Below, in pieces: positions 1 through 60,000 of a DNA stretch of 60,000 nt. This DNA is from Bolinopsis microptera (taxonomy: Eukaryota; Ctenophora; Tentaculata; Lobata; Bolinopsidae): positions 9,752,675 to 9,812,674 of the forward strand of contig NC_087078.1 of NCBI RefSeq assembly GCF_026151205.1, written 5' to 3'. Made by a program: the position numbers and the translations under genes. Numbering within the stretch: the first letter of the stretch is position 1; the number at the start of each line of letters is the position of its first letter. The notes beneath the pieces were generated by a model that did no database searches, was not told where the DNA came from, and worked only from the letters and a program-made list of their open reading frames with translations.

Positions 1-636
1 TGTTTAATTTCCCGTCCCTAGAAATTGTTATGTGTATCATCATTGGATACTGGATAGCTGCCATCTTACTATATATAAAGCGAGACTATACATCGTGGTC
101 CGGTAGTTTCATTGCGTCCTAATATTATACATATATCTGTTACCATTTTACTGACTTCAACTTTAACAAGACTTTCCGCGAAAACCGTGAGAGATATACT
201 TTTGAAACTTTTGGTGGCTGGATCAGAATGCTTTTATGGCCTTTTGGTCAGTATAAATAAATTTAAAAAATTAACCATGGAATAAATAATTTAGGTCCGG
301 AAAAATGGACCCCCAGGTGGTGTCAAAATCACCAATTAAATAAATAACATTGTCTAATATCTTAATGTCTTTTGACACCACTTTAGAGAAACACGGGTTC
401 CTGCTAGTGTTTATAAATGATCGGTCGGAAATTGAACTTTTCAAAATTCGATTTACCTCATGACTATTCAGAAAATTACAATCATAAACAGGTTAAACAG
501 GATTAAACACAAATTTGTCAATGAGAGCCCTAACACTCACGTCTGGATTACAAACTCTTAACTTCGATTATACAGAAGTTAACTGGGGTAGCTTCAATAG
601 CTCCACATCCCCTCTAATTCAATCCTCTTCCTTCAG
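1..636. other. Probable PLK4 intron, no feature recognised
   Basis: AT-rich sequence upstream of the first exon I can define. No convincing exon or mobile element is visible. The PLK4 kinase domain must lie upstream of the window. A pyrimidine-rich tract runs up to the acceptor at 635-636. Confidence 0.4.
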
Positions 637-3600
637 AGCGAGTTCCAACAAACAGCGAGCCTGTCTCCCGGCTTTCCGTAACGCGCTGCGGAGCCGGATG
701 AGACCCGCCACAGCGTCCCCAACCTCTTCCGGTCCTCTGAAGATCCCTCAGAGACCAGATACCAGCCGGTGTAGTGATACAGGCACTGAGTGTGAGGCTG
801 GGAGAGGGAGTGAAGTGGCTGCTCCTGCTGCTAGACGGGGTAAACCTAAGTGTTTGAATACTGTTAGGATACCTCCTAGATTACAGCAACGCAACGGTCT
901 CGAGGTAGGAATATGTTCTTTTATCATCTTTGTCATCTGTTATCACCACTTTGTCACTATTTTGTCATAATTATCCTACACTCTGTGCAATTGTTACCAT
1001 GTTACTCCTGATATGACTTGTCTCATATCCCCATATCTTTCACCATGGCTACTATGCTTTGTGGAAAATTGATAATGCTATAACATCTCAGATATTTATC
1101 TGAGGAGCTAAGTAACTTCTAAATCTTACCCTCTCTACCTCTACAGGTGGAGGTTTGTAAAAACGGTAGCATTCATTTGCGGAGAAAACTGAAGTCCGGG
1201 ACTGAAGAGTTCCGAGTTAGTGGTGACGGTATGGACATTACTGTGCTCATGGAGAATGCTAAACAGATTAGAATGTCGTATTCTACCCTGCAACCCAGGT
1301 ATGTATTTTCAACTAGAAGTGAAACAAAGTTGTCGCATTATATGGAGCTAGGGTGTGGACTAGCTACACCAGTACACCTAGTTAAACCGTTCCTATCCCA
1401 TTACATAATACTCAATAAATGTAATAGATTCGCAGTGTTTAAATTATTTTTATATTTTATAAACTATAAGGTTAACGAATTATGATAATATGACATTACA
1501 ATTGATTAAATTTATGAGTACTGTACTATTGAGGCGCATGCCACCCCCGGCCCCTACTAGCGGGCATTACGATCAATAATTAATCCCCCAAATCTACAGA
1601 TGGTACGGGCGGTACGAAAAGCTGCTGTTCTGTGTCAACCAGGTTAAATCCAGAACTCCTAAGATAACGATACACGCTAACACAGCGTCCGCTTACTACA
1701 TGGAAAACGGACCTGAACCTAACTTTCAAGTAAGCAATAAGCTGGGTTCGCCATTTTGAGCTGACATTTTCATTTCAAAGATTGCATTTAACTTAATCAC
1801 GTTTTTGGACTGAAAACAGATAATTTAATTAAAATTTATTGCAGGTTGTATTCAAAGACGGGTATAGGCTAAATCGTGATTTAACGAGATGTTACATAAC
1901 GGATCCAGAAAAGAAGGTTACCATGGCAACCCAGACAATGACACCTTGTTTGGACATGTCCCCGCTTCTTCAGGTTCGACCTTTGTTCATATCTATTGTT
2001 TTTTTTTTTGTATATTTTAATTTCGAAGCGTGTAATAAATGTTAGAATTTATTTATTATTTATATTATATTTATAGATCAATATTTTCAATGCTATAATT
2101 TCGGTAGGATGGTATATATAACATGTTTTATTTTAACAGGTATATCTAGACACAGCTAAGCTGTTGTACAAGCAGTGTGTAGCTGTGGAGCAGTGTCTAG
2201 CCAGTATTGACGGGGTCTTATTCCCGCTCAGAATGGGAACTCCGCCTGTTAGAACCGCAGGTTAGTTTTCAAGATATTTCCTTGCGTTTGAATAGCCCGG
2301 TGTATAGAGATATAGTTGTCAGGGCCTTTTCCCATTCAATTCAAATCTCGTCAAGGCTCCATTCCAATTTCTGTAAACAATCTCATGACACGGACACTTT
2401 CAGGAAACTCAAGTTTTGCGAGCACTACGACAGAAAGCACCCAAAGTACCTCATACATGTCCCAGATGCCGTGTTCCATGGCCAACCACAATGTGTCCCA
2501 GATGCCGTGTTCTATAGCAACTCCAACTATCAACGAGCAGGACGCACAGTTGGAGGAAAAGTGCACCGTCGGTACCTCAACTCCCATCAACGGTACACAC
2601 CTAAATGTTTCTTGTACAGTTTGTACATTTTCCTTGTACATTTGTTCATTTTTCTTGTGTATATATAATACTGTTTGATGGTACGGATATTCGGACATCA
2701 CTTTTTTATCTGTCCAATGTTTGGGGTGACAAATTAAGCACCCAAGCGAGTTATAAAGTACCTGAATTATCTCATCGACTATAACATCCTCATCCCCCAG
2801 ATTTGAGAAGATCCCCGAGTCTCGGACAACTAAACTGCCGCTCTCCGCTCACCCCAATAACTCCCGTACGACGTGCTGCGTCCATGTCACCCCAGAAACG
2901 GGCTGGAAGTGAACAGAATCCAAACAATGCTGGATATAAGAATGAGGGGGATAAGGAGAATAATAGGACTCTACAGAACGACGAGGAGTATGTGAAATAC
3001 AAACCTGGGGTCGGCTGGCTTGGGTTTATGGTGAGTGATGTTTTTAATCTTACCCGATTATCGTGGTTTCAATTACGGTGCATTGTGGCAAATCTAAATA
3101 TTCCTTTTCCTTAGATTATACATAATTTTGATATTGGTGCGGTGGTAAATATATTTTTGTTGATTTCTTAAGCTGAAATTAAACTTTTTTATAACAATTA
3201 ACCATCTCAGAATGGCGGAGCTAAGCTGAAGTTTAAAGATGACAGTGAACTGTTGTTACAGCAAGGAGGAGAGGTCCTCCTTAAACATCCTACCGGCCCG
3301 ATCACCAGGTTAGTTTCACTTTCATTTTCTTAGTTTCACTTTTACTTCATTAGTTTCACTTTCATTTTCTTAGTTTCACTTTTACTTCCTTAGTTTCACT
3401 TTTACTTCCTTAGTTTCACTTTAATTTTCTTAGTTTCACTTTTACTTCCTTAGTTTCACTTTGCTTTTTGTGATGCTCCTATTCGCATCGGTTATTAAGC
3501 TTCCTTTAAAAATGTTGAACTTTAACTTGATTGATAACATTTGAGATTATACCTAGATGGTATGCTGATCTAATCTTAAAAAACGGCCCTTGTTTTAAAA

Positions 3601-3734
3601 CTAAAGTTATTCTCATTTCCACACTAACCCTGAAACAGCTAACATCCCCTAGGTTGCAAGGACCAGCATTAGAAGTACACAAAGACAACATTACTGAGCT
3701 GCTCAGGCTACAACAAGTTCAACAAAGATCTTAG
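637..3734 (+). CDS. PLK4: Polo-like kinase 4 (PLK4/SAK), C-terminal part in nine exons
   Basis: PLK4 is the centriole-duplication kinase; its polo boxes dimerise it and bind centriolar scaffold proteins. Exons by splice consensus and phase: 637-904, 1147-1298, 1600-1729, 1845-1973, 2140-2260, 2323-2592, 2801-3030, 3211-3308, 3653-3734. All phases agree and give 492 residues to a TAG stop. Polo box 1 spans exons 1-2 (RVSGDGMDITVLM resembles the vertebrate DGMQITVY region). Polo box 2 spans exons 3-5 (KSRTPKITIHA, YYMENGPEPNFQVVFKDG). Polo box 3 is in the last three exons (VGWLGFM, AKLKFKDDSELLLQQGG, HPTGPITR). A basic Ser/Pro-rich linker in exons 6-7 separates boxes 2 and 3. The kinase domain is outside the window. 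The 5' limit of the first listed exon is inferred from a strong polypyrimidine acceptor. The identification is firm; single exon edges could move by a few bases. Confidence 0.9.
3310..3465. repeat. About 20-bp minisatellite in the last PLK4 intron
   Basis: About eight imperfect copies of a unit like TTAGTTTCACTTTTACTTCC, starting right after the donor of exon 3211-3308. The first unit overlaps the donor context (GTTAGTTTCAC), so the array probably grew from the intron start. Confidence 0.85.
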
Positions 3735-3907
3735 GAACTCAGGGCTGAGAATGAGATATTTCTTCAAATGTGACATTTGCCCAATTGTGATTTGTGACAC
3801 TGGTGCAGATGTGACTGTTAGTTCCAGTAGCTTCGATTGCAGAAATATATCTCCAATCTGATATAATGCAACTACTAGTTTACTCCTGAAATGTAGCAGC
3901 ATGATCA

Positions 3908-3913
3908 AATAAA
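3908..3913 (+). terminator. Polyadenylation signal AATAAA, probable PLK4 3' end
   Basis: Canonical AATAAA about 175 nt past the PLK4 stop, followed by a GT/T-rich stretch (TTGTTTAATCTTTTTT) that could serve as the downstream element. Confidence 0.5.
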
Positions 3914-4158
3914 TGATGTCGATAATGGACCTTGTTTAATCTTTTTTCAACGATCTTACAAATCTCATCTCGAAAACTTGTTATGAACCTTTCAAATAAA
4001 TCATATTTTAGCCTCAAAAGTACGAATTAAGTATGCCTGGTGCCTATGATATTCCTAACTTGTCAATATGCCGATAGTTTGTACAGTACTGTTTAGCCTA
4101 GCTTAGTTTAGAACAAAACTTTAGGAGTTGTATGTTCTAAAAAGCGAACCACACATTT

Positions 4159-4254
4159 GTTTTGACACGTGCTAGCAATATGGTCACGTGCCAGCAATAT
4201 GGTCACGTGCCAGCAATATGGTCACGTGCCAGCAATATGGTCACGTGTCAAAAC
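4159..4254. repeat. 19-bp CACGTG minisatellite bounded by inverted repeats
   Basis: Four copies of GTGCCAGCAATATGGTCAC, the first with CTAGC for CCAGC. The array is bounded by a perfect 13-bp inverted pair, GTTTTGACACGTG (4159-4171) and CACGTGTCAAAAC (4242-4254). Each unit contains the E-box palindrome CACGTG. Confidence 0.9.
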
Positions 4255-5112
4255 AAGCTGGGTTTACCTTCTCAAACATACCTGCACGAATTAAGTTTTG
4301 GTGATTATGGTCTGGTGTGTTAAATGTTATTTGTGAAGCTACGGTGTTATGTTAATTTGACTTATATATGACGCCACACGATCATGGTGTTCGTTTTACC
4401 GTGTTCATTTTTAATTATTTTCTCTGTTATTTAAGGAGATTTTACTGTATTCTGTTAAGTATAAGCGCTCAATATATAACGTTATTAACGAACTATGATA
4501 TAATATACGGTATTTTGTATAAATTATGTTATATCCTTATTATTATTAGTATCTGTAACTATCTATAATGATTGTTGTTTATGTTCAGTAGCTCAGACAC
4601 TGTTTTGCATGATTTGTTCTTGAAGTTCAACCTTAGATAAAGTTGCTTACGTTCCTTTATATTATGTTCATAGTGAATAATTCTACGTGATTATGTGTGC
4701 TTTTAGTTCGATATCTTCCGGGATTTTGTTGATAAACGCATTAGTTATTTTTCGGTTAACTTCTTTGTTCATAGACGCGCGATTTAAAAAGGCTTTAGTA
4801 ATTACTAATTATTCATCAAGATTTCATAATTGCACTATTTTCACTTACGTGAAGCAGCCAATAGAATATTAATTTTTTTGGTCGACAATAATTTGTATCT
4901 AGCAGAATCTTCGATAGCAGTGAGTAGAGGAGATAAATTTGGTATAGGGCTGAAATAGTATTGTGATAGTACTTACTTACAGAATGTCCCTTATCTTTCA
5001 GTTTCAGCTACCGATATATAATGTGAAATATTTTGATTTAAGGTGGTTTAATTCTATTTAACAAATATTTTAGTTTTTCTTGTCAAATTTCAATAGGCAT
5101 ACAATGTAGCTA
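4255..5112. other. AT-rich intergenic DNA
   Basis: Between the PLK4 3' end and the first methyltransferase gene (convergent). Only short chance ORFs; no gene or repeat recognised. Confidence 0.4.
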
Positions 5113-5200
5113 CAGTAAAACCCCGATTTACCACGCACCGATTTACCGCGGCTGTTTAGTGTTTCCTTTCCCCCAAACTAGGTAGATCGGGGTTTTACTG
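5113..5200. mobile_element. 88-bp mini-MITE with TA duplication, pogo/Tigger-like ends
   Basis: Termini CAGTAAAACCCCGATTTACC and GGTAGATCGGGGTTTTACTG are near-perfect inverted repeats. TA dinucleotides flank the element (5111-5112, 5201-5202). TA duplication with a CAGT start is usual for non-autonomous pogo/Tigger derivatives; the superfamily call is inferred. It lies 46 bp beyond the stop codon of the first methyltransferase gene. Confidence 0.8.
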
Positions 5201-5245
5201 TATAAGAGTTTTTATGAAACTATACAAAATGTCTCAGGAGCATCC

Positions 5246-6043
5246 CTAAGACTTGATTTTCAGGCAGTAATACACATAAGCTAGCAATCCCTCCATAAAA
5301 GCTTCCCCCACCAGTGGATATGTAAGAACCTCCATATTAGGATCCCTTTTCTTACACTCCCTCGTCATTATCTTATACCCTGGTATAATGTACTCTGTCG
5401 CATCCTCAAAGTCTACCAGATCCAGACCCGCTTTCTTGAAATGGTCCACAACTTGATCTTTTGTTAGAATCGGATGGGGCATTTTGAGGTGCCTGTTCGC
5501 TTCCTTGCAGAGCTCCCAGTCGACCTTTCTGACAAAGTCCCAAATAAATATTTTGGTATCCTTGTTACAGCAAGCTACCACATCAGCCAAGAACTTATCT
5601 AGATTGTGGTGTGCGTAATACATGGCCCCCAGAACAAGGATATGAGTATAAGTCGGATCCTTGATCTCAGGTGCCAGATCTGTGATGGAACAAGTCAGGA
5701 ACTTGCCCTGGTGGCTTACACCGTGAGATTTAGCCAACTTCTCACACTCTTCCACGTAGCCAACTCCGTCAGTCGCTACAAAGTGACACCCCGTGCGTTT
5801 AGCAATTCCCACGGTGTACATTCCTTTCCCACATCCCAAGTCTAGGATCCTGGAGTCTGGTCCTATCCCCTGGTTGGAGATAATATACTCTATCATATCC
5901 TCGTTTGCCTTTTTCAAGTCCGGGATGGTATCGACATCTACATCAGGTGATATTCTGCCGTAGTTGTAAAACCCGGGTGCTATATCGTTCCACAGATCGT
6001 TCAAGAGCTTGTTGGAGTAGTTATACTTATCATAAATTGACAT
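5246..6043 (-). CDS. Class I SAM-dependent methyltransferase, copy 1 (intronless)
   Basis: 265 residues from the ATG at 6043, which aligns with the starts of the other two copies. Motif I (ILDLGCGKGMYTVGIAKRTG) is the S-adenosylmethionine-binding glycine loop, and an acidic residue (ATD) follows at the end of strand beta-2. Further conserved blocks are LVLGAMYYAHHNLDKFL, IFIWDFVRKVDWELCKEAN and IIPGYKIMTRECKKRDP. The C-terminus is EAFMEGLLAYVYYCLKIKS. No signal peptide or membrane segment is obvious, so it is probably cytosolic. The substrate cannot be read from sequence; small-molecule N-methyltransferases of the sarcosine/phosphoethanolamine type are one possibility. It differs from copies 2 and 3 after motif I (GVGYVEECE here, INPKYIEECE there). 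A lack of introns among intron-rich neighbours suggests a retrocopy or acquired gene that was then duplicated. Confidence 0.85.
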   Translation of the reverse strand: MSIYDKYNYSNKLLNDLWNDIAPGFYNYGRISPDVDVDTIPDLKKANEDMIEYIISNQGIGPDSRILDLGCGKGMYTVGIAKRTGCHFVATDGVGYVEECEKLAKSHGVSHQGKFLTCSITDLAPEIKDPTYTHILVLGAMYYAHHNLDKFLADVVACCNKDTKIFIWDFVRKVDWELCKEANRHLKMPHPILTKDQVVDHFKKAGLDLVDFEDATEYIIPGYKIMTRECKKRDPNMEVLTYPLVGEAFMEGLLAYVYYCLKIKS

Positions 6044-6530
6044 TATCCTCAATCTATGGAACGGCGAAATTTAAAATTATTATAGTTATTATATCGGTAA
6101 AGTCATAAACTTTTTATTAATTTTACTCCTTAAAGAATCGGGTAACTGTTGTCAATGTCAGCGCAGCATGATATTTCATGACAAGTATAACTATAAGGAT
6201 GGAACGATGTAAAAACCTATTTGCAAGTATTTGCTGAATAAACTAATGTAACGAAAGGTTGAAAGATCAATAACATGCTGATGCGTGAATAAACGATCGA
6301 GCACTACCTGTATCGTGTTACACTGCCTGTAACATAATACACAATGGCCACGTTTGGATTATTAAAATCATGCTGGATGATACCTTATATCATCCGGCAA
6401 GTTTCAAAGAAAATTAACACCATTTCAACGCCTTAATATGAAAATGTACTCTATAAATGTAATGAATATAATGTTGTCTACTTTACTCGAAAAAATTATA
6501 ACGGGCTTATTCAATAAATTACTGACTGAC
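6044..6530. other. Intergenic, 5' side of methyltransferase copy 1
   Basis: AT-rich sequence that must hold the promoter of the minus-strand methyltransferase. No clear TATA box or repeat seen. Confidence 0.35.
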
Positions 6531-8439
6531 TTAAGTCGGCTTCTTGGTCCGAGCAGCTACAATTCCTCGCCACACGTCGCGGTCAAGCATAACAGATCTT
6601 ATCTCTTCAACACAGGATATGCTAGTGTCCTTCTTTAGCATGTCCAGAAACGTAAGGTGGGGCCTCCCCGGTCTCCTGTATCCATGCTGAGGGTCCCAGA
6701 ACAGAAGTTGGTTTGCCAGAAGGTCGTCATGCCTGGCTACAAGTACATGTCCAGACAGTCTCATTCTTCTGGAATCTGGAGGCTATCATCGCTGATGGCT
6801 TAGGGATGTTGCCGTATAAATCACTGTTGTTGATGATTTGTGGCCAACGTATGTTCAAGGCCATCCGGAGCATTCTAGTGTAGCATCCATTGATCCGCTT
6901 AGTCATGGATTGGCTTATCGTCCAAGCTTCAGAGCCGTACAGGAGTACGGACTCAACCGTTGCTCGAAAGACACGGATCTTTAAGTCCCTGCGCAATGCG
7001 CATTCCAGACTTCCAGGTTGTCTTTAACTGATGACAGGCCCCCCATGCCTTTGCTTTCCTAACTTCAAAGTCCTTCTCCGCACTCATTAATCTGCTTCCA
7101 AGGTAGACAAAGTCATCTACTTGCTCTATCTCCTGCCCACTTGCTGCTTTAATGACGGTAGAGTCAGACTCAGAGAGATTGACTCTGATGTACTTCGTCT
7201 TACTCTCGTTGAGGTGAAGTCCAACGGAGTTAGCAGCCAGCTCCACACTGAGGAGAAGATCTTGCGCTTGCTCTGCGGTGTCTGTTGTTAGTGCAAGATC
7301 GTCAGCAAAGTCGACATATGCCAGGAGTATCTTCATCAATATACCCCAATGAATGCTATCAAAGGCCTTCTTAAAATCGATGAACAAGAGAAGGGCGGTC
7401 AGGTTTTTGTCTCTAGCCCCCTCCAAGATCCTCCTTAGACACAGAATGTGGCTGGTGGTACTGCGTCCCTCCCGAAATCCGTTTTGGTTGATGCTCAGGA
7501 TTTTCTCCATCGCTGGTTTGATTCTGTTAAGGATCATACGATTCAGGGTCTTACTTACAATGGACGTAAGAGCGATTCCTCTGTAGTTATCCACTTTAGT
7601 TAGATTTCCTTTCTTTGGCACAGGCACGATGTTGAGTTGCCGCCATTGATCAGGTTTTTTCCATCAACCAGAGCGCTGTTACAGAACTCTAGAATCAGGT
7701 CGTCCATGTCAACTCTTTTGAGAATCTCTGGAGCTATGCCATCATCACCATAGGCCTTACCCTCCTTGATATACTTCCTCGCTTCCGCTAACTCCTCCCT
7801 GCAAAACAGACCTGTCTCTATATCCTGCTGGGGGTGGATGGTTTGGATAACTATTTCCTGGTCAGGTACAGATGGTGGTTGACCCAGGAGCTTAGTGAAG
7901 TGGTCTTTCCAGCTCTTCAATCTCCCCTCTGCACTATCTCCATCAACCAGGCTGCATGGCTTGCTTTTCCTGCCCTTTATGTCATTAATAAGGTCCCAGC
8001 TTTCCTTATTCTTGCACCTGTCAGCAGCAACCTCAGCCCGCCTGATCCGAGAAACAAGAGTCTCCTCCTCAACCTCTTTGTAGCTCACTGCAAGTGCATC
8101 CTTACACTCCTTAACTACCTCTCTACTCTCCTCTGTAGGATTCTCATGATATGCGTCTTTGGCTTGAAACAGAGTTCTCCTCCTCTCCGATACCCTAGGA
8201 TCTTGGGAGGGGTTGTTACGTTGTCTTCTTGGGATGGGCTTAAGCAACTTATGATTGGTTGCTTTCACGGCATCCATAAGCTTTCCGTACTGAATCGTGG
8301 GATCGTTCTGCTCTCTAGATTCTTCCTCCAGTAGCATAGAGAATCTGTTTTTCACCTCCACAGAATACAAGGCTTGCAACTCCTTATTCTCTTTGAGCAG
8401 TCTGTAGTCATATCTTACTACTCTAGAGTCTAGGTGCAT
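6531..8439 (-). pseudogene. Non-LTR reverse transcriptase, frameshifted and internally deleted
   Basis: Consecutive frames 8439-7600, 7627-6953, 6996-6727 and 6764-6531 together read as a non-LTR RT. Visible blocks: KAYGDDGIAPEILK, VPKKGNLTKVDNYRGIALTS, NQNGFREGRSTTSHIL, box A (FIDFKKAFDSIHWG), box C (VDFADDLALTTD), NESKTKYI, and the C-terminal LLYGSEAW. Only about 16 residues separate boxes A and C, against about 80-90 in intact relatives. The segment with box B is missing, so the palm domain is destroyed. Confidence 0.85.
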
Positions 8440-9320
8440 TCTGGCACTTTCGCAGGCTGAGTTTGACTGAACTAACTACTAGACGGTGGTCCGACCCAAG
8501 AGAGTTAAAAGAATTGGAGACAACAGTGTCCTTGACTGAGTTACGCCACTTCTTCCTTATCAGGATGTAATCAATCTGACTCTTGCTCAGTGTTCCGTCA
8601 GAGAGATACGTCATACGTCCATAGTTTACCGGGACGTTTCTGGAATCGGTGGTTTGTTGCCTCAAGGTTTCCCTCCAACAAAGTATCCCTGAGAAGCGAT
8701 CCGTTTCTGTTGGATACTCGATGCCAGTACCAACCTGAATCCTCCTCATTCAATCTGCTAAGATGGGCGTTAAGATCACCAACAACCATTAGCAGATAAT
8801 GGACTGGTACCTCTCCTTCTACAGATCTTAGTCCCTCGCGAAAGTCCTCTGCCTCTTCATTTGATGCTGCTTCAGTGGGACTGTTCACCGTTATTACTGT
8901 AAGCCGTGGGTTTCCATCAAAGGATATGAGAAAAATTCGCTTCCCAAACGATTTCATGAGACTCACTGCTTTGTAGGCCTGCTTGGTCAGCATAAACCCA
9001 ACTCCACCAGTAGCAGCTTGTCGGGTGTTTCTCCAAGCAGGTGTGGTCACCAGGTGCACACCCTTCTCAAAACTCTGGATCTTGATCTCCTCCTCATGCA
9101 CAATCCGGTGCTCCTGCACCCCTAAAACTGCAACTCTACTCTCAAGGAAGAGCGATGCTAACTCTATCCTCTTATACTGTTCCCTAACAGTACGAACGTT
9201 CAGTGTCCCGATGAACGTTTTCCTTCTACACGACACAACACTATTACTGCTCTTCTTTTCCGGTTCTGTACTTATCCTGTTTTGGATAAGTACAGAACCG
9301 GAAAGCAGCTTGTCGGGTGT
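8423..9320 (-). pseudogene. APE-like endonuclease domain of the non-LTR element
   Basis: Two overlapping frames (9320-8598 and 8749-8423) make one endonuclease with a frameshift near 8700. Family motifs are present: GTLNVRTV, VLGVQEHRI (catalytic Glu), VVGDLNAHL (catalytic Asp), SQIDYIL and LGSDHRLV (Asp-His). A second frameshift near 8430 separates it from the RT part. The open frame running on to 9383 is not original: sequence from 9321 up belongs to the Penelope-like element. Confidence 0.85.
9257..9304. repeat. Perfect 21-bp inverted repeat with 6-nt loop
   Basis: Arms 9257-9277 and 9284-9304 (core GGTTCTGTACTTATCC and its complement) flank the loop TGTTTT. It lies 17 bp before the first base of the Penelope-like element, at the broken 5' side of the non-LTR element. 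Confidence 0.95.
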
Positions 9321-9807
9321 CATCAAAGTCACCCACTCCTCTGCTACCTCCCTCCGCAACCTCCTCACCAAAACGAAGACCACACCCCCTACTCACCTCA
9401 CTCCCAACACCATCTACGAAATTTCCTGCTCACAGTGCCCCTCCAAATACGCCGGACAGACCTACAGACCCTTGGTCCACCGCATGAAAGAACACGAACG
9501 ATGTTACAGACTCAACAACGCCATCGACGAATCCACAGACAGAATCAAATCAGCCCCTGCACATCATGCCCTGACCACCGGCCACACCATCTCCTGGAAC
9601 AACATCGAAGTCCTCAAATCCCTCACCTCACGCTCCCAACTTGACCTCACAGAACACGCAGCTATACAAATACGACAACCAGCTATGAACAGAACAGACC
9701 GCGCACCCAAATGTAGTTCCCTCTGGGACCCCATTCTTCCTAAAATTGCCAAATCCTTAAAGTCCAGACCATCTGGCATTTCCTTCTCAACCTCAACAGA
9801 AGACTAA
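9321..9807 (+). pseudogene. PLE C-terminal fragment with complete GIY-YIG endonuclease domain
   Basis: 5'-truncated copy that keeps the C-terminal about 160 residues. The GIY-YIG domain begins with TIYEISCSQCPSKYAGQTYR; the second tyrosine block is YAGQT, followed by HRMKEHERC, an HALTTGHTISW block and a late acidic residue (LDLTEHAAI). In Penelope-like elements this domain nicks target DNA for integration. The stop is TAA at 9805-9807. The full-length unit downstream has lost most of this domain, so the only intact endonuclease module sits in this truncated copy. Confidence 0.85.
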
Positions 9808-9887
9808 ATTTTTATTGACATTGTACTGTAATTTTCACTTTCCCACCCACACCTCCCCCACCCTCCATCCCTGACACCACTCAATCA

Positions 9888-9984
9888 CATATAAGCATTG
9901 TCCACCACATCACATTCAGCTGACGACGATTAACACATGTTTATTGAAAGCTTCTACAAGTTAAATCATCGTATCTCTTATATG
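9888..9984 (+). other. Structured pseudo-LTR segment, weak hammerhead-like core
   Basis: CATATAAG (9888-9895) pairs with CTTATATG (9977-9984). Inside, ACGACGATT (9923-9931) pairs with AATCATCGT (9964-9972) with one mismatch. CTGACGA (9920-9926) followed by GAAA (9946-9949) fits the CUGANGA...GAAA hammerhead core, and Penelope-like elements are known to carry hammerhead ribozymes in pseudo-LTRs. The stem-II closing pair is not convincing, so ribozyme identity is weak. An identical copy lies at 12318-12414. Confidence 0.3.
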
Positions 9985-10034
9985 TTTTTAACCCAACTCC
10001 ACTCAGTTTTATTTTGATACGCAACACCACCCCT

Positions 10035-12248
10035 ATGGATCAGACAGCAAACAGTGCAGAATCCACAGAAACACCTAATCAACACACCAACCTTACAACA
10101 CAAACACCTAATCAACACATCAACCCTACCACCCAACTTTCATTTAATGACTCACTCATATCACTATTTGGACAGCATGCATCCACACTGGCCAAAACCA
10201 CCTCTCACAGCATAGAACACATGGCCATTAACTCATGTCACATATCATTCCTGAAAGCCTGCCGTGATCACTCACTCATCCCTAAGGGACTCAGACTCAC
10301 CAACCCACTATCCACCAAACGCTCAACTGAAGTCCTCACTCACGCATCTAACCTCCTCATCACTGAAAGACTCAACCACTATCGCCTCAAATATGCACAA
10401 CACAAACGCACTTATGAGCACAACCTCAGACACATAGAATCACTCATAACCCCTCAATATTTTCAGAAACTAGGACACCTCAACACCAAAAAATCCTCAT
10501 ACACCCACAGAAAACAACTCCTTACTCACCAAAAGAAGTTCGCGGTACTACTCTCAGAATACGACACCCCGTTCCTCTCACCCTACGACACTCTTAAAAC
10601 GCTCGACATACCCTCTCCCACATTTCATGGTCCCCTCCTCAAGACCTCACCTACCCCCAAGAAAGACACCACAGCCAAAACAGTGATCAACCTCTCTGGA
10701 CAGACCCTCTCCACAGCTGAAACTGACGTCCTCTCCCTTGGACTGAAGTTCGTCCCGACACCCACCTCAGATCCTACCCCCGACCTGGCTCCCCTCATAC
10801 AGAATATCACTAAACAACTAGGAGAAGGCATGGAAGCCTCAGCCACATATCAGGTCACCTCTGTATTATCTAAATTTGACAATAAACGTGACATGACCAC
10901 CGACAATTTGACTCCACAACAACGTACCGCTCTTAAATCTTTAAAATCTAAGAAATCTGAATTGAAATTTCTTCCTGCTGATAAGGGCAACGCCACTGTT
11001 GTACTGACTCACGATCAATACATAACCAAAGTTACCGACCACTTATCCTCAGGTAGTTACACCCTCTTAACGAAAGACCCCACTCAATCCGTTACCACTA
11101 AACTACAGAAAGTCCTCAAGAAACTACACACCGACAAGAAGATCACGACCGACCTATACCACAAGATGCGCAACCTACATCCTAGATGGCCTCAACTTTA
11201 CGGACAACCTAAGATACACAAACCCGGCGCACCTATCCGTCCCGTAGTCAGCTTCTACAACACCCCCCTCCAAGCCCTCCACAAAGTCCTCGCATCTTTC
11301 CTCAAACCCCTAGCCCAGAACCCCTTACGCCTCAAAGACTCTTCCGACTTCAAACATCGCTTCGACTCCTCTCTCAATCCCTCCTTCCACTACCACGCCT
11401 CCTTAGACGTCCAATCCTTGTACACCTCCTGTGACATGCGCCTAGCCCTCAAAACTGTCATCTCCTCCTTTGAACAGAACCCCTCTCGTCTTCCCTCCAA
11501 TGTCACCACCACCACCATAGGCTCCCTTATCAACTTTTGCCTTGACAACTCATACCTTGAATTCAACGGCTCCTTCTACTCCCAAGACGAAGGTGGTACA
11601 ATGGGATCCCCCCTCATTGTTGAACTAGCTGAAATCCGTCTTGCTGAAATCGAGACCTTAGCTTTATCCTCATGTCCTGACCCTCCGAACACTTACTCCC
11701 ATTTCGTTGACGACGGCCTTGGATCTTTCAGGGACAGAAACCACGCAGAATCCTTCCTTACATTCCTTAACTCCCTTACTGAAGACCTCAACTTTACCCA
11801 AGAACATCCCTCTACAGACGGAACTATACCCTTCCTTGACGTTCTCATCCACCCTGACAAATCCACATCAGTCTACAGAAAACCCACCCACACCAACCTC
11901 TACACCAAGTACTCCTCCTGCACCACCAACTCATCTAAGAACGCAGTCATCCGATCACTGACCAGAAGAGCCCACAACATCTGCTCACCCCAACACCTTG
12001 ACGACGAACTCCAGACAGTACGACACGTTTGCCTCCAGAACGTTTCTCTTCCTTTCCATCCCTCCCTATCCAAACCCATCTCCAAGATACTCGGACAACA
12101 CGACATCAAAGTCACCCACTCCTCTGCTACCTCCCTCCGCAACCTCCTCACCAAAACGAAGACCACACCCCCTACTCACCTCACTCCCAACACCATCTAC
12201 GAAATTTCCTGCTCACAGTGCCCCTCCAAATACGCCGGACAGACCTGA
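10035..12248 (+). CDS. Penelope-like reverse transcriptase, truncated in its GIY-YIG domain
   Basis: 737 residues from the ATG at 10035. The N-terminus is Thr/Gln-rich and low-complexity. RT landmarks by approximate residue: DKGNATVV (315), GQPKIHKPGAPIRPVVS (390), box A SLDVQSLYTSC (456), box B EGGTMGSPL (528), box C FVDDG (556), FLDVLIHP and VYRKPTHTNLYTKYSS (about 600-630). These are diagnostic of the Penelope RT family, a sister group of telomerase. The frame then enters the GIY-YIG domain but ends at a TGA made by the 353-bp deletion junction, just after YAGQT. The catalytic palm looks intact; the endonuclease is not. Confidence 0.9.
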   Translation: MDQTANSAESTETPNQHTNLTTQTPNQHINPTTQLSFNDSLISLFGQHASTLAKTTSHSIEHMAINSCHISFLKACRDHSLIPKGLRLTNPLSTKRSTEVLTHASNLLITERLNHYRLKYAQHKRTYEHNLRHIESLITPQYFQKLGHLNTKKSSYTHRKQLLTHQKKFAVLLSEYDTPFLSPYDTLKTLDIPSPTFHGPLLKTSPTPKKDTTAKTVINLSGQTLSTAETDVLSLGLKFVPTPTSDPTPDLAPLIQNITKQLGEGMEASATYQVTSVLSKFDNKRDMTTDNLTPQQRTALKSLKSKKSELKFLPADKGNATVVLTHDQYITKVTDHLSSGSYTLLTKDPTQSVTTKLQKVLKKLHTDKKITTDLYHKMRNLHPRWPQLYGQPKIHKPGAPIRPVVSFYNTPLQALHKVLASFLKPLAQNPLRLKDSSDFKHRFDSSLNPSFHYHASLDVQSLYTSCDMRLALKTVISSFEQNPSRLPSNVTTTTIGSLINFCLDNSYLEFNGSFYSQDEGGTMGSPLIVELAEIRLAEIETLALSSCPDPPNTYSHFVDDGLGSFRDRNHAESFLTFLNSLTEDLNFTQEHPSTDGTIPFLDVLIHPDKSTSVYRKPTHTNLYTKYSSCTTNSSKNAVIRSLTRRAHNICSPQHLDDELQTVRHVCLQNVSLPFHPSLSKPISKILGQHDIKVTHSSATSLRNLLTKTKTTPPTHLTPNTIYEISCSQCPSKYAGQT

Positions 12249-12436
12249 TATTGTACTGTAATTTTCACTTTCCCACCCACACCTCCCCCACCCTCCATCC
12301 CTGACACCACTCAATCACATATAAGCATTGTCCACCACATCACATTCAGCTGACGACGATTAACACATGTTTATTGAAAGCTTCTACAAGTTAAATCATC
12401 GTATCTCTTATATGTTTTTAACCCAACTCCACTCAG
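12104..12436 (+). repeat. Right pseudo-LTR of the PLE (333 bp, internally deleted)
   Basis: Same sequence as 9321-10006 without the segment equivalent to 9464-9816. The deletion removes most of the GIY-YIG domain and the original stop, and creates a new TGA at 12246-12248. Confidence 0.9.
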
Positions 12437-13340
12437 CTGTTTTGTTGTGTTGGGTACGACAGTACATCATCGCCTGGCCCTCCCAGATTGGGTTTTAAGC
12501 CAACCAAGTCATAAAACTGCCGACCCTCCACAAGATTCGTGTTAGGGGCTTTAACCCTAGTGCTGTTTAAATTCATCATAGCTGTTTTTCAAATAGCTAA
12601 ATGACCCCATGGAGTCCCCTCCATGGTGGCAAATGGTCATTTCCCAAAGCCACGCTACCGGAACATTTGGGTTTGAACCGCAGGAACATCAACTTGAGTT
12701 GAACTTTTTATCAGACTTTAACCAATCGAATTGTCTGCTCAGGGTAAATGATGTGGTGAGTTCTTCTTCTTCTTCTTCTTCTCCGTCTTCTTCTTCTCCG
12801 ACACTACCCGAAGGTAGCCACTCCTGTCCCGAGCTAGGGGGGCTAGGGTGTCAGAATAAACTAAACTTTTGCAGGAGCTATAGCCCTCTCCCTGACTGCC
12901 CGTTACCCCGGGTATGGGGGGTCATCCTTTCCACCAGAGCGTGGTCCAATCATTTGGGTCGTAGTGGAAAGTCAGAGGATATAATGACCAATACCTCCAG
13001 CTGATGCTCCGCACCTCTCTTCTTCAGAGGCTAGGAGTGCGAGAGACAACTGACGTTCCTATCTTGTCTCTCCGGGGGTCAGCTATCTACCCGTCGCCCA
13101 TCCTGATTCTTGCCTGGAGTTCACCACCATCCATCGTCCAGTATCCAGTCTTCACCACGTGGAGGCATCAGGAGGACTTGTTGCAGAGAGGCTAAGGTCG
13201 ACTTATTCGATTTCGACTAGGTACTGACAGAGAGGCACTAGCGGGGTACCTCCGATTCACAGCCCTGGCTTTTTAAATAGTGAGAGCACAGAACTGCTAG
13301 TCAGCGGTGATCTTTTTAATCACCTACGCATCTACAACCA
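12437..13340 (-). mobile_element. Probable 5' region of the non-LTR element, split off by the PLE
   Basis: The PLE joins this segment to the endonuclease side at 9320. On the minus strand an open stretch from about 12575 down to 12437 (including VEGRQFYDLVGLKPN) would run into the endonuclease side with one frameshift, in keeping with the decay of the rest. The remainder is GC-richer than its surroundings, with few stops and no recognised domain, like a 5' leader. The outer limit is approximate. Confidence 0.4.
12757..12802. repeat. (TTC)n microsatellite
   Basis: TTC run interrupted by TCCG, on the strand opposite the presumed non-LTR element. Confidence 0.9.
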
Positions 13341-13931
13341 TTGGAAGACTAAAATAAATTATCATTATTAATTATCATTATTAATATCAACAGCCGGGGG
13401 AATTGTGAAACAGAAAAAAAACATTTCCTGCCACTTTAGGTTTGTATTGTACTTTGATCTTATTTATTGTTTTTAATCATTTCAATCTGGAGAAAAACAA
13501 AGATATCATCATCGAATAATAATAATAATAATTCGGGGCCAGAGGAAAATTATCGACTGCCAAGGTTTGATGCCTAGGCAGTCGAGACCTCTTATAGAGA
13601 CCCGATATAATAATCCAATACATCTGTACACGTTTTTAAAAAGCGTGCAACCCATTATAAGTATTCAGTAATGTTTCTGAACTCTGGTGAAAATAAAAAA
13701 AGTATTCTGGTGATTGTCTCAGGATCATCTCTAAGTAAGTAAAAACTTGGAGAAAAACAAAAACAATTCACCATCGACCAATAATAATAACAATTCAATA
13801 ATTCAATGCATTTGTACACGTTTTTATAAAGCATGCAACCCATTATACGTATTCAGTAATACTAATGTTTCTTAACTCTGGTGAAACTAGAAAGAATAGT
13901 CAAGTGTCTGGTGATTGTCTCACGAGCATCT
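13341..13931. repeat. Methyltransferase 3' flank, present twice in tandem
   Basis: An ATT microsatellite at about 13350-13390 is followed by two diverged copies of one flank, about 13620-13735 and 13797-13931. Both contain TGTACACGTTTTTA, TGCAACCCATTATA, AGTATTCAGTAAT and CTGGTGATTGTCTCA. The same flank occurs once beside the third methyltransferase (36885-37000), so the duplicated unit included it. Confidence 0.8.
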
Positions 13932-14726
13932 CTAAGACTTGATTTTCAGGCAGTAATACACATAAGCTAGCAATCCCTCCATAAAAGCTTCCCCCACCAG
14001 TGGATATGTAAGAACCTCCATATTAGGATCCCTTTTCTTACATTCCCTCGTCATTATCTTATACCCTGGTATAATGAACTTTGTCGCGTCCTCAAAGTCT
14101 ACCAGATCCAAACCAGTCTTCTTGAAAAGGTCCAGAACATTGTCTTTTGTTAGAATCGGGTGAGGTCTTTTCAGGTGCCTATTCGCCTCCTTGCAGAGCT
14201 CCCATTCAACATTCCTGACAAAGTCCCAGATGAAGATCTTAGTGTCCTTAACACAACAACTGACAAGGTTATCCAAGAATTTCTTAAGGTTGCCGTGCGC
14301 GTAGTACATGGCCCCCAGAACCATGATGTGGGTGTAGGTCTGGTCTTTTATCTCAGCTGCTGGTCCGGTCATGTGGGAAATCAGGAACTCTCCTTGGTGG
14401 CTGACTCCGTGGGTCTTAGCCAGCTCCTCACACTCCTCGATATACTTCGGGTTGATATCAGTCCCTACAAAGTGACACCCCGTGCGTTTAGCAATTCCCA
14501 CGGTGTACATTCCTTTCCCACATCCCAAGTCCAGGATCCTGGAGTCTGGTCCTATCCCCTGGTTTGAGATAATATACTCTATCATATCCTCGTTTGCCTT
14601 TTTCAAGTCCGGGATGGTATCGACATCTACATCAGGTGATATTCTGCCGTAGTTGTAAAACCCAGGTGCTATATCGTTCCATAGGTCGTTAAACAGCTTG
14701 TTGGAGTAGTTTCCATAAACCGACAT
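13932..14726 (-). CDS. Class I SAM-dependent methyltransferase, copy 2 (intronless)
   Basis: 264 residues from ATG to stop in one exon, closely similar to copies 1 and 3. Motif I is ILDLGCGKGMYTVGIAKRTG at about residues 68-87, followed by HFVGTDINPKYIEECE, whose Asp should contact the SAM ribose. Later blocks are MVLGAMYYAHGN, KIFIWDFVRNVEWELCKEAN and FIIPGYKIMTRECK. The frame is undamaged and changes against copy 1 are mostly substitutions, in keeping with a functional gene. Substrate unknown. Differences cluster in the middle (about residues 105-165), the likely substrate-selecting part, while both ends are almost unchanged. Confidence 0.85.
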   Translation of the reverse strand: MSVYGNYSNKLFNDLWNDIAPGFYNYGRISPDVDVDTIPDLKKANEDMIEYIISNQGIGPDSRILDLGCGKGMYTVGIAKRTGCHFVGTDINPKYIEECEELAKTHGVSHQGEFLISHMTGPAAEIKDQTYTHIMVLGAMYYAHGNLKKFLDNLVSCCVKDTKIFIWDFVRNVEWELCKEANRHLKRPHPILTKDNVLDLFKKTGLDLVDFEDATKFIIPGYKIMTRECKKRDPNMEVLTYPLVGEAFMEGLLAYVYYCLKIKS

Positions 14727-15044
14727 TATCTTGTCACTACGAAAAGAAATATTTTAGCAGTGATTATAGTAATTGCATGCAGAGCTACGTTGAAATTAAA
14801 ATAGTTAAGTGGTTATACCGGGTTATACGTATGTAATGAGAAAATTTCGGATTTTTAATGTCTTCGAGCGTTCATTTCAATGTCCGTTCAAAATTATGTC
14901 CGTTCATATGATGTCCGGTCAAATAACTTCCAGTTCCGATAAGGTACAAAAATTGGTGCTGTAGAAACTGTGTATAGTAACAGAAAGCTGACAAAATAAA
15001 AAGCGAACCACAACGAAATTAAACTAGAAGTAGATAGAATGTAG
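14727..15044. other. Intergenic with a short dispersed repeat
   Basis: 14860-14950 contains repeated GTCCGTTCA words (TTCGAGCGTTCATTT, ATGTCCGGTCAAATAA). A related segment occurs in inverse orientation at about 18380-18470, and more GTCCGTTCAAAT words at about 18540-18560. Probably a diverged MITE; ends not defined. Confidence 0.5.
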
Positions 15045-15905
15045 GAACTGGAATAGGAACCGACTGGATATCCGGCTGAATCCGGATCCTGCCGGATATC
15101 GGACTTTAATATCCGGCTCCGGCTCCGGTTTCAAAAATTTTGCCGGATTTTTTGCCGGATATTTCATTTTTTAAATGTATTTTTGAAATCTTGAAATCCT
15201 TTTTTTGTTTTTGTCACATTTTAACTCGAATCCCTAAAGTAAAAATCAAAACTTTTTTCACTAAACTTTGAAAAACCAAAAAAATGTTTTTGGCTAATAA
15301 TGAACAGAGTAGCATGACTGTGCCGCGCCGCGCACACAATCGCTAGATCGGAAAGATGCGTTACTGTGCCGCGCCGAGCTGCGATTAATTGACATCGTCA
15401 ATTAAGGTCCGACTCATTCTCGATACGTACCTCCCGTATCGAGAGCTCCCGCTCCCGAGCTCGTATTACCAGTGCCTGGGGAGGCCTCGAGTAGTACTGC
15501 TTGTAGATCGTTGATTCGATATATTACCCTTGGCTATAATGTCTACTGCTAAACAGAAAACATCATCGGTCTGGTCATACTACTCAAAGGAATGAGGAAC
15601 CCCGTATGCACGTTGCAAAAAGTGCTCAGTCAACTTGCAGCTTGTTGCTTGCCTATCAGAATTTCAATTATGACTTTTATTTGGTTGAAGATTAAACGAA
15701 AATTAGCTAAGCTAAAAATTATTGGAAAATTTATCTTATTGTGTAATTTCACATAATATTGATAATGACAAAAGTCTAAAAATAAGGATATAAATTTAAA
15801 TTTTCCGACAAGTTCCGCGCCGGCTGCCTTATATTTGACCCTCCAAACACTGGTTTTGGTCCGGCAGAATCCGGCAAACCGGATAGTAAATTGATATTAT
15901 CAGGT
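15045..15905. mobile_element. hAT transposon relic with CCGGATATCC-rich ends
   Basis: The left part (15050-15165) has many copies of CCGGAT/ATCCGGC. The right part (15830-15895) repeats them inverted, including GGTCCGGCAGAATCCGGC. A BED-finger remnant lies inside. The right part reappears inverted at about 59420-59610, so this is a dispersed family. Exact ends and target duplication not determined. Confidence 0.6.
15539..15640 (+). pseudogene. BED-type zinc-finger remnant of a hAT transposase
   Basis: From the ATG at 15539 the translation contains SSVWSYYSKE, a stop, then GTPYARCKKCSVNLQ. This matches the start of a BED finger (hydrophobic-Trp-x-aromatic, then CxxC), the usual N-terminal DNA-binding domain of hAT transposases. 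The in-frame TGA and the lack of a following catalytic domain show it is dead. Confidence 0.6.
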
Positions 15906-15927
15906 ATTGGGCAGTGTTTACATAAGA

Positions 15928-16290
15928 GGTCGTTCACATTTTAGTTTTACGTTAAATCAATGATGGGGGGTTGGGGGAGTGATCAGGGGGTATTTAAATT
16001 ATTATGCTGTTCGGCGGTCGCGCGCTACTGCAAGCGAAAGAGCTTTGGTTAGAGCAGCTGTTTGACGGACTGAATGCTATTGCTATAGGAGAATTACCGG
16101 TGCGGAATGAAGACTTCTCGCCATTATTCATCATCTAGTTCTACCTTCATCGAAGACTCCTTAGAATTTTTGAGAATGATTTTCGTTTAGTATGTAGTCT
16201 CAAAATTCCACTACACACTAGCGTAATTGTAATCATTTAAAATCCCACCCCCTCCCCCCCCCCCCCCCCCCCTCGGCTGATTAGTAGGAC
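15928..16290. mobile_element. Diverged MITE related to 47522-47730
   Basis: The left part has GGTCGTTCACATTTTAG and a G-rich stretch; the right part has GTAATCATTTAAAATCCCACC and a long C run ending in CTCGGCTGATTA. These match the ends and the homopolymer arms of the intact element at 47522-47730. The interior differs and the right terminus is lost. Confidence 0.5.
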
Positions 16291-18783
16291 TAGGACTATG
16301 AGTATGAGCGGATTACCCATGTCACATGTGACCCATTAGCCTCATTTTCACCTTGAATATTTAAAGAATTAGATCCCGATCAATACAAGTATAATCTTTA
16401 ATTGACAATAACAATTCATCGCAGCTCGGCCGAGCTCGGCGAGGCCTAGTACACAGTATGCAATATAGTACTAGTAGCGCATCTCGCCGTTTTGAATTTG
16501 TGGTTTCGAGAAGCATAATTGAGTGCGCGGCGCGGCCCAGTAACGCATTGCGCTACAAATATAATCACTATGGATTATACTTGCAACTTGGATATCATGG
16601 ACGTAACATAAGAAAGTTCTTTTTGAAAAGTGATGAGGCTATAAATTCGTTAGCCTCAATTAATTGTTCCTCGCATTTCAATCACTCCTAGTCCTACTGA
16701 GTCTAGTGAGTGAGCTAGGAGTTCGCCGAACATCTCATTTAAAGCTGCCGTATCGATTTTGTATACGCATAACAAAAATCAAATGCGCAACTAAAACAAA
16801 AATGAAATTATTAAATTTTTTCCAAAAAATGAACTTTTATGGGTGTTTCTAATAATGACCAGGGTCAAGGACAAGTTTAACCGTGAAAACAGGTTTTGGA
16901 AGGATAGAAATGGTCCAACACAAGAGCAAGCGTGCCAATAGTAAATCACATACCGATACACTTATATATATACCAGTATGTGATGAGAAATAGTTAAAAA
17001 TGATTAAGTATAAAAACAGGTTAGGCAAGAAATATTTGTTTAACTGAATGCTAAAGCTGCAGCAAGAATCGAATTATGTCTCATTTCATTTGTGAGATAG
17101 GGTCAGTGACTTCAACAAATTGTACTTTGAAGTAATTGTGTGGGATATATGACTATGAGTGCTTATAGAATGAAGTGTTTATCTATTTATAAATTATTAA
17201 ATTTCATATATGGCTCAAAATTGTAATTGTTTAATGAAAAAAACTGACTCGAAAGCTAATCTAAATTAAAAAAATGTATTTTCATGAATATCCCGTTCAC
17301 CCTGTCCCATTCTTTAGTCGAACTTCGGCACATGTCGAACTAGAGTTCAGGTAACATTATACCCTAGTTCGACAGTCAAAGTTCTCTCTTCGAATTAAAG
17401 TATGTCGAGTAGGTGTCGTCTCCCCACAACGCAGCTTTACTCTTAGGATCCGTAACCCTGCTAATCCCGTTATCAGTTATATTTACTGGAAATTCAAAAA
17501 CATTCGATCTAATTTCGCGTTCGATCTAATTTCTGCGTTCGATCTAATAGTAATTACATCTTGGTGATTTCTTAAATTAAAAAATGTTTAAAAGCCTGTT
17601 TCCCACATATAAACATAGTTCAAGTTTAAGTTCCTAGTTCCTACGAACAATCACAAATTCAGATATTTTTAAATATTCAATCTAGTTATACCGGAAATAG
17701 AATATCTGCTGTACGTGTAGTACTGCAGATTTAAAATTAATATCTAATCGACGTCTGGGAAGTGTTAAAGTCAGCCGGCGTGCTTTATGGGTTTCCAAAC
17801 TTTTTGAGAGTGAGACCATCTGAACATACTATATCGCGAAAAACATGACGACTTGTCTGGATTGTTGGTATGGCGTTCTTGGAGCGATCTGACCACTATA
17901 ATTATATATTTATATGTCAACAAGTAATTAACATGCAAACTTGAAGCACCGTGGGAAATAAGAGTAGCAAGATTTAGGAACCATGAATTGAAACAGATTA
18001 TGCACAACTAAAAACCACCAAAAGCAAAAAAGTAGTTATTACCTTTGTTTTGAAAAGAGTTCATAACAGCTTTCTCAAAACTGCAACAAAGTATCAATCA
18101 CCGTGACGATTATTTGGCAATGTGATCGATGGATGGAATTTAATTGACTTAGAAATAGACTAGATCTAAATTAGAGTTCACATCACACATGGCAACTCTG
18201 TATAATTACATCATTATTCACGAAGTCAACACGATCTCTAAGATTTGTCTGCTCAATTCGTGGATCCCATAAGGGACGGGAACCCTTTAAGGACTACCGG
18301 TGGACCATGAATTTCTGCATTTTAGTGTTTCGTTAGGACTAACTAGTAACTATACTAGGGAAATGCTGAACTAAAACATATCTTATCGGACGTTATTTGA
18401 CCGGACATTGCGTGAACAGAAATAATAAAATGAACACTCGAAGGCATTCGGTAAATATAATTCATTAAACTATACCTTGTCGGACCTTGTTTAAAGTTAA
18501 ACGGACATCAAATGAACGCTAGGGGCAGGGCATCCAGCGTTCAATTAATGTCCGTTCAAATAATCACTTAAATCACTAAAAATTGCTGTTACAAATACAA
18601 ATATTATTTTTATAATCATCACAATATTTTTTGTATATATAGTCCTAAAAATAAATACAAAATTAAATTTGGACGAATGATTTAGTGGGAGTGACACAAT
18701 TGCAGCGGTGCCAGTCCAAAAATAATACTTAATCACATTCAAAATATGTGTCTCGCTTTTTATAACCAGTCAACATACATATA
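16291..18783. other. AT-rich intergenic DNA with scattered MITE fragments
   Basis: No gene recognised. Short structures: an inverted pair around TAGGACTAGGA (about 16288 and 16690); TGTCGAACTAG/CTAGTTCGACA at about 17333-17375; repeated TTCGATCTAATTTC at 17502-17550 with TACATCTTGGTGA, a decayed relative of the fold-back at 41321-41504; and GTCCGTTCA-type words at 18380-18560. Confidence 0.5.
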
Positions 18784-19140
18784 CAGGGTGGGCCAAAAGT
18801 CAGTGTGCAAACGTTTGGTCTTATACCTCCGCCGTGTTTTATATTTGAGAGCTGTTGCTTTGCAGATGGCATACTGTACCTTCTTGTTCGAGGATTCCGT
18901 CACCAAAATTTGAAAATTCGAATATTTTAGACCACGCCCATCCAATATTAAAACGCCTATATTGTTTTCTCTAAACTTGTTGGACGCCTAATTGGACGGC
19001 AAAACGGATTAGAAATCAAGCATTTTGTGTATGAGTATCTCGTTAACAAAATTGACTGGGTGATTATCAATTATGTGACACCGTGACACGACACCTTAAT
19101 TGGACAGCTCCTAAACGATTCCCGTATTGTTTAGCGGGGT

Positions 19141-20416
19141 TTAGGGCCTGTCATGATATCATGGATCGCTTAGGTTCCACCAGGATCTGATAGTCCTCAT
19201 AATTCTGCGGCCTCTATGTATCGTTATCTCGCACAACTCCGTAGTCCGTAAGACCCTTGTAAGTTTGGCATGTGAAAATTTGCAGCCTTCCAGACATTTA
19301 TTGGGTTAACGAGGTGTCGTACGTCACCTCAAGATCGGGTGACAGGGGGCTGACCAGGCAAGAACCCAATTGATTGGATCTGAGGTCACGTGATTATGAG
19401 CCTGAGGGCACGTGACTGTGACGTCACCAGAGCTTGTTCTCCGTTTCCCGCTAATTGGACCAGGTGAGCTTGCATGCTTGTGAAATGTGAATGTGGGTTT
19501 AAGTACAGCTGTACTGCAGTTTATATCTACCTTACAAGACATTTTTGTGGCGGACCAATTTGCGACGACCGAAATTTTGGCGGTCCGAAAATATGGCGAA
19601 ATTGAACAAAAACCGTCACATTTCGGACGTCACAGAAAATAAGGGTATTTTTCATCATTTTGTTTTCTGACACAAAGGAAATTCAAAATTTTCTAAAAAT
19701 CGGTAAAATCATGTTGAAACAAAATGAAACTTATAAATCGATTTCTTCATCTTCCTCTAAGGGGTCCGGCTCGACTCTTTCAGTTTCACTTATTGAGTTT
19801 GGTATTAAATTGTTTATCTTCACTTAGTCTCTTATAAGACGTTTATGTTAGCACATAAATATAATTTATTGTAAACAGTAAATTTAAAACGTATTACTTG
19901 ACATTAAATTCATCATGGAATATTGTGTTTATTTGTCCCACCATCATATCACTAACTTTTCAAGAACAAAATGAATCGATGAAGCCACAATTATTGGAAT
20001 AAGCTAAAAATAATGCGACGGATTCTATTACGACGACCGAAATTTTGGCGGTCCGAAAATATGGCGAAATTTCGGGAAAACCGTCGCATTTCGTACGTTA
20101 TGAAAAAGTCTTGTAAGGTAATTACTCCCTATTATAGTGTATGTACTAAGAGCATCAACTTGCGGGTGAACATTTTATGTCTCAAAACCCAACATATTAT
20201 ACATCATTGGAAAGGTCTCATTGAGTAGAGTCGTTTGGTACCAAGTTTTGGGCAAATGGCTGTTCCTAGCGAAAGTTATAGCCCGTCAAAGTTCCAAAAA
20301 TGACCATTTAAAAAATGGGGCGGGGCATCGTGTTCTTAAAGTTTTTGACGAATTTTTTTTACAGCATATTGTTTATCACATTTTTTTACACAAGATTTGC
20401 TGTATGCCGTAATTTT
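19141..20416 (+). repeat. Left terminal inverted repeat of F2, interrupted by a MITE
   Basis: 19141-19529 and 20119-20416 are TIR; 19530-20118 is a later insertion. The inner end at about 20416 follows GCTGTATGCCGTAATTTT, where similarity to 30918 stops. An identical 63-codon chance ORF lies in both arms (20221-20412 and 30922-31113), a sign of high arm identity. Confidence 0.8.
19530..20118. mobile_element. 589-bp MITE with TA duplication and internal direct repeats
   Basis: Ends CCTTACAAGAC (19530-19540) and GTCTTGTAAGG (20108-20118) are a perfect 11-bp inverted pair flanked by TA. The matching TIR arm near 33660-33670 has the empty site ATCTAATTAC (on its complement) with a single TA. Inside, two direct repeats of about 68 bp (about 19565-19632 and 20030-20098) share CGACGACCGAAATTTTGGCG. 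Confidence 0.9.
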
Positions 20417-20867
20417 TAATCCATTATTACAGTCACAATCAATTTATTTTGTCATCAGAGTTTGAATTACGTAAAGAGACAATCTGTATTCCGCATGGTT
20501 CCCGGCGCGCTAGTTTGTCTACAAATTATTAGTTCGCGCGTTACAATATCAGATTTACCCAGTAACGCACATGTTCGCACGTTAGTCAGTGTAATAGGTA
20601 AGCTCCTCCCTAGCATCAGCTGTAGGAGTAACAGCAGTACAGATGTCAAACTGAAGGTTAAGTTACATGTCTAATGGAAGAGAGTATTTCTCTGTTATTT
20701 TTGTGTTTTCAAAACAAAAATAAACGGAGCATTTGATCGAAATTTATTTCAATTAAAATATAGATTAACAGTCATTTAGTCAAGCTAAAAAATCAGACTC
20801 TAAATCGAATCGAGAGATCCTTATACAGTTTAAAATTTAAAATTGAAAATGTCTATTTTACTAGCAG
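20417..20867. other. F2 interior beside the left TIR
   Basis: AT-rich non-coding sequence between the TIR and the stop codon of the minus-strand F2 gene. Nothing else recognised. Confidence 0.35.
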
Positions 20868-22299
20868 TCAATATAATATTTGTTTCACACAACAAGACTT
20901 GCTGAATAGCATAGTTGCAGTCAGAGGATCCATGACGGAAGCTCGCTGAGTGTCTCCGTATAACTTCAAACTCATATAATGAGTTGTACTGGTCTCGTGC
21001 TCAGCAGCCCTCCTTCTATACAATGGATCCTGGATGGAAAGTAAATGAGAAACTATTGAATCGTTCATTAAATTGCTGGTCAGAACAAACGGATGTATTT
21101 TAGGTGATACTGTTTATGGAAAGTTTTGCGGTCGTGTTGCAAATAAGATTTGAACATCATTTGTTATGTTTCATATCATCTACTCCTTACAGGAGTGATG
21201 GAAGCATATTACAACATTACAATATTATTCAAATGTAACTTACCATTTTTAGAACATCAGGTCTTTTCCGATGATTGTAATAGATTGAGTTTGATATACT
21301 CAAAATATCAAAAGACTCCACGTCAGACACCCCGTAACACAAGTAGCTGACCGTCTTTCGAAGATCTACTGGAGCAGAAACTTGTTCAATGATGTCCTCG
21401 GAAAACGATCCAGCGAATCTACCGCCTGATGTGCAGTTAACAATCGAGTTCCGCACAAGTTGGAGGTCGACATGAATAGAGTTACTGCCCTGCTCCTTCT
21501 CAAAGGCTTGCTTCATGATACCATGAAGGTTTTGTTTTGAACAGATCATGACATAACGCCACGACCCATCATGTTCAATTACAATTTCTGTTCCTATATG
21601 CGTCTTCACGGAAGACAAAAATGATATTTCATTGTGAAAAAGTTCTTCGTCCTTGTATCTATCTGATAGAGTTGATGATACAAGTTCATTAAACAAACTA
21701 AAGAGCTGAGTGCGGGAATAAATTCCTCCTTTTTCTATCTTAGCAAGCAATGCTCTCATCAGCCTCACTCGTCGTAAGTGACATGGACGTTTTGGAGTGC
21801 TTGGAAGGTCCTCATCTTCGATAAGCCGTTTCCCTGGTGTCCATTGGCTGGCTTCACTTGAGGGGGTATTGGCCGAGTCACTTTCTTCTACTTCATCTTC
21901 TGTAGCAACAATTGGATTGCCTACTGCTGCTAAATCATTGCTGTTTTCTAGGGTATCCTGAAGGGCTTGGACTTGCTGGATAACTTCTTCCTCGTTTAAT
22001 TGAGAAGCTGCCGCTATGGGGGCATAAGCGGTAGCTGTCTCGTTTTTCTTCTGGTAACGTTTTTTGCATGCTTGGTGAAAGGATGCTTTGATTTCGTTCA
22101 AAAAGTTGGCTATCGACTCGTGGTCGTCACGTAAACCGCTCCATCCTATCTCATCAAGGTCTATGTCACTCCCGTGGTTCACGTGATGAGATAGGAGGTT
22201 CTTTGCTATTGTAGAATTACCAGCATCATTTCCGACAATAAGCGGTTTACGTCCTGTCGTCTTACAAATTGGACATATCTTTCGAATCCTAATGTCCAT
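20868..22299 (-). CDS. Uncharacterised protein gene carried by F2 (two exons)
   Basis: Exon 1 is 22299-21244, ending ATG|GTAAGT. Exon 2 is 21029-20868, preceded by the acceptor TTTACTTTCCATCCAG. Both junctions are phase 0, giving 405 residues. The N-terminus has a CPIC motif and TGRKPLIVGND. The middle is Glu/Ser-rich (about 120-165) with a basic PGKRL...PKRP patch that could be a nuclear signal. The C-terminal half (about 170-390) looks like folded alpha/beta sequence: RVRLMRALLAKIEKGG, VRNSIVNCTSGGRFAGSFSED, DILSISNSIYYNHRKRP, then across the splice RRRAAEHETSTTHYMSLKLY. I recall a similar block in multicopy hypothetical proteins of marine invertebrates, where it continues longer; this one may be C-terminally truncated. 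No transposase catalytic motif seen. Function unknown. Confidence 0.6.
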
Positions 22300-23670
22300 C
22301 AAAAATGCTGAAAAGTAGGTCTTAAAAGGATGTGAAAATTCACGAAAGAAAAAATCATGTGGTCATTATATTACAACATAATCATCATTGATCAATTAAC
22401 ATTGATTTGCTTATACTCGTGTTTGTCAAAATTTTAGAAACTTCACTATCTTATGTTACTATAGGTCATGAAATCAAGAATATGCTCTAAAACGATGGCG
22501 CCAAACCTATGTAAAACAAAAATGACGAAATTATCAAGCAATTTGTTTATCTCGTTGAGATGATTCTAACCATTGTAATGACCAAGATGACCACTTATTT
22601 CCCATCAAAAGACCGAAGCTGAGATATCTTGTATGAAGTGTGTCAATCGATGCTCGTGAGAGTGTAAAAATGGGGTCTGAACTGAAAACACAACAACCCG
22701 AAGTCTGAAGACTCTAAAACCATGATCATTTAAAATTAAATACACAAGACGAAAATTTAGCTCTTATCAGAAGCAGAGATATCTTAAAACAAGTGAGATA
22801 AAGGGTGTGGTCATACATATAACTTTAGTCTAAGGGTCACGAAATCCTCTCCGAACCTCAGCGTGGTGTGGCCTGGTTGGCAGTAACGGGTGGTGTGCTC
22901 TCTTGTTGAGTACAAAGGTTGGGACTTGCCAACTCAAAGTTACCATAGGAACCAGGAAGTCGACACTAACAGCTACCAAGCATCAGGAAATTTCTCTTTC
23001 AGATATCAGGATACCAGATAGTACACGCACGAATGACGACACGTTAGACAAAGATACCTAGCTCTAAGAGCTATTAAATCACCAAGAAATTCTCCTTCGG
23101 CTTTTAGGTCCCAACGAAGTCACCCACCACAGAGCTACGGATTCCAATTCGCTCATTCTGACTACAAAGACACACTGATAATTAGTAGTCTTTGCACTCC
23201 CTCAAGTAACCACTTTTCAGGTCTTTTTCAGTTAAGACAGGTAATGCATAAGGGCTGACACACGCTAGACACAGGCTCGTGATAAGACAGAGTTAGGGAT
23301 TTCAAATCTCTCACTCTGACTATGAGGAGTGAGGACACACTGATAGCGAGAATCCTTAGCACTTCTCCCTCCAGTAACCATATTCCAGGTCATCTCAGCT
23401 AGACAGCTAAGGGCTCATCTTGAGGCCATCACATTTAACCTAGGATTAGGGGACCGGGTTAGCTTTGCCACACTCTTCATTGAAGTGTGACAAAACGCTC
23501 TACAATCATCTAATAGCAGCAGAGTTCGACTGACACCATTACTGGTTCTAATCAGTTTATACAGCAGAAGTTCTTAATGTTCGAAAACAGTTCATCTTGG
23601 ACATCCTCCAGAGATGCTCTATCATAGCCTGTCACATTACACGGGGAACCCTTAGATCTACAGTACCCTG
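22300..23670. other. F2 interior, non-coding, with a diverged ~145-bp duplication
   Basis: 22300-22850 shows nothing recognised. 22856-23660 is more GC-rich; two related segments (about 23149-23235 and 23295-23400) share CTCATTCTGACTA/CTCACTCTGACTA, GACACACTGATA, CTCCCTC and AGTAACCA...TTCAGGTC. It may belong to the same old retroelement as the RNase H relic beyond the copia insertion. Confidence 0.4.
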
Positions 23671-23860
23671 TGTTTTACTGGTTAGACGGTGCAATGATAG
23701 GCAGTAATTGTAGTGTAAAAACAGCCCCACCACTCCTATGGAGATAGGTGGTTAGTCATCTTAATAAATAAATAAATGAATATAAATACAAATACAATCC
23801 ATAATAGAAATAGAAACACTGCAGCGATGTGGCCCTCGCAGCTCAGTGAGAATACTAACA
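23671..23860 (-). repeat. copia 3' LTR
   Basis: Same 190 bp as 29056-29245, starting TGTTAG and ending AACA on the minus strand, next to the CCCTG duplication. Confidence 0.95.
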
Positions 23861-24214
23861 TCTTACCCCAATTTCTAAAACAGATTAAAACTTTTCCAAA
23901 AAACTATCATCATCACTTTTCCAAAAACTATCATCACATTCTCAATTCTTTCTTCCTTCCTTTTTCAAAAATCATAATAATACTGTTCATTTCAATTCTT
24001 TCAATTTCTTACACTGTACTATTCATAGTCTGTATCCCGTTCTCACAACGGCCATAGATAGCAGGAGAAAGTAAGTAGTCTGTCACGTTGAGAGCAAGGT
24101 GAGAGTAGGTACTAGCCAAGAGGAGAGCCACACTACCCCAGGAGATCACAAGATCCAAAACCAAAACAGAGATGCACAGGTACCAATTCCTTGTGAAACC
24201 CTGTAAATATTGTT

Positions 24215-24216
<2 letters not shown>

Positions 24217-24304
<88 letters not shown>
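24217..24304. repeat. 88-nt T homopolymer (A on the copia sense strand)
   Basis: Uninterrupted T run between the copia stop codon and the 3' LTR. On the sense strand it is an internal poly(A) about 130 nt past the stop, unusual for an LTR element. Confidence 0.95.
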
Positions 24305-24305
<1 letters not shown>

Positions 24306-24439
24306 TTAAAGGTTAATTATACATTAAAGTCATCGTCACTCGTAATTATAAACAAATTATAAACAATTAAAAAAAACAAATGCACACTGTTTCATTGGCG
24401 TCAAAACCTACCACTAATTAAAAAACCATTAAATACCAA

Positions 24440-27400
24440 TTAAATTGAAACAATTTCTCCTTTATTTAGCATCACTAAAAGTTTATCACTGTTACTGGTT
24501 ATTTTAGTAAAGGGATCCGCAAGCTGTTTAGCTCCCTCTTCCCATTTTACTTCAATCTCATCTTTCTGCTGCATTTGTCTAATGGTAGCCAGATCAACGT
24601 TCAACCTCTTTTCTTCAACATGTTTACTTGATCGCAAAGCTTTATCTAATGATTGATTGTCTGTAAAGCCTATTACTGGAACCATTGACTTATCAAATTG
24701 ATCGAAGTAGATCTCACTTATCAGATGAGAGACATACACTCCATGATCTAATGTATCTTTGAATGCCAAAGTCTCTGCGCTCAAAGTGCTGCTTACAACT
24801 CGTTTACATTTATGACTTCCCCATGATAACGGTGATATCTTTCCTTCCTCATTCATTAGGACTATTAGATGACCTTTTCCTGTGGACACCTTGTCACCGA
24901 GGTTCATAGATGATGCATCAGAGTAGATCACAATCTTTAGTGTAGAAATGTCTCCTAACTTTGAGAACTTTGTGTTGTAACAACCGTTGAGCTCTTTCAT
25001 CCGTCTGAATGCTTTATTGGCCTTCTTAACAGCTTCTACTGGATCTACACTCTTTGTTACATTTAAATCATACGTCATGAATGACAAATCTGGGCGTGAT
25101 TGAGCAGCTACCCAGTTCAACTGACCACATATTGTTCTAAGCTTCCTGTCAGTCGACAGATGATATATCTCATGTTCTTTATCATTGATGACATCTGCTA
25201 GATCTCGGATATATTCATGTTGGTTCACTAGGATACCGTCTTCTGTCTGCTCAACTGATAGACCAATGTAATTGAACTTTGATTTGCAGATTTTACCAGC
25301 TTCAAAGTTTGATGTCAGTTCTTTTACAACTCTATCAAAGAATGACTTTGTACCAGCTACTAAGAAATCATCAACGTGAAGCACAAGTATTCCTTCGAAT
25401 CCAGTACTAGTTCTCCATATGAACAAAGCAGGATCTAACACTGATTGAGTACAACCAAGGTTGATAAGAAGTCCCTTCACACTGATAAACCAAGCTCTTG
25501 CCGCATCATTTAAACCATACACTGTCTTTCTCAATCTCCACAAATAACCTTTTTCTACATGAGCTTCCTTGGGTGGTATGACATAAACATTTCTTTCAAT
25601 TTTATTTCCTTGCAGAAAGGCAGCTTTGATATCAATCGTTGTTAGTTGCCACTGCTGGTTTGCAGCTATAGCAAGTACAACCTTGAGAGTGTTTTTGAAT
25701 ACTGTAGGTGACTCCACTTCAATCGACTGATTTTGCTCTTGAAATCCACGGACTACTAACCGGGCTTTAACTCCAAGTTCAGTGCTGGGTTTTTCTGTTA
25801 TTACCCAAGTTGTTGTAATGACATTCTGATCACAATCCTTGACTTCATCATATACTTCTCTCTGCTTCCAGTTAGTCAATTCAATAACTTTAGCCTTAAT
25901 AACCACATCTTCATTGTGTCTGGAAGTGGGAATTGTCACAACATTACATTCTTCGTGATCGTCTCCAGGTTCTGCATCAATAGCAGCATCAGCTTTGTAC
26001 ATAGCCGTCTTTGTACAATCTATCAGCTTTTCTTCACCTTGGGTTGTCATAAGTTTCACCCAGTGATCTTTTCTGCCAAGCCGTTTTCCTTTTTGAGTCA
26101 CGGTACATGTCTCCCATTCATTTTCTTTTCCTTCTTTAACAAGTTTCACCGTATCTCCGACCGAAACATCGTTTTTCTGAAGTCTAGTTTCCAAATACTT
26201 AATCTTGAGTTGTTGTTTTTGTTCATTGGAAATTACCTTAGAGTCTATTTCAAGTATTGGAGAGGAGCTCATAATTTCTTGTCCTGTTGGTATTTCCTCT
26301 GTTTCCACTGGCACTTGAAATTGAATAGGCATTTCTTCTATGTTTTCAGCAGCTTCATCAAACTGATCATCGTTAAGATTGACTGCTTCATCATGTTGGC
26401 TATTCTCTGTTTCCAAGATATCATCATTGTTTTGGTTGTGCTCGTCACTCACTATATATTCTCGTTTCACAATTCTACAGCTTGCTGCTTTGATAAGCAG
26501 TCCTCCATGCCTCAGTATAAGAGTCTTTCCTTCCTTGCCGACTATCTTGGCAGGTCCTTTCCAGCGTTCAATATTAGGTCTTTTGTAGAATACAACATCA
26601 CCAATCATAAAGTCTTGGTTGATATCTCGTAAGGGTCTTTTCAAAGCTCTTTTAACTCTTTCTGAATTCTCTGCCTCTAGATATGCTTTTCTGCTTAGAT
26701 ACATTGCATTAAGATTCCTTTGAATGTCGCTTGATAATGATTCATCTGCTCCTTCATTAGCAGGTAGCAAGTTGTAAGATACCCCAGGAAAGTTTGGATT
26801 CTGACCTGTCACTATCTGCACTGGAGAAAATCCACTGACATTGTACAGTGTGTTCTTGGCATTGATTGACCATGCAAGTGCTATCTTCAATGGAAACCCG
26901 TCATACATCATTTTAAGCACTGATTTGTCAACCACAGCATGGTTTCTTTCACATAAGCCATTTGACCAAGGTGAGTAGGCACTGGTAACACAAATTTCAA
27001 AGTTGAGTTGTTCACTGAGATCATTAAGTTCATTGTTTGCGAATTCTCCTCCATTGTCCACTAATATTTTTCCTGGAGGTCCCATACCTGCTGCAATCCA
27101 TTCCATAGTAAAGGCTTTTATTACTGTCTCTGGCTTTTTGTTGGAAATCACCCTAGCTTTGCAGAATCTTGAGAACATATCAACAATGTAAATCACATAA
27201 CCATTGATTCCAGTAAATTGTTTCAAATCAAGAGCTACTACCTCATTGAACTTCGTTGCCATAGGTAATCCAACGACTGGTGTGGAGGGTGTTCTTTTAT
27301 ATCTCGCACAGGCATCACATTCTTTTAGCACTTGATCAATCACCTTGTTCACATTTTCACCTTGTACGTTTGCATTTTTGGTAATCTTTTTCAGATTCTC

Positions 27401-29056
27401 TGCTGAACAATGACCCAGCTGCTTATGAAGTTTGGTAATACTGCTGACTGTGTCATCTAGATTGACTAGATTACATTGCTCTTCTATAGCAACTTCATTA
27501 TAATCCCATAGAGATATGCCAATCAGACCTGACTCGGTTGTTATAACAGGGATCACCTCTCCATCTACTTCAATCGTACTTGTACCAAGGTCTAATTTAA
27601 ACCCTCGCTTTGCCATCTCTTCTTTGGAGATCAGAAATGGAATATTCCTTTGCACTATATCAGCCCAAAGGAATGTCTTCTTTCCGGCAATTATACAAGG
27701 TACTCTCACCGCATCTGCGGCAGCAATAGGGTCACTACCTCCAAAACTGTATTTTGAACGGGCGTCTGACACTTTCAGGAGTGCTTTGTCCTCTTCTGTC
27801 AGGTTATCTATGTACTCACGAATCCATTCTTCGCCAACTACATTCTTCGAGCAAGCAGAGTCTAAAAGTGCTACCTGATGGCATTCTGCTGTCTCCATCT
27901 CTGAAATCTCTCTACATTCATTAACATTTTCTGATCTATCTGAATGAGGACAATCTTTAATCAAATGCATTACTGATTCGCATCTATTACATCTCAACCG
28001 GGGGTTAAACTTCTGAGTTGCCCTAGAGTCATCAGCTGTCTTATATGTCTTAGAGTACTCTTTTTTGAAACTTCTAGAGTTATCTCTTCTTCGATCATTA
28101 TCTGAATATCTCTTTGGCTTGTATTCTCCTTTGTCATTATCCCTTTTGTCACGATTAAATCTTGAGATGTGATTGTTGTATGATCTGTTATTATCTGTTC
28201 TTCTCCAAGCCTTTCCTCTATTTCTCCAATTGGTGTAGTAGGCTTCCTCTTCTTCAGACATGTTATCAGGATCTGATGATGAACGTGTAGATTCTGACGA
28301 TTCAGAAAAAAGTCTCTCACCATTGAATACTGGCTCTTCTTTGATGGGCGTATCACATTGTGGTCTCTTTTCAACCTCACGGATTCCTTCACCAAAGTAT
28401 TTCTTGATTGAATTCATCATATCTTCAACAACAGACTCTGTTTTAACTAACTCAACTCCAGTCATTACCAGCTTTTTGTCATTTGCTGATAAACCGGATC
28501 TTTCTAGCATGTGTAATGCTAACACAGTTCCAGGAAGAGTTATCTTGCTAATTTTCAAGTTGGTGTTGGCTTGATCAAAGTTATTGAGAAAGCTTGACAT
28601 ATCTTGACTGTCCTTTCTCCTAAGATTGATAAAATCCGACCAGGATTTCATCATCTTACTGGTATCATCTTTCCTGTATGTTCTATCTAATAGCTTCATG
28701 ATGTTTTGTACTCCTTCCCCGTCAAGAACATCGATGTCTTTGTTTTTTACTGCTGAGTTGAGCTTTGATACGATATTATGATCAGTGTGTTGAGATACTA
28801 GGTTGAACAAGGCATACCCTTGCTCTGCGGGGTCTACTTTTCTGACTGCACATAATTTGTCCCACATCTCAACTTGTAGTCTCCATTCCTCATAACTCAT
28901 AGATGCTTTCCATTGCGGTGGGGCTGTAAGGCGGGCTGCTGGCTGTTGGTACTGCACTTGTATTGGCTCTGGTTGCAGTACTGCTCCTTGAACATTTGAT
29001 GATGTTGCTGTATCAGGTGGTGGATTACTTTCTTTTTCATCTTCACTGTTTACCAT
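24440..29056 (-). CDS. copia Gag-Pol polyprotein, 1538 aa
   Basis: One frame from ATG to stop. Approximate residues: gag/UBN2-like region 45-230; CCHC knuckle CNRCESVMHLIKDC at 350; aspartic protease LLDSACSKNVVG at 398 (DSA where many relatives have DTG or DSG); GAG-pre-integrase HKQLGHCSAENLKK at 545 with CDACARYK; integrase DDE acidic residues in ALDLKQF (607), VDNGGEF (667) and LCERN (702); copia-type RT from TTWVITEK (1082) with IDIKAAFLQG and HVDDF (1227); RNase H VIYSDASS (1379), SAETLA and ADPFTK (1515). The order protease-integrase-RT-RNase H defines Ty1/copia. The A of the start codon is the last base of the 5' LTR, leaving no spacer. No frameshift or stop is present, so the copy may be competent. 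Confidence 0.95.
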   Translation of the reverse strand: MVNSEDEKESNPPPDTATSSNVQGAVLQPEPIQVQYQQPAARLTAPPQWKASMSYEEWRLQVEMWDKLCAVRKVDPAEQGYALFNLVSQHTDHNIVSKLNSAVKNKDIDVLDGEGVQNIMKLLDRTYRKDDTSKMMKSWSDFINLRRKDSQDMSSFLNNFDQANTNLKISKITLPGTVLALHMLERSGLSANDKKLVMTGVELVKTESVVEDMMNSIKKYFGEGIREVEKRPQCDTPIKEEPVFNGERLFSESSESTRSSSDPDNMSEEEEAYYTNWRNRGKAWRRTDNNRSYNNHISRFNRDKRDNDKGEYKPKRYSDNDRRRDNSRSFKKEYSKTYKTADDSRATQKFNPRLRCNRCESVMHLIKDCPHSDRSENVNECREISEMETAECHQVALLDSACSKNVVGEEWIREYIDNLTEEDKALLKVSDARSKYSFGGSDPIAAADAVRVPCIIAGKKTFLWADIVQRNIPFLISKEEMAKRGFKLDLGTSTIEVDGEVIPVITTESGLIGISLWDYNEVAIEEQCNLVNLDDTVSSITKLHKQLGHCSAENLKKITKNANVQGENVNKVIDQVLKECDACARYKRTPSTPVVGLPMATKFNEVVALDLKQFTGINGYVIYIVDMFSRFCKARVISNKKPETVIKAFTMEWIAAGMGPPGKILVDNGGEFANNELNDLSEQLNFEICVTSAYSPWSNGLCERNHAVVDKSVLKMMYDGFPLKIALAWSINAKNTLYNVSGFSPVQIVTGQNPNFPGVSYNLLPANEGADESLSSDIQRNLNAMYLSRKAYLEAENSERVKRALKRPLRDINQDFMIGDVVFYKRPNIERWKGPAKIVGKEGKTLILRHGGLLIKAASCRIVKREYIVSDEHNQNNDDILETENSQHDEAVNLNDDQFDEAAENIEEMPIQFQVPVETEEIPTGQEIMSSSPILEIDSKVISNEQKQQLKIKYLETRLQKNDVSVGDTVKLVKEGKENEWETCTVTQKGKRLGRKDHWVKLMTTQGEEKLIDCTKTAMYKADAAIDAEPGDDHEECNVVTIPTSRHNEDVVIKAKVIELTNWKQREVYDEVKDCDQNVITTTWVITEKPSTELGVKARLVVRGFQEQNQSIEVESPTVFKNTLKVVLAIAANQQWQLTTIDIKAAFLQGNKIERNVYVIPPKEAHVEKGYLWRLRKTVYGLNDAARAWFISVKGLLINLGCTQSVLDPALFIWRTSTGFEGILVLHVDDFLVAGTKSFFDRVVKELTSNFEAGKICKSKFNYIGLSVEQTEDGILVNQHEYIRDLADVINDKEHEIYHLSTDRKLRTICGQLNWVAAQSRPDLSFMTYDLNVTKSVDPVEAVKKANKAFRRMKELNGCYNTKFSKLGDISTLKIVIYSDASSMNLGDKVSTGKGHLIVLMNEEGKISPLSWGSHKCKRVVSSTLSAETLAFKDTLDHGVYVSHLISEIYFDQFDKSMVPVIGFTDNQSLDKALRSSKHVEEKRLNVDLATIRQMQQKDEIEVKWEEGAKQLADPFTKITSNSDKLLVMLNKGEIVSI

Positions 29057-29245
29057 GTTTTACTGGTTAGACGGTGCAATGATAGGCAGTAATTGTAGTG
29101 TAAAAACAGCCCCACCACTCCTATGGAGATAGGTGGTTAGTCATCTTAATAAATAAATAAATGAATATAAATACAAATACAATCCATAATAGAAATAGAA
29201 ACACTGCAGCGATGTGGCCCTCGCAGCTCAGTGAGAATACTAACA
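29056..29245 (-). repeat. copia 5' LTR
   Basis: Identical to 23671-23860. It overlaps the first base of the Gag-Pol start codon and is followed outward by the CCCTG target duplication (29246-29250). Confidence 0.95.
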
Positions 29246-29581
29246 CCCTGGTGGACAGCATAGCTCACTAAAGCATAATCGGACCAGGAAAAAACAACAA
29301 TGCAATGCCTCAGGGATGCAAATATTAGGACATCAAAATTTTAACGAATGCATTACTCAAACTTTGGATTCAATTTGTTAGCCCAACGTTAGATGGTAAC
29401 AATACAGGACAGACAATCCTCCTTTACTTTCATTGAGAAAATAGTACCCACTATTTGCATTACACATGGCAAGTATCTGGACTAATGATAACTTAGGATC
29501 CCCATCAATCATTAATTCCTCTCAGATTCCCAGGCTGCATTTAAAGCGCCTAACAGCACCAGTTTTAACTCCAGGTTCGTT

Positions 29582-29842
29582 CAGGGACGTAGCCAGGATT
29601 TTTCTTTGGGGGGGGGGGGGCCTGTCGGCGAGCCAACGCGTCCATTCCAGCTGCGCAGCGAGCAAAGCGAGCAAGCTGTGGCAGAGGTCTGGGGGCACAG
29701 GGCCCAGCGGGGCCCAGGGGCGGAGCCACTTGGCGGGGGCTAGGGTGGCGCAGGCCCCGGAAAATTTTGCAAAATAGATTTTGACATTTCCTACGGTCTA
29801 GGGGACACTAGCCCCCCCCCCCCCCCCCTGTCTACGTGCCTG
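29582..29842. mobile_element. 261-bp hAT-type MITE with 8-bp target duplication
   Basis: Ends CAGGGACGTAG and CTACGTGCCTG are inverted (one mismatch). The direct repeat GGTTCGTT is at 29574-29581 and 29843-29850. An 8-bp duplication and CAGG terminus fit hAT. A G run sits near the left end and a C run near the right, so the element can fold on itself. The interior is GC-rich, unlike its neighbourhood. Confidence 0.9.
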
Positions 29843-29850
29843 GGTTCGTT

Positions 29851-30392
29851 CTGAACATCTCAGACCAACTCAATTCAATAGGTATTCACATCGAGTAGAA
29901 CTTGGATGTTCCAGGGCATGAAGGAGTAACGGTAAAGAACTAGCGGACGAATTAGCAAGGGATGATCAATCCAACAACATCCCCATAGGACCAGAACCCT
30001 TTCTCCCAATTAGGCCAAACTCAGTGACAAAGGAAAATCACACTTGAGATGTTCCTTCACAAACATAAATACAGGTATTTTAATTTTTCTGGAACTCACA
30101 TCAGATGGCTGCCATGGCCACTGTCAGGATAGATAACAGCCCACTAGTTTAACAACGTCAACTTCGAGACACAAGATTGTGGACACTTTCAGGAGAAGCA
30201 GAAACATCCCAGCACCTCCTCTGCAAGGGCATCCATATCATGACACTCAGAATGAGGATAATTGGAAAACCACTAAGGACTACGGAGGATCTTAACTGTT
30301 CTAACCAATCTTTCCCCTTTAGCAAAGTCACCCTGAACTCTACTGTGGTGAGTAGAGTGTTACACTTTGTAACTGTGTTTAGCTTTTCTTAG
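29851..30392 (+). pseudogene. Non-LTR retrotransposon RNase H and C-terminal relic
   Basis: DVPGHEGVT (about 29905-29930), then after a frameshift ELADELARD (about 29937-29963), correspond to the V/W-PGH-x-G-x-x-GNE-x-AD-x-LA motif of RNase H in I/Jockey-type elements. Further on, TLSGEAETSQHLLCKG (about 30180-30230) resembles the zinc-binding CGxEEETxxHLL segment that follows RNase H. Stops and frameshifts make it a fossil. It lies inside F2 and may be an older insertion; its 5' part may be left of the copia element. Confidence 0.6.
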
Positions 30393-30917
30393 TATTATAG
30401 CTTTCAGTTCATGTTTCTAGTAAGATAAGAACTGGTATTGATACTTCTAATTGCATTTATTCTATAATGAATTGCATTACACATTATATATGTTTTTAGA
30501 TAGATACCAATCATCGTGATTCCATTGCATACATCAGACTAGAGCAATAAACATTAACAACAGTAAATTCAACCATATCTTCAAATTTGTGGAACAGTCG
30601 ACAATACTGGATAGTATAGGGAAAACCCTGGATTCTTCCTTTAAGTGTATACATACTATTACTATCCAGAACTAAGAATATTTGCATTATACTTTCAAAC
30701 CAATTTCACAGTGTGATCATTTAAACTTCATGTTGTGGACGTCAGCTGAATTTGATGCAACCGAAAATGCGACATGAGCATGTAAATTTGATATGAGAAA
30801 AAAAATTGCGCAACAAAAAATTTGGTTAAATCTCCTTATTGCGATTTCTAACTGCGCGGCGTAGCGCGTACTTTTAAATCCAAATAAAAATTATTTTTGA
30901 TTAAAATATCAAAAAAT
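30393..30917. other. F2 interior, right side
   Basis: AT-rich; no gene or repeat recognised before the right TIR begins at about 30918. Confidence 0.35.
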
Positions 30918-31911
30918 AAAATTACGGCATACAGCAAATCTTGTGTAAAAAAATGTGATAAACAATATGCTGTAAAAAAAATTCGTCAAAAACTTTAAGA
31001 ACACGATGCCCCGCCCCATTTTTTAAATGGTCATTTTTGGAACTTTGACGGGCTATAACTTTCGCTAGGAACAGCCATTTGCCCAAAACTTGGTACCAAA
31101 CGACTCTACTCAATGAGACCTTTCCAATGATGTATAATATGTTGGGTTTTGAGACATAAAATGTTCACCCGCAAGTTGATGCTCTTAGTACATACACTAT
31201 TATAGAAACCGTAAATTTATTTTCTGACAGAAGCTAGAAATTTACCAAAATATCGACTTTGTTATAAACTTATTTTGATGACCATTCCTAACCTAAAATT
31301 GCACGAGAAATCGATTCAACTTGGTTTCAGAGCTCAACAGATAACTGTCCAACAGGGGTCGAATTCACAAAAATAACGTAAACCATTGATTCAAAGCAAC
31401 CGCCGCTCCTCAAGGATAAAAGAAAATCGTGATGATTTAGGTTAATAATCGCGGCGCCGCGACAAGTCAAACTAGGCAAAATCGCGGTGAATTTGCGGCG
31501 AAAGATAATGTATTTGCAGAGCTAAGTTAGATGTCATAAATTCGTTAACTTATAGCTTGTTAGTATAGATAGATTAGGGAGTGACAGGCTCGTTAGGCAA
31601 AACAATAGCATCTATGTTAATAATCTTAATATAAGTGTTAAGATCTAAACATACTCTTCTTCGTGATTTTGTTACACGAATAATGAATTAGGGATGAACT
31701 GGTTCATTATAGGATTAGGGTAATGAAAATTACTAGTTGGTTTGTGTGTAGATAGTAGGTCTGTGCGGCTTCTAGTGATAATAGAAAATTATTATAATTA
31801 TTACGTAAGAATTATTATAAAAATTATGTTTATATAGAAACAAGGAGAGTAACTTACATATTAAGGCACTTTTCTTGTACCTATCGAGAATGACGGTAAT
31901 CGTACTGTTAT

Positions 31912-32029
31912 GTAGTGCGACACGTACTGTAGTGCGACACGTACTCTAGTGCGAAGTCCGACAAAAACACCCTCTGTCGCACTAGGGTACGTGTCGCAAT
32001 ACGGTCCAGGTAGCGTACTCTACTGCGAC
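31912..32029. repeat. GTCGCACTA/TAGTGCGAC motif cluster, left of the FLYWCH gene
   Basis: About six copies of a TAGTGCGACACGTAC-like word in both orientations, with CGGTCCAGGTAGCGTACTCTACTGCGAC at the inner end split by single-base changes. A matching cluster lies at 32838-33039. Confidence 0.85.
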
Positions 32030-32332
32030 AAAATATCCTGACTTATTTCCAAGTTCAGGTCACATCCTATCCTTCTTATGGACCATTAAGTGATTCGTCG
32101 GGTCGGTTCACGTCACTTATTTCGAAGTGATCTTGCGAATACGATTCGTCGGTTCACATTACGTGTTTCGAAGTGATCCACTGATCACAATTCCTTCGGG
32201 TCAGTTCAAGCGACGTATGCAGTGTGTAATCCACCGGGTAACTCGTAAGCAGCATATGATCCTCATTCCTATCACACGCATCGTATGAAGGTATATCTCC
32301 GATTTGGATAACAAGTTCATATGCTTGGGCCA

Positions 32333-32340
32333 TATATAAG
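32333..32340 (+). promoter_or_regulatory. TATA box of the FLYWCH gene
   Basis: TATATAAG 39 bp upstream of the ATG, preceded by about 300 bp with repeated CGATTCGTCGGxTCAxxT and TTTCGAAGTGATC words. Position and sequence fit an RNA polymerase II TATA box with a short leader; not tested. Confidence 0.4.
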
Positions 32341-32378
32341 GTCACGATGATTCTACCAAAGCATCGAACAACATCAAC

Positions 32379-32810
32379 ATGTCTTCTTCAATCACCTTCA
32401 TTCCTGGACGCACTACTTGTTCAAGAAACGTTATCCACGACGGATACCGCTACTGCCTGGATAAGAAGCGCGACGACAGGACCTACTGGCGATGTACTGA
32501 GAAAATCTGCTCCGGACGTCTCAGTCTGATGAACGACACTACTGTGACCAGTACGAAGACCCATTCCCACCCTCCTACTCCTGCGCAGCTCTTCACCAAG
32601 AGAGGATGCTTCTTCCACCACAAGCAAGCACTTTGGAGGAAGATGCAGCAACATGACCTAGTCCCGGAATACAACGCAGAGAACTCAGCAGTACGGAAGT
32701 ACTTTCAGATGATCGGTGCCATTGCCTTCGTGGACCTTGGAGACGTACTGGGTACCTGGACGCAGCTGAAAGCAACCCTTCCCCCGGAGATGGATTCCTT
32801 TGCTGACTAA
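32379..32810 (+). CDS. FLYWCH zinc-finger protein of the MULE
   Basis: 143 residues, single exon. Residues about 6-65 form a FLYWCH domain: FIPGRTTCSRNV, HDGYRYCLDKKRDD, YWRC, ICSGRL, then a THSHPP histidine pair, giving the Cys2His2 zinc ligands. FLYWCH domains bind DNA and are common N-terminal domains of MULE transposases. The rest (AFVDLGDVLGTWTQLKATLP, then a stop) resembles the segment that usually follows in MULE-associated proteins but ends before any catalytic core. It could be a truncated transposase or a stand-alone DNA-binding accessory protein. The frame is free of damage although the element lacks a transposase. Confidence 0.75.
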   Translation: MSSSITFIPGRTTCSRNVIHDGYRYCLDKKRDDRTYWRCTEKICSGRLSLMNDTTVTSTKTHSHPPTPAQLFTKRGCFFHHKQALWRKMQQHDLVPEYNAENSAVRKYFQMIGAIAFVDLGDVLGTWTQLKATLPPEMDSFAD

Positions 32811-32837
32811 ATTTTTATTGAATGTGTAAAGTGTTTT

Positions 32838-33039
32838 GTCGCACTTTAGTTCGTGTCGCACAACAGTCCAGGTAGCGCACTGTAGTGCGACAGTGTCGGC
32901 CTTGAAAATTCTCTGTCGCACTAGGGTACGTGTCGCACTACGATCCAGGTAGCGTACTCTACTGCGACAGTGTCGATCTTGGAGGTTTCGCACTAGGGTA
33001 CATGTCGCACTAGAGTACGTGTCGCACTACAGTACGTGA
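32838..33039. repeat. GTCGCACTA motif cluster, right of the FLYWCH gene
   Basis: About eight copies of GTGTCGCACTA(G/C)xGTACGTGTCG-like words, including two blocks of CCAGGTAGCG(T/C)ACT(C/G)TA(C/G)TGCGACAGTGTCG. It pairs with the left cluster partly as direct and partly as inverted repeats, so the gene sits between two arrays of one motif. Confidence 0.85.
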
Positions 33040-34071
33040 ACCGAGAATGACTCGGACCGAAAATTTTCTAAATCGAAATTATTTTCAAAGTTTTTCTGGA
33101 AACTACTTTTTCGGTTCGTACCTACATTCGAAAGGCTGTGGATGTGATAAGTTCAATATAATTATAAAGAACATGATATTTTGCCCTCGGATTTAAAGGA
33201 GAATGCGCAAATTTGGTCCTCAGAGAACTGGAATGATCGCAATTTGTCGCGAAGATCTGTTTGTCTCGGCAAACGTCAAAAATCGCGATTTGTCGCAGGG
33301 AATGGGAAAAATCGCGATTCTGCACGTGCCGCGATTTCCTTTTGACCTTGCCGATCCTGTCTCTTGATTGCTTATGATGATCAGGACCACATCACACATG
33401 ACGTATCATCACGACGATTATTGGTCACTCGAAATCGACCCGTTATGTTATCTGTTACTAATTAATCAACAGGATCATAATGTTGATTGTATCGATAAAA
33501 CATGGATTTTAAGGCATAAGGAAGCATTATTGAGCTCTGAAACCAAGTTGAATCGATTTCTCGTGCAATTTTAGGTTGGGAATGTTAATCAAAATAAGTT
33601 TATAACAATGACGATATTTTGGTAAATTTACGGTTTCTTATTCTTATTCTATAACAGGGAGTAATTAGATATAAACTACAGTACAGCTGTACTTAAACCC
33701 ACATTCACAAGCATGCAAGCTCACCTGGTCCAATTAGCGGGAAACGGAGTCTGGTGACGTCACAGTCACGTGCCCTCAGGCTCATAATCACGTGACCTCA
33801 GACCCAATCAATTGGGTTCTGGCCTGGTCAGCCCCCTGTCACCCGATCTTGAGGTGACGTACGACACCTCGTTATCCCCATTCAATGTCTGAAAGGCTAC
33901 AAATTTGAAATTTTCACATGCCAAACTCACAAGGGTCTTACGGAGTTGTGCGAGATGACGATACATAAAGGCCGCAGAATTATGAGGACTACCAGATCCT
34001 GGTGTAAGCGATTTATGATATCATGACAGGCCCTATAGGGGTGGTTAAAGGGGTCACCTAATCACGTGATT

Positions 34072-34157
34072 TACCTGGGGACCCCTGGCTATTATATTTA
34101 ATATTTATGCTCATAATCGAATAGAGATTAGGCGGAATGACAGGCGCCGCCCAGTAA
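34072..34157. mobile_element. 86-bp MITE, copy 1, with 9-bp target duplication
   Basis: Starts TACCTGGGGACCCCTGG and ends CGCCGCCCAGTAA. The direct repeat CACGTGATT is at 34063-34071 and 34158-34166. Inserted in the F1 part of the nest; the F1 copy at 36114-36859 has the uninterrupted site CACGTGATTAGG at about 36425. Confidence 0.85.
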
Positions 34158-34522
34158 CACGTGATTAGGTTAACCAATCACTTGATCGCACGTAATGAAT
34201 ACAGTCGTTATGCTTCGTATCTCGGTTATCTGAGAAGCTACAACTCTAATTTTGTCAGGACAAACGCAATTCGAATAAGGCCAAACACATTTCAATAACA
34301 AATAAAATTTAGCTCGATCCGACAAATCCAAACTATAAAATAAATGCAAAAATGAACCTTCATTTGAAAAAAATGAACACGAATATTTTTCGATTTGACA
34401 AATTCCTCGAACCAGTGGTGGTAGTAAGTCATACCGGAAAGAATTATTTCAATTGGGCACTCAGTGACTGAGCTATTAACTATTAAGGCCAACGTTTGCA
34501 AACTGACTTTTGGCCCATCCTG

Positions 34523-34997
34523 TAGTCCTGTACTAAGGGTAAACATTTGTTGTCTATCACAGAATGAATACTGAATGGTATAGCAGATAACATTAAATCT
34601 GCGGCACAATCTGCCAGTGCCATGTAAAAGGTCCGGTCAGAGCGAGGTAGCAGTGGCACTGCTGCCCCTCAGTGGCGGGGACACTTAGCAGTTCTTCGAG
34701 CAACGCCAAGCAGAGCCAGAGGACGATGTTGATGTCTTCGTCATAATCCACCTCCTGTCAACTTCCTCCTCGACCAGTGAATTTGGAAAGGGTAGGCATG
34801 CCAAACCATTTGAACCGTTTGAATGTGGGACATTTTTGAAAAAACTGAACTGATGTACTACTAATACTACTAGAAAAACTGCGCGTTTTGATCTAAAAAC
34901 ACATTTTTTAGAGATTTCACTGTTTTATCCTCTAAAGTCTAAATCTAATATCTAAAATCATCTGATATGTTAAATTTTAGGAAGGGGCGCCAAAAAT
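34523..34997. other. Intergenic between the nest and the second small MITE
   Basis: About 34630-34790 is locally GC-rich (AGTGGCACTGCTGCCCC, CTCCTCGACCAG) and could be an old coding fragment, but no frame is convincing. Otherwise AT-rich. Confidence 0.35.
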
Positions 34998-35079
34998 TAC
35001 CTGGGGACCCCAGGCTATTATATTTATGTTCATAATCATATAAATTAGGCGGGATGACAGGCTGAGCGCCGCCCAGTAA
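34998..35079. mobile_element. 82-bp MITE, copy 2 of the 34072-34157 family
   Basis: Starts TACCTGGGGACCCCAGG and ends GCGCCGCCCAGTAA, about 85 percent identical to copy 1. Flanks share GCCAAAA (before 34997 and after 35079), a likely target duplication of 7-9 bp. Confidence 0.75.
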
Positions 35080-35190
35080 GCCAAAAGGGGAGGAGCGCCA
35101 ACAGGCAACGTTACGTGCCACTGTTTCTAGGTCAATCAAATTCTACTGCTGTGGCACACACTAGATTGCGACATGTGATCAGAATATGGA

Positions 35191-35774
35191 GTAGACTCAG
35201 TATAGTAGACTCAGTATAGTAGACTCAGTATAGTAGACTCAGTATAGTAGACTCAGTATAGTAGACTCAGTATAGTAGACTCAGTATAGTAGACTCAGTA
35301 TAGTAGACTCAGTATAGTAGACTCAGTATAGTAGACTCAGTATAGTAGACTCAGTATAGTAGACTCAGTATAGTAGACTCAGTATAGTAGACTCAGTATA
35401 GTAGACTCAGTATAGTAGACTCAGTATAGTAGACTCAGTATAGTAGACTCAGTATAGTAGACTCAGTATAGTAGACTCAGTATAGTAGACTCAGTATAGT
35501 AGACTCAGTATAGTAGACTCAGTATAGTAGACTCAGTATAGTAGACTCAGTATAGTAGACTCAGTATAGTAGACTCAGTATAGTAGACTCAGTATAGTAG
35601 ACTCAGTATAGTAGACTCAGTATAGTAGACTCAGTATAGTAGACTCAGTATAGTAGACTCAGTATAGTAGACTCAGTATAGTAGACTCAGTATAGTAGAC
35701 TCAGTATAGTAGACTCAGTATAGTAGACTCAGTATAGTAGACTCAGTATAGTAGACTCAGTATAGTAGACTCAG
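35191..35774. repeat. 14-bp satellite GTAGACTCAGTATA, 41.7 copies
   Basis: 584 bp of tandem GTAGACTCAGTATA with no sequence variation that I can see. Complete homogeneity points to very recent expansion or a high correction rate. The copy number could be an assembly minimum. Confidence 0.97.
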
Positions 35775-36113
35775 TAGCTCTATACTTATTTTGCGCTAGT
35801 CTAACCATATTACTGCCAGTACCGTATTACTGATTACTTTTTCCCCGAAAAAAACTTTATTCGATGATTAATTCAGAACTCAGAAGTAGTAGAGTATTAC
35901 TAATGATTAATGCAGTTATATTCAATAATATGATAATCCCAAGTATATATTACACAAATGTAGTACATTTGAAATGTACATACACAGATATCAACGTTTT
36001 AAAAAAAGTAGAAAACACAGCAGACAGGAAATACTTATAATTTTGACAATGTTGTTCAACTGATCGTTTTAATATACGTAAATTTGTTAGGTATCTCAAT
36101 TCTGATGAAACTA
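35775..36113. other. AT-rich spacer
   Basis: No gene or repeat recognised between the 14-bp satellite and the F1 MITE. Confidence 0.4.
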
Positions 36114-36859
36114 CAGGGTGTGCCAAAAGTCAGTGGGCATACGTTGGCCTTAATAGCTCAGTCACTGAGTGCCCAATTGAAATAATTCTTTCTGGTATGA
36201 CTTACTACCATCACTGGTTCGAGGAATTTGTCAAATGGAAAAATATTCGAGTTCATTTGTTTCAAATGAAGGTTCATTTTTGCATTTATTTGATAGTTTG
36301 GATAGTCGGATCGAGCTAAATTTTATTGAATTGTGTTTGGCCATTCGAATTACGTTTGTCCTGAAAAAATTAGCTTCTCAGATAACCGAGATATGAAGCA
36401 TAACGAGTTTATTCATTACCTAATCACGTGATTAGGTGACCCCGTTAACCACCCCGTTAAACATTATGGGAATTGTTAAGGGTGCCCAATTAAGGTGTCG
36501 TGTCAGGGTGTCACATAATCACCCAGTCAATTTTGTTAACGAGATACAGAAAATTCTTGATAACTTCGTCATTTCTAATCCGTTTTGCCTCATGTTTCAG
36601 ATCATATGCAACATTCAATAATCTACCGTCTCTGAAAAAATTAGGCCTTCAGTATGTTAAGAGAAAACAATATAAGTGTTTTAATATTAAATGGGCGTGG
36701 TCTAAAATATTCAAATTTTGACAACGGAATCCTCGAACCAGTAAGTACAGTAATAACAGTATGCCATCTGCAAAGCAACAGCTCTCAAATATTTATATAA
36801 AACACGGCGGAACCCACTATAAAACCCAACGTATGCCCACTGACTTTTGGCCCACCCTG
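36114..36859 (+). mobile_element. F1 MITE copy 2, uninterrupted (746 bp)
   Basis: TIRs CAGGGTGTGCCAAAAGTCAG and CTGACTTTTGGCCCACCCTG extend to about 35 bp with two mismatches and are flanked by TA (36112-36113, 36860-36861). Contains the palindromic CCTAATCACGTGATTAGG. It is the reference that shows where F2 and the 86-bp MITE entered copy 1. No transposase ORF. Confidence 0.9.
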
Positions 36860-36884
36860 TATATAAAAATATTAATAATTCAAT

Positions 36885-37804
36885 ACATCTGTACACGTTT
36901 TTAAAAAGCATGCAACCCATTATAAGTATTCAGTAATGTTTCTGAGTTCTGTTGAAAATATAAAAATAGTCAAATGTCTGGTGATTGTCTCAGGAGCGTC
37001 TCTAAGACTTAATTTTCAGGCAGTAATACACATAAGCTAGCAATCCCTCCATAAAAGCTTCCCCCACCAGTGGATATGTTAGAAACTCCATCTTAGGATC
37101 CCTTTTCTTGCACTCTCTTGTCATAACTTTATACCCTGGTATAATGAACTTTGTCGCGTCCTCGAACTCCACCAGATCCAGATCTGCTTTCTTAAAATGA
37201 TCCAGAATTTCTCATTTGTGAGGAGCGAGTGGGGCATTTTGAGGTGCCTGTTTGCTTCCTTGCAGAGCTTCCAGTCTACCTTCCTGACAAAATCCCAAAT
37301 AAATATTTTGGTGTCCTTGTCACAGTAACCAACGAGTTCAGTCAGGAACGCTTCCAGGTCCCCATGTGCGTAAAGCATAGCCCCCAGAATAATGATGTGA
37401 GTGTAGGTCTGCTCCTTAATCTCAGGAGCAGCATCCAGGATGGAGCTGGTCAGGAACTTTCCTTGATGGCTGACTCCGTGGGACTTAGCCAGATCCTCAC
37501 ACTCCTCGATATACTTCGGGTTGATATCAGTCCCTACAAAGTGACACCCCGTGCGTTTAGCAATTCCCACGGTGTACATCCCTTTCCCACATCCCAAGTC
37601 CAGGATCCTGGAGTCTGGTCCTATCCCCTGGTTTGAGATGATATACTCTATCATATCCTCGTTTGCCTTTTTCAAGTCCGGGATGGTATCGACATCTGCA
37701 TCAGGTGATATTCTGCCGTAGTTGTAAAACCCAGGTGCTATATCGTTCCACAGATCGTTCATCAGCTTGTTAGAGTAATTAACTTTAACAGGATAAGTCG
37801 ACAT
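36885..37804 (-). pseudogene. Class I SAM-dependent methyltransferase, copy 3, frameshifted
   Basis: Coding similarity is 37804-37002; 36885-37001 is the shared 3' flank. The first about 190 codons match copy 2 (ILDLGCGKGMYTVGIAKRTG, FVGTDINPKYIEECE), then a single-base change near 37208-37215 shifts the frame and gives a premature stop at 37121. In the other frame the family C-terminus continues unbroken (GEAFMEGLLAYVYYCLKIKS, stop at 37002-37004). One lesion with everything else conserved means a very young pseudogene or a sequencing error. Motif I and the SAM-binding Asp are intact; the lost C-terminal third holds blocks conserved in both intact copies. Confidence 0.8.
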
Positions 37805-38677
37805 AATTTGTGCTTCTGTCGCTGAAATGAGAGTTAGGAAATTAAATCTAAAGCGACTAGAAGTAGAAACTCGAACGATTTATTTATCGGTAAAGGTTTG
37901 AAGGAGGTAAAGAGTGTCATGTAGGGATCGAGATCTGATATCGATCGTACGCGTAAATACTAAAAATACAATTGTTACTGCAGTTTTACAGAACAGAATG
38001 CTCAATGAATACAATTGCAGGTACCAGCCGTATTCACACTCAGAATTGAGTAATTTTCCAATGCGAGATTGGGAACACAAAAAAGATTGCCATGTGCTAG
38101 TTAATAGCCTAAATGTGACCTCATTCATGATTCAAGTGAGGAAACTTAAGCTTATGATTGTTCTTTAGTCAAACTCAAAGCAGAAATCGAATCTTGCAGA
38201 AATTCAAATCAGCACTTGTTTATTGTTCAATATCATTATCGTGTGGCTGCAGCTTTACCTCATTTGACCTTACCGAATTGAGGGAGTGGGCTCTATCAGT
38301 CAATCGCTTTGAGAGCAACAATTACTGACAGTATAAGATAAACGAGCAAGTGCCATAAAGAATTCAAATTGAACGACGAGGGGTTAACCTCAATCTCACC
38401 GTCCCAAACGTCAGGTCAGTAGGTTAAGGTAATCGTTGACAATCTATGAATCAGAATATAGGTTACAAAGTTATGGAGAATATATTTTGAGAGCTAGTTC
38501 AAAGAAGCAGGGGTACCCGTTACATATAATAATAAGCAAACTTCTGCTAGTCAGACTCATTTCACCCTACATTATATGAAGATCAAAAAGGGTAGGTGTA
38601 GTCGGCTGTAGACTTAGAGTATCCGTATCATGTAATTGTGAGATTATGATGTATATAAATAGTCAAAGGTGCTGTAG
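37805..38677. other. Intergenic, 5' side of methyltransferase copy 3
   Basis: AT-rich, no gene recognised. It should include the former promoter of copy 3. Confidence 0.35.
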
Positions 38678-38745
38678 GACTCTAGAGCGGGGGACTGTAG
38701 AGCGGACTTGGTCCGTAGTGGGACCCTAGAGCGGAATCAAATCGG
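38678..38745. repeat. CTCTAGAG-type repeat, inverted relative to 43225-43290
   Basis: Contains GACTCTAGAGCGGGGGACTG, GACTTGGTCCGTAGTGGGAC and CCTAGAGCGGAATCAAATCG. About 66 bp match the complement of 43225-43290, 4.5 kb away. The two could be termini of one composite element or two insertions of one satellite. Confidence 0.75.
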
Positions 38746-39036
38746 CTTGAAGAAAGGTGGAAACGCCCTGTACCCAAGTCGTCATGAAGTAGTTAAGGAA
38801 GTCGCGTCGTCGAGGCCAAGGTTTGAGGGGATGAGATCTAGGAGCTCCTTGAAAGAAGGGAGAACATCGTCCACTGGGAGAAAGGCAAGCTACATAAGTC
38901 TACGTATCCACACTCAAACAGGACCTGGAGTCCAGGAATTGGTAAGGGGGCTGTTAATTCCTCCGTCGTAGGTCTTCTTCAGTCCGTTCTCCCGTACCCA
39001 TCTCAGGACTACCTGGCAAAAGTGGAAGTAGCAACT
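38746..39036. other. Possible coding relic next to the 2.1-kb transposon
   Basis: A stop-free stretch (about 38835-39036, with ELLERRENIVHWEKGK) ends at the insertion site of the following element. Open sequence resumes at 41177, but the frame does not clearly join. No domain recognised. Confidence 0.3.
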
Positions 39037-41176
39037 CTGCCGTTTTCTGACAAAAGTGCTTAAGTAACACAAGGTTCATTTTGTGCAAATTGACTTTAAA
39101 GATTTCAATTCTGTAATTGCTCTGGGCTAGCTACTGTCCAATTTAAACTGCACCCACTATGTTTCTAAGGTACTTTGTCGACTTTTGAAACTTCTGACAA
39201 GGTTTCATCATCCTAACTTCTCGGAAAGTGCCTCAAAATCACAAATTATAGTTTGAATTTCTTAGAAAAGTGCTTAAGTACAGTCACATCGGCAAATACT
39301 ACATGTTCTGATGAAAATGACCCGTTCAAACCATTGGTCATCGAAAGTAAAACGAAAAATTAGCCTAAAACTGTTGTGATGAAACATTGGTTGTAAATAG
39401 GGGACACGCTGAAATAGAAAATTTGAAAATTCGTTTTCTGAGAAAAGTGCTTAAGTACAGCCACATCAGCAAAAGCTCCATGTTCTGATGAAAATGACCC
39501 GTTCAAACCAATGGTCATCGAAAGTAAAACGAAAAATTAGCCTAAAACTGTTGTGATGAAACATTGGTTGTAAATAGGGGACACGCTGAAATAGAAAATT
39601 TAAAAATTTCGTTTTCTGAGAAAAGTGCTTAAGTACAGCCACATTAGTGGGAACTTTATCTGCGATCATTCTGACCTAAAATTTTACGACAAATTGATTG
39701 GTGGTGGTTTAAGAACACGAAAACACTCCCTTCTCCCCAGCGGATTAAAAAATAGTCGGAATTCTACCAGCATTTCAACGAAGAGTTGATTGGTGAAAGT
39801 ACGGGATACCGATAATAATAAATAATTTTCTTTCTTTAGAAATTAAATTAAGAACTCAGATGAGGCTTTCTTCATAAAGACCAATTATTTGCGAATTATT
39901 GATATCGTAACGCGAGGCAAAGAAAAACAAGTGTATAAAATTAAAAATGTAACATAATTGTTGTACATCAATAAATGGTAAATAATACAAGAAATAGATG
40001 ATTTTTAGTCAAACACTCGATTAAGATCTGTTATATCTGTACTACCTTACTCGGGATTATTATGACCGGGATAAAGTGGCGGGTTTAGGGTAATTTCGCT
40101 ATATTTTTCCCGAACCACATTTTCACCGGTTGTTAATAAACCCGCCGACTCAGCTTTTAGGGTTCCCAAGGGGTATGGGTGCTCATATTTTAATCGTTGT
40201 CTTATATTCACTAAAGAAGACTATTGGGACACTTGTTGTAGGTTTTTCGACTTCATTTGGCTAAAATTGCAAAAAATTCACCTTTTCGCCCAATTCTTGT
40301 CATATATCCTTATTGTCAAAGTTGATTTAAATAGGCCAATTTTTATTTTCTTAGGTATTGAATATCTCTACATAATGAAATAGGACTCAAAATAAAAGTA
40401 ACAGTTAAATTAAAACTTGAATTAATTAAAACTGTCAATAACATGAATCAGTTTCATCAGTCATTTATTCATAATTCTAAACAATGTGAACGATGCATTC
40501 TTTCGAAGTTTGATTAACCACGAGTCATTATTTCTGTCTACTTTGAACAATTATTGATAATTCGACTTGTTTCACAAGTTTTAGCAATGCGAAAATTTCT
40601 AAACTTGTTGATCTCTAATAAGGAAATTTACATCTGAGACAAAATTTTTTAATCTAAAATTGAAAGGTTGGACACCGGTAAAATGGCGACCGGGAAAATG
40701 TGGTGGGTTTTGAGCAATTTCGCCATATTTTTCCCGAACCATATTTTAGTTGGCAGAATCAACATTTAATTAAACGTATAATGGCACTTAAGCACTTTTG
40801 TGAGAAAACGAGCCCGTTTTCACAAAAGTGCTTAAGTGACATAAATTGTTTTTTCCCAGGCCAAAAGACCCACGATCACCAAATTGCCGTCACTAGGCCA
40901 GTTTTGGACGTAGAAAACAATGCCACCGTTTTCAGTTCCCGAAATGGCACCATTTTTGAAATAAACGGCACCCGTTTTCCAAAATGTTACTTAAGCACTT
41001 TTCTCAGAAAAATGACCATTTTTTGCATTTTAGGGGGTTCCAAAAAGGGGGTTTTGGGGGGTCGGCGAATGTATCCAATGGTCCTCAGGGATAGTTCTTG
41101 ACCCAAAAACAAAAGTTAGACCAAAAAACCCGAAATTTTCAAAATGTTACTTAAGCACTTTTGTCAGAAAACGGCA
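39037..41176. mobile_element. 2.1-kb transposon with 32-bp perfect TIRs and 4-bp duplication
   Basis: CTGCCGTTTTCTGACAAAAG at 39037, running on through TGCTTAAGTAAC, is perfectly inverted at 41145-41176. AACT directly precedes 39037 and follows 41176. No transposase is visible. The word AAGTGCTTAAGTA recurs inside; 39271-39626 holds tandem units of 177-178 bp; and two direct repeats (40064-40129, 40688-40748) share AATTTCG(C)CATATTTTTCCCGAACC-like sequence with single-base changes. Superfamily unknown; a 4-bp duplication is seen in several groups. Confidence 0.8.
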
Positions 41177-41320
41177 GAACTGTCAACCACTGCTGAAGGA
41201 AAGACTTCGGAGAGAGAATTTCGAAGCGCCATCTCAATGTCCTTCGATTTCAACAGCATAAAGACACAGGACTGTAAAGTCACCAGACTGAACATGATGA
41301 GATACCCTTAGTAGGTGCTA

Positions 41321-41504
41321 ACTGTCACCAAGATGTAAATCAGATCGAACGAGAAATTAGATCGAACGAGAAATTAGATCGAACCTGTTCGATCTAGGAA
41401 TTAGATCGAACCCTGGCGCGAGATACATATACAAATACATTGAAAGCCGCGCCGCGCGTTTGATCTAATTTCTCGTTCGATCTGATTTACATATTGGTGA
41501 CAGT
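41321..41504. mobile_element. 184-bp fold-back MITE with TA duplication
   Basis: The outer about 47 bp of each end are inverted (ACTGTCACCAAGATGTAAAT, then CAGATCGAACGAGAAATTAG) with two or three mismatches. TA at 41319-41320 and 41505-41506. The middle has more GATCGAAC/GTTCGATC words. A decayed relative lies at about 17502-17565. Confidence 0.85.
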
Positions 41505-41517
41505 TAGTGTCACGCGA

Positions 41518-42727
41518 CATGGGCACATATTAGGTGCGATGGGTGCGGGATCGCACAATTTACCGTTTTCCGCACACTTCCGCATAATTTATTGTTTTCC
41601 GCACATTTCCGCACATTTTGTAATTATCTGCATATTTCCGCATAATCTAGCATTTTCCGCGTAATTTCGCATAATTTTGAAATTTTCGCGTTAAGATTTT
41701 CGAGTGTAAAACCAAAATATGTTAAAAGTTGGGCACTTTTAGGACCGTGACTCAGGCCCTTTCGGGACCCTGGCCCAGGCCCTTTCGGGACCCTGACCCA
41801 GGCCCTTTAGGGACCGTGACCCAGGCCCTTTTGGAACTCATACCTAGGCCACGTGACCCAGTTACCACGTGACTCAGGCCCTTTCGGGACCCTGACCCAG
41901 GCCCTTTCGGGACCCTGACCCAGGCCCTTTCGGGACCGTGACGCAGGCCCTTTTGGAACTCATGCTTAGGTCACGTGACCCGGTTACCACGTGACCCAGG
42001 CCCTTTCGGGACCGTGACCCAGGCCCTTTCGGGACCCTGACCCAGGCCCTTTCGGGACCGTGACCCAGGCCCTTTTGGAACTCATGCTTAGGCCACGTGA
42101 CTCAGGCCCTTTCGGGACCGTGACCCAGGCCCTTTCGGGACCGAGACCCAGGCCATTATGGAACCCTCGTCGTTACCGTACTTCGATTATAGTTTATCAG
42201 TTATCATTCGTAGGTGATAATAGAAGAAGTAGGTGTAAAGGGTAATGAGCTTTATTCGTTGCAGCGTTGGCTTTATAGTGGGCTTAATGAATCTTGGATC
42301 AAATGGTTCACAAATACTGACGATCAATGCCAACAAGCGTGTCACATATTTGCGATCACGCATGGGATCTGATCGACTCTATCAAGAGGCGTCTTCAAAT
42401 AACTGTATCCTGATTCCTGATCTCTACCAGATCAAGTCACTGTTCCCAGATAACTGAATCTCAATATAGGTTCAATCATGGTCTTAGTAAAGAACTACAC
42501 CCTCAGTAACACATAAACAGACCTATTTTTGATAAGAGCGGCGGTTATACGTTTAGAATTTCCAAAGTCCCCGAGAAAATGCAAAAAAAACCCGCACAAT
42601 TCCCGCACAAATTTCGAAAAAATCGCCGCACATTTGCCGCATAATTGGTAAAAATTTACCGCACATTTTACCTTTATAGTCGGGTGCGGTACCGCATAAT
42701 TTTTTTACCGCACCTAATATGTGCCTC
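41518..42727. mobile_element. 1.2-kb element with short TIRs and 10-bp flanking repeat
   Basis: GGCACATATTAGGTGCG (41522-41538) and CGCACCTAATATGTGCC (42709-42725) are a perfect inverted pair. TGTCACGCGA occurs at 41508-41517 and 42728-42737, a 10-bp target duplication of MULE-like length. Both subterminal regions are full of CCGCAC/CGCATAATTT words. The centre carries the GGCCCTTTCGGGACC minisatellite. No ORF of note. Confidence 0.8.
41742..42155. repeat. ~22-bp minisatellite with palindromic GGCCCTTTCGGGACC
   Basis: About 18 copies of CAGGCCCTTTCGGGACC(C/G)TGACC. Interruptions contain CACGTGACCC(G/A)GTTACCACGTG and TTTTGGAACTCATGC(T)TAGG, giving a higher-order pattern that repeats roughly every 100-120 bp. 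Confidence 0.9.
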
Positions 42728-42737
42728 TGTCACGCGA

Positions 42738-43224
42738 TGAGATCCTCATTCCTAAACGATCTGCTTGACTGCACGTACTTGGTCGGTATTTAGCTTTACT
42801 TAGCGAAATCACATCGATACGACCAGTTCATAATTATACCTCTTTATCAAAGAAATTTGTTGCATTTTAGACTTAGAGTAGCATGAGGATATTTCAGTCA
42901 AATGGAAGAAGTTCATACCGAACAAGTGTCTAGAACGTATCTAAAAATTACAATATGATATGATGTATAACTATAAGTATAATATAAATAAATTGATCTT
43001 GGACAATTTTCTGCTTCAACAACTCCATGACTTATTCTTATGTCACGACTGTAATAATTAATCACGAGATGTATCTAATCTGATTTGAATCTTCCTACCA
43101 AGTCCGCTCTACAGTCCGCTCTCAAATTTCTAACCGCTCTAAAATGATCTGCATGTGGGTACCGCTCTAGAGTCCTCATAGTATGGGTCCTGTAAGGGAG
43201 TTCCGCTCTAGAGTCTTACCCTGG
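42738..43224. other. Spacer with isolated CCGCTCTA words
   Basis: AT-rich to about 43095, then scattered CCGCTCTA words that lead into the satellite array. No gene seen. Confidence 0.4.
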
Positions 43225-43572
43225 CGATTTGACTCCGCTCTAGGGTCCTACTTCCGACCAAGTCTGCTCTACAGTCCCCCGCTCTAGAGTCCCCCGCTCT
43301 AGAGTCCCCCGCTCTAGAGTCCCCCGCTCTAGAGTCCCCCGCTCTAGAGTCCCCCGCTCTAGAGTCCCCCGCTCTAGAGTCCCCCGCTCTAGAGTCCCCC
43401 ACTCTACAGTCCCCCGCTCTAGAGTCCCCCGCTCTACAGTCCCCCGCTCTAGAGTCCCCCGCTCTAGAGTCCCCCGCTCTAGAGTCCCCCGCTCTAGAGT
43501 CCCCCGCTCTAGAGTCCCCCACTCTAGAGTCCCCCGCTCTAGAGTCCCCGCTCTACATTCCCCCGCTCCAGA
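43225..43572. repeat. 15-bp satellite CCCCCGCTCTAGAGT, about 20 copies
   Basis: Regular CCCCCGCTCTAGAGT units from 43267, a few with ACTCTACAGT or CTCTACAGT. Preceded by 66 bp that are inverted at 38678-38745. The core CTCTAGAG is palindromic, so each unit can pair with any other. Confidence 0.95.
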
Positions 43573-43993
43573 GTCCTGCTCCCGGTCAAAGGATAAGTTG
43601 ACTAACGTTATTTTGAGTATATAGCTGAAAAACGAAAATTGTTCGATTACCTAGCTTGCTAGTCTACTGCTCGATTCCCTATGCAAGAACATAAAAGCGG
43701 AAAGATCGCCACGCAGAAGGCAGGTAAAGTTTTCGATACCCTTATTTCGCTCTCAACGAAGGAGACTGGAGTTGATACATGTTGCGTATCATAAACATCA
43801 GAAAAGTGGCATGCAACGTATGTCAACTAAGGAGCAATCTTGCTAACGAAATCAATGAACCTCTTCTGTTCAGATTCTAAAAGGAACCTATCTGATCATA
43901 AATCGATTTACTACATTAAACATTTTATTTTTTAGTACCATGCCCCTTGTGAACTTTCCTGTTACAACTAAATAGAACGTGATGATCAGGTCA
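43573..43993. other. Spacer, nothing recognised
   Basis: AT-rich; no gene or repeat recognised. Confidence 0.35.
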
Positions 43994-44333
43994 CAGTGCT
44001 GGCAAGCACGACCGTTGCATTTATTGTGGGTATACTATGTTCCCCATTTACTATTATACCCCCTTTACTATTATACCCCTTTTACTATTATACCCCCTTT
44101 GGTACACGTTACAAGCCTCTTTTGTGCACGCGAAGCGTGCACTCCGGCCGGAGGCGGCGGCCGAAGGCCGCCGCCTCCGGCAGGAGTTTTCCAGGCATTA
44201 AGACTCATCGGAAGTCGTTCAGCAGATTTATTTTTAGTTCAAAACATTCTAATTTGATGTCAAAGATGACAAGAATAAAAAATAGTTATGTTCAGATTTT
44301 TAAGAAATTTTCATAAAATACTTGCCAGCACTG
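43994..44333. mobile_element. 340-bp hAT-like MITE holding two GC-rich hairpins
   Basis: Ends CAGTGCTGGCAAG and CTTGCCAGCACTG are a perfect 13-bp inverted pair with the CAG start typical of hAT. No clear 8-bp target duplication. Inside are three copies of TTTACTATTATACCCC (about 44048-44096) and two stem-loops: GCACGC-GAA-GCGTGC (44126-44140) and a 15-bp perfect stem with a GAA loop (44148-44180). Confidence 0.7.
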
Positions 44334-45584
44334 TTATACGAAATTCGGTAAAAAACCCAAAATCGCCATATTCAGGTGCCCTAAAAACCATGTTAAAATT
44401 GAGTTAGAGATCTGAAATTTTTCAGGGCGTCTAGACGTTGACCAAATTGACTGCAAAAAAAGTTTCAGGTTTCAGGAGCATCGGGAAATGGGTTTTCTAG
44501 AACCCCTGTTTTACAACAGATTGTCGGGACATATACATACAGATATACATACATATATATTCAGGGATAGACGCTTTGCCAGTCAATTGTAGCCTGTATT
44601 TAAGTGTCCATAGATTCAAAAGTATAAAAGATACAGCCATTTCCGACCACAGGTCTTGCAAATAATTGTTTACACTTTAGTTTACATTGTATAAAAAATT
44701 TATTTGACGTCATAAACACCCCTTGATGACGTCATCAAGTTAACCGTTTTTAAAACTTGATTTTTGACAAAGTAATAACTTTTAAAATTAATTTTAACCC
44801 ATTAAGGAGTAATTTTATTCAAAATCTGAGGAAATTTTTACCTTAGATAATTGTTCAAGCATTCTGAAAATCTACCGGAAAGTTTTTCTAGCTTGCTCCT
44901 TCATAAAGATATTTGTCATTGAAGTTTGTGCTTTTTTGAAGAATTATTTTATAAAAACGTTAATTTTGCGATTTAGTATTCTTTGGTGTTGGGCCATGCC
45001 TTGGGTTGTGGAGCTCAGTTATGCTTCCTATAGGTATAAATTGTGCATTAGGTTAGTTTTAAAGTTGAAAATCGAAAAGTTGCACACGTGGGGACACGCC
45101 CAAATTGATAGAAAATTGCTAAAATCACTGAAAATTGCTGTTTTCGTCATTTTCTGTCAACTTTAGAGTGCCGTTCTGATTACAGTTCTTCTTGAAATAC
45201 TTTGAAACTTTGCATGCTTATCAAGCTATATATAAAACAATTACATGCAAAAATTTACGACGATTCAATATTGGATGCGCATGCAACGTCCGCTCAAAGT
45301 TTGCACGTGCGAAAGGTGAGAATTTTGCTCATTCGTGATTTCCAACAAATTCTGCTTTGCCACGACAGTTTAATGTCATTATATATGAATTTAATGTCAA
45401 CTTGAATGAGTATTAAGTGGTATATTCAGTCAGTGATGGACCGATATGCTTACCTAAACACAAGGAAATGTTTTTAAAGGAAAAATTTCGAAATCGTTGA
45501 AACTTCCTCCTTATTATAATGAAGATATCAGTTTATATTTCGACTTTATAAAGTATCCTGACATTATAATCAAAAAGAGATGAT
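44334..45584. other. AT-rich spacer
   Basis: No gene recognised. Contains AACCCAAAATCGCCATATTC and a CATACAGATATACATACATA microsatellite at about 44530-44565. Confidence 0.35.
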
Positions 45585-46094
45585 ATTTTACCAAAACCCA
45601 TAATCATGGGTAGAGTGGACCGCTGCCAGTGTCTCTCTTTCCCAAACAAAAGGAAATGATATTAATTTGATTGACCGTTCTCAAATGCAAAATGATACCG
45701 AGAATGAAATCGGTCGCTCGCTTTTCCCATTCATTTACAATTGTAATAGATTTTAAGAAGAACTACCCAAAGGCAGCTGTACTCGGCAATAAAGATTCAA
45801 TAAACTTCAGCTAATGCAATAAGTGATAACTACCACCCTTACCCCGAAATACTAGGTATCGACCCGAACGCAACCCAAAGAGATTTTTACAGCATCTGAT
45901 TGACATGTAATCAATCGAAAATTATTACAATTCGTAAGCCGTGAATGAATGGGAAAAGCGAGCGACCGATTTCATTCTCGGTATCATTTTGCATTTGAGA
46001 ACGGTCAATCAAATTAATATCATTTCCTTTTGTTTGGGAAAGAGAGACACTGGCAGCGGTCCACTCTACCCATGATTATGGGTTTTGGTAAAAT
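45585..46094. mobile_element. Fold-back MITE with perfect 150-bp inverted repeats
   Basis: 45585-45734 is the exact complement of about 45945-46094 (ends ATTTTACCAAAACCCATAAT and ATTATGGGTTTTGGTAAAAT), with about 210 bp between. No mismatch found by eye. No ORF. Target duplication uncertain. Confidence 0.9.
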
Positions 46095-47416
46095 TATTAA
46101 ATACTAACTACTAAGGTTACAAAGAAATCACCGGTTTGTCCGGTTACTATACAGAGACATCACTATTTTACAAATTATCACAATTACATATAATATTAAT
46201 ACAGAGATTGTTTATATTTTATCGTGTACTATGGTTGTTATATTCAAAAAGATTTTCAATACAATTAATTATTTGACGTCAAAAGGCAACTAAGTATACT
46301 TTTAGGACAAAAAGAAGGAAAATTAACAATGACGGATCTAGGTCCGCTTTATTCTGAATATCATTTTACTTCCGATTTTCCGACTGGGAAATTAGTTTAA
46401 CATTCCAGTACATCGTGCAGAAAGTTGGAGATTTAAATTTTGGAAGTGCTGACGTAGTTAGGGGGGGGGGGGGGGGGGGGGGGGGGGTGGGTAAAAATTG
46501 GGTATCAAAGTATGAGGTATGTAATGTGTATGTAACTGTAACAGCTTCGAACCACATAATGTTTAAAAAAAGAGGTAATTACTGGAAAATTAAAATCTCA
46601 ATTGAAGGTTCACAAAGAGACACACACTCTGAACACAGTCAAAAAAGCTGCTGTTGTTTTGCTGCATGAGATTAAATGCTTGTTATATTTATTCAGTATC
46701 CAAATTTAGAGTTTATTGATAAAAATTATGATTTCTAGCCGGCATACAGAATCAGATATATCATATTGGTTCATCTGCAATCTGCAAATAGATACGTTTT
46801 TCTACACAGTGAGTTGCTGTGAAGTAGTTCCTGACCACTATCGACGGGGACCTATCCAGTCTATAGAGATTCAGATAATTTTTTGGGACTCTTTCTATTT
46901 GAATCTTTTGCCGATCACTTTCGGGAAACCCAAGATTTCCTAGCAAAGCAAAACGTTCCATATTCCCAAGAATAACTACAAATTCCAATCTTACATTTAA
47001 CTTTGTATTTTCTCACAAGTATTGTGGCCAATTCAGAATCTCTCACGTGATGGCCACCTGAGAATGTGCTGAAAGAAAAGTTTACAAAGCTATCCATATA
47101 TTAGAAACGCATATCTTCAATATCCGCATCCAATATCATCTTCATGTTCATGACAAATCTTTAAAAGTTAACGAGTCATCGAAACCTGTCTAGGGCCCAT
47201 GCATATGACATTAACATTTTACAGAAATTGCTTGCATGCTATCCCAAGCAGCATGCGTGCTACCAACCTGTACTCACATCTTCTCAGTGAATATACTGCA
47301 CTGGTTTTCGTTGTCATTGTCTCAATTCACACTCTCATTTTTGTTTGTAATTTCATATTTTTTAGCCGCTGTGAGCATCCTTTTATTCCTTGTATTCCTG
47401 GACTGATTTAAGTAAA
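46095..47416. other. Intergenic with a 27-nt G run
   Basis: G27 at 46461-46487. Several open stretches here carry no recognisable domain. Should include the promoter of the zinc-finger gene at 47417. Confidence 0.4.
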
Positions 47417-50107
47417 ATGGCCCAAACTATCAAGGGCTGGCCTCCAAATATCAACTTCACAGAAACCTGCAAACTATTACGAGGATGCCCAGGTAGGGAT
47501 AGTAAGGGTTTTTAGTACTTAGGGGTCGTTCACATATTACGTTATCAGCTGAGGGGGGGGGGGGGGGGTTTTAAATGATTACGTTAATGTAATTTTGACA
47601 CAATAGCTTAGTGTAATTTTGACACAATAGCTATGTGTAAAACTGATTACGGAGGGGGGGGGGGGGGGGGAGGGGGGGAAGGTGGGGAAAAATGTTCCAA
47701 AAATTGATTACGTAATATGTGAACGACCCCTTATATTACAAGCTTCTAGTTCTAATAGTAAAAGGTAACCTAGTAATTGAAAAGGTAACCTTATTTTTTT
47801 TGGTTTCATATTTAAATTCAAAATGTCCACTGCCGGTATTATTTAACATAAGTACCTATCTGAATCCTTATTCACTTTTACTTTTGACCTTTACGTATAT
47901 AAATATCATATGTGTCTTCATCGGTTTATTGATTAACGAGTCGGTTAAAAAGATTATCGTGAGAGATACCAATGTTATGTAAGCTCATTATTCTCCTTTT
48001 AAAAATGCTTGTTTGACATAGGTTCACTCTCGACTTTGAATTATGTTTATAGAGGAAGGAAGAAACTTGCACTTGTTAATGGATCAAGTTTATTATTTGT
48101 CCATCATTTTTCCAACCGACGTCGCGTTTCGATCAACCTTTCACTCGATCAATGCTCGATCAAAGGCTACCTCTTTCGTGAGACAAAATCGACCCCTCTA
48201 ATATGATATAACACACACAATACAGTCACAGAAATATGAGAAGAGAGAACGTAGTACGTACTGTCGCACAATTGCAACAAAATAAACAAAAAGTGCTAGT
48301 CATTTTCAGTTATCACGTCTTACACACTTACAATAACAACAAAATAATAGTAATACTCATTAATATTATCACGTACGCGCGTACACTCATGAGCCTTACA
48401 CACTTACACAACAATAACACTTACTTACACAGTAACACTTAAAACAACACTGACTTACACAGTAACACTTAAAACAACACTTACTTACACAGTAACACTT
48501 ACAATAACACTTACTTACACAGTAACACTTACAATAACACTTACTTACACAGTAACACTTACAATAACACTTACTTACACAGTAACACTTACAATAACAC
48601 TTACTTACACAGTAACACTTACAATAACACTTACTTACACAGTAACACTTACAATAACACTTACTTACACAGTAACACTTACAATAACACTTACTTACAC
48701 AGTCACACTTACAATAACACTTACTTACACAGTAACACTTACAATAACACTGACGGTTTGTTCAGGTCAGGAGTGTGATAACCTGAGTGACGTATACCCG
48801 GTAAACTCCCTGCCTCAGGATATTGAGAGAGAGTTTAGAAACAAGTGCAAGTGGGCTAACTGCAGGAGACGGTAATACTACTGTGTTATCTTATCTTTAT
48901 CAGTAATACTACTGTGTTATCTTATCTTTATCAGTGTCATGTTATCTTTATCAGTGATACTACTGTGTTATGTTATCTTTATCAGTGTTATGTTATCTTT
49001 ATCAGTAATACTACTGTGTTATGTTATATTTATCAGTGTCATGTTATCTTTATCAGTAATACTACTGTGTTATGTTATCTTTATCAGTAATGCTACTGTG
49101 TTATGTTATCTTTATCAGTGTCATGTTATCTTTATCAGTAATACTACTGTGTCATGTTATCTTTATCAGTGTCATGTTATCTTTATCAGTAATACTACTG
49201 TGTTATCTTATCTTTATCAGTAATACTACTGTGTTATCTTATCTTTATCAGTGTCATGTTATCTTTATCAGTGATACTACTGTGTTATGTTATCTTTATC
49301 AGTGTTATGTTATCTTTATCAGTAATACTACTGTGTTATGTTATATTTATCAGTGTCATGTTATCTTTATCAGTAATGCTACTGTGTTATGTTATCTTTA
49401 TCAGTGTCATGTTATCTTTATCAGTAATACTACTGTGTCATGTTATCTTTATCAGTGTCATGTTATCTTTATCAGTAATACTACTGTGTCATGTTATCTT
49501 TATCAGTGTCATGTTATCTTTATCAGTAATACTACTGTGTTATGTTATCTTTATCAGTAATACTACTGTGTTATGTTATCTTATCAGTGTCATGTTATCT
49601 TTATCAGTGATAAGATCGATATAATGTTAATCTTTTGTGATAAAACGTCATGACGTAATGAAGGCATTATGATTTGTGCTGTGAATCACGAGGTCACTTG
49701 ATAAATTATTACGATTGTTGTTTGCTGTGGTTTTACGTTGCAGGAGATGTAGCATATTGTTTGTTGCTGTATCACGTGGCATGTAACTTATCACGTGACA
49801 TGTAACTTATCACGTGACATGTAAATTATCACGTGACATGTAACTTATCACGTGACATGTAACTTATCATGTGATGTTTGTTGCAGTATCACGTGATGTA
49901 ACTTATCCATGTCCCAGGTTTGACAAGCCGGAGTTGCTGCTAAGTCACGTGGAGAGATGTCACGTGTGGAGTCAGGACAACTGTCCCCAGAAGGTGAAGT
50001 GCTTGTGGAAGGGGTGCGAGGAGGACAACTTCTCACACCGGCACACTATCATGGTACACGTCCGGGATCACTGTGAGCAACAACTCAGAGTTCGGGTCAT
50101 CAAGTGA
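47417..50107 (+). CDS. Small tandem CWCH2-type C2H2 zinc-finger protein, three exons
   Basis: Exons 47417-47492 (AAAATGG start context; donor CCCAG|GTAGGG), 48766-48871 (acceptor TTGTTCAG; donor GACG|GTAATA) and 49918-50107 (acceptor CATGTCCCAG). Phases agree and the total is 372 nt, 123 residues. Two C2H2 fingers of the CWCH2 kind: CKWANCRRRF...LLSHVERCH and CLWKGCEE...MVHVRDHC, each with Trp two residues after the first Cys. Paired CWCH2 fingers are known from ZIC, GLI, ARID2 and AEBP2-type chromatin or DNA-binding proteins, where they pack as one unit. A nuclear role is inferred; the orthologue is not identified. The second finger ends with His-Cys instead of a clear second His. Further 5' exons are possible. 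Both introns carry minisatellites. Confidence 0.65.
47522..47730. mobile_element. 209-bp PIF/Harbinger-like MITE in intron 1
   Basis: Ends GGGGTCGTTCACATATTACG and CGTAATATGTGAACGACCCC are perfect inverted repeats flanked by TTA (47519-47521, 47731-47733), the 3-bp duplication typical of Harbinger. Two homopolymer G tracts lie inside. A diverged relative is at 15928-16290. Confidence 0.85.
48400..48751. repeat. 30-bp minisatellite at the end of intron 1
   Basis: About 11 near-identical units of ACTTACACAGTAACACTTAC plus AATAACACTT. The array stops 14 bp before the acceptor of the second zinc-finger exon. Confidence 0.95.
48872..49612. repeat. TTATCTTTATCAGT minisatellite with ~317-bp higher-order unit
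   Basis: Fills most of intron 2, starting at the donor. Basic words are GTTATCTTTATCAGT and AATACTACTGT. Rare variants (GTGATACTACTG, GTTATATTTATC) recur in the same order 317 bp apart (48901 and 49218), so a block of basic units was duplicated as a whole. Confidence 0.9.
49771..49880. repeat. 19-bp CACGTG minisatellite near the end of intron 2
   Basis: Five to six copies of ATCACGTGACATGTAACTT, each with the palindrome CACGTG, just upstream of the third exon. A degenerate copy (ATCACGTGATGTAACTT) reaches the acceptor region. Confidence 0.9.
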
Positions 50108-51233
50108 AACAGACAGAATTATTTATCAGTTAATCTTGCCAGTAGTTTGACTGGTAAATTAGTCTAGTCATTCTCTCATAGATAGTCCTAGACTATGTGA
50201 TGTAAGGCCTGGTGAGTGATTCAAACTGAACGACACACTTTGAGTTAGATTTACTTTTAGCTGTAATGAAATGAGATACATCGTTAAACATTTTTATAAA
50301 ATGCAAAATCATGTTAGTGCATAGGAGCATATTATTTAAGTTGCTTCACTTTAATTTGAGTAAACAAATGAATTATTATTCTTGTGACGTCTGCTTACAT
50401 GAATAATTTCAATCGAACTTTCAGTTTCTGCAATGCAGAGGATACAAGAGATAATAAGTTCATGTGTTCAAGTATAATTTATTTTATAAAAAACCAAACA
50501 AATTATTTAGTAATTTTACTTTTGGACGAACCCCAGAAATTTCTTATCCGACGAATTGAATGTGCCAATTGTTAGCTCTGAACTCAACAATTAACTTGAA
50601 GTTATATTTCATTCCTTTGATTATAGACGCTGCTAACAGGTTCCTGTTTCTTCTTTAATTTATTGACATCAACAAGAAGTGATGATAAACAGATAAAGAT
50701 GAACTAACTAAAAATAATGAAGAAATGTTGATATATTTACAAATATAAATCGATTATATTCTCAAATGCTAATTGTTTGTTAACAATGTAAAAAACCTAG
50801 TAGGCAACTAGAAAATTGATCGAAAACAATAATTTTTCTGCTCTTCTCGACTGAAAAAAATCCATAAAATGGCGATGTTAAGACACTTAAGAGCTAACTC
50901 GGTATCAATTTCACTTCATATCACTTCATTCTAGGGGTATACATATAATTATCACATCTCATTATTATGTACCATTCGAGTCAAAAATAAACCTGGGATT
51001 TCTAGCTGGATTTCTAGTACAGATCAAAAATCTTAAATAATAAAAAAAGCATAATATATCGTTTAATAATCAGTATAAAATGTTACATAATATTAGTATC
51101 TACAGCTATTTACAAATTTTGATGCAGTAAAAAGATATTAAAATGGTATATCAAGTAAATTCTAATTGCTAATCCTGGCCCAATAATTTAAAACTCCGAA
51201 TTACCAGACAATACTAACAACCGTACAGTAGTT
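50108..51233. other. AT-rich intergenic between two convergent genes
   Basis: 3' flank of the zinc-finger gene and of the next, convergent gene. No gene or mobile element recognised. Confidence 0.4.
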
Positions 51234-51305
51234 ATGACGTAACCATGACGTAACCATGACGTAACCATGACGTAACCATGACGTAACCATGACGTAACCA
51301 TGACG
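51234..51305. repeat. 11-bp minisatellite ATGACGTAACC
   Basis: Six to seven perfect copies. Each carries TGACGT, a CRE half-site-like word; regulatory meaning is unknown. Confidence 0.95.
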
Positions 51306-51359
51306 AGATAAACTCCAAAAGCACTCTCATCTCAGGACTCAGGTATTAAAATTAAACTC

Positions 51360-51508
51360 TTATCGTCCAGTTACCCTCATGATTCTAGCCACTTTTGTAT
51401 TGAGTGCTGAGGTAGATTGTAGGTAACCTGGTAACTTGGTAACCTGGTAACCTGGTAACCTGGTAACCTGGTAACCTGGTAACCTGGTAACCTGGTAACC
51501 AGTTACCC
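51360..51508. repeat. Duplicated tail of the next gene's last exon plus 8-bp array
   Basis: 51365-51420 (GTTACCCTCATGATTCTAGC...ATTGAGTGCTGAGGTA) is a diverged copy of 51502-51557, which holds the stop codon and last codons of the minus-strand gene. Between the two lies an array of GTAACCTG (about 51420-51500). Confidence 0.85.
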
Positions 51509-53130
51509 TCATGATTCTAGCCATTGTTGAATTGAGTGCTGAGGTAAATTGTTGTTGGTGGGTTCTATACAGAGCATCCCCATGAGTTGAGATACGGAGT
51601 TGATGTAGGAGTCCGGCTGGGTGGGGTAATTTTAGATAGAGCTTAGAATGGTGTGCTGTATTTAAAGCTCATCGGTGAAATACATGCAAATCGGATCAAG
51701 TAGTGTTTTGCAACTACAATATCAAGTAGAGGTAAAAGGTGGAATATAAACCTTGATGTCGATAGAAGTTCTGATAGGATGAGAATTGTTGACGGGGGGC
51801 AGCACGAAATTAGAGTCGGAGTAGTCCCCAAGTCCTGGGAACTCTAAAGTCTTGCGACTCAGTTTGATTCTACTCGTAGGAGATCCTAATAGACCATAAC
51901 CTGCAGACAAAACATGTTATTTGTTGGAACGAACAAAATTGGGTCTAACATTTTAGCTGTGACAAAATTTGGCACAAATATGTATCAATTATGTATCAAA
52001 TATGTATCAAACATGTATTATGTATCAGTAATCAGATATGTATCAGATGTGTATCAAATATGTGCATGATATTTTGAAGAGCTTTTTTCAAATTTCCACT
52101 TGCCTAAAGGTCGGTTAGAGTCAGGTAACAGTGTTCCGAGATAGTCCTCCCCAAATCTCTCCGGATCCTTAGGGTTCAAAATAACGTGCTTTTTCTTTTG
52201 TACTTCGTGTTGTGGTACTGGCCTGCTGAATGAGCTGCTTAGTGTGACTAAAAAGGAAAGTGATGATCAAGACACAGATTTCATAATGTTGCAACCTTTT
52301 TTCTGTGACAAAACTCTAGTTTTCACCCTCATCAAATATCGGTTAAATTTGGAAACATGTAGATGTTTGATATACCGTTCTCTGATAGGAAGAGAAATAT
52401 CCTCAATACGCAGGTCCTTTGATCGTGAAGTGTTGCCCGAGTTAAAGAGGTATTTTATTAAACTGGCTGAGCGGTCGTGCAGTTGCAGTATTATCTGTTC
52501 TTTTTGGAACCTGCCTGAAATGAATTCAACACATCATCGCAAGAAGATATACATTTCGGTTTCAATTTGCCGATATTCAAAATCGCAAAAGATCGGATTA
52601 CAAAATGAAACATACTTTAAGGGAATCCTGCAAGAATACCAATACTTACTGTGTTTATGGCCACTGTCGAGATTTATTGTAGAACCTAAGCTAAGATTTG
52701 ATCGATCAGTCATCAATGCACCATCATCAACGGACCACTGATCATTAACATTGGGAACAGACTGAACTCTCATGTTCCCAGATACACAAAACTTGGCGCC
52801 CATCCCATGAAAACTGACCACTTTACACTTGACTGCTTCTCTATTGGTGTCTAGTGGATTTATAGTAGGTTTTTTGGTTACGCGACCCGGACCGGCTGAT
52901 CTTGATTCTAAAGCTTTCAGGTATAACGGTTTCCTGGGCTTGTTTATGTCTTGATGCCTCTGTTTTGTAGTTTTCCGAGGGGCCACACATTTAGGAGGTT
53001 TATCTTTCTTTGAAACGATCTTTCGTTTTCTACAGTCAGTCCAATCGCTGGTTGTCTCGGCCCAATCAGTGTTGCAAGGGAAATCAAGCAGCTTTCGAAA
53101 TCTTTTCTGTGGGTCAAATGTGCACACCAT
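51509..53130 (-). CDS. Unrecognised 293-aa protein gene, four exons
   Basis: Exons 53130-52650, 52247-52104, 51900-51752 and 51616-51509. Junction phases 1, 1 and 0 fit and the total is 882 nt. Intron 2 starts with GC (TTTAG|GCAAGT), the standard non-canonical GC-AG donor; the others are GT-AG. The N-terminal about 95 residues are very basic and Lys/Pro-rich (KRKIVSKKDKPPK), suggesting a nuclear or nucleic-acid-binding part. VKCKVVSFHG contains KVVSF, which fits the RVxF docking motif for protein phosphatase 1. Later blocks: VILNPKDPERFGEDYLGTLL, GYGLLGSPTSRIKLSRKTLE, PDSYINSVSQLMGML. No enzyme domain, signal peptide or membrane segment. I do not recognise the family. Confidence 0.65.
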
Positions 53131-53859
53131 GCCTATAAAGATTATTCTTGTAAGTCTTCACGCAAATGTGCCGTCTGCGTGTTGGAAGTAAAGGCTATTG
53201 TAAGGTGCGAGTTTACGACCTACTTCCGGCTACTGAATTCTATAAATTTTCAATAAATAAACACGTGAATTCAAATCACGTTGGCGCGAATGAGTTAAAA
53301 TGTCTTTCGCGCGTTCCATAAGCGTACGATGAAAAATCTTTATTTTTTCACGTCAACCTCTGTGTACATTAGAACAAGAGTTAATGTAATCAAAGTGGTT
53401 TTTTGGAAAAGTTACAATAGCGATAACTGTGAGATAGCGTGAGACTAATACCACTAAAAAGTGTACTTCAGAACGAATGCCTAGGTAATGTGAAATTTAA
53501 TGCCGCAAAATATCAAATCTCAAATATCTAAACATCATAAACATCATAAAGGACGACCAAAATACGCGTGTGAATAAAACTGTTAACATATTTTATGTAA
53601 TTACTGGAAAATCTTCGAAATGAAGCTTTAATAAATAAAATCTCACGGATGGAATCATCTAGAATATATAACGATAAAACGTGGAAACGATTTTCTAAAT
53701 ATCTTGAAATTGAAATTCGAAACGGACAATTTCAATGATAACAAAGATAACAAATAAGGATGTTGTCTAAAAATAAATAAAAATAATATTCAAGCATAAA
53801 TATTTATTCATAAAAATGATACTCAATCACTAAAATGAGATTTACGCATCGATTAAAAA
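53131..53859. other. Intergenic; promoter side of the unrecognised gene
   Basis: Tandem minus-strand genes on both sides. AT-rich, no TATA box chosen, no repeat recognised. Confidence 0.35.
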
Positions 53860-55929
53860 TTAAGACTTATCGTCTGTAGAGCTGGCTTTTCTCGGCCGCA
53901 AGGGAGGAGGGTTGAACTCCCGGTCATCTTCCATCTGTTCTTTAGCATCCTCTTCAGATTCACAGTCAAAATACGCATCTTCAGCATCTCTTGATCTGAG
54001 GTCGGGAAAAAGAAACGAATAAGTCAACAAACAACAATGAATATAGATTTGAATGTTTGATAGAACGGTTGTCGGTTAAGTATTGTCATGGAGAAAGTTT
54101 AATGATCTTCGACAAATTTTAACACAAAATAAACTGGTTAGAGTGCGCTGACTGAATATCACAGTTCACAATAAATTGTTAGAGGTGAACTAATATATTT
54201 AGATCGAACAATTAAGAAATGTAGCACTTGTATTAACGATGGAAACAAATTGAAGGCTGAGACCAAAGTAATGATTAAGAAAAATACGATCAGACATTTT
54301 TATACTATTATACTATTATTTGACGTCATATCAACCACGTCACGATGACATCACGATGACGAAATTTTAAAATATTTATATTTAACAATTTAAAAATATT
54401 TCTATAAACCTCATGACAAGATCGTCGTATTTCTCGTTGTTATCAATATCCAGATACGAGATATGATCAGAATCCTCCCCACCTAGGAACCTCTGTATCA
54501 TGATGTTCCTGAACTGCTCGGCTAGTTCCTCCTTACTTCCACACTGTATCATGTCCTCCTCCTGGGAGTAATTAACGGCTAATTAATTACTCGATAATTA
54601 GGGTGATTAGCAAATTATAACTGATAAAATCATTCGATCAGTGGTGATAAAGATTTCCACAGACATACACAAACAAAAGAAAGAAACTGATAAACCGATT
54701 AAAACATAGTTGTATAAATAAATCAACAACAGCATAAATTTCATGATTTCATATTGTGAACTCTTTAAAAGTGATATTGACGTAAATCTTAAATGTGGTA
54801 TTGACGTAAATCTATAAATAGTCCAACTTAAATACTTTAACCATCCCTGCTGGGCAATATTAGCGTGCTACTAAAAGTAAAGTTTAAATCGCACTGCACA
54901 CTATGCTTCCCACCATAATTAAAAGCGTGAGCTGCTTTACCCCTCTAAGAAGTGAATTGCCAGATGTTCTTATCTTACATTTACAAATTACTTTAGTATT
55001 AACAGTGTCTCGAATAATACAGAGTCACGAGAGGGATGTGAGCACTCTTTACGGCATGAAAATATTTAAGGATATTCATCATACTTGCTAAGATATTTTA
55101 GCGGTATTATTAGAGTGGAGTGGTATTGTCTATAAGTGAGTTACTAATGCTGCAAGCATCTGTTACCTATTGCAAGATAACTGCTGCCTATAAAACTTAA
55201 AAGCTATTTTATAATAGTAGCTATACTCTGCCATAAAATTTATTATTCGAGATGTTTCCCATTGCTCCATTATATACGATATTATGATTGAAATAGTGTA
55301 CTTTATAAGCAATACATTAATTGAGCAATCGTCATCTTTTAGAAACCGGAAGTTCAGGGACGACATGTTGGTAACACGTTACTAACGTTGGCCCAACTTA
55401 CGACTTTACATAGCAAGACAGATCCGTTGTTCGGAATTATGAGTTTCAGGAATTCTGAGTTTCAGGTTGCATCATTAGTTCTAACGATCTCACTAGAAAG
55501 TTCTTTGTCTGTTAGTGGAGGCTTTAAAACGAAGAACAGGGCACATGTGCCCTGGGGTGTTTCCGAAATGAAACTCAGGTTAATCGTGACTAATGTTTAA
55601 AGTTAGATTAAAAGTGATAGAGTGATATAATATGTGGCTCAGTCACGTTCATGAACACAAACTTGAGTACAATCTTGTATACTAGTTGAATCCCTTGTTA
55701 TGTATACCAACTTATTCAAAACCCAGTATGTATAATGTTCCCTCTCCATAACATTAATTTAAAATATAATTCACCTCATCATCATCATCCTCTTCTTCTT
55801 CCACCATGTTATTGTTCATGTAATCCTGTCTGTCTGACGCATGGAGGAGAAAAGATGAAAACTTTGCTTCTTCTTCCAACATCTTCGCTCTAACCTTCGT
55901 ATCTCGCTCTTCTTCTGTCTCGAATTGAC
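53860..55929 (-). CDS. CCDC97: CCDC97 homologue (DUF2052), last three exons
   Basis: Exons 55929-55775, 54561-54410 and 53995-53860 encode the last 146 residues; phases fit (2 nt carried in, then 0, then 2). The first is coiled-coil-like and acidic (ETEEERDTKVRAKMLEEEA, MVEEEEDDDDE). The second has ELAEQFRNIMIQRFLGGEDS and YLDIDNNEKYDDL. The third starts RDAEDAYFDCESEEDA and ends RPRKASSTDDKS. This order matches the CCDC97 C-terminus, in which an acidic coiled coil is followed by a short helical block (Q-RFL-G-D), D-N-FDDL and D-E-x-YFD. CCDC97 is a nuclear protein reported with SF3b-type spliceosome components. Upstream exons with the YFSDE-type block were not found and probably lie beyond 60000. 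Confidence 0.75.
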
Positions 55930-58077
55930 CTGAATAGTTTGGAAAGTTTATTACAAAAAAAAGGTTGCGATAAGATATATCTAAATCAAGGCGTCAACAG
56001 ATGTTCATGACTTTAAGTAAGATGACTGACACAAAATAAAGAAATAATAAACGTTAAACAAGCAAAGAAGCAAATTGGTCAAATCATTCAAACACGTTAA
56101 CGATACCATTCAGAAAATTCTCAACCATTTTGAGAAAACATCAAACCACACAAGATAATTCCACAAAATATAACACGACAAAGCGTTTTAACCAAATCTC
56201 AGATATCTACTCAATAGCAGATAATATTATCAAGCATAGTACTACAATAGTAAAGTTGAAGACGTAAAGTTAAAGCAGATTTTATGCTTGATAAACATCC
56301 GGGAAACCAGTATTTACGCAAGATCCCACGGCTCACCACACACTTTAATAATTATATGACTTAATATCAATACATAAATATTAAATATTCAGCATACTCC
56401 TACACAGGTCTGGTTTCTGAAGACACTATTATATTAGTAATATTAGTAATATATCTTACCACCCTTAGTGTAAATATTAAAGCACGAGGGGCACTACTAC
56501 ATGTCAAAGTAAACCAAATCAGTGACCAGTAAAACAGAAACTGAATCATCACAGTGACCAGTAAAATAACCAGTAAAATAACCAGTAACACAACGATCCT
56601 GAATCTTCCTGAATATACTCAAGGACAATTTAGCCATTTGTTATATTCTAAAAAAGCCAAGTGGAAAAACAAGCAAAATGCTTGACTGACAATTTAAATT
56701 TCACAACTGTACAAACAACAGTGCAGATCGAATGCTCTATATATTATAGGAACCTGCAGCATAATAAACTGGGGTTCAGTTCCTTAGGGAATAAAATCAT
56801 TTAATAATAATAAAGCGCTCCTAGCAACGTAATTTGGACACTCATTCTACGTATTACAATATAAGTTTATAACAAGGGTACCTAAAGATAAGTAGCCCAC
56901 ACTAAAAACACTGTAGATAACTCAAATATTTGCATGCAGAGCACATGCCACGACACAACTATTTAACAGAAAACTCCGTCACACAAATATCTTCACGTAA
57001 ATGGAGCTGAAAAGCAAGTAAATGGAACAATCCTCCACTATGATGATCATCAGGAGGAGAGAGAGAGGAGGAGTTCTGCACGCCAACTTTCTAAAATAGT
57101 GTCTGCTCATTATTGGTAGTTGTACGTAATGTGCATGATCTCGGCTAGAAAGAAAGAAAGAGAGAGAGAGTGCATTCTCCAGCAAGTCTAACAACAACCA
57201 CTAATAATCAGCTATATATAATTATATTAAGTAAACAACTTTAAACTTGAGTTGTTTTTTCGTCGTTAGCTTTTATTTTCATAGGCTTACAACGCCACCT
57301 AAGATTGCGAGTGATGTTTGACCATCTTATAACTTTATAACATGGCAAGCAACGAAATACAACTTTATTCAAACAACCTAATAGTTCATAAACCAACCAC
57401 CACAATAACATGCTTCTCAGGACACAGTTAAGAAATAGGATTTAAAGGATCACCACTTACAGACATTATATACAGGAAATTAATAAATTAAGTTTTGCTG
57501 CGATACGGTCACTATCGGCCGTATAATGGCCGTAAAGGAACCGTAAAATGACCGTATAGGGGCCGTATGGAGGCCAAACCTAACATAATCTCCCAACTTC
57601 CCTTACAAACCTACTCCCACTACCAACCACAACTCTACAATGGCACCTGCAAACCTAATACACTTAAAAGGAACCAAAACACGTAGATTTAATGCACTGG
57701 GGAATATAATTTAGTGAGGATAATGTAGTGAATGATGGCCAGGGGGCGGCCATGCTCTTGGTTCAGCACAGATCGGATTACATGTCATTAAAGGGACTCT
57801 CCGGCCCCCTGTTTGAATTTACCCGGGTTTATTAGGTTTAGGATAGGTCACGTGGTCTCACGTGGTGTTTTGTGTGCTCCTGTGATTGGTAGGGGTTATA
57901 TTGTGTCGTCACTGAGTAAAACTGGATTTTTTATGTCATTTAGTGGGATTTTAGTGACTCTGTAGTCTGCATGTCTTTAGGAGTGAAGAAAGTTACAATA
58001 AGTAGGTACTTTAAAAAGACTACTTGAAGTGTGGTAACTACTTTTTATGAGCGGAGAAGGTGAGAGTGATTACAAGA
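55930..58077. other. Probable CCDC97 intron and flank
   Basis: AT-rich, with CCAGTAAAATAA repeats at about 56520-56590, short CCGTA(A/T)A repeats at 57500-57570 and a GC-richer stretch at 57720-57840. A small minus-strand open stretch starting ATGGCCGCCCCCTGG at about 57755 could be an exon or leader, but no similarity is seen. Confidence 0.35.
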
Positions 58078-58751
58078 TTAAAGTGCACCAACATGTGCAC
58101 CTCAGATATTAAAGTGCACCAACATGTGCACCTCAGATATTAAAGTGCACCAACATGTGCACCTCAGATATTAAAGTGCACCAACATGTGCACCTCAGAT
58201 ATTAAAGTGCACCAACATGTGCACCTCAGATATTAAAGTGTACCATATGTGCACCTCAGATATGAAAGTGCACCAACATGTGCACCTCAGATATAAAAGT
58301 GCACCAACATGTGCACCTCAGATATTAAAGTGCACCAACATGTGCACCTCAGTTATTAAAGTGCACCAACCTGTGCACCTCAGAATTCAGATATTAAAGT
58401 GCACCAACATGTGCACCTCAGATATAAAAGTGCACCAACATGTGCACCTCAGATATTAAAGTGCACCAACATGTGCACCTCAGATATTAAAGTGCACCAA
58501 CATGTGCACCTCAGATATTAAAGTGTACCAACATGTGCACCTCAGATATTAAAGTGCACAAACATGTGTACCTCAGATATTAAAGTGCACCAACATCATG
58601 TGCACCTCAGATATTAAAGTGCACCAACATGTGCACCTCAGATATTAAAGTGCACCAACCTGTGCACCTCAGAATTCAGATATTAAAGTGCACCAACATG
58701 TGCACCTCAGATATTAAAGTGCACCAACATGTGCACCACAGATATTAAAGT
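58078..58751. repeat. 31-bp minisatellite with GTGCAC pairs, about 21 copies
   Basis: Unit ATTAAAGTGCACCAACATGT then GCACCTCAGAT. Each unit holds GTGCAC twice (GTGCACCAACATGTGCAC), an internal palindrome with a 6-nt loop. Two variants carry an extra AGAATTC insertion (about 58380 and 58670), suggesting a higher-order duplication of about 290 bp. Confidence 0.95.
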
Positions 58752-59410
58752 AGCACTCATCTAACAAAATAAATACGATTTACGAACTAAAAAGAGGACC
58801 GCACTGCACCTGCCTCCTACTAAATCTTAAATCATATTACAAGGTTACAGAAAATAAGGGGGGGGGGTCCCCAGGTAATGGCTGGTACTTTGGGCCAGTC
58901 CCTAACAAAAACTTAATAGTCGAGTGTAAAGTGATTCATCAGATCATCCGATTACCTCTTGACATATTTTAACTACATCATATATATCATTTCAGGTCCC
59001 AGTTAACAGCTAGACGCATTCCTCATTTCGAGGTGTTTAGATAATTGGTTTACAGCTCCCCCAAACCAATTATAAAGTCTAATATTTCGCTTCCGTTACC
59101 AGTCTCCACAGCTGTCTGAAATAGTTGCTAGCTCTTTGTTGGGTATTGTATATTCTTGTTATTGTGATTGGTGACGTGTCGTTAAGTGATAGCAAGACAT
59201 TTAGATATGAGAGCGAGCGCTAAAAGTAAATACAGTTTTTAGTTTTTACTCATTCGATCCTTGATCTTTCCATAATTTTTATTACAATTTCTTTCACATT
59301 ATATCAGGTTGCATTGAACAATCCCAAATGTTCCGTAAAAATGAATAACGTGATCCATGATCAGTTATTTCGTATTTTTCCTAAGACGGTTATATAATAT
59401 ATATTATATC
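58752..59410. other. Spacer
   Basis: Short G run at 58858-58867; the rest is AT-rich. No gene recognised. Confidence 0.35.
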
Positions 59411-59611
59411 TAGGAACCGACCGGAATGGGCTTTTGGCTGCCGGACCGGATCTTGCCGGATATCAATTTACTATCCGGTTAGCCGGATTCTGCCGGACCA
59501 AAACCGGTGTTTGGAGGGTAAAATATAAGGCAGCCGGAACTTGCCGGAAAATTTAAATTTATATCCTTATTTTTCGATATTTGTCATTATCTGATTTTCA
59601 TGAGGAATTAC
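59411..59611. mobile_element. hAT relic, same family as 15045-15905, inverted
   Basis: CCGGACCGGATCTTGCCGGA, CCGGTTAGCCGGATTCTGCC and AAATTTATATCCTTATTTTT match the complement of 15740-15900. A G-rich MITE enters at about 59612, so the copy continues beyond the window. Confidence 0.6.
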
Positions 59612-59951
59612 GGGGGGGGCCAATGACTACCAATGGAGACTTTTGGGGACTAATGGGGACTAAAAATCATGGGGACTAGAGGTCAACTCGTTGACGTAAT
59701 TCACTATTTGTCCCCATAAGTCCCCAGAATTTTTGACAGTTATTTATGGTTTTCAAGTTAGTTTAATAACAATACGATCGAGATGTTTTGTCCAAGATAA
59801 GAGTAGGATAAATCTAAATGGGGACTAATGGAGACTTTTGGGGACTAATGGGGACTAAAAATCATCTAAATGGGGACTAATGGAGACTTTTGGGGACTAA
59901 TGGGGACTAAAAATCATTGACGTAATTCCCCAAGTCCCCAAAAGAAGTCAT

Positions 59952-59998
<47 letters not shown>

Positions 59999-60000
59999 AA
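59612..60000. mobile_element. G/C-tailed MITE with 52-bp internal repeats, running off the window
   Basis: Left end GGGGGGGCCAATGACT is inverted at the right as AGTCATTGCCCCCCC (from about 59945). Inside, TGGGGACTAATGGAGACTTT and TGGGGACTAATGGGGACTAA repeat with a period of about 52 bp. The right end is a 43-nt C run (59954-59996), whose length is probably unreliable. Confidence 0.7.

Follow-up and report, generated by a model that had tools for sequence, protein, structure and literature searches.

Nested transposons in Bolinopsis microptera and a probable transposase-nuclease gene carried by the inner one, most likely of the AcademX lineage

We found that the stretch of Bolinopsis microptera DNA taken by a sequence-only reading for one transposon ("F2") with an uncharacterised protein gene is made of two transposons, of which one (INNER) sits in the left terminal inverted repeat (TIR) of the other (OUTER). 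The account that we think quite probable as a whole is that INNER represents a cut-and-paste family encoding a 1467-aa transposase-nuclease, that the copy described here is a deleted one, and that the family most likely falls in AcademX. INNER is thus probably a new family of a known kind and not an unknown kind of element, since what survives in the unfamiliar gene is the front part of a large gene, probably for a transposase, that is whole elsewhere in the genome.

Results

Two Nested Elements

All coordinates are positions in the window, the whole stretch of 60,000 nucleotides that was analysed (NC_087078.1: 9,752,675-9,812,674, forward strand). The features are listed in Table 1.

Table 1. 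Positions of the two transposons and of their parts and insertions in the window
Feature	Position	Strand	Details
OUTER element	19142..34035	.	ends TAGGGCCTG...CAGGCCCTA; interrupted by INNER and a small insertion
Small insertion in OUTER left TIR	19531..20117	.	ends CTTACAAGAC...GTCTTGTAAG
Target-site duplication TTA, left	20132..20134	.	3 bp
INNER element, internally deleted, with the gene of the sequence-only reading	20135..31199	.	11,065 bp including the Copia insertion; termini and empty sites
INNER left TIR	20135..20416	+	282 bp, starts TAGTGTATGTACTAAG...
14 spurious codons and stop	20868..20912	-	read from 3' sequence beyond the deletion junction; exons 3-8 gone
Exon 2 remnant up to the deletion junction	20913..21029	-	39 of 41 codons
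Exon 1 of the transposase gene	21244..22299	-	352 aa, CPIC at the N-terminus
Copia LTR retrotransposon in INNER	23671..29245	-	identical 190-bp LTRs, TSD CCCTG
Copia ORF	24440..29059		integrase and RVT_2 domains
INNER right TIR	30918..31199	-	282 bp
Target-site duplication TTA, right	31200..31202	.	3 bp
OUTER interior and inner part of its TIR	31206..33650	.	parts adjoin the TIR in other OUTER copies
FLYWCH zinc-finger fragment within OUTER	32340..32810	+	PF04500, E 1.5e-8

The long inverted repeats noticed earlier, at ~19.14-20.42 kb and 30.92-34.04 kb, are real. Past window position 19529, other OUTER copies run on, after ~18 bp, into window 31206 onwards, and empty sites for INNER were observed in 30 spans from all 20 OUTER loci (L009-L028); therefore, INNER is nested in OUTER. 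The exact sequence CTATTATAGAAACC was present in 18 of the 30 spans, and the remaining spans had small changes. The OUTER TIR extends ~0.13 kb past the INNER insertion (arm 31229-31337 paired with 33530-33638). The supposed 0.68-kb TIR had been put together by eye from 0.41 kb at the start of the OUTER TIR and the TIR of the second, inserted element. The segment 31206-33650 was also tried as an insertion and was rejected, as the other OUTER copies identify it as OUTER's own interior.

OUTER is a high-copy family; in 13 of the 17 paired copies, the target duplication is an exact 9 bp. The exceptions were L009, L014, L017 and L023, and likewise the window copy, where the 9-mers at the two ends, AGCGGGGTT and TAGGGGTGG, differ from each other; the 9-bp duplication at L020 says little because of the tandem repeat that makes up its flank. 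A GGGGT duplication, proposed previously, fits neither element, as OUTER duplicates 9 bp and INNER duplicates the 3 bp TTA.

Termini, Target Duplications and Copies of INNER

The two TIR arms of INNER in the window had 0 differences. Exact 3-bp target duplications were found in all seven INNER-family elements read at both ends (TGT, TTA, TAA, ATA, TAA and AAC in six elements, TTA in the window copy). A 9-bp duplication, suggested by the presence of CTATTATAG on both sides of INNER in the window, was rejected, since the six other elements duplicate 3 bp only, outside TAG...CTA; the 9-bp match is the TTA duplication adjoining the TAG/CTA ends.

A genome-wide search detected 72 INNER termini at two mismatches or fewer, compared to 0 for the reversed control. 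These termini formed 28 pairs of 6.2-19.3 kb, together 0.11% of the genome, and left 16 termini unpaired. With respect to content, 22 of the 28 pairs had no gene A (the name that we use for the transposase gene of Table 1), and 14 had neither gene A nor an Ulp1-like ORF. An Ulp1-like protease ORF, or remains of one, occupied the place of gene A in eight other pairs; both were present together in 0 of 28.

Gene A in the Window and Elsewhere in the Genome

The two-exon reading frame reported at 20868-22299 (minus strand; 405 aa, N-terminal CPIC) was confirmed, as was its want of a recognisable transposase motif: exon 1 produced no significant match in Pfam, NCBIfam or PDB sequences. As a complete gene it did not hold, because the last 14 of the 405 amino acids are read from sequence past a deletion junction. 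The sequence behind these residues lies ~2.9 kb further on in a longer relative, L031, and the comparison of the two copies showed that the deletion was joined at a TGC microhomology. What was read as a 405-aa protein is made up of exon 1 and the greater part of exon 2 from a deletion-cut 8-exon, 1467-aa gene; with exons 3-8 lost, the window copy is therefore non-autonomous.

We found three full-length open copies of gene A (exons 1-8, 1467 aa); all three are flanked by the INNER TIRs, in elements of 14.9-17.7 kb. All seven introns were GT..AG in each of the three copies. Many open frames related to gene A, 1,438-1,569 aa long and 23-31% identical to it, are present in the same genome. Searches with exon 1 and exon 8 confirmed no viral contigs carrying relatives, and the same two exons returned nothing useful from PDB sequences. 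Structure prediction for the window exon 1, run without an alignment, gave a mean pLDDT of 37.7 and was uninformative.

For the set of loci with exon 1, we observed that six of eight were situated inside INNER TIR pairs. These six include all five open copies, the three full-length genes among them, and one pseudogene. Of the two loci outside pairs, the one on C11 is a fragment and the one on C4 a homologue at 28% identity. Broken exon-8 pieces were also found outside pairs, at C2:1427800-1437873 (71-90% identity) and C9:9105350 (57%). On the other hand, with the TIRs originally named as its bounds (those with TTAGGGCCTG ends), the gene region did not co-occur at all: it was found in 0 of the 20 OUTER loci, of which L010 and L021 were read at a single end.

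Comparison of the gene A copy on C2 with those on C4 and C5 gave dN/dS of 0.29-0.31 for the whole gene and 0.08-0.17 for exons 2-8, which are under purifying selection. Exon 1 showed weak constraint (0.59-0.63). The value for C4 against C5 was 0.76, derived from 15 changes.

Protein Encoded by Gene A

In the C-terminal half of the protein, 12 alignment columns were acidic in all five members compared (four of them at 21-41% identity to gene A). The best profile alignment places six of these 12 columns opposite acids that are invariant in archaeal FEN1, while 100 column shuffles gave a maximum of two and, in 85 cases, none. The candidate nuclease acids are D365, D408, E498, D524, D526 and D590, numbered as in the C-terminal alignment. 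The FEN profile score fell short of significance (E 0.21 with the C-terminal half, 0.14 with the domain); 6 of 100 shuffles scored as high as the real match (4 of 60 for the domain), and reversed and rotated FEN profiles reached 15.9 compared to 18.2. What stands out in the FEN1 comparison is only the register of the XPG/FEN active-site acids. In PDB, the domain profile matched best to the XPG-family nuclease GEN1, the alignment running over the GCDY motif, also without significance (E 0.29). A genome search with Pfam XPG_I gave six matches, gene A not among them, and no Pfam family matched the nuclease-like domain in any of the five members. Judged from these alignments, the C-terminal half is a putative XPG/FEN-like nuclease.

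The 1467-aa protein as a whole had nothing above threshold in Pfam, and no helicase. Weak matches to DUF6589 were observed for the full protein (E 0.0055) and for the relative L040 (E 0.00016, below the curated cut-off); the literature that we searched did not mention this family. A DDE core is plausible: the candidate motifs DNxD and (S/C)DE are common to two members and DxxxE is invariant in five, the residues having been chosen by eye on two sequences and the catalytic Glu being uncertain.

Discussion

The observations suggest that the INNER family consists of cut-and-paste DNA transposons with 282-bp TIRs, 3-bp target duplications and a full length of ~15-18 kb. A single 8-exon gene would encode the 1467-aa protein, with a zinc-finger region at the N-terminus, a central region that is probably a transposase core of the DDE type, and towards the C-terminal end an XPG/FEN-like nuclease domain followed by a cysteine-rich (CXC-like) tail. 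The transposase would bind the TIRs and catalyse excision and insertion, and the nuclease half would probably process branched or flap DNA ends in excision or gap repair. The window copy inserted itself into an element of another, high-copy family, within the left TIR; having lost exons 3-8 by the microhomology deletion, it could be moved in trans.

A single element with TTAGGGCCTG ends, 0.68-kb TIRs and the gene inside could be read from the window, where both inverted-repeat blocks adjoin, yet it is refuted by the INNER empty sites in 20 of 20 OUTER loci (L009-L028), by the pairing of the INNER TIR at 28 places, and by the lack of the gene in all 20 OUTER loci. The earlier alternatives for the protein were an accessory or catalytic protein of an undescribed transposon group and gene capture, i.e., a host gene in a transposon mobilised by another transposase. 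Capture would agree with the 22 of 28 TIR pairs that show no gene A, with the window protein having no transposase motif, and with the broken exon-8 pieces outside pairs. We consider it very unlikely, as all three full-length open genes found lie between the same TIRs, open copies at 93% identity or more were not found elsewhere, exons 2-8 are under purifying selection, and the frame list of the 17.7-kb C2 element shows none above 145 aa besides gene A. Since six of the eight exon-1 loci lie between INNER TIR pairs, a catalytic protein is supported for INNER.

The "undescribed group" part of that proposal is weakly supported, given that the 3-bp duplication and the XPG/FEN-like half fit AcademX. 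In its strongest form it would make INNER a separate undescribed superfamily, like AcademX merely in duplication length and XPG-like nuclease, which we regard as unlikely. Neither the full protein nor the nuclease-like domain has a Pfam match above threshold, the DUF6589 matches are weak, and INNER elements of 15-18 kb exceed the mean of 5,565 bp that PMC10294476 reports for Academ in bivalves. Element size is no superfamily trait, however; the 3-bp duplication and nuclease-type C-terminal half match AcademX as outlined in PMC10045372, and an old superfamily would be expected to have many relatives in one genome, as seen here with those of 1,438-1,569 aa and 23-31% identity.

The Ulp1-like ORFs could also be read as half of a two-component system, quite an unlikely idea in our estimate. 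Elements with the same TIRs and 3-kb leader would carry, in the same place and direction, either the transposase-nuclease or an Ulp1-like (SUMO/ubiquitin-type) protease but in no case the two together; the elements with the protease would act as helpers, and the lineage would be separate from known Academ. If true, the helpers may protect or activate the transposase or the repair proteins that partner it, so that each kind of copy has a job of its own.

The analysis puts a complete transposon around what had been an anonymous protein gene, giving its ends, target duplications and empty sites as well as three copies of the gene that are intact; therefore, the DDE and flap-nuclease hypotheses are directly testable. 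The case also illustrates that nested insertions can give two families the look of one unknown element.

Mutator-like elements have target duplications of 8-10 bp. OUTER falls in this range (exact 9 bp in 13 of 17 paired copies) and is also similar to them in its long TIRs and FLYWCH fragment; unlike them, the OUTER copies looked at showed no transposase core found by eye. INNER, with 3 bp, falls outside the range.

Academ was reportedly first described by Kapitonov and Jurka, and the nuclease of AcademX is of the XPG type. In the literature searched, no paper combined the words Academ and XPG. By the account in PMC10045372, AcademX has 3-4-bp target duplications and a nuclease. INNER most likely belongs to the AcademX lineage of the Academ superfamily, as judged from described traits: it shares the 3-bp duplication (7 of 7 elements, exact) and TIRs that bound the gene (6 of 8 exon-1 loci), and its protein is large, with one half that is probably an XPG/FEN-like nuclease. 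It differs from AcademX as described in the full length of ~15-18 kb, the 8-exon gene, the 282-bp TIRs and the sister elements with an Ulp1-like ORF replacing the transposase. AcademH (Kojima 2020, as cited in PMC10045372 and PMC10799480), characterised there by a 9- or 10-bp duplication and a helicase, would share the superfamily if the assignment holds; INNER has a 3-bp duplication, and Pfam detected no helicase in the 1467-aa protein.

Ulp1 proteases are described for Ginger1 and Mutator elements in PMC2836005, so that the INNER family resembles both in having an Ulp1-type cysteine protease on a DNA transposon. The transposase/Ulp1-like split under the same ends offers a natural setting for asking what explains the presence of such proteases in several kinds of DNA transposons. 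The Ginger1 transposase itself includes the Ulp1 domain, as its C-terminal part (PMC2836005), whereas in the INNER family the transposase gene and the Ulp1-like ORF are found in separate elements with the same TIRs.

Nesting of the two elements

The genome (264.65 Mb, with the window at C7:9752675-9812674) was searched with the outer TIR (window 19141-19500), giving 703 candidates and 40 scored matches, and 20 loci were fetched around such matches. In these outer copies the TIR was followed by about 18 bp and then by homology to window 31206 onwards. The gene region (20417-24190) was absent from all 20 loci (E 1e-8, pieces >60 bp). One locus (L010) had a 173-bp match to the inner TIR at 76% and a 72-bp piece from the inner right part, and another (L019) had two pieces (73 and 79 bp).

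A joined-flank query across 20135/31199 found 39 empty-site spans in L002-L028. With L002-L008 left out, as they duplicate places in L009-L015, there were 30 non-redundant spans, 18 of them exact (CTATTATAGAAACC) and 12 slightly changed, covering all 20 outer loci. Therefore, the outer left TIR is the insertion site of the inner element, with TTA duplicated.

An exact 9-bp duplication was found in 13 of 17 outer copies with both ends (exceptions L009, L014, L017 and L023; a single outer end was visible in L010 and L021); the outer flank of L020, one of the copies with the duplication, is a tandem repeat. The 9-mers at the window ends, AGCGGGGTT and TAGGGGTGG, are mismatched. The sequence-only reading had described one transposon, F2, which is real but is a composite of two elements: its single 0.68-kb TIR joined two sets of arms, and GGGGT, the proposed duplication, is farther from one end than from the other.

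Coordinates of repeats, reading frames and target-site duplications
Feature	Location	Detail
Outer inverted-repeat arms	window 19175-19529 / 33666-34007	inverted-repeat detection
Inner inverted-repeat arms	window 20129-20416 / 30918-31205	inverted-repeat detection
Further inverted-repeat pair	window 18779-18993 / 36639-36864	ACAGGGTGGGCCAAAAGTCAGTG ends, 85-91% alike
Copia element	window 23671-29245	TSD CCCTG
Methyltransferase-like ORFs	window 5246-6070, 13932-14753, 37121-37879	third ends in different frame
766-aa frame	window 9948-12248	
14-bp repeat	window 35190-35776	~42 perfect copies of AGTAGACTCAGTAT
Ulp1-like ORF	L030:6466-7413	
Ulp1-like ORF	L033:3279-4226	
Inner-element TSD	L029	TGT
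Inner-element TSD	L030	TTA
Inner-element TSD	L031	TAA
Inner-element TSD	L032	ATA
Inner-element TSD	L033	TAA
Inner-element TSD	C2 element	AAC
Inner-element TSD	window copy	TTA

The Copia insertion is recent, given its identical 190-bp LTRs, its TSD and a single 1539-aa frame with integrase and RVT_2. The further inverted-repeat pair surrounds the whole nest; it may belong to a large, older element or represent two copies of a mariner-like one. The three methyltransferase-like ORFs are related; the Pfam scan covered the second. A Pfam scan of the 766-aa frame gave nothing significant; we take this frame to resemble a reverse transcriptase of the Penelope type with a GIY-YIG-like end behind it.

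The inner family and gene A

The first 22 bases of the inner element occur 72 times in the genome with at most two mismatches (38 forward, 34 reverse), compared to 0 for the same bases read backward. These termini fall into 28 convergent pairs, spanning 6,229-19,251 bp, and 16 are unpaired. All seven inner elements read at both ends are flanked by an exact 3-bp duplication immediately beyond TAG...CTA. The arms of the window copy are identical across 282 bp; therefore, this copy is young.

A genome search with exon 1 of gene A (352 aa) produced 12 rows at eight loci: five open copies with 93-100% identity (window, C13, C2, C4, C5), one broken copy (C9), one fragment (C11) and a C4 homologue at 28% identity. 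The last two are outside TIR pairs, as are broken exon-8 pieces at C2:1427800-1437873 (71-90% identity) and C9:9105350 (57%). Co-occurrence of gene and TIRs, which the sequence-only reading proposed as a check, thus fails for the outer element (0 of 20 loci) and holds for the inner one (six of the eight exon-1 loci). The C13 copy (L031) has exons 1-5. The C2, C4 and C5 copies have all eight exons, each encoding 1467 aa without a stop across seven GT..AG introns, in elements of 17,721, 14,932 and 15,064 bp, respectively (the left ends on C4 and C5 being set by position alone). Stepped self-like matches between these elements (L034/L035, L038, L039) mark ~197-bp tandem repeats 3' of the gene.

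The window gene is a disabled first part of the inner family's probable transposase; exon 1 and 39 exon-2 codons of the 405-aa gene read earlier stand, while its last 14 codons come from sequence beyond a deletion.

Between C2 and C4/C5, dN/dS was 0.29-0.31 for the whole gene, 0.59-0.63 for exon 1, 0.08-0.10 for exons 2-7 and 0.15-0.17 for exon 8; between C4 and C5 it was 0.76, from 4 synonymous and 11 other changes. Purifying selection has acted on the part downstream of exon 1.

Possible relation of the gene A protein to known nucleases

The exon-8 search gave 65 match rows, some of them open frames 1,438-1,569 aa long with 23-31% identity. Five aligned C-terminal halves share invariant D365, E498, D500, D524, D526 and D590 (numbered by the first alignment row) and eight cysteines. 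The AcademX nuclease is XPG-like. Six conserved acids paired with FEN acids in the best hhalign alignment of the C-terminal half to six FEN1 proteins of archaea (D365-D27, D408-D80, E498-E154, D524-D173, D526-D175, D590-D224); in 100 runs with column-shuffled FEN profiles, 85 gave no acid pair, 13 gave one and 2 gave two. The profile score was not significant (E 0.21 for the C-terminal half, 0.14 for the domain) and was reached by 6 of 100 shuffles, or 4 of 60 for the domain alone. Against PDB sequences the domain profile had no significant match (the best were GEN1, E 0.29, and MARF1, E 0.39, ahead of two unrelated chains), and Pfam had none in the nuclease-like domain. The Pfam CXC domain was above cut-off in one relative (L042) and below it in another (L041), and DUF6589 fell short of its cut-off in L040 and in the central part of gene A. 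Motifs DNxD, (S/C)DE and GGFH, common to the N-terminal halves of gene A and one relative, and an exon-8 DxxxE invariant in the five-member alignment were picked by eye as candidates for a DDE core.

A Ulp1-like protease ORF between the same TIRs

Two inner elements, L030 and L033, match L031 over the first 3.1 kb (with an insertion in L030) and the last 416 bp. At the place of the transposase gene, and in the same direction, both have a 315-aa ORF (4 of 948 bases differ) with weak similarity to Ulp1-type peptidases (PF02902 E 0.03, below cut-off; OtDUB E 0.0066) and with H, D, Q and DCG in order. Its genome search (42 rows) placed the ORF or its remains in 8 of the 28 TIR pairs, one of them with a degenerate copy (C11) and one with a fragmented copy (C12). 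Six pairs showed the transposase gene, 14 neither and none both. The simplest reading is that the ORF was captured by a deletion derivative, which then multiplied.

Another copy (C6:4099593) has an unpaired terminus 8.6 kb away. Copies outside such pairs are at C2:2449529 and C2:37934-38866, together with 59% relatives, and on C6, where two diverging ORFs (C6:9698825-9699685, minus strand, and C6:9704379-9705317, plus strand) stand 4.7 kb apart without inner TIRs, one of them within a 653-aa frame. The C6 pair may be where the captured ORF came from. The interest of the family lies in the intact relatives and the alternation of transposase and protease rather than in the window copy.

Comparison with known elements

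According to PMC10045372, duplications are 3 or 4 bp for AcademX and 9 or 10 bp for AcademH, and their length is tied to the encoded nuclease (AcademX) and helicase (AcademH). The 100 curated Academ elements of bivalves have a mean length of 5,565 bp (PMC10294476), compared to 14,932-17,721 bp for the full-length inner elements here. On this comparison, the inner family is most likely an AcademX family of unusually large elements, and it is unlikely to be a superfamily separate from Academ. Ulp1 domains are on record in Ginger1 and Mutator elements (PMC2836005).
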